Below, piece by piece: positions 1 to 40,937 of a stretch of 40,937 bases of DNA; position 1 is the first letter of the stretch, and each line of letters starts with the position of its first letter. The stretch covers positions 1 through 40,937 of the forward strand of contig JAFVIF010000061.1 in NCBI GenBank assembly GCA_017474125.1, given 5' to 3'. The notes below the pieces were generated by a model. That model was not told the DNA's origin. It made no database searches and saw only the letters and a program-made list of their open reading frames with translations. The translations under genes and the position numbers were made by a program. This DNA comes from Clostridia bacterium (GTDB lineage Bacteria > Bacillota > Clostridia > Oscillospirales > Acutalibacteraceae).

Positions 1-15
1 ATAATGATTGTTGTT

Positions 16-184
16 TGTCGAAACGCTTGAAAGCGCTTCGACAAGCCGCTTTTTAAGCGGATATAGCAAAATTAAATTCTATGATTTAATTTTGCTGGGC
101 ATTCATTGCAATGGGTATGGACAAATTTTCAAAGAAAATTTGCCGCAAAATCAAAGATTTTGTGTCGAAACAAGTTTGTTTCGA
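16..184. repeat. Tandem array of small hairpins
   Basis: Seven back-to-back inverted repeats fill this stretch: arms 16-28/31-43 (one mismatch), 46-51/55-60, 65-77/84-96 (13-bp perfect), the palindrome 104-113, 122-130/134-142 with loop AAA, 146-152/156-162 with loop AAA, and 165-173/176-184. The arms differ in sequence from hairpin to hairpin, so what is repeated is the architecture rather than one unit. No convincing protein is encoded; the short open frame across it reads through the palindromes. It lies downstream of the minus-strand S1-domain gene, beyond that gene's terminator. It resembles in style the element at 22364-22772 but lacks its 9-mer separators. Confidence 0.7.
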
Positions 185-281
185 CTAACCATAACCATTA
201 TAGCAGTACCGCCGGGGATAATTCCCACAATATCCTATTCAATAATTTTCAGCACTATTCGCTCATTTTTTAGTACAAAAT

Positions 282-314
282 AAAGGTGGCAGACCTACTT
301 TGTCTGTCACCTTT
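282..314 (-). terminator. Intrinsic terminator after the S1-domain gene
   Basis: Inverted repeat with 13-nt arms 282-294 and 302-314 (one mismatch), just past the stop codon of the minus-strand gene at 319. Read on the minus strand the stem is followed by a T-rich tract. It ends the leftward transcript and separates it from the hairpin array. Confidence 0.7.
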
Positions 315-318
315 ATGT

Positions 319-1233
319 TCAACCGAATTCGGTAAATATTTTTTTGTTGCCCGAAGGCGGAGAATAATCGAAACGGTCTATATGCGCCCCTTCATAAAAA
401 TATTTTATGAAGGGTGAATAAGAAGACTGAAAGCTGTCAATAATAATTAGTTTAACCTTCATTTTTTCGGGAATTATACTTTTTATGTAAACGCTTGCTG
501 TGTTGCCTACCTTAGTATCATAATTTTCGGCAAGTCCCGCAAGATTAGGGGTTAATTCCACAAAAACTCCGTAATCCTCTACGCTTCGTACCACACCCGA
601 TACCGTTTGCCCCGCCGTAAAAAGGGAAGCGTTTTCCGCCCAGGTGCCAAGCAATTCCTTGTGAGAAACCGTTATTCTGCCGTCCTCACTTATGCTTTTA
701 AGTATTACCCTTATATTATCCCCTACCTTAAAGCGGTCCTTAGGGTGGCCAATGCGTGAAACCGAAATACAGTCAATGGGAAGCAGTGCTATAACACCGC
801 AGCCTATATCACAAAAAACACCGAAGGAATCAAGGTGGGTAACCACCGCTTCGGTGATATCGCCTACCCTCATATTTTCAACTCCTTCGTTAATAAAGCG
901 TTGCTGTGCCCTGCGTCGGGACAAAAGGGCAACAGGCTCGCCGTTTTTATTAAGACTTACATCGGTAACGGTAAAGCAAACGCTTTTCCCCACACGGGAA
1001 ATTACGGCAATATCTCGCACCCTTCCCTCCTTAATACCGATAGCGCCCTCTTCTCTCGGGATAACACCCTTCATACAGCCCAGCTCGACGATTAAATTGT
1101 GCCCTTCGTCGCAAAGCAAAGCCGTAGCCTCTAAAATTTCATCGGTGCCTGCGGCGGCAGAAATTTCAGCTAAGGTGTAAAAGGACTTTTCCTTTAGCGA
1201 CGTTTTTATTCCTTCGGGATAAAACTCTTTCAT
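319..1233 (-). CDS. S1 RNA-binding domain protein, sporulation-cluster associated
   Basis: Predicted 304-aa cytoplasmic protein with two S1-type OB-fold repeats, at about residues 123-195 (VGDITEAVV...GVFCDIG...ISVSRI) and 207-266 (GQTVSGVV...DYGVFVEL). The ~120-residue N-terminus has no family I recognise; the C-terminal ~35 residues are aromatic and basic. S1 repeats bind single-stranded RNA, so a role in translation or RNA turnover is likely, but the exact function is unknown. I chose the ATG at 1231-1233 because AAGGG lies 7 nt upstream; two in-frame ATGs further up sit on or before that Shine-Dalgarno sequence. It lies after asp23, beyond a strong terminator, so it should have its own promoter; a sigma-E-like candidate is at 1263-1293. 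Confidence 0.8.
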   Translation of the reverse strand: MKEFYPEGIKTSLKEKSFYTLAEISAAAGTDEILEATALLCDEGHNLIVELGCMKGVIPREEGAIGIKEGRVRDIAVISRVGKSVCFTVTDVSLNKNGEPVALLSRRRAQQRFINEGVENMRVGDITEAVVTHLDSFGVFCDIGCGVIALLPIDCISVSRIGHPKDRFKVGDNIRVILKSISEDGRITVSHKELLGTWAENASLFTAGQTVSGVVRSVEDYGVFVELTPNLAGLAENYDTKVGNTASVYIKSIIPEKMKVKLIIIDSFQSSYSPFIKYFYEGAHIDRFDYSPPSGNKKIFTEFG

Positions 1234-1262
1234 TATTATCATACCCTTCATTTTACTACTAA

Positions 1263-1293
1263 AAATATATGAAGGAGCCTTCGTAATAATGAT
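1263..1293 (-). promoter_or_regulatory. Candidate sigma-E-like promoter for the S1-domain gene
   Basis: On the minus strand ATCATTATT (1285-1293) and CATATATTT (1263-1271) are 13 nt apart. This is the same geometry as the candidate spoIIIAA promoter (6303-6333) and resembles the sigma-E pattern (GTCATATT, then CATACA-T). AT-rich sequence makes chance matches easy. Confidence 0.3.
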
Positions 1294-1301
1294 AAAAAAA
1301 T

Positions 1302-1324
1302 AAAGCCGACAACCTGTCGGCTTT
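1302..1324. terminator. Intrinsic terminator after asp23
   Basis: Perfect 9-bp stem, arms 1302-1310 and 1316-1324, loop AACCT. On the minus strand, the direction of asp23, it is followed by ATTTTTTT. It separates asp23 from the S1-domain gene. Confidence 0.85.
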
Positions 1325-1339
1325 TAAAGGCTTTAATAA

Positions 1340-1681
1340 TTACTGCTGAGGGTCGGCTTCAAGGTCGGCAACCGTAACGTCAACGCGTGTTATGGCATTG
1401 CCCGTCATGCTCTGAAGCTTTTCCTTCACACTTTGCTGAACAGCCTCGGCAACGGTTTTAGCGTTGGCACTTTGATAAATTTTAATATGAATATCAAGGG
1501 CAACGGCACCGTTTTTCTCGGTTACGTGAACAGCCTTAAAAATTTTGCCGCGGTTTAACACGTTTTTAAGGTCAACGCCCTTTTCGGCAAGGCCTGCTAC
1601 ACCCTCAACCTCTTTAACGGCTATGGTAGCCATATCCTCTAAAACCTCTGCGTTTATTGTTAAATTGCTTTTATTTTCCAT
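1340..1681 (-). CDS. Asp23/Gls24 family envelope stress protein
   Basis: 113 aa, a single Asp23/Gls24 domain (NLTINAEVLEDMATIAVKEVEGVAGLAEKG...; C-terminal half ...TRVDVTVADLEADPQQ). Family members are abundant small soluble proteins tied to cell-envelope or alkaline stress, and this one has no membrane segment. The ATG at 1679-1681 has GGAGG 9-10 nt upstream. It follows spoIIIAH on the same strand, but a sigma-A-type promoter overlapping the spoIIIAH stop codon suggests it is also made in growing cells. Genes of this family commonly sit near spoIIIA in Clostridia. Family assignment is firm; the physiological role is inferred. Confidence 0.9.
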   Translation of the reverse strand: MENKSNLTINAEVLEDMATIAVKEVEGVAGLAEKGVDLKNVLNRGKIFKAVHVTEKNGAVALDIHIKIYQSANAKTVAEAVQQSVKEKLQSMTGNAITRVDVTVADLEADPQQ

Positions 1682-1725
1682 AATATATACCTCCGCGTTT
1701 TTAAGACTTCAGGTTACTTTTATAT

Positions 1726-1754
1726 AGTATAACACAATTTTTCAAAATTCTCAA
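1726..1754 (-). promoter_or_regulatory. Sigma-A-type promoter for asp23
   Basis: Minus strand: TTGAGA (1749-1754), 17-nt spacer, TATACT (1726-1731). The -35 box overlaps the last codon and stop of spoIIIAH, so asp23 can be expressed independently of the sporulation operon. Confidence 0.65.
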
Positions 1755-2287
1755 CCGTTAACTGTAACAATTTTTATATTGTTTAAGGAAACGGTGCAAA
1801 GCGATGCAACAGCATCCTGAATTTGCACAGATTCAGCGGCGGATACCGACTCCCTTTCCACTATTACGGTAACGCTGTCGTTACCGATTATGGCAAGCAC
1901 CCTGTTAAAGCCCTTGGCACTGAGCAGGTTTTCGATTGCAACCTCGTCGGCCTTACGCTTTGCAAGGCCGTCTGCCTTGTTTAAAGCATCATTTAAGGCT
2001 TCCTCATTCTGACCTGCGGTAATAATGGCCTCCTTAAGGGTTTCCTCGGCGGATAAATAGGCCTTTTCCCTATCCTCCTTGGCCTTTTCAAAATAATCGG
2101 AGGCGGGTGTTGCTCCTACCATTGCGGCATCCCCGTTTTCCTCCTTTGAAACAAAGGAGGCCTCTCCCATATATTTTGTGTTATCGGCTGACGAATATTT
2201 CATATTCAGCCACACCGCCGACAGCAAAACAATCACCATTGCAACAAGAGCAATATGTCCCGAAGTAAATACTTTTCCTTTTTTCAC
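1751..2287 (-). CDS. spoIIIAH: Stage III sporulation protein AH (channel ring)
   Basis: 178 aa. A short cytoplasmic N-terminus and one membrane segment (about residues 10-27, GHIALVAMVIVLLSAVWLN) are followed by an acidic/basic linker and a C-terminal ring-building domain (about 95-178, ending NNIKIVTVNG). SpoIIIAH is the mother-cell component that pairs with forespore SpoIIQ to form the feeding-tube channel. It is the last gene of the eight-gene spoIIIA operon; its start overlaps the spoIIIAG stop by 4 nt (ATGA). The partner spoIIQ is not in the window. Confidence 0.92.
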   Translation of the reverse strand: MKKGKVFTSGHIALVAMVIVLLSAVWLNMKYSSADNTKYMGEASFVSKEENGDAAMVGATPASDYFEKAKEDREKAYLSAEETLKEAIITAGQNEEALNDALNKADGLAKRKADEVAIENLLSAKGFNRVLAIIGNDSVTVIVERESVSAAESVQIQDAVASLCTVSLNNIKIVTVNG

Positions 2288-2823
2288 CCTGCATAACCTC
2301 CTACGTATACTCGTTTTGACGTAATACCCAGCACCGCCGTAACGGCGCTGATAATAGCCTCGTTTTGATTTGTTTTGTTTTTGCTTTTGTAAACTATTGC
2401 CACACCCCGTATTTGGGGCATATATTCGGTAACTATAAGCGCCGTTTCGCTACCGTCGGCGGTTTTTACGGTAATGGCGGTTTTTTTATTATCCTTACCC
2501 GTTGATGCGCCGCTCCCGTCATTCTTTTCACTGCTTTTGGTTTCGGTATCGGTAGCGTATTCCCGTCGCACTCCCGTTTCAAGGGTTATTATTACCTTGG
2601 CTTTTTTATCACCCGTAATGCCTTCCACCACCTGCCCTATTTGTTTTTCAAGGTAAGCCTTGTATTGTTCGCTGTTTACCGTTTCAAAAAGGGGAGTCTG
2701 CTCCTTTTCGGCAGGAAAAAAAGAGGAAATACCTATAAGAGCAATGCCTATTATGCCTATTATAATAAGTCTGTTTCCCTTAGTTATGCTTTTAAAAAGC
2801 CTAATAGATAATTTTTCAGTCAT
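2284..2823 (-). CDS. spoIIIAG: Stage III sporulation protein AG (channel ring)
   Basis: 179 aa. One transmembrane helix (about residues 19-36, RLIIIGIIGIALIGISSF) precedes a secreted-side ring-building domain containing a low-complexity Ser/Gly/Lys/Asp insertion (about 95-118). SpoIIIAG forms a large multimeric ring in the outer forespore membrane as part of the SpoIIIA-SpoIIQ complex. The start overlaps the end of spoIIIAF by 8 nt and the stop overlaps spoIIIAH, implying translational coupling. Confidence 0.92.
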   Translation of the reverse strand: MTEKLSIRLFKSITKGNRLIIIGIIGIALIGISSFFPAEKEQTPLFETVNSEQYKAYLEKQIGQVVEGITGDKKAKVIITLETGVRREYATDTETKSSEKNDGSGASTGKDNKKTAITVKTADGSETALIVTEYMPQIRGVAIVYKSKNKTNQNEAIISAVTAVLGITSKRVYVGGYAG

Positions 2824-3232
2824 AAACCTTCACCTCTTCGTTAAGGCCCGTATTTTCCCTTAAAAGCCTGCCCACCGACTCCTTATTTTCCGCACCGTAA
2901 ACGGCTATTTCGTTTATATATATGCCGCCCGACTCATTTTCATACGAGCTAACACTCACCTTTTCGAATTTTTCTCCGCTTTTTATAAGCAGGGCTTCTA
3001 TTGAGCTTTTAAAGGCGTACTCGGCATTTTCGTAATAGCTTATATTAGCAGAGGAGGGAATGGAGGAGAAATCCGGTGGACTAATGCCGCCGATATTTGA
3101 GCAAAGAGCGGCCAAAAAGCATACGGCGCAAGCGAAACGAGTCATTTTCCCGCACCCCTTTTCGCTTGGCAAAAGGTTTAAAACTCCGTACAAAATACAG
3201 CTCGCCGAGGCAAAGGCCAAAAAACTTTTCAA
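2816..3232 (-). CDS. spoIIIAF: Stage III sporulation protein AF
   Basis: 138 aa if started at the TTG at 3230-3232, which overlaps the spoIIIAE TGA stop (TTGA). The open frame continues 18 codons upstream, but those codons lie within spoIIIAE. A G-rich Shine-Dalgarno-like run lies ~11 nt upstream of the TTG. Two hydrophobic segments (about residues 2-18 and 30-47) precede a soluble domain, as in SpoIIIAF. It is a membrane component of the SpoIIIA complex in the mother cell. It is somewhat shorter than the Bacillus protein. Confidence 0.87.
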   Translation of the reverse strand: MKSFLAFASASCILYGVLNLLPSEKGCGKMTRFACAVCFLAALCSNIGGISPPDFSSIPSSANISYYENAEYAFKSSIEALLIKSGEKFEKVSVSSYENESGGIYINEIAVYGAENKESVGRLLRENTGLNEEVKVYD

Positions 3233-4314
3233 AGCGCAATTAACACCCCCATTGAAATAATAAATAAGGCAAGGCTTAAAAGACAAAAGCCCATTAAAAG
3301 CGCCGTTACGTTTTCCAGCGCTTCGCTAAGGGTTAAAAAGGACGGCAGGGAAAACAGCACCGATAAATACTTTAAAACAATAAGCATAATGCGCCGTAAA
3401 AAAAGTGTTGTAAGTAAGGGAAGCATTATGGCAACGGCACCTATAATAACGTATATTCCCGCCGTACCCGAAAGGGCGGATATGGCTGAAGCAACACCGC
3501 CTGCCGATTCACTAAGGGCATTACCCACAACGGGCAGGGTTGTGCCCAAAACGAATTTTGCGGTTTTAAGCGCCAAGGTATCGGCACTTTTGCCCGCTAT
3601 GCCCTTTGCCGACAAAACGAACAAAAACACCGAAAACAACAGAGACAGCACCCAGTTGGTAACCTTTTTTACCGCTCCCATAATGCCGGAGGCGGCATTT
3701 TTTCCGCCGAAGGCCGAGCATATTCCAAGAGCTAAATAGCCGTTCATAAAGGGCGCAAAAACAAAAGCGCAAATATAGGAAACACACTGACAGGCGAAAA
3801 GCACCGTGGCCGAGCCGCCCGTTACCGATACAGCCTTGCCCGATACAGCCTTTAACGCGGCAAAAACGGGCACTGCGCCGCCGAGAAAAACGCTTGTAGC
3901 GGTAAGCGCCTCCTTTGCCGCGGCAATCATTTCGTATATGGGCACGGTAAGTATTAAGGCGCCGCTTGCCATACACACCGACTGTACCGTCATACTCGTT
4001 TTATTATCTCCGCAATAGCTTACCATAAGGGACGATAAAATAATTACCGCCATACATCGCGAGGCATCTATAGCAACAGCAGAAAAGCCTTCTTTAAAAA
4101 AGGAGGCAATAAGAGAGAAAAAGCCTGCTGTGTCAAGGCTTTCGGCAATTTCGCCGTTGTTTACCGAAAGGCCGTTTTCCTCTAACAGCTCCCTTGCCTC
4201 CTTCGGCAAAAGAGAATGAATTTTTTCGGTTGCACCGTAATCGTCGGCATAAGCATTAGCCGAAAAAAGAAAAATAAGAATAAGTAAAACGGCGATAAAA
4301 CGGAAGGCCTTCAT
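3229..4314 (-). CDS. spoIIIAE: Stage III sporulation protein AE, polytopic membrane protein
   Basis: 361 aa. An N-terminal signal-like helix (FRIAVLLILIFLFSANAYA type) is followed by a ~65-residue extracytoplasmic region and about seven to eight hydrophobic helices rich in Ala/Gly/Ser to the C-terminus (ISMGVLIAL). This matches SpoIIIAE, the large polytopic subunit proposed to form the conduit of the SpoIIIA transport complex. The start overlaps the spoIIIAD stop by 4 nt, and the stop overlaps the TTG start of spoIIIAF. Confidence 0.92.
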   Translation of the reverse strand: MKAFRFIAVLLILIFLFSANAYADDYGATEKIHSLLPKEARELLEENGLSVNNGEIAESLDTAGFFSLIASFFKEGFSAVAIDASRCMAVIILSSLMVSYCGDNKTSMTVQSVCMASGALILTVPIYEMIAAAKEALTATSVFLGGAVPVFAALKAVSGKAVSVTGGSATVLFACQCVSYICAFVFAPFMNGYLALGICSAFGGKNAASGIMGAVKKVTNWVLSLLFSVFLFVLSAKGIAGKSADTLALKTAKFVLGTTLPVVGNALSESAGGVASAISALSGTAGIYVIIGAVAIMLPLLTTLFLRRIMLIVLKYLSVLFSLPSFLTLSEALENVTALLMGFCLLSLALFIISMGVLIAL

Positions 4315-4703
4315 TTGTTCACCAGCCTTAGCGCCAAATTCAAAAGGTCGTTTATAACGGGAAGCGCCGATATAAGCACGGCTGTGCGCCCTGCAAGGTT
4401 TATTTTGCCTGCAAGTGACGTTTGTCCGCTGTCGGTTGCGGTGTCGGCGGCAAATTCGGTTAAATAGCCTATGCCGACAGCCTTTAAAGCAGGAGAAAAG
4501 TATGCGTAGGAAAGTCCTGCATCGGCAAAAATACCGCTAAGCGCCGACAAATAGCTTTCCAGCACCGAAAGGGTCAGCAGTAAAGCGGCACCGCCCCCTG
4601 CAACCGCTAAAAACAAAGAATATTCGGGGCGAAGGGGCTTTATTAAATTTACCCCCACGACGGTAATAAGGGCAATGCCCATAACCTTCAAAAGCAAGCT
4701 CAT
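4311..4703 (-). CDS. spoIIIAD: Stage III sporulation protein AD
   Basis: 130 aa, small polytopic membrane protein with about four hydrophobic helices (SLLLKVMGIALITVVGVNLI; YSLFLAVAGGGAALLLTLSV; and two more towards the C-terminus). SpoIIIAC and SpoIIIAD are related small membrane proteins of the SpoIIIA complex. ATGA-type overlaps link it to spoIIIAC and spoIIIAE. Confidence 0.91.
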   Translation of the reverse strand: MSLLLKVMGIALITVVGVNLIKPLRPEYSLFLAVAGGGAALLLTLSVLESYLSALSGIFADAGLSYAYFSPALKAVGIGYLTEFAADTATDSGQTSLAGKINLAGRTAVLISALPVINDLLNLALRLVNK

Positions 4704-4894
4704 AGCCCAAACACCGATTTAACCGTGTTGAACAGCTCGCCTATTACCGAAACTATCATAAGCATAACCACCACCAGCCCTGCAAGGGTGGTCATCATAG
4801 CCTGCTCTTCTCTGCCCGAGCGCACCAAAAGCTGATTGAGCACCGTTACTATTATGCCGATTGCGGCAACCTTAAAAATAAAATCAACGTCCAT
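4700..4894 (-). CDS. spoIIIAC: Stage III sporulation protein AC
   Basis: 64 aa starting at MDVDFIFKVAAIGIIV, the usual size for SpoIIIAC (about 65 aa), with two transmembrane helices (about 5-24 and 35-55). The frame stays open 16 codons further upstream into spoIIIAB, but the ATG at 4892-4894 lies just 2 nt after the spoIIIAB stop and gives the conserved N-terminus, so I used it. The extended version would begin with the atypical MRLYIGNN. Confidence 0.92.
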   Translation of the reverse strand: MDVDFIFKVAAIGIIVTVLNQLLVRSGREEQAMMTTLAGLVVVMLMIVSVIGELFNTVKSVFGL

Positions 4895-4896
4895 TT

Positions 4897-5349
4897 TTAC
4901 CACCATAAAAGAGAAAGCGTTATTCCCGATATAAAGCCGCAAATAATATAAAGCCTGTACCTTTCCTCCACCTCGCGCTGTGCCTTTTTTTGTTGCAGCA
5001 CAATAAGCTCCTTATAGGAATTGCACCGCTTTATTACGCTTGCGGTATCCGCCATACCAAGGTCCTTTAAAAAATCTGAAACGAGCTGACAGTCTTCACT
5101 CCGTAAGGAAAGATTTTTTTCGGCAAAAACCCTTTGCCCGTTAAAGGTAAGCCCTGTGGGAAGGGCTTCGTCAATGAGTAGGTCAATATCGCGGCCGCCA
5201 AGGGAAATATTGGCCGACAGGGTGTCCACAGCAAGGGAAATTTCGGTAAGGCTTTTTGCGCGCTGTTTTAAAGAGGCGGCAAGCCTTACTCCAAAAAAAC
5301 CGCAACAAAGAATAATAAGCATACACCCAATAAGCTTTATTGCTCCCAA
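4897..5349 (-). CDS. spoIIIAB: Stage III sporulation protein AB
   Basis: 150 aa. An N-terminal membrane helix (about residues 3-24, AIKLIGCMLIILCCGFFGVRL), a helical cytoplasmic domain with the family hallmark near residue 110 (RCNSYKELIVLQQKKA), and a C-terminal helix (RLYIICGFISGITLSLLWW). SpoIIIAB resembles type II secretion GspF-like proteins and probably works with the ATPase SpoIIIAA. It is slightly short at the C-terminus compared with the ~170-aa Bacillus protein. It overlaps the end of spoIIIAA by 13 nt. Confidence 0.9.
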   Translation of the reverse strand: MGAIKLIGCMLIILCCGFFGVRLAASLKQRAKSLTEISLAVDTLSANISLGGRDIDLLIDEALPTGLTFNGQRVFAEKNLSLRSEDCQLVSDFLKDLGMADTASVIKRCNSYKELIVLQQKKAQREVEERYRLYIICGFISGITLSLLWW

Positions 5350-6269
5350 GCCTTTATCACCTCGTAAGTATTTAAAATTTCACCCCGTTTTTCTGCTCGG
5401 CTCAGCAGTACTACGGTGCTTATTCCTCCCGAAAGGAGCAATTCCCTTGTGATTTCACGGGTCATTAATTCTGCCTTTGCTCCCACGTGGGCTGTAGTTA
5501 TAAGGGACACACCTGCTCCCATACAGCTCAAAACGGCCTTTAACTCATCCTTACCGCCTATTTCATCAAAGGCCACGAAATGAGGATAAAGTGTGCGTAT
5601 GGCAAGCTCGGTGCCCTCGCCCTTTTCAACACCAAGCAAAACGTCGGTATTTTCACCCAAGTCGTTATAGGAAACCCCTTCGAAGGTGGCACTTATTTCA
5701 CCGCGAGTGTCCACCACCGCAACTCGGTAAGGGCTCCCCTGTGCTCCGCTTGAAAGCAGGCGTATAAAATCACGCAGAAGCGTGGTTTTACCGCTTCCCG
5801 GCGGCCCCGCAATAAGCACGCCGCCGCCCTTATAAGCGGATAATAGGTAATCGGCGGTGCCGAAGGCCTGACGGGACAGCCGATAATTTATAGAGGAAAC
5901 AAAGGAAATTCCGCCGTCGCAAAAGACTCCGCACACCCCTGCGCGGTGACCGCCCTTCATTGAAACGTAGCCGTTTTTTATTTGCTCCACCCTTGAATAA
6001 ACCGAGCCACGGCAAAGAAGCCGAAAGCTTTCGTTTAAATCGTTTTTGTCCACCTTCAGACAGCCTGCGGCATCCTTCTGCACTCCGCCCACGGGGGTAA
6101 TATAATAAATGCCCTTCGGCATGGTTAAAGCAACGGCTTTTCCGCACCGCAAGCGGATTTCCTGCGCTTTGCACTTAATCTCTTCGGGCAACAAAAACAG
6201 CGCCGCCGCCACCCTTTCGCATACGGCATAAAGGGCGGCATCAAAAATTTCCGTTTGTTTTTTGTCCAC
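5337..6269 (-). CDS. spoIIIAA: Stage III sporulation protein AA, secretion-type ATPase
   Basis: 310 aa with the GTG start at 6267-6269. Walker A is GPPGSGKTTLL at about residues 155-165, followed by a Walker B-like VAVVDTRGE and a conserved HFVAFDEIGG. It resembles type II/IV secretion ATPases and is thought to power the SpoIIIA channel. The frame is open to 6335, but that would put the start upstream of the likely promoter and across the yebC terminator. The GTG lies after the G-rich leader and gives a family-like N-terminus. First gene of the eight-gene operon, all on the minus strand with overlapping or near-overlapping junctions. Confidence 0.92.
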   Translation of the reverse strand: MDKKQTEIFDAALYAVCERVAAALFLLPEEIKCKAQEIRLRCGKAVALTMPKGIYYITPVGGVQKDAAGCLKVDKNDLNESFRLLCRGSVYSRVEQIKNGYVSMKGGHRAGVCGVFCDGGISFVSSINYRLSRQAFGTADYLLSAYKGGGVLIAGPPGSGKTTLLRDFIRLLSSGAQGSPYRVAVVDTRGEISATFEGVSYNDLGENTDVLLGVEKGEGTELAIRTLYPHFVAFDEIGGKDELKAVLSCMGAGVSLITTAHVGAKAELMTREITRELLLSGGISTVVLLSRAEKRGEILNTYEVIKAWEQ

Positions 6270-6302
6270 CTTTTCGCCCGTCCCCTTTTCACCCTTTTTG
6301 TA

Positions 6303-6333
6303 AAGAGTATGTCCAAGGCAAAAAAAATAGAAC
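6303..6333 (-). promoter_or_regulatory. Candidate sigma-E promoter of the spoIIIA operon
   Basis: On the minus strand GTTCTATTT (6325-6333) and CATACTCTT (6303-6311) are separated by 13 nt, close to the sigma-E pattern. spoIIIA is known to be sigma-E controlled in Bacillus. The -35-like element lies inside the yebC terminator stem and U-tract. Transcription from here favours the GTG start of spoIIIAA over the upstream ATG. Confidence 0.5.
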
Positions 6334-6352
6334 AAGCGGTGACGCTTGTTCT
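6321..6352 (-). terminator. Intrinsic terminator after yebC
   Basis: Perfect 10-bp stem (6329-6338 with 6343-6352, loop GTGA), followed on the minus strand by ATTTTTTTT. It ends dusB-yebC transcription immediately upstream of the spoIIIA promoter. Confidence 0.88.
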
Positions 6353-6377
6353 ATTCTTAAATTTAACCTTTCAAAAA

Positions 6378-7106
6378 TTAATCTTCCATTTCCCAGTTGT
6401 GCCAGAAGGCCTGAACATCTTCGTTTTCATCCATCATATCAATAAGCTTTTCCATTTTTTCCTTCATGGTGTCATCGGTAAGGGTTGTCATATTCTGGGG
6501 AATATATGCAACCTCGGCAGATACGAAGGAATAGCCCTTTTCTTCAAGAGCGTCACGCACTGCGCCAAGGTCGTTGGGAGCGGTGATAATTTCAAATACG
6601 TCCTCGTCGGCGGTAAAGTCCTCTGCGCCCGCTTCAAGAGCATCCATCATTACATTATCCTCATCAAGGTCTTCAGCCTCAATAACAATTTGACCCTTGC
6701 GGTCAAACATAAAGGATACGCTTCCTGCCTGTCCCAAATTACCGCCGCATTTATCAAAGTAATGACGCATTTCGCCTGCGGTACGGTTACGGTTATCGGT
6801 AAGGGTTTCAACTATGCAGGCAACTCCGCCGGGGCCGTAGCCCTCGTAAATAAGCTCCTCGTAGTTGTTGGCATCGCCCTCGCCTGCCGCCTTTTTAATA
6901 ATACGCTCAATGTTTTCGTTGGGCACGTTAGCGGCCTTTGCCTTGGCAATAACGTCCTTAAGCTTACTGTTCTCGTTAGGATTAGGGCCGCCCTGCTTTA
7001 CTACAACGGCGATTTCACGGCCCATTTTGGTAAAGATTTTTGCCTTAGCGGCATCGGTTTTTTCCTTTTTTCTCTTAATATTGTTCCATTTACTATGTCC
7101 TGACAT
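6378..7106 (-). CDS. yebC: YebC/PmpR family protein (TACO1-like)
   Basis: 242 aa starting at the universal MSGHSKWNNIKRKKEKTDAAKAK motif. The ATG at 7104-7106 was chosen because 15 extra upstream codons are not family-like. The protein has the three-domain, very acidic character of the YebC family (GYGPGGVACIVETLTDNRNRT near residue 85; DLDEDNVMMDALEAGAEDF near 145). The family is described both as DNA-binding transcription regulators and as a ribosome-associated factor easing translation of proline stretches. It follows dusB closely (41 nt) on the same strand. Confidence 0.95.
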   Translation of the reverse strand: MSGHSKWNNIKRKKEKTDAAKAKIFTKMGREIAVVVKQGGPNPNENSKLKDVIAKAKAANVPNENIERIIKKAAGEGDANNYEELIYEGYGPGGVACIVETLTDNRNRTAGEMRHYFDKCGGNLGQAGSVSFMFDRKGQIVIEAEDLDEDNVMMDALEAGAEDFTADEDVFEIITAPNDLGAVRDALEEKGYSFVSAEVAYIPQNMTTLTDDTMKEKMEKLIDMMDENEDVQAFWHNWEMED

Positions 7107-7147
7107 TGTTTTTACAGTCCTTTCGGAAATAATACTAAAGTATTTTA

Positions 7148-8116
7148 TCACAAAGAATTTGATACTTCAAGGGCTTTTTCAATTATTCTTTCGATATCGT
7201 CCATTGAAGAAATTTCACCGCACATTCTTCGCATAGCGGCGGCGCCGCGCATACCCTTAATAAACCACGAGGCGTGCTTACGGCTTTCCAGCATTGCCGT
7301 ACGCTCACCTTTATATTCCACCATAAGCTCCGCCTGTCGGCGCAAAACGGCAAGACGCTGTTCAAGGGTGAAAACGGGGATTGGCTGATTATTAAAGCCC
7401 GCGTTAATTTCGCTGAATACGAAGGGGTTACCCATAGCGCCCCTGCCCACCAAAAGATAATCACACCCCGTATACTCCTTCATAGCCTTGGCAGAGGCAT
7501 AATCGGTAATATCACCGTTGCCTATTACGGGAATTTTGAGGGCGGCCTTAACCTCTTTAATAATTTCGGCATTAACGGGCGGCGCATACATTTGCTGACG
7601 GGTTCTGCCGTGCACCGTAACTGCGGCGGCACCGCACTGCTCAACGGTTTTTGCAAGCAATACCGCATTAATACTGTCGTTATCCCAGCCCGAGCGCATT
7701 TTTACGGTTACGGGAAGCTTTACGGCATTTGTTACCGCCGAAACGATTTCCCCTGCAAGGCCTACATCCTTCATTAAGGCGGCCCCACCCCCGTGTCCCG
7801 ACACCTTGGGCGCAGGACAGCCCATATTAATATCAATAAAATCGGGACAAAGCTCCTCTGCCCTTTTGGCGGCTTCGGCCATTGAAGCAGGGTCGTTACC
7901 GAAAAGCTGTGATGCAAAGGGGCGTTCCTTTTCTCCGCAATAAAGCAGAGCGGCGCTTTTTTTATCCCCACGGCTTACACCCTTTGCGCTGGTAAGCTCA
8001 CCTACCGTATATCCCGCGCCGAATTCAATGCATATTTCGCGCATTGCGCGGTCAGCGACACCTGCCATCGGCGCCAAAGCAGCGTAGCCGCCAACCTTCA
8101 AATTTCCTATCATCAT
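7148..8116 (-). CDS. dusB: tRNA-dihydrouridine synthase B
   Basis: 322 aa FMN-dependent TIM-barrel enzyme reducing uridine to dihydrouridine in tRNA. Visible motifs: GGYAALAPMAGVADRAMR at the N-terminus, the catalytic-Cys loop INMGCPAPKVSGHGGGAAL (near residue 97), VTVKMRSGWD, VTVHGRTRQQMY and IPVIGNGDI. The two leading ATGs (8114-8116, 8111-8113) cannot be separated. A perfect promoter lies so close that the mRNA may be leaderless (see findings). Probably co-transcribed with yebC. Confidence 0.95.
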   Translation of the reverse strand: MMIGNLKVGGYAALAPMAGVADRAMREICIEFGAGYTVGELTSAKGVSRGDKKSAALLYCGEKERPFASQLFGNDPASMAEAAKRAEELCPDFIDINMGCPAPKVSGHGGGAALMKDVGLAGEIVSAVTNAVKLPVTVKMRSGWDNDSINAVLLAKTVEQCGAAAVTVHGRTRQQMYAPPVNAEIIKEVKAALKIPVIGNGDITDYASAKAMKEYTGCDYLLVGRGAMGNPFVFSEINAGFNNQPIPVFTLEQRLAVLRRQAELMVEYKGERTAMLESRKHASWFIKGMRGAAAMRRMCGEISSMDDIERIIEKALEVSNSL

Positions 8117-8125
8117 AGCAAGAAT

Positions 8126-8154
8126 ATTATAGCCTTAAAAATTAATTATGTCAA
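8126..8154 (-). promoter_or_regulatory. Consensus sigma-A promoter of dusB-yebC
   Basis: Minus strand: TTGACA (8149-8154), 17-nt spacer, TATAAT (8126-8131), a perfect match in both boxes. The -10 ends 9 nt before the first dusB ATG. Confidence 0.85.
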
Positions 8155-8179
8155 ATTTGAAAATTTTCATTAAAAAGTG

Positions 8180-8208
8180 GTGACAAACAGGCAATACTTT
8201 GTTATAAT
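8180..8208 (+). promoter_or_regulatory. Sigma-A promoter of polA and the downstream run
   Basis: GTGACA (8180-8185), 17-nt spacer, TATAAT (8203-8208). It is divergent from the dusB promoter. The transcript leader is about 42 nt and carries an AAAGGG Shine-Dalgarno sequence before the polA ATG at 8257. Confidence 0.8.
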
Positions 8209-8256
8209 ATACTGTGACTTATTATTTAATATTATTTTATATAAAGGGTGTAACTG

Positions 8257-10806
8257 ATGAAGCTATTGGCAATAGACGGAAACAGCATAATTAACCGTGC
8301 TTTTTACGGCATTCGCTTGCTTTCTACCGTTAAGGGCGTTCATACCAATGCCGTTTACGGCTTTATTAATATTTTGAACAAGCTTATTGCCGCCGAAAAT
8401 CCCGACGGCATTGCAGTAGCCTTTGACCTAAAGGCGCCCACCTTCCGACACAAGGCCTACAGTGAATACAAGGCAGGCAGAAAGCCTATGCCCGAGGAGC
8501 TTAGGGAGCAAATTCCCCTGTTAAAGCATTGGTTAAGGCTTTACGGCTACCACGTATTAGAGGCCGAGGGCTATGAGGCTGACGATATTTTAGGCACTCT
8601 TGCCTTTAATGCCGAAAAAAACGGAGACACCTGCGTTATTGCTACGGGTGACAGAGATTCCCTGCAGCTTATCAGCGACAGCGTAAAGGTTCTGCTTTCC
8701 TCTACAAAAGCGGGAAAGCCCGAAATAATCACCTTTGACAAGGCCGCCCTTTTTGAAAAATACGGTCTTACTCCCGAGCAAATGATTGAGCTTAAGGCGC
8801 TTATGGGTGACGCCAGCGACCATATCCCCGGTGTGCCCGGCATTGGCGAAAAAACCGCTACCGACCTTATTGTACGCTTCGGAAGTGTTGAAGGGGTTTA
8901 CCAAAACCTTGATTCAGAGTTTATTAAGGCGGGAGTAAGGGCAAAGCTTGAAGCCGGAAAGGAAAGCGCCGATTTAAGCCGCTTTTTAGGCACCATTTCA
9001 AGAAGCGCTCCCGTTGCCGAAAATCTAAAGGAATATTTACCTAAGGAGCAAAAAACCAACGAGCTTGCCACCTTTATGACCGAGCTTGAGCTATTCAGAC
9101 TTATGGATACAATGGGTATTTCCCCCGTACAAAGCGTTGAAAGCGTAAACAGAGCGCAGGAGCGCAATATAACGGTTGTTAACGCCAAAGAATTTACGGC
9201 AGAAAATACCGTTGATATTGCATATAGCGAAAGCGATAAAATGCTTGCCTTTTGTTCGGGCGGCTTTGCAGCACTTTTCAGCCAAGACGACCAAAAGGCG
9301 TTAGATATTTTAAAGAGTGATACCGATAAACGTGTTTTTGACTGCAAGGGGCTTTACCGTTTTTGTATAAATATGGGCATTGAGCTTAAAAACGTGGTTT
9401 TCGACGGCATGCTTGCAGGCTACCTTGCCGACCCGTCAAGTTCTTCTTACGATATTGACCGACTGTGCGGCCGTTATCATATTGCCGAAACTCCCCTGCC
9501 TGAAGGCAGTCATCCCCTTATTCGCCTTGCCGTGCTTCACGGACCCGTTTGCGAAGCGCTTTCCGACGAGCTTAACAAAACGGGACAGGCTGATTTATTA
9601 AAGGATATTGAATTACCCCTTGCAAGGGTGCTTGCTTCTATGGAGCTTTTGGGTGTGCTTGTGGATAAAGAAGGCATTTCCCTTATGGGCAAGGAATTAG
9701 AGGAAAGAATTAACGCTCTGCAAAACGAAATTTATTCACTTATAGGCTACGAATTAAACCTTAACTCACCAAAGCAGTTAGGAATTGCTTTATTTGAGGA
9801 TTTAAAGCTGCCCGGCGGCAAAAAGACAAAAAGCGGCTATTCCACCTCTGCCGAGGTGCTTGAGAATCTAAGGTACGAGCACCCCGCCGTTGAAAAGCTG
9901 CTCGCCTACCGTCAGCTTGCCAAGCTGAAATCAACCTATTGCGACGGTCTTGTTGCCGCCATAGGAAGCGACGGCAGAATTCATTCCACCTTTAATCAGG
10001 TGGAAACGAGAACGGGAAGAATAAGCTCCTTAGAGCCTAACCTTCAAAACATTCCCGTAAGAAGCGAGGAAGGAAAAAGGCTTAGAAAATACTTTATAGC
10101 CAAGGAAGGCTATACCCTTTGCGATGCCGACTACAGCCAAATTGAACTGCGTGTTTTGGCTTCAATAGCAAACGACCGAAATATGATTAACGCCTTTATG
10201 AGCGGCGAGGATATTCACACCGCCACCGCCGCGCAGGTTTTCGGAATGCCTAAGGATATGGTTACACCCATACTCAGAAGCCGCGCGAAGGCCGTTAATT
10301 TCGGCATTGTATACGGAATAGGCGCCTTCTCCCTTGCTAAGGATATTGGGGTAACCCGTAAGGAAGCCGACGCTTATATTAAAGGCTACCTTGCCGCCTA
10401 TCCCGGTGTTGCCGCTTATATGGAGAGGGTAATAAACGAAGCCAAGGAAAACGGCTTTGTTACCACCCTTTTCGGCAGAAGAAGGTATTTGCCCGAGCTT
10501 AAATCAAGTAATCATATGCTTCGTGCCTTTGGAGAAAGGGTTGCCCGCAACGCTCCCATTCAGGGCACCGCAGCCGATATTATCAAAATTGCCATGATAA
10601 GGGTTTACGACCGCCTTAAGGGTGAAATTCCCGATGCAAGCCTTATTTTACAGGTTCACGACGAGCTTATCGTTGAATGTAAGGAGCAGGATGCTTTAAA
10701 GGTTCGGAATATTTTATCGGAGGAAATGACGGCGGCGGCAAAGCTCGGCGTAACACTTACCGCCGATGCCGCGCAGGGAAAAACCTGGTTCGAGGCAAAG
10801 GAGTAA
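8257..10806 (+). CDS. polA: DNA polymerase I
   Basis: 849 aa. The N-terminal 5'-nuclease domain (about 1-290) has conserved acidic clusters (AIDGNSIINRAFYG; GYEADDILGTLA; VIATGDRDSLQL; GDASDHIPGVPGIGEKTA). The middle region (about 300-460) has the position of a 3'-5' exonuclease but lacks the DxE catalytic motif, so proofreading is probably absent, as in Bacillus-type Pol I. The polymerase domain (about 465-849) keeps motif A DYSQIELR (near 627), the finger helix RSRAKAVNFGIVYG and motif C QVHDELIVE (near 800). Function: Okazaki fragment maturation and repair. It heads the plus-strand run; the next gene starts 2 nt after its stop. Confidence 0.97.
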   Translation: MKLLAIDGNSIINRAFYGIRLLSTVKGVHTNAVYGFINILNKLIAAENPDGIAVAFDLKAPTFRHKAYSEYKAGRKPMPEELREQIPLLKHWLRLYGYHVLEAEGYEADDILGTLAFNAEKNGDTCVIATGDRDSLQLISDSVKVLLSSTKAGKPEIITFDKAALFEKYGLTPEQMIELKALMGDASDHIPGVPGIGEKTATDLIVRFGSVEGVYQNLDSEFIKAGVRAKLEAGKESADLSRFLGTISRSAPVAENLKEYLPKEQKTNELATFMTELELFRLMDTMGISPVQSVESVNRAQERNITVVNAKEFTAENTVDIAYSESDKMLAFCSGGFAALFSQDDQKALDILKSDTDKRVFDCKGLYRFCINMGIELKNVVFDGMLAGYLADPSSSSYDIDRLCGRYHIAETPLPEGSHPLIRLAVLHGPVCEALSDELNKTGQADLLKDIELPLARVLASMELLGVLVDKEGISLMGKELEERINALQNEIYSLIGYELNLNSPKQLGIALFEDLKLPGGKKTKSGYSTSAEVLENLRYEHPAVEKLLAYRQLAKLKSTYCDGLVAAIGSDGRIHSTFNQVETRTGRISSLEPNLQNIPVRSEEGKRLRKYFIAKEGYTLCDADYSQIELRVLASIANDRNMINAFMSGEDIHTATAAQVFGMPKDMVTPILRSRAKAVNFGIVYGIGAFSLAKDIGVTRKEADAYIKGYLAAYPGVAAYMERVINEAKENGFVTTLFGRRRYLPELKSSNHMLRAFGERVARNAPIQGTAADIIKIAMIRVYDRLKGEIPDASLILQVHDELIVECKEQDALKVRNILSEEMTAAAKLGVTLTADAAQGKTWFEAKE

Positions 10807-10808
10807 AA

Positions 10809-11648
10809 ATGAAGGTACTTTTCGTTTGTACGGGTAATACCTGCCGTTCTCCAATGGCAGAGTATTATTTAAACTCACTGAATATCAGCGGCCTTACTGC
10901 TTCAAGTGCGGGCCTTTACGCAAACGGCGAGCCCATAAGCGAGAACAGTGCAACGGTAATGAGCGAAATGGGGATAGACGCCTCTGCTCATTTATCACAG
11001 CCCTTAACCAAGGCTTTAGCTTATGAGGCCGACGTTATTTACTGTATGTCAAATTCACATAAAGCAGTGCTTGATACGGTAGAAGGCTTAAAGGATAAGG
11101 TTTTCCTTTTAAAGGCGGACGGTATATCCGACCCCTTCGGCGGCGACCTTTCGGTTTACCGAAAATGCCGCGATGAAATTATAACGGCGGTTAATAATAT
11201 TTTTGAAATTTCCCCATTTAGGGTTTCCTATTTAAAGGAGGAGGACGCTCCCCTTATTGCCGAGCTTGAAAGGCAATGCTTTTCCGTCCCTTGGAGCGAA
11301 AGCACCATAAAAAGCGCCATGGCGCCGCCAAATATTTTTATAGGAGTTAAGGAAGAGGACGCGCTTCTCGGTTATTTAAGCTTTAGTCAGGTTGCAGGTG
11401 AATGTTATATAAACAACCTTGCAGTACACAAGGCTTTCAGACGGCGCGGCATTGCAAGAGCGTTGCTTTGCGAGCTTATGAGCCTTGCTGTGCTTAGCCA
11501 ATACGAATTTGTTTCCCTTGAAGTAAGACAAAGCAATTCTGCGGCAATCAGCCTTTATTCCGCCTTTGGCTTTAAGGAAGAGGGCAAGCGCAAAAATTAC
11601 TATACTGCACCAAACGAGGATGCAGTGATTATGACAAGAAGGTTTTAG
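10809..11648 (+). CDS. Fusion: YwlE-type phosphatase + RimI N-acetyltransferase
   Basis: 279 aa, two domains. Residues ~1-135 are a low-molecular-weight phosphatase with the P-loop C7-T-G-N-T-C-R13-S and the general-acid loop SDPFGG (D108). The Thr after CTGN matches the arginine-phosphatase YwlE signature (CTGNTCRSPMAE) rather than typical tyrosine phosphatases. Residues ~138-279 are a GNAT domain of RimI type (CYINNLAVHKAFRRRGIARALL; SLEVRQSNSAAISLYSAFGF; KRKNYY). RimI acetylates the N-terminus of ribosomal protein S18 and related targets. It lies between polA (2-nt gap) and tsaD (2-nt gap). No frameshift is needed to read across the junction at ~135, so this appears to be a true fusion. 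Phosphoarginine specificity is inferred. Confidence 0.9.
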   Translation: MKVLFVCTGNTCRSPMAEYYLNSLNISGLTASSAGLYANGEPISENSATVMSEMGIDASAHLSQPLTKALAYEADVIYCMSNSHKAVLDTVEGLKDKVFLLKADGISDPFGGDLSVYRKCRDEIITAVNNIFEISPFRVSYLKEEDAPLIAELERQCFSVPWSESTIKSAMAPPNIFIGVKEEDALLGYLSFSQVAGECYINNLAVHKAFRRRGIARALLCELMSLAVLSQYEFVSLEVRQSNSAAISLYSAFGFKEEGKRKNYYTAPNEDAVIMTRRF

Positions 11649-11650
11649 AA

Positions 11651-12670
11651 ATGCTTATTCTCAGTATAGAATCCTCCTGTGACGAAACCTCAGCGGCCGT
11701 CACCAACGAGAGAGAAGTACTTTCAAATATAATATCTACCCAAATTGACGAGCATCGCATTTACGGCGGTGTCGTCCCCGAGATTGCTTCAAGACGGCAT
11801 TGTGAGAACATTGCCGCCGTTGTAAAGGAAGCCGTTGACGCCGCGGGAATAACCCTTAGCGATATTGACGCTGTTGCGGTTACCGCCTACCCCGGTCTTA
11901 TCGGTGCCCTGCTTACGGGTGTTAACTTTGCAAAGGGCTTGGCCTTATCCCTTAATAAGCCGCTCATTGCGGTACACCATTTACGAAGTCACATTGCGGC
12001 CAACTATATTACCCATAAGGCTTTAAAGCCTCCCTTTTTATGCCTTGTGGTTTCAGGCGGTAATACGGTGCTTTGCAAGGTAGAGGACTACACCACCTTT
12101 TCGGTGATTGGGCGCACCCTTGACGATGCGGCAGGCGAATGCTTCGACAAGGCGGCACGCGCTATGGGGCTTGATTATCCCGGCGGTGTCACCCTTGATA
12201 AAATCGCAACGATTGCCGACGAAAGGGCTTATCCCTTACCCACTCCGAAAATAAACGGCGACCCGTACGATTTCAGCTTTTCGGGGCTTAAAACAGCGGT
12301 AATTAATCTTCTTCACAATTTGAAACAAAAGGGCGAGGAGCCTGACGTTCCCGTTCTTTGTGCAACCCTTAGAAAAAAGGTTTGCGATATTCTTATTTCC
12401 AAAACCCTTATGTCCCTTAGGGAAAGCGGCTACAAAACCCTTGTGCTGGCAGGCGGCGTTTCTGCCAACAGCGAACTGAGAGCAAGAATGGAAGAGGAAT
12501 GTAAGAAAGAGGGCTTTGAGTTTTATACTCCGCAGCTAAAATACTGCGGTGACAATGCGGCAATGGTAGGCGCGCAGGCCTACTACGAATTTTTAAGCGG
12601 CAATACAGCCGACGTTTCACTCAACGCTTCGGCTACAATGCCCATTGATTTAAAGGTTCAAGGTGACTGA
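11651..12670 (+). CDS. tsaD: tRNA N6-threonylcarbamoyladenosine synthase TsaD
   Basis: 339 aa ASKHA-fold enzyme that transfers the threonylcarbamoyl group to A37 of ANN-decoding tRNAs. Motifs: LSIESSCDETSAAV at the N-terminus, metal-binding His pair H110 and H114 (VHHLRSHIAANY), FLCLVVSGGNTVL, GRTLDDAAGECFDKAAR, YDFSFSGLKTA and VLAGGVSANSELR, with a C-terminal CGDNAAMVG. Full length and apparently active. RimI normally accompanies TsaD, and here it is part of the fusion just upstream. TsaB and TsaE are not in the window. Confidence 0.97.
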   Translation: MLILSIESSCDETSAAVTNEREVLSNIISTQIDEHRIYGGVVPEIASRRHCENIAAVVKEAVDAAGITLSDIDAVAVTAYPGLIGALLTGVNFAKGLALSLNKPLIAVHHLRSHIAANYITHKALKPPFLCLVVSGGNTVLCKVEDYTTFSVIGRTLDDAAGECFDKAARAMGLDYPGGVTLDKIATIADERAYPLPTPKINGDPYDFSFSGLKTAVINLLHNLKQKGEEPDVPVLCATLRKKVCDILISKTLMSLRESGYKTLVLAGGVSANSELRARMEEECKKEGFEFYTPQLKYCGDNAAMVGAQAYYEFLSGNTADVSLNASATMPIDLKVQGD

Positions 12671-12671
12671 T

Positions 12672-13589
12672 ATGCAAAAAAAATTATATTTTATTGCCAA
12701 CCCCTGCTCGGGTACCGGCAGAATTAAAACTCAGCTTTATCCTATTGTACAGGTATTTGCCGACGGCGGCTACGACGTAACGGTGCATTTTACCTCTGAC
12801 CGCGGCGATGCAACGGTGCAGACCGCCGCCCTTGACGACTCCTACGATACTATAGTATGCTGTGGCGGTGACGGCACCCTTAACGAAGTAATTACCGGAC
12901 TTATGCAAAACAAAAACACGTATAGGCTCGGTTATATTCCTGCAGGCACCCTTAACGAGTGGTCAGGGGGTCTTAAAATTTCCCGTAATATGAAAAAGGC
13001 GGCGGAGGATATTTTACAAAATAACCTTGTGCCCCTTGATATAGGAAAATTCGGCGACCATTATTTTTCCTATACCGCTTCCTTCGGCGCGTTTACCGAG
13101 GCATCATATTCCGCTCCCCAGAACGTTAAGAATATGTTAGGTAAGGTTGCATACTTTTTCGAGGGCATAAAAACCCTTAACAATATCCGCCCAATACCCC
13201 TTACCGTTTGCTGTGACGGCAAGGAAGTTTCGGGTGAGTTTATATTCGGCACCGTCAGCAATTCGCTTTCGGTAGGCGGTGTGGTACATTATAACGAGGC
13301 CTTGGTTGAGCTTGGCGACGGACTTTTCGAGGTACTGCTTATCCGCTACCCCAAAAGCCTTGCAGAGCTTAACAACGCGGTGACCGCCATATTAAGCAAA
13401 AACTTCACCCACGAGGGCATTGAGTTTATGCAAGCCAAAAACATCGTTTTCAAAAATGCCGGTGAGGTTGATTGGACCTTAGACGGCGAGCATATTACAC
13501 CGCAGGACACCATAGAGGTTACTAACCTCCATTCGGCTGTGAATTTTTTGATTCCGCTTAACGGGAAAAAGACTGCGGTTAAAGGTTAA
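12672..13589 (+). CDS. Diacylglycerol/sphingosine kinase-type lipid kinase
   Basis: 305 aa, DAGK catalytic domain (LCB5/DgkB/YegS family). The N-terminus KKLYFIANPCSGTGRIK and the nucleotide-binding loop VCCGGDGTLNEVITGL (near residue 60) are diagnostic, with AGTLNEWSGGL following. Likely phosphorylates diacylglycerol or a related lipid at the membrane face. Start: the ATG at 12672 has AAGGTG 6 nt upstream; an alternative GTG at 12663 lies inside the tsaD end. It starts 1 nt after the tsaD stop. Confidence 0.9.
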   Translation: MQKKLYFIANPCSGTGRIKTQLYPIVQVFADGGYDVTVHFTSDRGDATVQTAALDDSYDTIVCCGGDGTLNEVITGLMQNKNTYRLGYIPAGTLNEWSGGLKISRNMKKAAEDILQNNLVPLDIGKFGDHYFSYTASFGAFTEASYSAPQNVKNMLGKVAYFFEGIKTLNNIRPIPLTVCCDGKEVSGEFIFGTVSNSLSVGGVVHYNEALVELGDGLFEVLLIRYPKSLAELNNAVTAILSKNFTHEGIEFMQAKNIVFKNAGEVDWTLDGEHITPQDTIEVTNLHSAVNFLIPLNGKKTAVKG

Positions 13590-13614
13590 AGAATAAGTAA
13601 AGGGAGATTGACTT

Positions 13615-14634
13615 ATGTTTACAAGAGATATAGGCGTAGACCTTGGCAGTGCAACTACTCTGGTTTGTGTAAAGGGTAAGGGTATTATTATGCGAGAGCC
13701 GTCGGTTGTTGCTTACGACGTAAGAAACGATGCCGTACGTGCTGTAGGCAGTGAAGCTAAGGCTATGATAGGCCGTACCCCCGGCTCAATTATTGCAGTA
13801 CGCCCCCTGAAGGACGGCGTTATTGCCGACTTCGACGTTACGGCGGCCATGCTTAAAAGGTTTATAAGCCAAGCCCTTAAGGGTTCACTTTTCTCAAGGG
13901 TCAGAATGGTTATTTGTATTCCTGCAGGCGTTACCGAGGTTGAAAGCCGTGCCGTATACGATGCCGCTAAAACTGCAGGCGCTTACGATATCGACCTTAT
14001 TGAGGAGCCTATGGCGGCGGCGGTTGGCGCAGGACTTCCCATTTGGGATGCGGCAGGCAATATGGTTGCCGATATAGGCGGCGGTACCACCGACGTTGCC
14101 GTTATTTCCCTTGGCGATATCGTTACGAGTCAGTCGCTGCGTCAGGCGGGCGACGACCTTGACCAGGCTATTATTCAGTACGTAAAAAGAAAGCACAATT
14201 TACTTATCGGTGAGCGTACCGCCGAGCAAATTAAAATTGACATAGGCTCCGCCCTTCCCTATGAGGATGAAAAGGTTATAGAGGTGCGCGGCCGAAACCT
14301 TGTGGACGGCTTACCCAAAAACATTAATATTTCCTCTGCCGAGGCAAGAGACGCCATGTCGGACGTAATTAGGCAGATAGTTGATACCATTCGTATTACT
14401 CTTGAAAAAACTCCCCCCGAGCTCAGCGCCGATATTATTGACCGTGGCATTACCCTTACGGGCGGTACTGCTCTGCTCAGAGGTCTTGCCGAGCTTATTT
14501 CCCGCGAAACGGGTATGCCCGTACAGGTTGCAGAGAAGCCCATCGACTGCGTGGTGCTCGGCACCGCTAAGCGCCTTGACGGCAGCAGCGGCTTTGAAAA
14601 TTACGTATTCCGTCACGGAAAACGCTTCAGATAG
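13615..14634 (+). CDS. mreB: Rod shape-determining protein MreB
   Basis: 339 aa bacterial actin. Phosphate 1 motif GVDLGSATTLV near the N-terminus, VCIPAGVTEVE, LIEEPMAAAVGAGLPI, phosphate 2 motif ADIGGGTTDVAVISLG, adenosine motif LTGGTALLRGL. It forms membrane-attached filaments that guide the elongasome. AGGGAG precedes the ATG by 8 nt. It leads the mreBCD-PBP2 block. Mbl or MreBH paralogues cannot be excluded by name alone, but the synteny with mreC and mreD supports MreB. Confidence 0.96.
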   Translation: MFTRDIGVDLGSATTLVCVKGKGIIMREPSVVAYDVRNDAVRAVGSEAKAMIGRTPGSIIAVRPLKDGVIADFDVTAAMLKRFISQALKGSLFSRVRMVICIPAGVTEVESRAVYDAAKTAGAYDIDLIEEPMAAAVGAGLPIWDAAGNMVADIGGGTTDVAVISLGDIVTSQSLRQAGDDLDQAIIQYVKRKHNLLIGERTAEQIKIDIGSALPYEDEKVIEVRGRNLVDGLPKNINISSAEARDAMSDVIRQIVDTIRITLEKTPPELSADIIDRGITLTGGTALLRGLAELISRETGMPVQVAEKPIDCVVLGTAKRLDGSSGFENYVFRHGKRFR

Positions 14635-14647
14635 GAGAACGTTAATT

Positions 14648-15508
14648 ATGCGGTTTTTTCTGCGTACCAGAAAATTCAGAATTTCGGTTTCCATAATTGC
14701 CGCTGTGCTTGTTTTTTGTATTGCAGTTAACGTTATAGGCGGTATACTTTCTCCCGGCTCGGGGCTTATAGGCACCATTGTCGCCCCCTTTCAGGAGTTT
14801 GCCACCTATATTTCCAAAGGTATAGACAACCTGCAGAAAAAATACAACGAGGGCAATGAGTTACTTCTTGAAAACCAAAGGCTTAAGGAAGAAAACGACA
14901 CCCTTAGAAAGCAAAGCGCCGATTATGAGGTGACGGTAAGGCAAAATGAATTTTATAAGGATTATCTTGAAATTAAGGACCTTAATCCCGACTTTACCTT
15001 TTGCGATGCAAAGCTTATATCGGTAGATAAGGATGATTTATACCGTTCCTTTGTTATCAACAAGGGCAGTGTTGACGGCATTAGCGCCTATGACCCCGTT
15101 ATTATCGGAAACAGCCTTGTGGGCTATATCAGCAAGGTAGGGCTTACCACCAGCAAGGTTACCACCGTTTTAAGCCCCGAAATAGTAGCAGGCGCCGTTG
15201 ACAGCAGAACGGGAGACACGGGTGTTATATCGGGCACCGCTGATTTTGCGGCGCAAAACAAAATTAAATTCTTTAACCTTACTCGCGACTGTCAGGTTGC
15301 GGTAGGCGATACCGTTATTACCTCGGGCGAGGGACTTTTCCCCGACGGACTGCTTATAGGAACGGTAGAAACCATAAAGAACGACCCAAACACCTCCTCC
15401 CTTTATTCTACGGTTACCCCCTTCGTAGACCTTACCAACGTGAGAAACGTTATGGTAATAACCCATTTTGAGGGTCAAGGTGCTTTAGGCAGCGAGCTGG
15501 GGGAATAG
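14648..15508 (+). CDS. mreC: Rod shape-determining protein MreC
   Basis: 286 aa. Short cytoplasmic N-terminus, one transmembrane helix (about residues 10-32, FRISVSIIAAVLVFCIAVNVIGG), a coiled coil (about 60-100, NLQKKYNEGNELLLENQRL) and the beta-barrel periplasmic-side domain (about 105-275) with GLLIGTVETI-like elements. Links MreB to the synthases outside. The frame is open 89 codons upstream inside mreB, but the ATG at 14648 with AGGAG ~9 nt upstream gives the proper MreC start. Confidence 0.94.
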   Translation: MRFFLRTRKFRISVSIIAAVLVFCIAVNVIGGILSPGSGLIGTIVAPFQEFATYISKGIDNLQKKYNEGNELLLENQRLKEENDTLRKQSADYEVTVRQNEFYKDYLEIKDLNPDFTFCDAKLISVDKDDLYRSFVINKGSVDGISAYDPVIIGNSLVGYISKVGLTTSKVTTVLSPEIVAGAVDSRTGDTGVISGTADFAAQNKIKFFNLTRDCQVAVGDTVITSGEGLFPDGLLIGTVETIKNDPNTSSLYSTVTPFVDLTNVRNVMVITHFEGQGALGSELGE

Positions 15509-15511
15509 GCT

Positions 15512-16015
15512 ATGTTTATTGAGAAAAAACGTCGTTTCCCCTTATGGGAGGCGCTGATTGCTCTTTTTATTTATCTTTTTCATTACACAGGGCTTATCGA
15601 CGTTACCATTCGCGGCGCTTCTCCCTTAATTCTTTTACCCCTTACGGTTGCCGTAGCTATGTTTTACGACGAGCACGTTTCTCTTATTTTCGGTGCCGTT
15701 TGCGGAATGTCTATTGATGCCGTTGCAGGCTCCTCCGCCTGCTTTAACACCTTAACCTTTACCCTCATAAGCTTTGGCATAGGACTTCTTGCAAAGCGTA
15801 TTTTTAATCGCAATCTGGCGGGCTCCATTGCCCTTACGGTTATTGCTTCAGTAATTTATTTTGGCGCCAAATGGCTGTTTTTCGCCATTATTCCCGACGT
15901 GCAGGGCAAGGTTTATTACCTGTTCTGGCACCTTACCCCAAGCGCCGTTTATACCGTAATTTTTATTCTTCCCTTTTTCTACTTGGAAAAAGCACTAACT
16001 AAAAAAACAAACTAA
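15512..16015 (+). CDS. mreD: Rod shape-determining protein MreD
   Basis: 167 aa polytopic membrane protein with about five helices, the expected size and position for MreD directly after mreC (3-nt gap). Sequence conservation in this family is low, so the call leans on size, topology and synteny. It is part of the elongasome with MreB, MreC, RodA and PBP2. Confidence 0.88.
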   Translation: MFIEKKRRFPLWEALIALFIYLFHYTGLIDVTIRGASPLILLPLTVAVAMFYDEHVSLIFGAVCGMSIDAVAGSSACFNTLTFTLISFGIGLLAKRIFNRNLAGSIALTVIASVIYFGAKWLFFAIIPDVQGKVYYLFWHLTPSAVYTVIFILPFFYLEKALTKKTN

Positions 16016-16048
16016 AGTATAATTATCCCATGAAACGAGGTGAAATCT

Positions 16049-18013
16049 TTGCCATTTGCAAAAAATAAGCACAAACGAATTAATTCCCTTGCCGTTTTTT
16101 TAGCGGCGGTTGTTTTAATGGGCTGTATACGTCTTGCCTCTTTAGGCGTTGTCAACGCAAATAAGCATATAACCGAAGCCGAAGGTATGACTATGCGTAC
16201 GGCGGTGCTTAAGGCTCCCCGCGGAGAAATCCTTGACAGCTGTGGCAGAGAGATTGCCGTTAACCGCGAGGGCTATAACGTTATTTTCAACAGCGCCTAC
16301 CTTGAAAAAGAAAAGCTTAACGATTTAATTTTGGTGCTGTGCAACTATTTACAAAGTGAGAATACCCAGTGGACCGACACCCTGCCCCTTGAAAAAAGCG
16401 CCCCCTACGGCTTTAACGAAAAGGTGAGCGACAGCTTTCTTTCTTCCATTGGGCTTGCCCATTACGCTTCGTCGGATAACGTATTTTTAAAGCTTACCGA
16501 AACCTACGGGCTTGAAGGCTATAACAAAGAGCAGGCGCGTATTATTATGGGTGTTCGCTACAGTATGTTTGATGCCGATTTTTCCATTGCTAACCCCTAC
16601 GTATTTGCCGAGGACGTACCTGCCTCGGTTATGCAAAAAATAAGCGAGGGTCGTTACCTTTTAAAGGGAGTTTCGGTTGAAACCGCCCACTTTAGAGAAT
16701 ACGTTGATACCGACCTTGCCCCTCACCTTATAGGTACTATGGGTGCTATTTATAAGGAGGAATGGGCTGAGCTTAAGGACAAGGGCTATTCCTACAACGA
16801 CAAGGTTGGCAAAAGCGGCATAGAAGCCTATGCCGAGGAAATTCTCCGCGGCACCGACGGTGAAATCACCTATTATATTGACCAAAACGGTATTGTTGTG
16901 GACAGTCAGGTAACCAAGGCTCCCATTCCGGGCAAAACCGTAATTTTAAACTTAGACAAAAATATTCAGGACAGCACGCAAAAGGCGTTGTCCGACACCA
17001 TACGGAATCTTAATGCAAACGGTGGCGCCTGTACGGGCGGCGCGGCGGTGGTTATGAACGTAAAAACGGGGGCAATCTATGCCTCCGCCAACTACCCCAC
17101 CTTTGATATGGAAACCTATTTTACTGATTATCAGTCCCTTTTGGACGCGCCCAACAATCCTCTTATTAACCGAGCCTTTCAGGGTATTTATCCAATAGGC
17201 TCCACCATTAAGCCTATTGTTGCCATTGCAGGCATTGACAATAAGCTGTTAAAAATTAACGAATATATTACCTGTCAAGGCACCTATAAATACTTCCACG
17301 ACTATACCCCCTCCTGTATGAAGGTGCACGGAAGCATCGGACTGAATACCGCCCTTGCAAAATCCTGTAACTATTACTTTTTTGAAACGGGTCGCAGGGT
17401 TGGTGCCACCAAGCTCAGCGAGTATTACAGAAGCTTCGGCTTAGGAGTTAACACAGGTGTTGAAATTTCCGACAGCGCCGGCATACTTGCAGATGTAAGC
17501 GAAGGCAGCGGCGACACGCTGCAGATAGCCATTGGACAGAAAAACGCCTTTACCCCCTTACAGCTTGCCGTTTATACCTCTACCCTTGCAAACGGCGGCA
17601 CAAGGTACAAGGCAAAGCTTATTAACAGCGTTGTTTCTTATGATTTAAAGGAAACCTTTACCGCTTCTACAGGTGAAGAAATGAACAAGGTCAGCATAAG
17701 TCCCGAAGCCTTAGAGGCCGTTAAAAAGGGTATGCTTTCGGTTACGGTTGACGGTACGGGCGCCAGCGTTTTCCACGATTATGCCATTAAGGTGGGAGGC
17801 AAAACCGGTACCTCGCAAAACGAAGGCATTGACCACAGTATATTTATCGCCTTTGCTCCCTTCGAAAACCCCGAAATTGCCATTGCCGTTGTTCTTGAGC
17901 ACGGTAACTCGGGCTTTGCGGCAGGCTCTATTGTCCGCGCGGCTATGGATGCCTACTTCTTTTCAGGTGAAAAATCGGTGGATGATTCTCCCTATTATAC
18001 ACCGCTCCAATAA
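16049..18013 (+). CDS. mrdA: Penicillin-binding protein 2, elongasome transpeptidase
   Basis: 654 aa class B PBP. One N-terminal membrane helix (LAVFLAAVVLMGCIRLASLG), a pedestal domain with the conserved RGEILDSCGREIAVNREGYN (near residue 65), and a transpeptidase domain with S385-T-I-K (GSTIKPIVA), S439-C-N and K585-T-G-T-S, so the active site is complete. It cross-links lateral-wall peptidoglycan. Start: the TTG at 16049 sits 6 nt after ACGAGGTG; the frame also allows a GTG at 16040, which lies within that Shine-Dalgarno sequence. rodA is not adjacent. The mreBCD neighbourhood supports an elongation rather than division role. Confidence 0.93.
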   Translation: MPFAKNKHKRINSLAVFLAAVVLMGCIRLASLGVVNANKHITEAEGMTMRTAVLKAPRGEILDSCGREIAVNREGYNVIFNSAYLEKEKLNDLILVLCNYLQSENTQWTDTLPLEKSAPYGFNEKVSDSFLSSIGLAHYASSDNVFLKLTETYGLEGYNKEQARIIMGVRYSMFDADFSIANPYVFAEDVPASVMQKISEGRYLLKGVSVETAHFREYVDTDLAPHLIGTMGAIYKEEWAELKDKGYSYNDKVGKSGIEAYAEEILRGTDGEITYYIDQNGIVVDSQVTKAPIPGKTVILNLDKNIQDSTQKALSDTIRNLNANGGACTGGAAVVMNVKTGAIYASANYPTFDMETYFTDYQSLLDAPNNPLINRAFQGIYPIGSTIKPIVAIAGIDNKLLKINEYITCQGTYKYFHDYTPSCMKVHGSIGLNTALAKSCNYYFFETGRRVGATKLSEYYRSFGLGVNTGVEISDSAGILADVSEGSGDTLQIAIGQKNAFTPLQLAVYTSTLANGGTRYKAKLINSVVSYDLKETFTASTGEEMNKVSISPEALEAVKKGMLSVTVDGTGASVFHDYAIKVGGKTGTSQNEGIDHSIFIAFAPFENPEIAIAVVLEHGNSGFAAGSIVRAAMDAYFFSGEKSVDDSPYYTPLQ

Positions 18014-18042
18014 TTGACATTAAAAAAACATTATGATATACT
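18014..18042 (+). promoter_or_regulatory. Strong sigma-A promoter of minD
   Basis: TTGACA (18014-18019), 17-nt spacer, TATACT (18037-18042), starting directly at the end of the PBP2 gene. It starts a new transcription unit within the housekeeping run. Confidence 0.85.
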
Positions 18043-18075
18043 ATTTCTATTATTATGGAGGTGCAGGTATATATT

Positions 18076-18810
18076 ATGAATAACGTTTTTGCCATCACTT
18101 CCGGTAAAGGCGGCGTTGGAAAATCCACCGTTGCTACCTGTATTGCCGCTGCCGCCCAAAGGCTGGGCAAACGGGTGCTTCTTATCGACCTTGACGAAGG
18201 GCTCAGGTGCCTTGACGTTATGACGGGAATAAGCGAATCGGTGGTGCTTGACCTTGCCGACGTATTTAACGGTGAGGCTGTAGAAAATGCCGTTTATCCC
18301 TTACCCGAGCATAACGGTGTTTACCTTTTACCCGCTCCCGCACTGCGCGGCGGTATTGAGGACGAGGTTTTCGGTGAGCTTATCCGTCAGGTAGCAAAGG
18401 ATTACGATATGGTAATTGCCGACTTCCCTGCAGGTATTGATATGCGATTATATAAGCAAATGCCCGACACCACCCGTTTTATAACCGTTACGGGCCCCGA
18501 CCCCGTCAGCATTAGGGATGCGGGGGTTGTTGCCGATAATCTTGAAGCTATAGGCAAAATGTATAACCGCCTTATTATCAACCGTTTTGATTATTCCTAC
18601 ATTAAAAGCGGTGTATATAAGGGCGTTGACGATATTATTGATTCGTCGCGAATTCAGCTTATAGGTATTGTACCTAACGATATTACCCTGACTCTTAATC
18701 AGGCCAAGGGAAAAATAGCAAAAAGGGGACGGGCTGTTAAGGCCTTTAACCGCATTATAAAGCGCCTTGAAGGCGAGGACGTTCCCTTGCCCAAGGCAAA
18801 ACGTATTTAA
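18076..18810 (+). CDS. minD: Septum-site determining ATPase MinD
   Basis: 244 aa, deviant Walker A SGKGGVGKST (near residue 9), switch I/II regions (LLIDLDEGLRCLD; VIADFPAGID) and a basic, potentially amphipathic C-terminus (AFNRIIKRLEGEDVPL), consistent with reversible membrane binding. MinD positions the division inhibitor MinC. Neither minC nor minE is adjacent, so the name rests on sequence and the mre neighbourhood; a ParA-like relative is the main alternative. ATG at 18076 chosen over upstream in-frame codons because the protein then begins at the ATPase fold (MNNVFAITSGKGG). Confidence 0.87.
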   Translation: MNNVFAITSGKGGVGKSTVATCIAAAAQRLGKRVLLIDLDEGLRCLDVMTGISESVVLDLADVFNGEAVENAVYPLPEHNGVYLLPAPALRGGIEDEVFGELIRQVAKDYDMVIADFPAGIDMRLYKQMPDTTRFITVTGPDPVSIRDAGVVADNLEAIGKMYNRLIINRFDYSYIKSGVYKGVDDIIDSSRIQLIGIVPNDITLTLNQAKGKIAKRGRAVKAFNRIIKRLEGEDVPLPKAKRI

Positions 18811-18834
18811 AACGTAAAGAAAGGATGTTAATTT

Positions 18835-19239
18835 ATGAATATTGCTTTAATTGCACACGACGCCAAGAAGGAACTTATGGTTCAGTTCTGTATAGCTTAT
18901 TGCGGAATTCTCTCACGGCACACACTACTGGCAACCGGCGCCACGGGTAAAACCGTTGCAGAGGCAACAGGACTTAATATCATCCGTTTTTTAGGAGGCA
19001 GTCAGGGTGGCAGTCAGCAGATTGCTTCGCGAATAGGCTGTGATGAAATCGACCTTGTTCTCCTTTTCAGAGATCCTCTTACCCCCAAGCCTCACGAGCC
19101 CGACGAGGCCGCTCTGCTTCGTATTTGCGACGTGCACAACATTCCCGTTGCTACCAACATTGCAACCGCCGAAATGCTTATTCACGGACTTGAGCGCGGT
19201 GACCTTGATTGGCGCGAATACGTTAAAAAGCCTAATTAA
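18835..19239 (+). CDS. mgsA: Methylglyoxal synthase
   Basis: 134 aa, about the usual family length. Motifs: [16 protein letters not shown] at the N-terminus, [17 protein letters not shown], the phosphate-binding [13 protein letters not shown] and the catalytic-Asp region [18 protein letters not shown]. Converts dihydroxyacetone phosphate to methylglyoxal, a bypass of lower glycolysis when phosphate is short. Follows minD by 24 nt with AAAGGATG upstream, so probably same transcript. Confidence 0.95.
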
Positions 19240-19246
19240 AAAACTA

Positions 19247-19276
19247 AGCTGTCCCCTATGGAATAGCGGGACAGCT
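19247..19276 (+). terminator. Hairpin between mgsA and hisS, possible attenuator
   Basis: Perfect 9-bp stem, arms 19247-19255 and 19268-19276, followed by a weak T-tract (CCTTTAT), 30 nt before the hisS start. It could partly terminate mgsA transcripts or process the message. There is no T-box-like leader; the gap is only 66 nt. Confidence 0.5.
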
Positions 19277-19305
19277 CCTTTATGCAATATATCGGAGGAA
19301 TATAA

Positions 19306-20562
19306 ATGAGTGACATTAACCGTGCCGTTAAGGGCACAAACGACGTACTGCCCGAGGAAAGCTACAAATGGCAATACGTAGAAAAGAAAATGCTTGAAAC
19401 AGCTTCCCTTTTCGGCTTTAAGGAAATAAGGGTGCCTGTTTTTGAGCATACCGAGGTTTTCCAGCGAAGCGTTGGCGATACTACCGACGTTGTACAAAAG
19501 GAAATGTACACCTTTGACGATAAGGGCGGCAGAAGTATTACTCTTCGTCCCGAGCTTACCGCAGGTGTTATAAGAAGTGTTATTGAAAACGGTCTATATA
19601 ACCAAAGCCTGCCCCAAAAGGTTTGCTACATTGGTGGCTGTTACCGTTACGAAAAGCCTCAGGCAGGCAGACTCAGAGAATTTCATCAGTTTGGCGTTGA
19701 ATGTATAGGCGCCGCCGCTCCCGCCGCCGATGCCGAGGTTATTTCCCTTGCGCACAGCGTGCTTACAAATATCGGTCTTGATAATTTATCTCTCGAAATC
19801 AACTCCATAGGCTGTCCCACCTGCCGCGCTGAGTATCACAAGGCGTTAAAGGCATACTTTGAAGGCAAAAAGGATCAGCTTTGTGAAACCTGCAAGGAAA
19901 GGCTTGACCGCAACCCCATGCGTATTCTTGACTGTAAATCACCCGTTTGCGGTGATATTGCCAAGGATGCACCCGTTATGATTAATTACCTGTGCAACGA
20001 CTGTGCCGAGCATTTTGAAGCAGTTAAGGCTCAGCTGGACGTAATGGGCATAGGCTACAAGGTAAACCCCACTATCGTTCGCGGACTTGACTACTATACC
20101 AGAACGGTATTTGAGTTTATAAGCGGTGATATAGGCGCGCAGTCTACCGTTTGCGGCGGCGGTCGTTACGACGGACTTATGCAGCAAATGGGCGCTCCCG
20201 CTACCCCCTCCTTAGGCTTTGCAATGGGTATTGAAAGGCTTTTACTTGTGCTTAATAACCTTAATAAGGAAATCGGTGACCAAAAGCCCTGCGATATTTA
20301 TATTGCGCCTATGGGAGAAAAGGCAGGCATTAAGGCCGCCGCCGTATGCTCCGCGCTACGCAAGGAGGGCTTTATCGCCCTTACCGATATTTGCGGCAGA
20401 GGTCTTAAGGCTCAAATGCGCTACGCCAATAAAATCGGCGCTCGCTTCAGCGTTGTGTTGGGTGACGACGAATTGGCCTCGGGAATTATCCGCCTTAAGG
20501 ATATGAAATTAGGCGAAGAAAAAGAAATCAGCATTGACAGCATTGCTCAGTGCTTAAAATAG
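19306..20562 (+). CDS. hisS: Histidyl-tRNA synthetase
   Basis: 418 aa class II synthetase. Motif 1 region near the N-terminus (RAVKGTNDVLPEESYKWQYVE), motif 2 CYRYEKPQAGRLREFHQFGVE, the histidine A motif GLDYYTRTVFEF and motif 3 PSLGFAMGIERLL, then the C-terminal anticodon-binding domain (about residues 325-418, CDIYIAPMGEKAG...). A CxxC..CxxC cluster at about 168-201 (CPTCRAEY, CETCKERL) is typical of many bacterial HisRS. GGAGGAA precedes the ATG. Confidence 0.97.
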   Translation: MSDINRAVKGTNDVLPEESYKWQYVEKKMLETASLFGFKEIRVPVFEHTEVFQRSVGDTTDVVQKEMYTFDDKGGRSITLRPELTAGVIRSVIENGLYNQSLPQKVCYIGGCYRYEKPQAGRLREFHQFGVECIGAAAPAADAEVISLAHSVLTNIGLDNLSLEINSIGCPTCRAEYHKALKAYFEGKKDQLCETCKERLDRNPMRILDCKSPVCGDIAKDAPVMINYLCNDCAEHFEAVKAQLDVMGIGYKVNPTIVRGLDYYTRTVFEFISGDIGAQSTVCGGGRYDGLMQQMGAPATPSLGFAMGIERLLLVLNNLNKEIGDQKPCDIYIAPMGEKAGIKAAAVCSALRKEGFIALTDICGRGLKAQMRYANKIGARFSVVLGDDELASGIIRLKDMKLGEEKEISIDSIAQCLK

Positions 20563-20572
20563 GAGAATTAAA

Positions 20573-22360
20573 ATGGCACTTGACAGAATGGATTCATTGA
20601 AGCGCACTCATTATTGCGGCACGGTTAGACCCGAGGACGAGGGCAAAACCATAGTCGTTTGCGGTTGGGCTCAGCGCCAACGCGACCTCGGCGGTCTTAT
20701 TTTCATTGATTTAAGGGACAGAACAGGTATTATCCAGCTTGCCTTTGACGACGCTACCGAAAAAAGCGTATTTGAAAAGGCCTCTACCGTACGAAGCGAA
20801 TTCGTGCTTATGGCTCAGGGTAAGGTTCGCCGCCGTTCCTCGGTTAATAAGGATATCCCTACGGGCGAAATAGAGGTTGAGGTAACCACCCTTAAAATTT
20901 TAGGCAAGGCAGAAACCCCTCCCTTTGATATTTCCAACGACACCAAGGCCAACGAGGAGCTTCGCCTTAAATACCGTTATCTTGATTTAAGAAGAGAAAA
21001 GCTTCAAAAGAATATTATGACCCGTCACCGCATTGCCAAGGTGACCCGTGATTACTTTGATGAAAACGGCTTTTTGGAAATTGAAACTCCTACCCTTATT
21101 AAATCTACCCCCGAAGGCGCAAGAGACTATCTTGTTCCCTCCCGTATTCATCACGGAAGCTTTTATGCTCTTCCTCAGTCGCCCCAGCTTTATAAACAGC
21201 TTTTAATGCTTTCAGGCTTTGACCGTTACGTTCAGCTTGCCCGTTGCTACCGCGACGAGGACCTTAGAGCTGACCGTCAACCCGAGTTTACCCAAATAGA
21301 TATGGAAATGTCTTTCGTGGAAATGGAGGATATTTTTGCCATTGCCGAAGGCTATATGAAGCGCCTTTTCGGTGAGGTTTTAGGCGTTGAATTAAGCCTT
21401 CCCTTACCCAGAATTAAGTTTACCGACGCTATGGAGCAATACGGCTCCGACAAGCCCGATATCCGCTTTGATATGAAGCTTATTGATTTATCGGATATTG
21501 CAGAAAACTGTGGCTTTTCAGTATTTGCCGACACCGTTAAAAACGGCGGTACCGTAAGGGCCATTTGTGCCAAGGGCGGTGCAAGCGTTTACACAAGAAA
21601 GGAAATTGACAAGCTTACCGAGGAGGCCAAAGGTATCGGCGCCAAGGGTCTTGCCTTTATCCGCTATGCCGAGGACACCCCCACCTGCGCCTTTGCCAAA
21701 TTCCTGAGCGAAGAAGAATTCGCCGCTATTATGGAGCGCACCGACTGTCAGAAGGGCGACGTTGTATTTATTATTGCCGACAAAAAGCGCCTTGCTCTTT
21801 CGGTGCTGGGTAACCTTCGTCTTACCGTTGCAAAGCGCCTTGATATTATTCCCAACACCTATGCTCCCCTGTGGATAACCGAATTCCCCTTCTTTGAGTA
21901 CAACGAGGATACCAATAGCTGGGATGCTATGCACCATCCCTTTACCTCTCCTCTTGACGAGTGTATTCCCTATCTTGAAAGTGACCCCGGTAAGGTTTTC
22001 GCCAAGGCCTACGACCTTGTTATGAACGGCATTGAGCTGTCCAGCGGCTCCATTCGTATTACCGACCCCGTTCTGCAAAACCAAATGTTCAAGGCTTTGG
22101 GACTTACCGACGAGGAGGCTCACGAGAAGTTCGGCTTCCTTACCGACGCCTTCCGCTTCGGCGCTCCTCCCCACGGCGGTCTTGCAATCGGCCTTGACCG
22201 AATTTGTATGCTGCTCACCGAAAGCGATAGCCTCAGAGACGTTGTTGCCTTCCCCAAGGTTAGCAACAGCAGTGAGCTTATGTCGGGCGCACCCGCCGCA
22301 GTTGACCCCGTTCAGCTAACCGACCTTGCAATTGCAATTATAAACGAGGATAAGGAATAA
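20573..22360 (+). CDS. aspS: Aspartyl-tRNA synthetase
   Basis: 595 aa class II synthetase of the bacterial AspRS type: N-terminal OB-fold anticodon domain (about 1-120), motif 1/2 (LEIETPTLIKSTPEGARDYLVP; ARCYRDEDLRADRQPEFTQIDME), bacterial insertion (GAD) domain (about 290-420) and motif 3 GGLAIGLDRICMLL near the C-terminus. Full length. Whether it is AspRS or the non-discriminating form that also charges tRNA-Asn is not decidable here. It starts 10 nt after hisS, an arrangement common in Firmicutes. Confidence 0.97.
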   Translation: MALDRMDSLKRTHYCGTVRPEDEGKTIVVCGWAQRQRDLGGLIFIDLRDRTGIIQLAFDDATEKSVFEKASTVRSEFVLMAQGKVRRRSSVNKDIPTGEIEVEVTTLKILGKAETPPFDISNDTKANEELRLKYRYLDLRREKLQKNIMTRHRIAKVTRDYFDENGFLEIETPTLIKSTPEGARDYLVPSRIHHGSFYALPQSPQLYKQLLMLSGFDRYVQLARCYRDEDLRADRQPEFTQIDMEMSFVEMEDIFAIAEGYMKRLFGEVLGVELSLPLPRIKFTDAMEQYGSDKPDIRFDMKLIDLSDIAENCGFSVFADTVKNGGTVRAICAKGGASVYTRKEIDKLTEEAKGIGAKGLAFIRYAEDTPTCAFAKFLSEEEFAAIMERTDCQKGDVVFIIADKKRLALSVLGNLRLTVAKRLDIIPNTYAPLWITEFPFFEYNEDTNSWDAMHHPFTSPLDECIPYLESDPGKVFAKAYDLVMNGIELSSGSIRITDPVLQNQMFKALGLTDEEAHEKFGFLTDAFRFGAPPHGGLAIGLDRICMLLTESDSLRDVVAFPKVSNSSELMSGAPAAVDPVQLTDLAIAIINEDKE

Positions 22361-22363
22361 TCT

Positions 22364-22772
22364 AAATCGCCCGTAGAGGCACCCTCCGAAAGGAAGGTGC
22401 CTCAGTTATATTCGCCTATCGGCGAGTTATATTGCTACGCAGTTATATTTGGGCTACGCCCAAGTTATATTCGCTTCGCGAGTTTTTGGGGCGAATATAA
22501 TATCACTGAAACTAAAAGTTTCAATATCACTCTTTAGAAATACCTCGCCTTTGGCGAGGTATTCTAAAGAATATCACTGTGAGACCTGTCTCACAATATC
22601 ACTTATTATTCTTATTTTTGAGATAGGTTAATTATAAAGTATGTAACCTCGTTGCGCACCTTTTGAAAGTGCGTAACCCACTATGACACTTATCTGTAGA
22701 AAGTGTCAATTTTTGTATAAAAAGAAAGTAGGGAGAACACTTCTTTACGAAGTGTCTCCCTACGGGCGATTT
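22364..22772. repeat. MITE-like element: 13-bp TIRs around a hairpin array
   Basis: Non-coding 409-bp block between aspS and the SLOG gene. The ends are perfect 13-bp inverted repeats, AAATCGCCCGTAG (22364-22376) and its complement (22760-22772). Inside are about eleven hairpins, including 22376-22403, 22413-22424, 22450-22462, 22472-22480, 22508-22522, 22532-22569, 22579-22594, 22651-22677, 22685-22707 and 22728-22763. The left half is punctuated by AGTTATATT (22404, 22425, 22441, 22463), the right half by AATATCACT (22499, 22523, 22570, 22595), which is the reverse complement of the first with one mismatch. No transposase is encoded. The outer hairpins could also terminate aspS transcription. 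Confidence 0.8.
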
Positions 22773-22773
22773 T

Positions 22774-23205
22774 TTATATGATATCAGCAATATTTATTAC
22801 CTTCTTTTCCCTTTTAGAGGCAAGCGCAGAAAAACGTGCCGCTCCGCCCATACTGCGCGTTACATAGGTAATAACGTATTGCGCTTTTTCTAACATCCAT
22901 TTGTTTCGATAAATTATTGCGAATCTGGGCGGCACATTTTCAATGCCCTGTGGCAATATGGTTTCATCTCTTTCATATATATTTGTCTTGCTCGGGATTT
23001 TTTCAAGCACAACGTAAAAGTTTATATATTCGTACTCTTTTTTAATCTCCTTTAAACAGCTGTAAACAAGCCTATCAAATGCACCCTTATTCCCTACGTA
23101 AAATAATGTAATCCCTTTTTCTGTAATTAACCTTTTTATCTCTGATTTTAAAGTATTTTTTATTTTATCCGGGCAATCTCTGTGTCCAAAAAATGTGCAA
23201 ATCAT
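22774..23205 (-). CDS. SLOG-domain (DUF1273/YpsA-like) protein
   Basis: 143 aa from the ATG at 23203-23205, which has AGGAG 8 nt upstream; an upstream in-frame start would run through the operator. The N-terminus MICTFFGHRDCPDKIK, the FYVGNKGAFDRLVYSCLKEIKKEY block and the C-terminal RSMGGAARFSALASKREKKVINI match the SLOG/DUF1273-like family widespread in Firmicutes. SLOG domains are thought to bind nucleotide-derived ligands; cellular function is unknown. More AT-rich than the housekeeping genes, it is divergent from the XRE gene and its stop codon abuts the right TIR of the repeat element. Confidence 0.75.
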   Translation of the reverse strand: MICTFFGHRDCPDKIKNTLKSEIKRLITEKGITLFYVGNKGAFDRLVYSCLKEIKKEYEYINFYVVLEKIPSKTNIYERDETILPQGIENVPPRFAIIYRNKWMLEKAQYVITYVTRSMGGAARFSALASKREKKVINIADII

Positions 23206-23216
23206 TTTAATCACTC

Positions 23217-23260
23217 CTATATAGGCAATACATCGCCTATATAGTATCACACATTGCCTA
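23217..23260. promoter_or_regulatory. Palindromic operator candidate in the SLOG/XRE divergent region
   Basis: Perfect 10-bp inverted repeat CTATATAGGC (23217-23226) and GCCTATATAG (23235-23244) with an 8-nt spacer, plus a third partial half-site ATTGCCTA (23253-23260). It covers the likely SLOG promoter/leader and touches a -35-like TTGCCT (23254-23259; TATATT at 23279-23284) for the XRE gene. Autoregulation by the XRE protein is the simplest inference. Confidence 0.55.
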
Positions 23261-23317
23261 CTTTTTCCACTGTTTTTTTATATTCTATAGGTAAGAATAT
23301 AAAACGGAGTGAAAATT

Positions 23318-23560
23318 ATGAAAACGGTGGAAGCAGTAAAAAACAGAATATTACAGTTATGTGGAGAACGTGGCATTACTATAAACAAGCTTGCTACACT
23401 TTCTGCGCTACCCCCTTCATCTGTAAAAGCAATCCTTTACGGCAGAAGCCAAAACCCAAAGCTTCTTACTGTTAAAATGCTGTGTGACGGGCTCGGCATT
23501 ACTTTAGCAGATTTTTTCAACACCGAAGAATTTAATTCTCTTGAGCAAGAAATAGAATAA
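23318..23560 (+). CDS. XRE-family HTH regulator
   Basis: 80 aa, essentially only a helix-turn-helix domain (KNRILQLCGERGITINKLATLSALPPSSV; CDGLGITLADFF). The ATG at 23318 has GGAG 9 nt upstream; a GTG at 23309 is too close to that site. It may control the divergent SLOG gene, the phage cassette downstream, or both. A terminator follows directly, so read-through into the cassette would be limited. Confidence 0.85.
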   Translation: MKTVEAVKNRILQLCGERGITINKLATLSALPPSSVKAILYGRSQNPKLLTVKMLCDGLGITLADFFNTEEFNSLEQEIE

Positions 23561-23571
23561 ATCAATAGGCT

Positions 23572-23603
23572 AAAACGGACTAAAATAAGTCCGTTTTTTT
23601 ATT
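23572..23603 (+). terminator. Intrinsic terminator after the XRE gene
   Basis: Stem AAAACGGACT / AGTCCGTTTT followed by a T-run, 11 nt after the XRE stop codon. It isolates the regulator from the phage cassette. Confidence 0.85.
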
Positions 23604-23617
23604 ATGTCAACTAAATA

Positions 23618-23714
23618 GTTATGAACATTAAAAAGCTCCTTTTAAAGGGGTTTTTTATGTTTTTGGGGATAGTTATGCACGTTATGCACAGAGTTATGAA
23701 CAATATTTATGCAC
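23618..23714 (+). repeat. Five iteron-like 9-mers upstream of terS
   Basis: Direct repeats of GTTATG(A/C)AC at 23618-23626, 23672-23680, 23681-23689 (head to tail with the previous), 23693-23701, and a variant TTTATGCAC at 23706-23714. All share one orientation. Location just upstream of the small terminase gene suggests a packaging-initiation (pac/cos-like) site, an operator, or an iteron origin; the sequence cannot separate these. Confidence 0.6.
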
Positions 23715-23790
23715 CAAATGGGTAAAAAAATGTCGGTGAATGTCGCATTTGCTGTTCATAAAATTTAGCCGTAGACAGGAGGGAACAACC

Positions 23791-24045
23791 ATAAAAAACA
23801 GCGATTTAAAGGATGAAATGAACAAGCTCCTTACCCAACGGCTGAGCGCTGAGGAGGCCGAGCTTTTAAGCGATGCAGGCTTTAAGTTCTCCCGACCTAC
23901 CCGTGCAACGGGCATACTCGTTGCACTTTATAAAAAAGCCGCTTCGGGCGATATGACCGCCATTAAAGAGGTTTTGGCTCTGGCCGGCAGGCAGTCGCAG
24001 AATTTAGGAAACGAGGTGACCATTATAGACGATGTCGCAAATTAA
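23791..24045 (+). CDS. Small terminase subunit-like protein (TerS)
   Basis: About 84 aa, charged and helical (NSDLKDEMNKLLTQRLSAEE...ATGILVALYKKAASGDMTAIKEVLALAGRQ). TerS identity rests on size, the KAASGDMTAIKEVL-type helix common in small terminases of Firmicutes phages, and direct overlap with terL (14 nt). Start is uncertain: AGGAGGG (23777-23783) is ideally placed 7 nt before an ATA codon at 23791. The nearest in-frame ATGs are 23740 (upstream of the Shine-Dalgarno sequence) and 23818 (34 nt downstream). I annotate the ATA as the positional start. Confidence 0.6.
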   Translation: MKNSDLKDEMNKLLTQRLSAEEAELLSDAGFKFSRPTRATGILVALYKKAASGDMTAIKEVLALAGRQSQNLGNEVTIIDDVAN

Positions 24046-25318
24046 AGTAGGCGAGCTTATAGGCGGAGGGTACGACCGTTATTGGCGCTGTAAAAAGCGT
24101 TACAGAGTTTTAAAGGGCGGCAAGGGCTCGAAAAAATCCAGCGTTACCGCACTTAACTTTATATACCGACTTATGAAGTACCCCGAAAGCAACCTATTGG
24201 TCATCCGCGCGGTTATGAACACCCACCGCAACTCTACCTTCGCCGTGCTTTCCTGGGCACAGCGGCGACTTGGAGTAGCCGAGCTATGGAGCAACAGTCT
24301 TTCCAATATGGAAATGACCTATTTGCCAACGGGGCAGAAAATAATTTTTCGCGGCACCGACGATGTTTTAAAGCTTGCAGGCCTTACGGTTGACACCGGC
24401 ACCATTAACTTTGTATGGATTGAGGAGGCCTTTGAAATAGGAAGCGAGGCCGATTTTGACAAATTGGACCTTACGGTTCCCCGAGGCGAGGTGAGTAAGG
24501 GTATTTTTAAACAAACAACCCTTACCTTTAACCCTTGGAGCGGCAAGCATTGGCTGAAGAAAAGATTTTTTGACAATCCCGACAGCCAAACCGAAACCTT
24601 TTCCACCAATTATTTATGTAACGAATTTTTGGACAGCACCGATAGGCAGGTTTTTGAGCGTATGAAACAAACCAACGCACGCAAATATGCCGTTGCGGGT
24701 CTTGGAGAATGGGGAATTGCCGAAGGGCTTGTATTTGAAAACTGGTCGGTGCAAAGCAGGGATATTACCAAGGAGGGCGCTAACGATTGGAAGGCATATT
24801 TTGGCCTTGACTACGGCTACGTAAACGACCCCACTGCCTTCATTGCCTTTTACGTTAATAAAAAAACCCGTGAAATTCATATTTTCGATGAGTTTTATAA
24901 AAAGCGTATGCTAAACTCCGAAATTGCCGAGGAAATTAAAAGCCGAGGCTATGCAAAGGAGCGCATCAGAGCCGATTCCGCCGAGCCGAAATCTAACGAG
25001 GATTTACGCAGGCTTGGTATTCATCGCATAACACCTGCCGCTAAAGGGCGGGACAGCGTGCTTAACGGCATAGCTCGAATAAGCGAATACCAAATAACCG
25101 TTGAGCCAAGCTGTGTTGCCACAATAGGCGAGCTTTCGTCTTATATATACGGTGACAAGGTTAACGAGCGAGGCATGAGACTGCCCGTAGACAAGGATAA
25201 TCACCTTTGCGATGCGCTGCGATATGCCTTCGAGGACGTTAAATTCCAAAGCACCTCGGGAGAGCTTCCTGCCGCCTTTAAGGGCAGAGAAATATTATTT
25301 GGGAGATGGATGCAATAG
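24032..25318 (+). CDS. Phage terminase large subunit (PBSX-type)
   Basis: 428 aa. ATPase domain: Walker A GGKGSKKSS (G29-S37), Walker B FVWIEE (E131, E132) and a coupling-motif-like TLTFNPWSGKHW. RNase H-fold nuclease: D260 in FGLDYGYVNDP, D315 in RADSAEP, and D394 in HLCDALRYAFED. All catalytic residues expected of a headful- or cos-packaging motor are present. It would translocate DNA into a procapsid at the portal. The gene is intact and its base composition looks like that of the chromosomal neighbours. Confidence 0.92.
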   Translation: MSQIKVGELIGGGYDRYWRCKKRYRVLKGGKGSKKSSVTALNFIYRLMKYPESNLLVIRAVMNTHRNSTFAVLSWAQRRLGVAELWSNSLSNMEMTYLPTGQKIIFRGTDDVLKLAGLTVDTGTINFVWIEEAFEIGSEADFDKLDLTVPRGEVSKGIFKQTTLTFNPWSGKHWLKKRFFDNPDSQTETFSTNYLCNEFLDSTDRQVFERMKQTNARKYAVAGLGEWGIAEGLVFENWSVQSRDITKEGANDWKAYFGLDYGYVNDPTAFIAFYVNKKTREIHIFDEFYKKRMLNSEIAEEIKSRGYAKERIRADSAEPKSNEDLRRLGIHRITPAAKGRDSVLNGIARISEYQITVEPSCVATIGELSSYIYGDKVNERGMRLPVDKDNHLCDALRYAFEDVKFQSTSGELPAAFKGREILFGRWMQ

Positions 25319-25560
25319 AAATATTTTTAATTATTATAGTTGACCTTTTGGCCTTTTTTATCGGTCTTGCCATTGGCGGACTCATAAATATAAGACAGCA
25401 AAAGGAAAAAAGCAGGTCAGCGCTTAAACGAAACAGCGACTGGCAGGCACTTATGAATTACACACCGTGCGAGCCGACAGAGAAATCTGCCGATTTATAT
25501 AAACAAAACGCAGGAAAGGAGAAGCGTTATGGAAGAAAAAACCGAAATCACACCCGATAA
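25306..25560 (+). CDS. Small single-span membrane protein in phage cassette
   Basis: 84 aa: an N-terminal hydrophobic segment (about residues 4-27, IEIFLIIIVDLLAFFIGLAIGGLI), then a basic tail. It overlaps terL by 13 nt and the next gene by 32 nt, so it is probably translated with them. I recognise no family. A membrane protein between terminase and scaffold genes is unusual. The extreme C-terminus overlapping the scaffold gene (KEKRYGRKNRNHTR) may not be functional. Confidence 0.6.
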   Translation: MDAIEIFLIIIVDLLAFFIGLAIGGLINIRQQKEKSRSALKRNSDWQALMNYTPCEPTEKSADLYKQNAGKEKRYGRKNRNHTR

Positions 25561-26137
25561 GGCTAATAGGGCCACCACACCCACAGGCGAGCCTCTTATT
25601 CCGGTTAAGTTTAACAAGGAGATACGGCAGCTCACCCTTGACGAGGCTTCAGCTCTTTCCCAAAAGGGAATGAAGTACGATGCCGTAAAGGAGCAATGGG
25701 AACGGCTTAAAGCGTTAGCCGGGGAAGAAAAGGTCAGCCCGAAGGAGTTTTTGGACGCACTTGAGAAGAGGAGAACAGAAAAAAGGATAGAAGAGCTCAC
25801 TAAGGAGTGCGGCGGAAACAGGGAAATGGCCGAAAGAATCGTATGCCTTGAAAAGGGACAGGCCGATTTGACCCTAAAGGACAAGGATTTTTGCGAATAC
25901 TTCCCCAATATGCAGGTAACCGATTTGCCCGATGAGGTTTTAATAAGCGCCAAGGAGAATAATTCCGATTTATTAAACGAATATTTACGTTTTATGGCGA
26001 GAAAAAGCATTGAAGCCAAGGCGCAGGAGCGGTTATTAAAGGCCAACGCCAAAAGCACTGTCGGTTCGCAAAAGGACAGCGGTATTAACCGCAGCCCCGA
26101 GGAAGCCGAGTTTGTTCGGGGCATATGGAATAAATAA
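25529..26137 (+). CDS. Scaffold-like phage protein
   Basis: 202 aa, highly charged and predicted mostly helical (EKVSPKEFLDALEKRRTEKRIEELTKECGGNREMAERI), with no Cys-rich or membrane parts. Position immediately before the major capsid gene, together with its composition, suggests an internal scaffolding protein that shapes the procapsid and is then lost. No serine-protease motif is visible, and no separate head protease exists in the cassette. Family recognition is weak, so the role is inferred from context. GGAG upstream of the ATG. Confidence 0.65.
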   Translation: MEEKTEITPDKANRATTPTGEPLIPVKFNKEIRQLTLDEASALSQKGMKYDAVKEQWERLKALAGEEKVSPKEFLDALEKRRTEKRIEELTKECGGNREMAERIVCLEKGQADLTLKDKDFCEYFPNMQVTDLPDEVLISAKENNSDLLNEYLRFMARKSIEAKAQERLLKANAKSTVGSQKDSGINRSPEEAEFVRGIWNK

Positions 26138-26155
26138 AATTTAAGGAGATTTAAA

Positions 26156-27334
26156 ATGGCTATTAACACTTTAGAAGCCGCCGCTTGCTACAGCGAAGAG
26201 CTTGACCGCCTTTTCACCCAGAAAAGTGCCACAGGCTTTTTTGCCGACAATGCTTTCGGCGCGCGCTTTGTAGGCGCAAAAACCGTAATTGTACCCGATA
26301 TTGATTTTCAGGGTCTTGCCGATTATGACCGCGACACAGGCTTTACCCGCGGTGCAATTACCGTATCTAACACCTCTTACACTATGCAGATGGACCGCGC
26401 CCGTTCCCTGCAGATTGACCGCGAGGACCTTGACGAAACAGGCGTAGCTAATCTTGCGGGCAAAATTTTGGGCGAATACGTTCGCACCAAGGTTGTTCCC
26501 GAATGTGATGCTTACTGCCTTTCTAAGCTATCGGGTCTTGCACTTTCACGCGGCAACACCCTTTCGGGCGATACCGACGCACCCTTTGCCACCCTTAACG
26601 AGCTTATTAACAAGGTTCAGAAAAAGGTTGGCTTCGACACCGAGCTCGTGGCATTTATTGACTGCGGCATTTACGCCCGACTTGCCAACAGCACCGAAAT
26701 TTCCAAGCTTATTACCGTTTCCGATTTCAAGCAGGGCGAGGTTAACCTCACGGTTAAAAGTCTTAACGGTGTAGCTCTTATTCCCGTTGTAAGCGAAAGA
26801 ATGAAAACCGCCTACACCTTTAATTCGGGTGCGGCAGGCGGCTTTGTTCCCGCTGAAAACGCAAAAAGCGTATTTATGCTGGTTTGTCCCAAGGACGGCG
26901 CGCATCTTATGAAGAAAACCGAAAAGATGCGTATTTTTGCACCCGACCAGAATCCCGATGCCGATGCCTTTAAGTTCGACTACCGTATTTATTACGATGT
27001 ATTCGTTAAAAAGAGCGGCCTTGACGCTGTTTGGGCTTGGATTGCGCCCGAGGTTAAAATAACACTTCAGCCTCAGGATAAAACCGTAACCGAGGGCAAC
27101 ATAAGCGGTACTCTTTCGGTAACGGCCGAAAGCGAGGATAACGCAGAAATTACCTATCAGTGGTACACCTGTGACCAAAACGGCGGTAATGCCGTAAAGG
27201 TTGCAGGAGAAACAGGCGACAAGCTTAATATTCCCGCTACCCTTACCGAAGGCGAATACTACTTCTTTGCCACCGCTACCGCAGACGGTCTTGCCGAAGT
27301 AAGCTCTTCACTTGCAAAGGTAACCGTAGAATAA
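26156..27334 (+). CDS. Major capsid protein with C-terminal Ig-like domain
   Basis: 392 aa. Residues ~1-297 have the character of an HK97-fold, N4-gp56/P22-type coat protein (INTLEAAACYSEELDRLFTQKS...; TVIVPDIDFQGLADYDRDTGF; QIDREDLDETGVANLAGKILGEYV; KTEKMRIFAPDQNPDADAFKFDYRIYYDVFV). Residues ~298-392 form an Ig-like domain (ITLQPQDKTVTEGNISGTLSV...ITYQWYTC...) likely displayed on the capsid exterior. No N-terminal protease-cleaved arm is obvious. Preceded by AAGGAG and followed by a strong terminator, consistent with high expression. Confidence 0.87.
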   Translation: MAINTLEAAACYSEELDRLFTQKSATGFFADNAFGARFVGAKTVIVPDIDFQGLADYDRDTGFTRGAITVSNTSYTMQMDRARSLQIDREDLDETGVANLAGKILGEYVRTKVVPECDAYCLSKLSGLALSRGNTLSGDTDAPFATLNELINKVQKKVGFDTELVAFIDCGIYARLANSTEISKLITVSDFKQGEVNLTVKSLNGVALIPVVSERMKTAYTFNSGAAGGFVPAENAKSVFMLVCPKDGAHLMKKTEKMRIFAPDQNPDADAFKFDYRIYYDVFVKKSGLDAVWAWIAPEVKITLQPQDKTVTEGNISGTLSVTAESEDNAEITYQWYTCDQNGGNAVKVAGETGDKLNIPATLTEGEYYFFATATADGLAEVSSSLAKVTVE

Positions 27335-27341
27335 TTTCGGT

Positions 27342-27369
27342 GGGGAGAGAGAAATCTCTCCCCTTTTTT
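27342..27369 (+). terminator. Strong terminator between capsid and portal genes
   Basis: Perfect 9-bp GC-rich stem GGGGAGAGA / TCTCTCCCC with a GAAA tetraloop, followed by TTTTTT, 7 nt after the capsid stop. It should keep the capsid message much more abundant than the portal message. Confidence 0.92.
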
Positions 27370-27403
27370 AGGCGGTCGTTTTAAAAATATTAAGGAGGAA
27401 TAT

Positions 27404-28837
27404 ATGAACACACCCTCAGAAATTTACAAAGAATACGAAAAAGCAAGGCAGGAAAAGGCCGGCCTTGGAAAAAACGGCATGTATGAGCAAAGCCTTATTA
27501 ACCGACGTTTTTACCTTGGTGACCAATGGTACGGAGCAAACGTGAGCAACGAACGACCCTTGGTACGCCATAATATTATTCGCCGAATAGGCGAATACAA
27601 AATGGGCGACCTTTTAAGGGAAAGGCTTAACGTCAGCTTTTTTGCAAACGGAATAGGCTGTACGGTTGATGACCAAGCAAAAATTTTAAATGACCGAAAA
27701 AAGCTTAGCGGCGGTGAATTTATTTTTGATAAAAATGCCGATGAGCAGGAATTCCGCCTTTTAACCTCGGCCTTAAGCGATTACCTTAAAATAAGCTTCA
27801 GCGAAAACCGAATTGAAGAAAAGCTGACCGAGGCCCTTAAAAACAGCTTTATTACGGGTACGGGCGTGCTGTACAGCTATTGGGACACTACGGGAGCATT
27901 TGGGCTTGGCGACGTTGCCTGCGAGGTTTTGCCTATTGAAAATCTTTATTTCGGCGATTCTACCTGCGAAACGGTGGAAAAGCAGCCCTATATTATTATC
28001 GTTACACGTCCCGACACCGCCGAGGTTCAGCATATGGCCGAAATTTACGGCGGCGAAGTAAGCAGAATTAAGCCCGATTCCTTAAGTGAAGGCAAAACCA
28101 CCGTTTTTACAAAGCTTTACAAAAAGGGTTATGGCAGTAATGCAACGGTTATGGCGGTATCGGTTACCGAAAAGGCCGTTGTAAGGCCCGAATACGACAC
28201 CCGACTTAACCGTTATCCCGTAAATATTTTTAGTTGGGAAGCCAAGGAAAACTGTATTTACGGCGAAAGCGAGGTCACCCATCTTTTGCCAAATCAAATT
28301 GCCATAAACCGATTACTCTCGGCATCGGTTTGGTCGTCTATGTATATGGGTATGCCCATTATGACGGTAAACGGCGACACCGTCACCGAGGATATTACCA
28401 ACGACCCGGGACAGATTATTAAGGTTTACGGCACCAACGAGGACGTTGCGGGAGCGGTTAAATACGTCGCCCCACCCGATTTTTCCTCGGGCTTTAATTC
28501 GGGGGTGTCCTCCCTTATTCAAAACACCCTTGAAGGCTGTGGCGCAGGTATGACCACCTTGGGAAAGCTAAGCTACAACAACACCGCCGCCATAGAATCC
28601 ATTTCATCGGTTTCGGGTGTATCAGCCTTAAGCCTTAAAACACGTTACCGCTGTTTTTTAAGCGATATAGCCCTTACCTTTTTGTGCTTTTTTATGACCT
28701 ATTACGGTAACAGAAGGCTGCTTATTGAGGACCAAAACGGGCGCTGGTATTTCCCCTTTAACAGTGACCGATACAAGAATCTAAAATTTTCCGCAAGATG
28801 CGAAGTAGTTAAGGAGGATGTAAATGAAAGTAACTGA
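27404..28837 (+). CDS. P22-type phage portal protein
   Basis: 477 aa. The N-terminal region has the portal character (NRRFYLGDQWYGANVSNERPLVRHNIIRRIGEYKMGDLL), then the clip/stem region with ALKNSFITGTGVLYSYWDT and CEVLPIENLYFGDS, and VTHLLPNQIAINRLLSASVWSSMYMGMP. It forms the dodecameric DNA gate at one capsid vertex. It has a strong Shine-Dalgarno sequence (TAAGGAGGAA). Unusually, it follows the capsid gene instead of preceding it. Somewhat short for a P22-like portal (~725 aa), so the C-terminal barrel is absent. Confidence 0.88.
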   Translation: MNTPSEIYKEYEKARQEKAGLGKNGMYEQSLINRRFYLGDQWYGANVSNERPLVRHNIIRRIGEYKMGDLLRERLNVSFFANGIGCTVDDQAKILNDRKKLSGGEFIFDKNADEQEFRLLTSALSDYLKISFSENRIEEKLTEALKNSFITGTGVLYSYWDTTGAFGLGDVACEVLPIENLYFGDSTCETVEKQPYIIIVTRPDTAEVQHMAEIYGGEVSRIKPDSLSEGKTTVFTKLYKKGYGSNATVMAVSVTEKAVVRPEYDTRLNRYPVNIFSWEAKENCIYGESEVTHLLPNQIAINRLLSASVWSSMYMGMPIMTVNGDTVTEDITNDPGQIIKVYGTNEDVAGAVKYVAPPDFSSGFNSGVSSLIQNTLEGCGAGMTTLGKLSYNNTAAIESISSVSGVSALSLKTRYRCFLSDIALTFLCFFMTYYGNRRLLIEDQNGRWYFPFNSDRYKNLKFSARCEVVKEDVNESN

Positions 28838-29156
28838 TTTATACAAAATAGGGTATATAATGTCGGGAATTGACACCTACTGTGATTTTTTATCCGAGGA
28901 CAAGGCTGACGAGCTGTTCTTTATTAACCGAGCCCTTGCCGACCTTAATATAAATCCTATTACCTCTATTACCGACAGCCTTGAATTAAGGTTAAGCACC
29001 GCCGATGCCGTAAGCGCAGGCATTGCCTATTATCTTTCGCTCTACTCAGGCGACAGCGACAGAACGGCCTTTTTGTGTGAGCTTTATAATGCAAAAAGGG
29101 CCTCTGCTTTATCACAAATCACCCGTGTAAAATGCAGTAAGGCTTTCAAGGGGTAG
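28824..29156 (+). CDS. Head-tail connector/adaptor protein
   Basis: 110 aa, helical. The segment VSAGIAYYLSLYSGDSDRTAFLCELYNAKRASA matches the pattern of small head-completion (gp6/connector-like) proteins. It overlaps the portal gene by 14 nt, as expected for a protein docking under the portal ring. Identification rests on this pattern, size and position. Confidence 0.7.
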   Translation: MKVTDLYKIGYIMSGIDTYCDFLSEDKADELFFINRALADLNINPITSITDSLELRLSTADAVSAGIAYYLSLYSGDSDRTAFLCELYNAKRASALSQITRVKCSKAFKG

Positions 29157-29162
29157 ACTAAT

Positions 29163-31241
29163 ATGGTATTTAAAAGTCCTGAATTTACAAAAAACAAAGC
29201 CTACACCCTAAACAGCTTTAGCGGCATTTGTTCGGTAGGTGATAAAAACGCTTTAGGCCAAGACCGCCTTGCAAGCGGCGAAAACGTATGGAATAAAAAC
29301 GGTCTGCTTTCAAATCGCCCCGGTTTTAAATACCTTAAGGACGGTATTATTAATGATTTTTTGGGATTACCCGATTTTGATAAAATTTTCTATGCTGATT
29401 TTCCCATTGAAGAAATGAACGAATACGGAAACCTTTTTGCTCTTGTAAATGAATCGGGACCGTACGGCACTTCAATTCACCTTTTTGTGGCAAATAAATC
29501 GGGCAACGTAAAAAATCTTACCTTTATGGAGCTGATGGGGGCTATGGCCGACACCGTTTATGATATTAAAAATATACTTTTTATTAAGGATGCTCCCGTC
29601 GAAGGCTGCGGTATTTTTTTGCTGATGCCCATTTTAACCTACGGCATTGACGGAGAAAATGAAACGAGGCAGGTTTATTATTACGAATTAAGCAGTGACT
29701 ATTCCAATCTTATAAGAATCTCTCCCCAAAGCTTTTACCGCCCGATTATTATGAAGCACGGCTTTGGAAATGACGCCTCGGCTGAAGTGATAAACAAAAG
29801 AGTAACCACCTATCCCGAGGAGGTAAACCTTTTAGGAGGAAATTTTGAAGCCTGCTTTAATGCCGACAACAGATCTATTAATTTTTCTCTTCCGGTAAAA
29901 ATTGCAAGCGGCGCGGCCGTTACCGTTCACCTTTATACCTCAAGCCGCTCCTACGTTACCTTTGATATATACGGAAACAGTAGTTCGTCAAATCCCGTAA
30001 GTCTACTGGGTAAAAACTACGTTGTAATGGTTTCACGCGATTTGGGACAAATTACCTTTACCGCAGACGGCTTAGTAGAGCCTGCCCCAATGCTTTGCCT
30101 TAACAACGGCATAAGGGTGCTGTCGCAGGTTAACACCGAAAAAGAGGCCTACGAGCTATTGAGCCGACACAGCAGACCCATAAGCTTTGACGGTCGTTTG
30201 TTTTTCCCCGGCGGCGAAAACTGCAATAATTTAATTTATTATTCGGGAAAGGACCTGCCCCTTTATTACTGTCAGAGCCAAAGCATTGCGGTGGGAAACC
30301 CTAATTACGGCGTTACGGCACTTTCCCTTCAAAGTAAATACGTGGTTGCCTTTAAAGAAAGAGAGCTTTACCGCCTTACCATTAACGAAAGCAATAAAGT
30401 AACCCGCGAAGCGATTATATCCAACGACAGTATCACTAAAAAGCCGATGCCCACCTATAAAATTACACGTATTAACGACTGCATAGGCTGTGATATGCCT
30501 ACAACCATAATAAACTGCGGAAACCGCCTTGTATGGTATCACAGCGATGGCGCCGTTTACACCCTTTACGGCAGTAACCTTTATACCGAGGGCAGTGTTT
30601 ACGAGCTATCAAGCGATATTGCACCGCACCTTAAAAATATTGGCTACGAAGACAAAAAACGGGTTTTCGGCGCTGAATTTGATGGCTTTTATCTCCTTGG
30701 CATAGGCAATACGCTTTACCTTATGGACACAAGGGTAGACGGCTTTCGTTACCTTGCAGGTCATAAAGCCGCCAACAAAAAATACAGCGGACTTCCGTGG
30801 TTTATTTGGAAAGCGCCGCTGGGCACGCAATTTGTTTGGGTTATTAATTGCGGCGGCAACGGATATTTTCTTTTGCGAACCGGCAGCGGCTCGGTTTACT
30901 ACCTTGCAGAGCTTTCGGGAGAAACCGATTTAGTTCCAAGCAGGAGCGAAGACTTTGAAGAAATTCTTCCTGAATTTTCCTTTTCCACCCCCATTATCGG
31001 TGATTCCTTAAGCTATTCACAGCGGCTTTCTGTTACCGCCGCCGTAAAAAACGACGTCACCCTTACTATAGAGGACAGTAACGCCGCTCTAAAGGCCTTC
31101 TCATTTAAGGGCGACGGTAAAATGCGCAGCTATACGGTTCCCCTTCAGCATCATATCGGTGGTGTAGGGCTCACGCTCAGTGGCGCAGGCAATTTTATTT
31201 TAAAGGCCTTAACCTACGAGGAAAACCGTATAAAACCATGA
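29163..31241 (+). CDS. Putative short-tail hub/nozzle protein
   Basis: 692 aa, beta-rich, without membrane segments. The N-terminus contains NVWNKNGLLSNRPGFKYL, a 'RPGF'-type start seen in podovirus tail-stabilisation proteins, and the middle has repeated blades (QSKYVVAFKERELYRLTI; GNRLVWYHSDGAVYTLYG; FDGFYLLGIGNTLYLMDTR) like a beta-propeller. P22 gp10 lies at this place in the gene order (after connector), so a tail-hub role is the best guess. No fibre or lysin domain is visible. Family assignment is inferred. Confidence 0.55.
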   Translation: MVFKSPEFTKNKAYTLNSFSGICSVGDKNALGQDRLASGENVWNKNGLLSNRPGFKYLKDGIINDFLGLPDFDKIFYADFPIEEMNEYGNLFALVNESGPYGTSIHLFVANKSGNVKNLTFMELMGAMADTVYDIKNILFIKDAPVEGCGIFLLMPILTYGIDGENETRQVYYYELSSDYSNLIRISPQSFYRPIIMKHGFGNDASAEVINKRVTTYPEEVNLLGGNFEACFNADNRSINFSLPVKIASGAAVTVHLYTSSRSYVTFDIYGNSSSSNPVSLLGKNYVVMVSRDLGQITFTADGLVEPAPMLCLNNGIRVLSQVNTEKEAYELLSRHSRPISFDGRLFFPGGENCNNLIYYSGKDLPLYYCQSQSIAVGNPNYGVTALSLQSKYVVAFKERELYRLTINESNKVTREAIISNDSITKKPMPTYKITRINDCIGCDMPTTIINCGNRLVWYHSDGAVYTLYGSNLYTEGSVYELSSDIAPHLKNIGYEDKKRVFGAEFDGFYLLGIGNTLYLMDTRVDGFRYLAGHKAANKKYSGLPWFIWKAPLGTQFVWVINCGGNGYFLLRTGSGSVYYLAELSGETDLVPSRSEDFEEILPEFSFSTPIIGDSLSYSQRLSVTAAVKNDVTLTIEDSNAALKAFSFKGDGKMRSYTVPLQHHIGGVGLTLSGAGNFILKALTYEENRIKP

Positions 31242-31301
31242 ATTTACTGCCGAAATATAATCCACCAACGGCAGAATTATTAAAAATAAGGGAGAAAAAA
31301 T

Positions 31302-31565
31302 ATGACTTTTAAAATAACTAAGGGCACTATTGTGCGTACAATTATGATAGGAATCGTTATAATTAATATGATTCTTAAAAAATTCGGCATTGACGTAATT
31401 AACACCGACGAAAGCACCGTTGCTTCTGTTGTGGAGGCGCTAATCGAAATAGGCTCGATTGCGGCGGCCTGGTGGTACAATAACAGCTTTTCCGAAGCCG
31501 CAAAAAAGGCAGACAGATTTTTTATGGCTGTTAAGGATTACGAAAAAAACCAAAAAACTCAGTAG
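31302..31565 (+). CDS. SPP1-type phage holin
   Basis: 87 aa. Two hydrophobic helices (about 9-26, VRTIMIGIVIINMILKKFG; and about 41-60, VVEALIEIGSIAAAWWYNN) and a charged C-terminus with NNSFSEAAKKADRFF, the hallmark of the SPP1 holin family. Holins permeabilise the membrane to release endolysin, but no endolysin gene is seen. It is the last gene of the cassette; manA follows with its own promoter. Confidence 0.88.
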   Translation: MTFKITKGTIVRTIMIGIVIINMILKKFGIDVINTDESTVASVVEALIEIGSIAAAWWYNNSFSEAAKKADRFFMAVKDYEKNQKTQ

Positions 31566-31573
31566 TTTTCGAC

Positions 31574-31602
31574 TTGAAAGCAGGTGGAGTATATAGTATA
31601 AT
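31574..31602 (+). promoter_or_regulatory. Sigma-A promoter of manA
   Basis: TTGAAA (31574-31579), 17-nt spacer, TATAAT (31597-31602), 8 nt after the holin stop. AAGGAG follows ~16 nt downstream of the -10, before the ATG at 31632. Confidence 0.85.
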
Positions 31603-31631
31603 ATTTCCATAAACTATAAGGAGTTAAAGCT

Positions 31632-32576
31632 ATGAGCGATATTTTACGTTTATCGCCTGCCTTTAAGGATTATCTGTGGGGCGGCAGGATTATAAAGGAA
31701 AAATTCGGCATTTTGGATATGGACAAGGTTGCCGAGGCGTGGGTGCTTTCTACCCATAAGGACGGTCAAAGTGTTGTTGTAAACGGCGCTCAAAAGGGCA
31801 AAAGCCTTTCCGAAGCAGTAGAAGCCTTAGGTGAAAAGGCGCTTGGCGAAAAGGCCGCCGCCTTTGAAATGTTTCCTCAGATGCTTAAAATAATTGATGC
31901 CGAGCAAAGCCTTTCCATTCAGGTTCACCCAAGCGATGAATACGCCCTTGAAAACGAAGGCCAATACGGTAAAACCGAAATGTGGTACATACTTGACGCC
32001 AAGGAGGGCGCAGGCATTTACTACGGTGTAAAAAAGGAATGCACCAAGGAGCAGCTTAGAAAGGCAATTGATGAAAACAAAATAGAGGACGTGCTTCGCT
32101 TTGTTCCCTGCAAAAAGGGAGAAAGCTACTTTATTCCGTCGGGCACCATTCACGCCATTGGCGCAGGGCTTCTTATTGCTGAAATTCAGCAAAACTCCAA
32201 CGTAACCTACCGCGTTTACGACTTTGGCAGAGTGGGTGCCGACGGCAAGCCGAGAGAGCTACATACCGAAAAAGCCCTTTTGGTGTCTAACCTTACGCCT
32301 ATGAAGGATGAAGCTAAAAAGAGTGCGGAAATTATAAAGGACGGCACAAAAACTCTCCTTTCCACCTGTGAATACTTTGAAGCGGTTAAGCTTGATATTA
32401 ACGGGGAATATACCGTCAAACCGAATAACAGCTTTGTTTGCGTATTTATACTTGAAGGAAACGGTGAAATCGACGGTGAAGGGTTCCAAAAATTCGACAC
32501 CTTTTTCATTCCTGCCGATTATGGCGAAACCCTTTTAAGGGGTAATTTTGAGGCTATGATAACCTACTGCCCGTAA
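31632..32576 (+). CDS. manA: Mannose-6-phosphate isomerase, class I
   Basis: 314 aa cupin-type metalloenzyme interconverting mannose 6-phosphate and fructose 6-phosphate. Motifs: KDYLWGG near the N-terminus, the metal-binding SIQVHPSDEYA (QVHP) and KTEMWYIL, and the second metal ligand region SGTIHAIGAGLLIAEIQQNS. Short single-domain form typical of Firmicutes. Transcribed from its own promoter, ended by a clear terminator at 32615. Chromosomal flank of the phage cassette on the right. Confidence 0.93.
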   Translation: MSDILRLSPAFKDYLWGGRIIKEKFGILDMDKVAEAWVLSTHKDGQSVVVNGAQKGKSLSEAVEALGEKALGEKAAAFEMFPQMLKIIDAEQSLSIQVHPSDEYALENEGQYGKTEMWYILDAKEGAGIYYGVKKECTKEQLRKAIDENKIEDVLRFVPCKKGESYFIPSGTIHAIGAGLLIAEIQQNSNVTYRVYDFGRVGADGKPRELHTEKALLVSNLTPMKDEAKKSAEIIKDGTKTLLSTCEYFEAVKLDINGEYTVKPNNSFVCVFILEGNGEIDGEGFQKFDTFFIPADYGETLLRGNFEAMITYCP

Positions 32577-32614
32577 AAATAAATTATGACGATCATAACA
32601 ATTATAGTGAATTA

Positions 32615-32648
32615 CGGCGTTGTATCTGTAAAGACACAACGCCGGTTT
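32615..32648 (+). terminator. Terminator after manA
   Basis: Perfect 9-bp stem CGGCGTTGT (32615-32623) with ACAACGCCG (32636-32644), then GTTTT. Its right arm lies inside the left copy of the 30-bp direct repeat. Confidence 0.8.
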
Positions 32649-32660
32649 TATACACTTTAT
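32631..32660 (+). repeat. Left 30-bp direct repeat flanking barstar
   Basis: Begins AAGACACAACGC and ends TACACTTTAT. 28 of 30 positions match 33052-33081 in the same orientation. The pair brackets the barstar gene 421 bp apart. Confidence 0.75.
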
Positions 32661-32719
32661 ATCATTAGCGTTTAAGTTTTTTGCGCTAAAAAATATCATA
32701 ATACAAAGGATTAAATAAT

Positions 32720-33007
32720 GTGAAAATAATTGAATTAGATTTAACCGGATGCAAATATATAGCCGAAATTCACGAAAGAATACACAATGCTTTTAATTTT
32801 CCGGAATGGTACGGAAGAAATTGGAGCGCTTTTTGGGATTTTCTTTGGAGTGAATGCGATGCAGATAAGGTTATTATCAAAGGCGAACGTACTCTACCGA
32901 AAGAATTTAATGAATCGATTGTTAAAATGCATGAAATATTAGAAAGGAACGCTCACTTTCGTAAAGAAAATAGTTTGAATTCTTTTTCTTTTGAAATTGT
33001 AAATTAA
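32720..33007 (+). CDS. Barstar-family ribonuclease inhibitor, orphan
   Basis: 95 aa, full barstar domain: N-terminal strand KIIELDLTG, the characteristic FNFPEWYGRNWSAFWDFLW and the C-terminal FSFEIVN strand. Barstar binds and blocks barnase-type RNases. GTG start at 32720 with AAAGGA 9 nt upstream; it overlaps an out-of-frame ATG (ATGTGA). No barnase or toxin gene is nearby, so it is an orphan immunity gene. It is visibly more AT-rich than manA or the reductase gene, and it sits between 30-bp direct repeats. Confidence 0.9.
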   Translation: MKIIELDLTGCKYIAEIHERIHNAFNFPEWYGRNWSAFWDFLWSECDADKVIIKGERTLPKEFNESIVKMHEILERNAHFRKENSLNSFSFEIVN

Positions 33008-33051
33008 ATAATTTGTAAATATAAATGACACTTATTTAGCGAAATGTCCAC

Positions 33052-33081
33052 AAGACACAACGCTGGTTTTATACATTTTAT
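33052..33081 (+). repeat. Right 30-bp direct repeat flanking barstar
   Basis: Same orientation copy of 32631-32660 with two substitutions; this copy lacks the left arm of the terminator stem, so it is not a functional terminator copy. Confidence 0.75.
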
Positions 33082-33120
33082 GAAATTGTTTAAGATTTGA
33101 CTAAACCTATTGCAATGAAA

Positions 33121-33155
33121 AAAAGCTGTGTGAATTTTAGTTTCACACAGCTTTT
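33121..33155. terminator. Bidirectional terminator between barstar and reductase genes
   Basis: 14-bp stem, arms 33121-33134 and 33142-33155, loop TTTTAGT, with T-rich tails on both strands. It serves convergent genes ending at 33007 (+) and 33167 (-). Confidence 0.88.
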
Positions 33156-33166
33156 CTTTTTAATGC

Positions 33167-34150
33167 TTATCTAACCTTTAATACTACCTTGCCGCAGCTT
33201 TTATTTTCGGCAAGCAGCGCATGGGCGGCTTCGGCTTCGGTTATAGGAAGAACGGTATCAATGGTAGGCTTAACCTCGCCTGTAGATACCTTTGCCCAAA
33301 CATCCCTTACAAGACTTGCAAGAATTTGCGCCTTTACTTCGGGAGTACGGCTACGAAGCGTACTACCTATAATTCTTACGTTTCTTACGTAGATATTTTT
33401 AAGGTCAATTTCGGTTTTTTGACCCGCTAAGGCGGCTATCATTATCCAGCGTGCGCCGTGGGTTAAGTAATGGATGCATTTACCCATTATTTCACCACCC
33501 AAGCAGTCAATAGCAACGTCAACGCTGTGACCCTCCTCTAACTGCTTTTTAAGTACCTCTACAATATCCTCGTTTAAGGTATTAACTACAATATCTGCAC
33601 CGAGCTTTTCAACGGCGGCGCGCTTATTTTCATCAATTATTGTGGTTATTACCCTAATGCCAAATGCCTTTGCCATAGGAATAACAACGCTTGCAAGACC
33701 GCTTGCGCCTGCATTCATAAGAAGAGTGTTTCCCTTTTCAATTTTTCCTTCGATAAAAAGGTTAAGGTAAGCGGTAGCGAATGCTTCGGGCATTGCGGCG
33801 GCTTCTATCATAGAGCAGTTTTCGGGGATAGGCATAAGCATATCGTATTTAACGGCAACGTATTCGGCATAGCCGCCGCCACCGAGCAGGGCGCATACTT
33901 TATCACCGATTTTATAATTTGATTTAGCCTTGGCTTCCTCGCCCATTTCTACTATAACACCCGAAACCTCAAGGCCCATCCATTCAGGACAGCCGGGAGG
34001 AGGCGGATAGTCGCCTGCCCTTTGCATAAGGTCGGCTCTGTTTAAAGCGGCATAGTGAATTTCCACTAGTACCTCTTCACTTTTTATAACGGGATTATTA
34101 ACCTCGCTCCAGGAAAGAGCTTGATTTTCACCAACTAATATTGCTTTCAT
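33167..34150 (-). CDS. NAD(P)H:quinone oxidoreductase, MDR family (PIG3-like)
   Basis: 327 aa medium-chain dehydrogenase/reductase without the structural or catalytic zinc Cys set. N-terminus KAILVGENQALSWSEVNNPVI, the PIG3/TP53I3-like block ALNRADLMQRAGDYPPPPGCPEW, and a Rossmann loop NAGASGLASVVIPMAKAFG for NADPH. Such enzymes reduce quinones or activated double bonds in the cytoplasm. Located 10 nt after the upstream gene in the same leftward unit. Substrate unknown. Confidence 0.9.
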   Translation of the reverse strand: MKAILVGENQALSWSEVNNPVIKSEEVLVEIHYAALNRADLMQRAGDYPPPPGCPEWMGLEVSGVIVEMGEEAKAKSNYKIGDKVCALLGGGGYAEYVAVKYDMLMPIPENCSMIEAAAMPEAFATAYLNLFIEGKIEKGNTLLMNAGASGLASVVIPMAKAFGIRVITTIIDENKRAAVEKLGADIVVNTLNEDIVEVLKKQLEEGHSVDVAIDCLGGEIMGKCIHYLTHGARWIMIAALAGQKTEIDLKNIYVRNVRIIGSTLRSRTPEVKAQILASLVRDVWAKVSTGEVKPTIDTVLPITEAEAAHALLAENKSCGKVVLKVR

Positions 34151-34160
34151 TTTATTCTCC

Positions 34161-34925
34161 TTAGTTAAACATAGAATCTCTGATAGCCTTTGCTGCGGTA
34201 AGCTTGGGCTGAACTTTGTGGCTTACGGGTAAATAGTGCTGAATACACAAATACATACAACAGCCAAGTGCAGGTCCTATTTGACGTAAAAGTTTACAAT
34301 CATTGCCGTTGGCAAGGTATAAAAATTCGCAACCGAGTTCCTGCTTTAAGCGATTGCAGATTTCAAAGTTTTTAAGAAGCATTTCTCTGTTTTGAGAATG
34401 ATTAACGATTTTTACAACGTCTGCGCCACGCTCTTTTTGAGCAAATGCGATTTCCATAACCTTTTCTTCGTCAATGAACTGTTTTTGGTGGCTTGAGAAA
34501 AGCACTTCGCCACCCATTTCGTGAATTTTTGCCGCTAAAGCTTTTTGCTTCTTTACAGCCTCTTCATCAAAGGTTAATTCAAATTCGTCTTTGCAGTAGA
34601 GGTCACCGATAATATCACAAAGGGTTGCGCCTGCCTCAAGTCCTAAAAGCAAAAGTTCAGCGCACTGTTCATCGGTATAGTCAGCGCTCTGACCACCACG
34701 GTAGCTGGTAATATAAATAGGCTTATCTCCGCAGGCTCTAAATATGGTTCTTAATTTTTCTACAGTACGATATTCTTTCCCCAAAAGCTCTAAATGAATA
34801 CCGTAAGCGTCGGCTCCGTCATATCCCGCATTAGCAATTTGGCAAAGCGCCTCTTCGGGAGTGTGCGCCTGTATCATAGCGCAAAGTAAGGGCTTTGAAT
34901 AGTTTAAAAAGGTTGGTTTCATCAT
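34161..34925 (-). CDS. Type I 3-dehydroquinate dehydratase-like TIM barrel
   Basis: 254 aa. The sequence keeps some AroD type I signposts: PIYITSYRGGQ (Arg of the substrate-binding strand), a His in EVLFSSHQKQF matching the catalytic His, and a Lys in ADVVKIVNHSQ matching the Schiff-base Lys. The first strand acidic motif (E-x-R) is not obvious and the C-terminal phosphate-like loop differs, so it may act on another substrate; a sugar-phosphate isomerase/epimerase-like barrel is the alternative. Promoter at 34960-34988, RBS GGAGG. Confidence 0.65.
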   Translation of the reverse strand: MMKPTFLNYSKPLLCAMIQAHTPEEALCQIANAGYDGADAYGIHLELLGKEYRTVEKLRTIFRACGDKPIYITSYRGGQSADYTDEQCAELLLLGLEAGATLCDIIGDLYCKDEFELTFDEEAVKKQKALAAKIHEMGGEVLFSSHQKQFIDEEKVMEIAFAQKERGADVVKIVNHSQNREMLLKNFEICNRLKQELGCEFLYLANGNDCKLLRQIGPALGCCMYLCIQHYLPVSHKVQPKLTAAKAIRDSMFN

Positions 34926-34959
34926 AATTTGATTCCTCCGTTTTTACATTACTGCTTTT

Positions 34960-34988
34960 AGTATAAAAATTTTTACCCTTATTTTCAA
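34960..34988 (-). promoter_or_regulatory. Sigma-A promoter of the dehydratase-like/reductase operon
   Basis: Minus strand: TTGAAA (34983-34988), 17-nt spacer, TATACT (34960-34965). Confidence 0.8.
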
Positions 34989-35032
34989 TAGCATTAACGA
35001 CACTTTTTTAACATTTTCGATACAAAAATTAA

Positions 35033-38000
35033 TTAGTAAACATAAATATTTTCGTTACTGTTTTGATAAAGGCGGATATAGTCAACCTTGTAATCTACGC
35101 CGTTTTGAGCAAAATCGGGGAGATTTTCAACAAAGTTTTGCGGTCCTGCCCAGGTTTTATCCTCGGTAAATACCCAGTTATTAAGGCACAAATAGTGGTA
35201 TCCGTGGAAACATTCCATACCGGGAACGTTTTTATCAAATTCGCCTGTTTCGTTGGTTATATCAACCTTCCAGACAAGCTGATAGTCGATGTAAAACGCC
35301 ATATATTCGCTTGTCCAATCAAAGCCGTAAACGTGGTAATCGTTGGCATTGTCTTTGCTTTCAAAATCATAAATAGGCTGACCGTAAAGGTAATGTCCCG
35401 CTTTGCCGATATTGTGCTTTCCGATAGCGGTATTTGTAGAAACGCCACTTGCATTTCTGTACCATTTGTGAAGGGCAATAGACATATCGAACTCTTTGTC
35501 GCCCTTGCCTATAATATCAATTTCGCCCTTATATTCAAAATTATTAAGGCTTGATTTATCACTTTGTGTCCAGAAGGTTGCCCAAGTACCGTTTCCGCGG
35601 GGAACTTTTATACGAGCCTCTAAATATCCGTACTTAAATGCCATAAGACCCTGACTTGTTACCGATTTCGGCGTTGTATAATTTTTGTTGCCGTCGGAAG
35701 TCACTCTTAATACAAGTTCACCCGTAGCGCTGTCTATAAAGTAGTTATCTTCGCTTTCGGTGGTCTTAAGATTATCGTCAAGGCTTGTCATAGCATCAAA
35801 TTCCTGCGTAAAGTTGCTTACCTGAGTAATTGAGCTATAATAGTCGAACTCTTCGTTCCAAACAAGCTTTCTTTCCCTCGGATTATCCTCTTTGCCGTCT
35901 TTAATACCCTTTATGGTTCTGTTGGTGGTCGCAGAGTGAATAATATGCTGTTTGCCGTAGGAATCCTCAATTACGATATACCCCTTAACTTCCAGCTTTC
36001 TTAAATCGGTTTTATTAAAGTTTTTAACGAAGGTAGAAAATGTCAATCGCTGTGTTTGGTCATCGTAACTCCAACATTTGTTAAGCAGAGTGGTTTGAGT
36101 TTTAACTACGCCGTCGGCATTAGCATTAAAGTTTGCTTCTTCCTGCTGAAAATACTCAAGATTTCCCTTGCGGTAGATAAAGCCTCGTTCTATAACCTTA
36201 AAGGTTTTGCCGTCAAGGGTAACGGTAGAACCGTCTGCGGTTTCGTAATCGAAATAAAAACGCATAGCCTGACCGCCGATGTTTTCAGCCTCTTCTTCCT
36301 TTAGCACCGAAGCGCCCTTTGAAGAAATAACCTGACCCAAATCGAAAAGAGTAATATCGGTAAAGTAAAGGTCCTTTTTGCTCTCGCTGTTTATTAACAT
36401 AAAGACAGCGTTTGCGCCGTTACACGTTTTGTTATAATCAAGACCCGTTTCCTCGCTGTCAACGTTTACGTCAAGGGTATCAGCGGTAAAATAGTATTCA
36501 AAATCATACCAGGTAACGCCGTTAGCGGTGATTTCGTCCTTTTTGATTAGAAAATCTCGTGAATTTGCGGTATTTTTAAGGGTTTGCGCATCCCACGAGC
36601 CTGCCGAAACAACCTCGATACCAATATCGTCGGTTAAGGACTGCGCCATAAGAGAAAATGACAGTTTATAGCTATTGCCGTCAACTACGTTGCCAACCCT
36701 TATTTTATTTAAGTTTCTTACGGCTTTTACACTTTGGCCGTCCTTTGTAACGGTTTCTTCGGTAGCGTCAAAATAAAGCTTGCCGTTTTTAAATTCTTCG
36801 CCGTTATTTGCAAGATAAGAAACACTGTAATAAAATCTGTCTGCCACGGGGAAAAGTGAGGCGTTTACGATTTTTAGCGCGTCCTTTTCGCTATACCAAA
36901 GGTCGGGTGTTGCGCTTAAGGAATTTATTTTTTCAACAGAAGTTTCGGGCACGCCGTCAACTACCGTAGTAGAAAAACCGACCTCTTTATCATAGGTTTG
37001 GTAATTTACTACCACATTGCCCTCTTCAACCTCGTTTACGGCAACCTGTCTGATAACAACCTGCGGAGTTGAAACGATTTTATAGGGATAATAGGTAGCT
37101 TCCCCTACAGTATAAGAAGCGTAATTGTTTCCGTCGGAGCCGGGAGCTGTTGCCACACGCTCTGCCATAAAGGAATGAGCCTGACAGTGAATAGAAAACA
37201 TGGGAACGCTGTCACCAAACTCTTCAGTGGTAATATAGTAGGTATGGGTAAGCTGTTCGCCCGCCTTTATACCCTTTGTACTAAGTCCTGCTTTTACGTA
37301 ATTGGTACTATAGTCCGATACTGCGGTAGCGTTAGCGCCTTTATCTATTTGAGCAAGTTTTCTGTCTGCGGTAAGAAAAAGTGTTAAATTGCCCTCTTCT
37401 AAAAGTTCGTAAGTAACGGTTACTGCATATTTTGTATTTGCCTTTGGAACTAAAGCATAGCCGTCATTATCTCTTAAAATAAAGTTGGAATATGCCGTCC
37501 AACCGATTTCGTTTATACTGCCAACGGGGTGATTTTGAGTTGCAGCAACGTAGCCGTTGTGTTTGGCGGCAACCTGATTTTTTATAGACTGTTCAGCAGG
37601 CTCCCAACCGTAAGCGCTACCCGTAAAGGATTTGCCAAGCAAAGCGCCGCCCAAATCGCTACTCCACGAAGAAAGCGCCCAACCACTTTCGTTAACACTT
37701 GTTCCATATACGCCGTTTTTGACGTAAGTAACGCCCTTGAGTTCGGGTTTTGTTTCAAGGCGGGTATAATCTGCCGCTACGCCGTCGGTCAAGTAATCTT
37801 TATAACGCGCATAAAGGTTTGTTTCGGCTTTTATGGTAACTTTATTGGTAGCATTGCCGTTTTCATCGAACCAGCCAACAAAATATTTACCATCGGGGGT
37901 ATATTCGGGCAAAGCGTTATGGGTATAGGTAGAACCTATGGTAATTCCGTCGGTAATGGTATAATAAGCCATATCCTCGCGAAGATATAAAATTGCTTCA

Positions 38001-38086
38001 TATTCCGCCGCTACGCAAAGCGGAGTTATTGTTAAAGAAACAATAAGCAATATTGTAGCTATAACTTTAAAATGCTTTTTTAACAT
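35033..38086 (-). CDS. Secreted GH16-like protein with InlB-type repeat
   Basis: 1017 aa from the ATG at 38084-38086, which has GGGGG 8 nt upstream (six extra codons upstream are possible). Signal peptide about 1-26 (HFKVIATILLIVSLTITPLCVAA). A Listeria-Bacteroides (InlB B) repeat follows (about 45-98, PDGKYFVGWFDENGNA...NLYARY). The middle (about 100-720) is beta-rich, with regions resembling carbohydrate-binding modules. The C-terminal ~280 residues form a GH16 laminarinase-like jelly roll (RKLVWNEEFDYY; RIKVPRGNGTWATFWTQ; YHVYGFDWTSEYMAFYID). The catalytic motif is E855-I-D857-I-I-G860: the acid/base Glu expected at the last position is Gly. It is probably an extracellular beta-glucan-binding or impaired hydrolase. 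No LPxTG or SLH anchor is seen. Confidence 0.87.
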   Translation of the reverse strand: MLKKHFKVIATILLIVSLTITPLCVAAEYEAILYLREDMAYYTITDGITIGSTYTHNALPEYTPDGKYFVGWFDENGNATNKVTIKAETNLYARYKDYLTDGVAADYTRLETKPELKGVTYVKNGVYGTSVNESGWALSSWSSDLGGALLGKSFTGSAYGWEPAEQSIKNQVAAKHNGYVAATQNHPVGSINEIGWTAYSNFILRDNDGYALVPKANTKYAVTVTYELLEEGNLTLFLTADRKLAQIDKGANATAVSDYSTNYVKAGLSTKGIKAGEQLTHTYYITTEEFGDSVPMFSIHCQAHSFMAERVATAPGSDGNNYASYTVGEATYYPYKIVSTPQVVIRQVAVNEVEEGNVVVNYQTYDKEVGFSTTVVDGVPETSVEKINSLSATPDLWYSEKDALKIVNASLFPVADRFYYSVSYLANNGEEFKNGKLYFDATEETVTKDGQSVKAVRNLNKIRVGNVVDGNSYKLSFSLMAQSLTDDIGIEVVSAGSWDAQTLKNTANSRDFLIKKDEITANGVTWYDFEYYFTADTLDVNVDSEETGLDYNKTCNGANAVFMLINSESKKDLYFTDITLFDLGQVISSKGASVLKEEEAENIGGQAMRFYFDYETADGSTVTLDGKTFKVIERGFIYRKGNLEYFQQEEANFNANADGVVKTQTTLLNKCWSYDDQTQRLTFSTFVKNFNKTDLRKLEVKGYIVIEDSYGKQHIIHSATTNRTIKGIKDGKEDNPRERKLVWNEEFDYYSSITQVSNFTQEFDAMTSLDDNLKTTESEDNYFIDSATGELVLRVTSDGNKNYTTPKSVTSQGLMAFKYGYLEARIKVPRGNGTWATFWTQSDKSSLNNFEYKGEIDIIGKGDKEFDMSIALHKWYRNASGVSTNTAIGKHNIGKAGHYLYGQPIYDFESKDNANDYHVYGFDWTSEYMAFYIDYQLVWKVDITNETGEFDKNVPGMECFHGYHYLCLNNWVFTEDKTWAGPQNFVENLPDFAQNGVDYKVDYIRLYQNSNENIYVY

Positions 38087-38132
38087 TGCAATATCCCCCG
38101 GCATAATATATTTTATATGGAATCTATATCTT

Positions 38133-38162
38133 ATTATATCACATAAAAAAAGCGATACGCAA
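38133..38162 (-). promoter_or_regulatory. Candidate promoter of the GH16-like gene
   Basis: Minus strand: TATAAT (38133-38138) with TTGCGT (38157-38162) 18 nt upstream; the -35 lies within the terminator stem of the preceding gene. Confidence 0.5.
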
Positions 38163-38187
38163 GGAAATCCCTTGCGTATCGCTTTTT
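38147..38187 (-). terminator. Long-stem terminator upstream of the GH16-like gene
   Basis: 18-bp stem, arms 38147-38164 and 38170-38187, with a T-run on the minus strand. It ends transcription of the small membrane protein gene at 38193. Confidence 0.92.
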
Positions 38188-38192
38188 AAAAA

Positions 38193-38372
38193 TTATTCTT
38201 CGATTGCTTCATCTTCTTCGATTTCATCAGATTCGATAACGAGCTCCTTGATTTCGCCGGCAAGCTCTTTTCTCTTCTTTATAAGAGCAACCACACCTAC
38301 AGCGGCGGCGCCGATAATTACAGCCGCACCTGTGGCTATTAAGATTTGTTCAGTCAGCGATAATTTTTTCAT
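38193..38372 (-). CDS. Small single-span membrane protein with acidic tail
   Basis: 59 aa from the ATG at 38370-38372, which has AGGAGG 8 nt upstream. One hydrophobic segment (about residues 9-31, ILIATGAAVIIGAAAVGVVALI) then a basic stop-transfer (KKRKE) and a very acidic C-terminus (ESDEIEEDEAIEE). No family recognised. It is a short gene but the strong Shine-Dalgarno sequence and the terminator right after it support expression. Confidence 0.7.
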   Translation of the reverse strand: MKKLSLTEQILIATGAAVIIGAAAVGVVALIKKRKELAGEIKELVIESDEIEEDEAIEE

Positions 38373-38438
38373 AAGTTTTTCCTCCTGACGTATTTTTTTA
38401 TATTTTACCACAAAAGGGGCAAAAAATCAATAATATAC

Positions 38439-39038
38439 TTATTTAAGCCGTATTCCTGCGGCAAGGGTGATAATTACCTGTCCGGGAATTCCTAAAATAA
38501 AGAGTAGCCATTTAAAGCCGCCGCCCGCAATGCCTATGGTTAAATAAATACCCGTTATGAGTGTCCATAAAATTACCGACAGCAAAATATAATTTATTAA
38601 GCGCTTTCCCCAAATACAGTTAAATACAAGAGCAACGATTGCCGACACGGGAACGGAATAAATAAAGACGAGCCATTTGCCGGGTAAATCCTGCAGGAAG
38701 CTATCAAAATTAAGGAAAAGGATAACCGCCAAAAGCCATACGGCAGTTATGGAAATAAGGGTGATTAAAATACGGTTGCCCTTTTTACGCTTACGGTGCT
38801 CCCGTTTTTCCTCCTGATACGCCTTATGGTCCCTTGTTAAAAGATAATCCACCGTAACACCAAAATAATCGGCAATGGATTTCAGCACAGCTACGTCGGG
38901 TACCGATTCTCCTCTTTCCCATTTTGAGACAGCCTTATCGGAATAATTAAGCTTTTCGGCAAGCTCGCTTTGCGTCATAGCAGAGGCTTTACGCAATTCA
39001 CAAATATTTGCCGCGATAATATCGTTAAGCTCCTTCAA
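38439..39038 (-). CDS. XRE-family regulator with membrane domain
   Basis: 199 aa. The N-terminal helix-turn-helix (about 5-65: MTQSELAEKLNYSDKAVSKWERGESVPD...YFGVTVDYLL) is joined by a basic linker (REHRKRKKGN) to about four hydrophobic helices to the C-terminus. This gives a membrane-anchored DNA-binding protein. TTG start at 39036-39038 with AGGTGAGGTG 8 nt upstream. Its targets are unknown; the adjacent small membrane protein and the E2-like gene are candidates. Confidence 0.88.
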   Translation of the reverse strand: MKELNDIIAANICELRKASAMTQSELAEKLNYSDKAVSKWERGESVPDVAVLKSIADYFGVTVDYLLTRDHKAYQEEKREHRKRKKGNRILITLISITAVWLLAVILFLNFDSFLQDLPGKWLVFIYSVPVSAIVALVFNCIWGKRLINYILLSVILWTLITGIYLTIGIAGGGFKWLLFILGIPGQVIITLAAGIRLK

Positions 39039-39073
39039 AAGCCGTCACCTCACCTTTTACACTCGTTTTTTGT

Positions 39074-39102
39074 ATTATACCACTTTTTTCGCCTTAAATC
39101 AA
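39074..39102 (-). promoter_or_regulatory. Sigma-A promoter of the membrane XRE gene
   Basis: Minus strand: TTGATT (39097-39102), 17-nt spacer, TATAAT (39074-39079). Confidence 0.75.
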
Positions 39103-39188
39103 GGGCTTTTTAAGGAGACTCTACCGGCAGTAGAATTAATAAGTAGAGTTTTTCTGCTATCGGTTTACCCTTTAACGGGACTAACCGT

Positions 39189-39217
39189 TTGACTTATGGC
39201 GTAAAATGTAGTATTCT
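39189..39217 (+). promoter_or_regulatory. Promoter of the E2-like gene
   Basis: TTGACT (39189-39194), 17-nt spacer, TATTCT (39212-39217). Upstream, 39110-39188 contains several short inverted repeats (for example CGGTT...AACCG ending near the -35) that could be regulatory. Confidence 0.65.
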
Positions 39218-39268
39218 ATACATAGTTATTCACAATTTGTTAAAATTTGAAATGATAGGAGCGTCTTT

Positions 39269-40168
39269 ATGAGACCGGACGGAAAAAGAGTTAAGAGTGA
39301 CGATGGCGAGTACGCAATAGTTCCTCATATTATGGTGGAGCGTAACGATGCACTTAACTTTATTGAGATTGATATCCCCCTTGCCCCTATGCAAAAGTTT
39401 ATAAACGAAAAGCGCAACAGCGGTCAGGTCTACAGCCACCTTGCCCTTGTGCTTGCGGCCTATGCCCGTATTGTCGGTGAGTTTCCCTTACTTAACCGCT
39501 TTATAGTAAACCGTAAAATTTATGCAAGGAAAGAGCTTGCCATTGGTATGGTGGTGCTTAAAAGCGATTCCGACAACGGCACTATGTCGAAAATCAAGTT
39601 AGACCCCAACGATTCTCTTATGGAGGTTAATGAAAAAATCAACGCCTACGTCGACCTTAACCGTAAGGCAGGCGACAACAACAGCACCGATAAATTAGTT
39701 TCCACTTTACTGGGTATTCCAGGACTGCTTTATTGGGGTGTTAAGCTTTTCAAGTGGTTAGACAGGCACGGCCTACTCCCTTACGCTATTGTTGATGCAT
39801 CTCCCTTCCACACCAGTATGAGTATAACCAACCTTGCAAGCATCCGTACCAATCACATTTTCCACCACATTTACAACTTTGGTACCACAAGCGTATTTTT
39901 GGCTATGGGTAACACCCGCGAGGTACCCTCCCGTAAGGGCGGAGAAATTGTTTTTGAAAAATGTATGCCCTTCGGCTGTGTTATGGATGAAAGAATTTGC
40001 TCGGGCGTTTATTTTGCCAAGGCCTTCCGCCGCTTCAGGTATTACCTTGAGCATCCCGAGGTTTTGGAGCAAAAGCCCGACCCCGAAAAGGTAATTAAGG
40101 AAGTTCCTTATATTGAGGATATAAAAAAAGCAAAGGCCGAAAAAAAGGCGGCCAAAAAGAATAAGTAA
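39269..40168 (+). CDS. Stand-alone 2-oxoacid dehydrogenase E2-like acyltransferase
   Basis: 299 aa, CAT/E2 catalytic fold with no lipoyl or E1/E3-binding domain. Recognisable pieces: NFIEIDIPLAPMQKFINEKRN, HLALVLAAYARIVGEFPLLNRFI, FHTSMSITNLASIRTNHIFHHIYNFGTTSVFLAMG, and the C-terminal motif D240-E-R-I-C-S-G246 in the place of the family DHRxxDG. The catalytic His (E241) and the Asp (S245) are therefore replaced. The Lys-rich C-terminus (KKAKAEKKAAKKNK) may be a tail. It is likely non-catalytic or of altered chemistry. No pyruvate dehydrogenase genes are adjacent. Confidence 0.78.
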   Translation: MRPDGKRVKSDDGEYAIVPHIMVERNDALNFIEIDIPLAPMQKFINEKRNSGQVYSHLALVLAAYARIVGEFPLLNRFIVNRKIYARKELAIGMVVLKSDSDNGTMSKIKLDPNDSLMEVNEKINAYVDLNRKAGDNNSTDKLVSTLLGIPGLLYWGVKLFKWLDRHGLLPYAIVDASPFHTSMSITNLASIRTNHIFHHIYNFGTTSVFLAMGNTREVPSRKGGEIVFEKCMPFGCVMDERICSGVYFAKAFRRFRYYLEHPEVLEQKPDPEKVIKEVPYIEDIKKAKAEKKAAKKNK

Positions 40169-40173
40169 TTAAA

Positions 40174-40197
40174 ACGACTCAATCCAGTAAGAGTCGT
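40174..40197 (+). terminator. First hairpin after the E2-like gene
   Basis: 7-bp stem ACGACTC / GAGTCGT with a 10-nt loop, 5 nt after the stop; it lacks a T-tract and precedes the stronger terminator. Confidence 0.4.
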
Positions 40198-40226
40198 GCT
40201 CTTTAGGACAGTAAAACAAAGTACGA

Positions 40227-40260
40227 AAACACCCATAGTTTTTAAAACTGTGGGTGTTTT
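40227..40260 (+). terminator. Terminator after the E2-like gene
   Basis: Strong stem with outer arms AAAACACCCA (40227-40236) and TGGGTGTTTT (40251-40260), extended by paired TAGTTTT/AAAACTG inside, followed by a T-run. Confidence 0.88.
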
Positions 40261-40358
40261 TATTATTCTCTTTATTTGTTGGTCAAGTTATGCTATAATA
40301 CAACCGACCGATAAATTGGAATTTGTCGAACAGACCATTGAATTGGTCTTTTACAAGG

Positions 40359-40640
40359 TCAATGTTCCCTTGAAAATCTGTTGCATATTTTTTCGAGTTT
40401 TCTTGCTATGAACGGTGTGTATTTTTTTGCCAACGCCTTGGCTACAAAGTGTGCAATAATTTCAGCGATAACAAACAATGCTATATATCCGCCAATCGTA
40501 ATTGCATAATATTGCCAAGGAAACGAATTAAGCATACCAATTATAATAAATAACGCAGGAATAGCTAAAAACTCCACGATATCCCATATTATCATTATAA
40601 TAGTAGCAACAATTTCTATGAAATGTAAAAATCGTTTCAT
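40359..40640 (-). CDS. Small two-span membrane protein
   Basis: 93 aa, with hydrophobic helices (about 8-36 and 44-68) and a basic C-terminus (ALAKKYTPFIARKLEKICNRF). No family recognised. AT-rich, lying between the E2-like terminator and the recombinase; it may be the last gene of an accessory island. AAGGAG precedes the ATG by about 8 nt. A weak hairpin (40332-40337/40344-40349) follows its stop. Confidence 0.6.
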   Translation of the reverse strand: MKRFLHFIEIVATIIMIIWDIVEFLAIPALFIIIGMLNSFPWQYYAITIGGYIALFVIAEIIAHFVAKALAKKYTPFIARKLEKICNRFSREH

Positions 40641-40769
40641 TTTGAGGTCTCCTTAATAAATTCATGTGTGCTTAACAGTTCGTCAAATTCTTATTTATCT
40701 AACCAACTCTCTGAAAACCCTTGATTTTACTGGACTTTTCAGCAGTTTCATACTCGTATTTAATGTATT

Positions 40770-40807
40770 TTCCCTTGTTTTTGCTCTTACGAGCCGAAAC
40801 AAGGGAA
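40770..40807 (-). terminator. Inverted repeat downstream of the recombinase gene
   Basis: Perfect 11-bp arms TTCCCTTGTTT (40770-40780) and AAACAAGGGAA (40797-40807) with a 16-nt loop, 10 nt past the recombinase stop. It could be a terminator or part of the recombination site region. Confidence 0.55.
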
Positions 40808-40817
40808 AGTTTTGTTT

Positions 40818-40937
40818 TTAGCCGCCGACTACCTTGTCAAGCAGTCTTGCGGAAGTACGCTTCGCTTCCCTTGTAGCGTGAGCATACACGTTCATTGTGG
40901 TACTGACATCGGCGTGTCCTAAAAGCTCCTGCACATC
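40818..40937 (-). CDS. Tyrosine recombinase/integrase, C-terminal fragment (cut by window)
   Basis: Only the last 39 codons are in the window: DVQELLGHADVSTTMNVYAH followed by ATREAKRTSARLLDKVVGG. LLGHA carries the box II His and NVYAH the catalytic Tyr of phage-type tyrosine recombinases. The gene continues beyond 40937 on the minus strand. Such genes normally sit at the end of a prophage or conjugative element, whose body would then be to the right; the attachment site should lie within 40641-40817 or close by. Confidence 0.92.
   Translation of the reverse strand, partial: DVQELLGHADVSTTMNVYAHATREAKRTSARLLDKVVGG

What the first reader, a model, noticed from the sequence alone, without database searches (positions are those of the whole stretch)
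23618..31565. Compact head-and-packaging cassette without a recognisable phage life cycle
About 8 kb encode only TerS, TerL (all catalytic residues present), a membrane protein, scaffold, capsid, portal, connector, tail-hub-like protein and holin. No integrase, replication, tail shaft, fibre, protease or endolysin is visible; aspS-side and manA-side host genes close in, and the base composition blends with the chromosome. All reading frames are open. It could be a domesticated particle-forming system, a gene-transfer agent or a capsid-forming satellite relative that borrows other parts.
Basis: partly seen in the sequence, partly recalled or inferred. Interest (0 to 1): 0.85.

Follow-up and report, generated by a model that had tools for sequence, protein, structure and literature searches.

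The report
Core operon of a dispersed phage-derived particle
A set of phage head and packaging genes that some gut bacteria have kept and passed down like their own genes appears to be switched on together with its missing tail-fibre and lysis genes elsewhere in the genome by a shared DNA signal, so the cells probably build virus-like particles that carry bacterial DNA.

Summary
In detail: 23740-31565 encodes TerS, TerL, a membrane protein, scaffold, capsid, portal, connector, a podophage-type tail protein and a holin, without a phage life cycle. It does not look like a decaying prophage. I mapped the same cassette in 44 genomes of five genera; the 41 that could be placed form one clade apart from related phage-type loci. 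The cassette tree shares 24 of 30 splits with rpoB (33 genomes; label shuffles at most 3), and dN/dS is low.

A 17-bp direct repeat with a -10 box (window 23731-23747) precedes TerS. It was found in 29 of 34 tested cassette genomes of three genera, 22 of them with further copies, and in none of five tested cassette-less genomes of one of these genera. Further copies precede collagen-like fibres, amidases or lysozymes, MuF/DUF6883 proteins, and some replication genes including dnaA. In the window's genome one precedes a fibre-amidase operon.

This fits a podovirus-like, multi-locus gene transfer agent, comparable to the published Faecalibacterium FpGTA but with a different inferred gene order and a readable regulon. 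Particles and DNA transfer are untested; a toxin-delivering particle is an alternative.

The parts
20573..22360 (+). aspS (name from the sequence), upstream host neighbour; hisS at 19306-20562
   Evidence: same order hisS-aspS-cassette-manA in G002
22774..23250 (-). 158-aa ORF between aspS and the cassette; no homologue near the G001/G002 cassettes; probably not part of the system
   Evidence: (YpsA 0.0037, below cut-off)
23309..23560 (+). 83-aa Cro/C1-type HTH protein; no homologue near the G001/G002 cassettes; membership unproven
   Evidence: (HTH_26 4.4e-9)
23618..23701 (+). four GTTATG[AC]AC repeats upstream of TerS (similar repeats in G001, G002)
   Evidence: 7 in window, 0.46 expected
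23731..23747 (+). shared promoter element TGTCGGTGAATGTCGCA (two TGTCG repeats one helical turn apart)
   Evidence: 1 hit, 0.07 expected at up to 3 mismatches
23759..23764 (+). -10-like box TAAAAT, 11 bp after the element
23740..24045 (+). TerS; conserved core of about 85 aa, no HTH found; probable start is ATA at 23791 behind AGGAGGG (inference)
24032..25318 (+). TerL, 428 aa, ATPase and nuclease domains
25306..25560 (+). 84-aa protein with a hydrophobic N-terminus (membrane protein by eye); homologues in G001, G002
25529..26137 (+). scaffold, 202 aa (by position and homologues)
26156..27334 (+). major capsid protein, 392 aa, with Ig-like C-terminus
27404..28837 (+). portal, 477 aa
28824..29156 (+). 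head-tail connector, 110 aa (by position and homologues)
29163..31241 (+). 692-aa short-tail (hub or nozzle) protein
31302..31565 (+). holin, 87 aa; a Cwp19-like lipoprotein gene lies between tail protein and holin in G001 and G002 but not here
31632..32576 (+). manA (name from the sequence), downstream host neighbour in 3 of 3 genomes of the genus

Best explanation
The cassette is the core structural operon of a host-domesticated, podovirus-like gene transfer agent. Shown by sequence: it descends from one phage ancestor and has diverged together with its hosts over five genera; its genes have low dN/dS; its TerS shows no DNA-binding domain; and it shares a promoter element with separate operons for tail fibre, lysis, MuF-like and some replication proteins. 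Inferred: an activator binding the repeat turns the loci on together in a few cells. Heads assemble and are filled with unselected chromosomal DNA by headful packaging, and a short tail with fibres is added. Holins, Amidase_3 or GH25 enzymes and, in many species, a Cwp19-like lipoprotein lyse the producer.
For: One clade of 41 cassettes (support 100/99), sister to six phage-type loci (100/98). Against rpoB, 33 of the 44 genomes: r = 0.845, 0 of 9,999 permutations as high, 24 of 30 splits shared, shuffles at most 3. dN/dS 0-0.087 for eight genes of the closest pair. 30 of 44 cassettes have all seven core genes at 75% or more of median length. Ig-tailed capsid in 48 of 61 genomes of genus g90; none full length outside family f1 in a draw of 394 genomes of the order. 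Promoter element: 82 matches in 46 genomes, reversed control 3. Of 52 extra sites in cassette genomes 50 were examined: 12 before fibre genes, 11 before lysis-type genes, 7 before MuF/DUF6883 genes, 5 before VapE, DnaD-like or dnaA. A -10-like box follows 36 of 47, background 5.6%. Integrase over the cut-off within 10 kb in 2 of 28 cassette genomes. TerS without detected HTH; HTH-like TerS in 3 of the 6 sister loci.
Against: No particle, packaged DNA or transfer has been shown. The exact rpoB topology is rejected for the cassette at AU p = 0.016 (SH 0.53), although shuffled trees are over 5,000 log units worse against 42. The locus differs between subclades. 13 of 61 g90 genomes lack a full capsid gene. 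G100 and G368 have internal deletions and G074 an inversion: decay or assembly error. Short TerS also occurs at two phage-type loci (G019, G075); of the six sister loci one (G012) shows no evident HTH and for two no TerS was seen. The element is at chance level (4-7 mismatches) upstream of TerS in 11 of 45 loci, and 12 of 34 tested genomes have no further copy. The regulator is unknown.
Confidence: 0.82

Rival explanations
1. A domesticated particle used mainly as a weapon: MuF-type nuclease domains travel with the head and harm non-kin, while barstar-type partners protect the makers; DNA transfer is secondary or absent (PBSX-like use).
For: MuF or DUF6883 genes under the element at 7 sites in 6 genomes, a barstar gene beside two of them (G210, G351), a PBECR4 nuclease at another site; barstar in the window at 32720-33007.
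Against: Seen in 6 of 34 tested genomes and not at the two sites of the window's genome; a complete TerL and portal point to DNA packaging; toxin activity is untested.
Confidence: 0.12
2. A defective prophage slowly decaying at this locus.
For: No integrase, replication or lysogeny genes in the cassette; real losses exist (G352 truncated TerL next to a truncated lipoprotein gene, G356 and G358 with only the lipoprotein left).
Against: Same gene set in 44 genomes, low dN/dS, host-congruent tree, shared regulon.
Confidence: 0.03
3. A capsid-forming satellite that borrows tails from helper phages.
For: Compact head-and-packaging set.
Against: No integrase in the cassette, host-like inheritance, own tail protein, fibre and lysis operons in the same genome.
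Confidence: 0.03

Closest known systems
FpGTA of Faecalibacterium (PMC12946183; outline with abstract, sections 9, 10 and 26 read, passages from others)
   Same: Podovirus-like; about 10 genes with TerS lacking a DNA-binding domain, TerL, portal, scaffold, capsid; second operon with fibre, holin, endolysin; in 12 of 12 Faecalibacterium genomes examined there; same bacterial order (recalled)
   Different: Gene order there seems TerL-portal-X-capsid (from the accession numbers of portal and capsid, inference); here TerL-scaffold-capsid-portal. Homology could not be tested because no genome known to be Faecalibacterium could be searched. No shared promoter element is mentioned in the parts read; section 26 says no DNA replication genes were identified.
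RcGTA-type agents (Rhodogtaviriformidae; PMC9662315 and PMC11841831, passages read)
   Same: Core cluster plus accessory loci, vertical inheritance, TerS without DNA-binding domain
   Different: Long-tailed type (recalled), unrelated hosts, different regulators
Bartonella GTA with run-off replication (PMC2697382, search listing and start of abstract only)
   Same: Replication functions linked to a GTA
   Different: Here VapE, DnaD-like and dnaA sites occur in few genomes; over-replication is untested
Bacillus Pagevirus podophages
   Same: Tail protein similar over about 300 residues
   Different: Complete phages of about 40 kb

Membership tests
Gene transfer agent | Core structural cluster plus accessory genes at other loci | tested here: met
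   linkage rests on the shared element, expression untested
Gene transfer agent | Vertical inheritance with the host | tested here: met
   AU test against exact identity of the trees
Gene transfer agent | TerS without DNA-binding domain | tested here: met
   by sequence; no structure obtained; two phage-type loci share the short form
Gene transfer agent | No integrase or replication genes with the structural cluster | tested here: met
   integrase over the cut-off within 10 kb in 2 of 28 (G283, five ORFs away; G348, 0.7 kb, judged a host recombinase by its length, inference); a sub-cut-off fragment in the window at 40869-40934
Gene transfer agent | Particles that carry random host DNA and deliver it | not testable with these tools
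   needs virome sequencing or culture
FpGTA lineage | Homology and same gene order as FpGTA I | tested here: inconclusive
   order differs by inference from accession numbers; no genome known to be Faecalibacterium could be searched
Capsid-forming satellite (cf-PICI) | Integrase together with the head genes (recalled) | tested here: not met
Complete or decaying prophage | Lysogeny and replication genes, or broken genes | tested here: not met
   two of 44 do have internal deletions
Complete or decaying prophage | att sites and an empty site | not tested
   no att search was made; only losses were seen

The most novel reading that the evidence does not exclude
One regulator, through a single 17-bp element, joins phage-derived head, fibre, lysis, nuclease-toxin with barstar immunity and replication functions (VapE, DnaD-like, dnaA itself) scattered over the chromosome. 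The cell would over-replicate its DNA, pack it and release particles that carry both DNA and a toxin, so that only immune kin profit from the gene transfer.
Probability: 0.2. Interest if true: 0.96.

Novelty: new variant of a known kind. Interest (0 to 1): 0.86.

Why it matters
Gene transfer agents are hard to tell from prophage remnants, partly because their genes are scattered over several loci (PMC11841831, passages read). Here a short DNA element points to the scattered parts, so much of the part list of a Gram-positive, podovirus-like agent can be read from the genomes of uncultured gut bacteria and tested directly in virome data. Its presence in about four fifths of the sampled species of one large genus (48 of 61) would make it a major route of gene exchange, if the particles work.

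Tried and rejected
The TerS job was never accepted.

Spo0A as the regulator: the repeat resembles tandem 0A boxes (recalled). Spo0A_C is over its cut-off in 31 of 32 cassette genomes of the five genera searched (G150 has a sub-cut-off fragment), but also in the five cassette-less g90 genomes, so the test does not discriminate.

Three extra element copies lie inside recF codons and lack a -10 box; set aside as coincidence. Ten of 50 sites were kept as 'other'.

Genera g74 (G193, G269) and g79 (G080) also have an Ig-tailed capsid but fall outside the main clade and are not among the 44. Rows dropped: G100, G368 and G343 (short portal) from the tree; 11 of 44 from the rpoB comparison (9 not searched for rpoB, G241 without a match, G372 without TerL on its cassette contig). 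rpoB of G255 and G275 was first read in a wrong frame and corrected. IQ-TREE codon runs gave no omega; pairwise NG86 was used, with dS above 1 in many pairs and undefined in five.

A scan of IMG/VR with the window capsid alone found no relative; an alignment-based scan did.

Faecalibacterium homology: g26 looked like a candidate, but its loci resemble ordinary phage regions; not pursued.

Full report
What is there. The window (contig C54 of a 2.0-Mb, 86%-complete genome in 79 contigs, G000) has, between aspS and manA, nine co-directional phage-type genes with all frames open: TerS, TerL, a small membrane protein, scaffold, capsid with an Ig-like tail, portal, connector, a 692-aa tail protein and a holin. 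The 692-aa protein resembles a structural protein of Bacillus Pagevirus phages (24.5% over residues 219-522, 4e-11), which are short-tailed (recalled), so the particle is probably podovirus-like and needs no tail shaft.

Recurrence. All three genomes held of the genus carry the cassette before manA; in G002 (contig of the same length as SVQC01000005.1, MAG Oscillospiraceae bacterium SIG607) the order hisS-aspS-cassette-manA is the same. In a draw of 300 genomes of the family, 94 had a capsid match; 17 of these cover the Ig tail at least in part (to residue 357 or beyond), the rest are shorter phage-type capsids or matches to the Ig domain alone. In genus g90, 55 of 61 genomes matched and 48 had the full Ig-tailed capsid; one of these 48, G370, is prophage-like by tree. 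I mapped 33 g90 loci and 11 in g1, g99, g149 and g73, 44 in all: 30 with all seven core genes at 75% or more of median length, 14 partial, 4 of those at a contig edge. In a draw of 394 genomes of the order no full-length Ig-tailed capsid was found outside family f1. In IMG/VR an alignment-based scan returned 20 relatives; three contigs of 4.7-5.9 kb had the full-length form (66-68% identity), and one of them (L223) has an HTH-like TerS and may be a phage.

Vertical inheritance. Capsid plus portal put 41 cassettes in one clade (100/99) whose sister is a clade of six phage-type loci (100/98). TerL, capsid and portal together against rpoB for 33 genomes of five genera: correlation of path lengths 0.845 (0 of 9,999 permutations reached it), 0.876 for the 23 of g90, and 24 of 30 splits shared where label shuffles share 0.25 on average and 3 at most. 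The exact rpoB topology is nevertheless rejected by the AU test (p = 0.016; SH 0.53), with a loss of 42 log units against 5,000-6,400 for five shuffled trees. Neighbours are conserved within subclades: a gene of one family (DUF711 by Pfam in G091) beside the cassette in 14 genomes, 13 of them on the TerS side and two of them genomes that lost the cassette; manA in 3 of 3 of g1; other host genes in other subclades. Between subclades the place differs. Losses are visible: G352 has a truncated TerL next to a truncated lipoprotein gene, G356 and G358 keep only the lipoprotein gene.

Selection. For the closest pair (G346, G355) dN/dS is 0 to 0.087 in eight genes with dS 0.14-0.70. In the other eight pairs TerL and capsid lie at 0.067-0.18; TerS, scaffold, connector and tail protein reach up to 0.39, but dS often exceeds 1 and is undefined in five comparisons. 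One value of 0.47 comes from a 63-residue fragment.

Packaging. The conserved part of cassette TerS is about 85 aa and shows no HTH by family search or by eye. Among the six sister loci TerS is 160 aa with weak, below-cut-off HTH-type Pfam hits in G370, HTH-like by eye in G006 and IMG_L224, not evidently so in G012, and not seen in G312 and G323. A more distant relative has a Terminase_2 TerS (L213). Two other phage-type loci (G019, G075) have short TerS too. [quoted passage not shown]

Lysis. In 32 of 44 cassettes a GHL10 lipoprotein follows the tail protein; a lipobox pattern was found in 31 of 32. The G001 protein matches Cwp19 in the PDB (4.7e-45), a lytic transglycosylase of stationary-phase autolysis in C. 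difficile (PMC6016235, abstract). It is missing from the window cassette, and no match over the family cut-off was found elsewhere in the window's incomplete genome.

The shared element. Upstream of TerS lies TGTCGGTGAATGTCGCA, two TGTCG repeats one helical turn apart, in most cases with a -10-like box about 11 bp on; in the window at 23731-23747. Upstream of TerL/TerS in 45 loci (two of them of g74) the best match is exact in 14, has at most 3 mismatches in 34 and 4-7 in 11; shuffles average about 7. TGTCGGTGAATGTCS with at most one mismatch gave 82 matches in 46 genomes; the reversed control gave 3. It occurs in 29 of 34 tested cassette genomes of g1, g90 and g99 (1-7 matches each, TerS promoter included; 22 have a further copy), in none of five tested cassette-less or prophage-only g90 genomes, once with one mismatch in 2 of 4 further genomes without the cassette, and in none of one genome each of g73, g149 and g74. 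By my count of the list 28 matches are TerS promoters and 52 lie elsewhere in cassette genomes; two of these at contig ends were not fetched. The 50 examined (families) precede: tail-fibre genes (12), lysis-type genes (11, two of them only a holin-like membrane protein), MuF/DUF6883 genes (7; two with barstar beside them), VapE (1), DnaD-like (1), dnaA (3, one of them 1.1 kb away), DUF6291 (2); 3 lie inside recF; 10 are other (protease-like, PBECR4 nuclease, DNA invertase, two TraG-like, three without evident link, two at contig ends). Many fibre, lysis and MuF labels rest on BLAST to a few family-searched members. A -10-like box with at most one mismatch follows 36 of 47 (recF sites left out) against 5.6% of 10,600 random places and 0 of 3 recF sites.

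The window's own second operon. At G000:C39:2649 the element (one mismatch) is followed by a 222-aa collagen-like tail fibre, a 351-aa protein, a 76-aa protein of phrog_1863 and a 253-aa Amidase_3. In G001 relatives of the first two follow the element (51% and 57%, up to a contig end).

Integrases. PF00589 was sought in 28 cassette genomes (26 of the 44 and two of g74) and two others. Over the cut-off, a match lies within 10 kb of the cassette in G283 (five ORFs away) and G348 (0.7 kb; a 340-aa type of a length seen in many of these genomes, judged host-type by inference). In the window a sub-cut-off fragment lies at 40869-40934, at the contig end. No att search was made.

Mechanism. Shown: gene content, co-divergence, selection, shared element. 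Inferred: a common activator, headful packaging of unselected host DNA, lysis by holin with amidase or lysozyme and the lipoprotein, delivery by fibre-bearing short-tailed particles. Replication genes under the element in a few genomes suggest extra DNA synthesis; this is speculation.

Comparison with what is known. FpGTA (PMC12946183; abstract and sections 9, 10, 26 read) is the nearest published system: podovirus-like, about 40-nm heads with 8.4-8.9 kb of host DNA, a structural operon and a second fibre-holin-endolysin operon. Its capsid and portal accession numbers suggest another gene order, and kinship could not be tested. In the paper searches made, seen as listings apart from that paper, I saw no report of this cassette or of a GTA promoter element in these bacteria; the library holds open-licence PMC papers only. 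I therefore file it as a new variant of a known kind.

Noticed in passing
window 32720-33007: A barstar-family gene (1e-13) lies just behind manA; in G210 and G351 barstar genes sit beside MuF genes under the shared element, so this may be an orphan immunity gene.
   Followed up: partly
window 23618-23701: GTTATG[AC]AC repeats resembling DnaA boxes (recalled consensus) upstream of TerS, with similar ones in G001 and G002.
   Followed up: partly
window 23791-23793: TerS of G000 and G001 may start with ATA behind a good ribosome-binding site where G002 has ATG.
   Followed up: partly
L324, L340, L319 (upstream of dnaA): The shared promoter element lies upstream of dnaA in three genomes of two genera.
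   Followed up: partly
L344, L348: A one-mismatch copy of the element precedes a 122-aa gene and a TraG/VirD4-type coupling protein in G355 and G346.
   Followed up: partly
L269, L270, L271: Another compact cassette, TerL, a portal-sized gene, capsid and tail-like genes, in genus g182 of a different family (f26), in the order that FpGTA accession numbers suggest.
   Followed up: partly
L092, L093: Genus g74 has a separate Ig-tailed cassette with a different TerL and an NlpC/P60-SH3 protein at a conserved locus, perhaps a second domestication.
   Followed up: partly
L090 12189-12738: In G074 the end of the portal and the connector are inverted: assembly error or real inversion.
   Followed up: no
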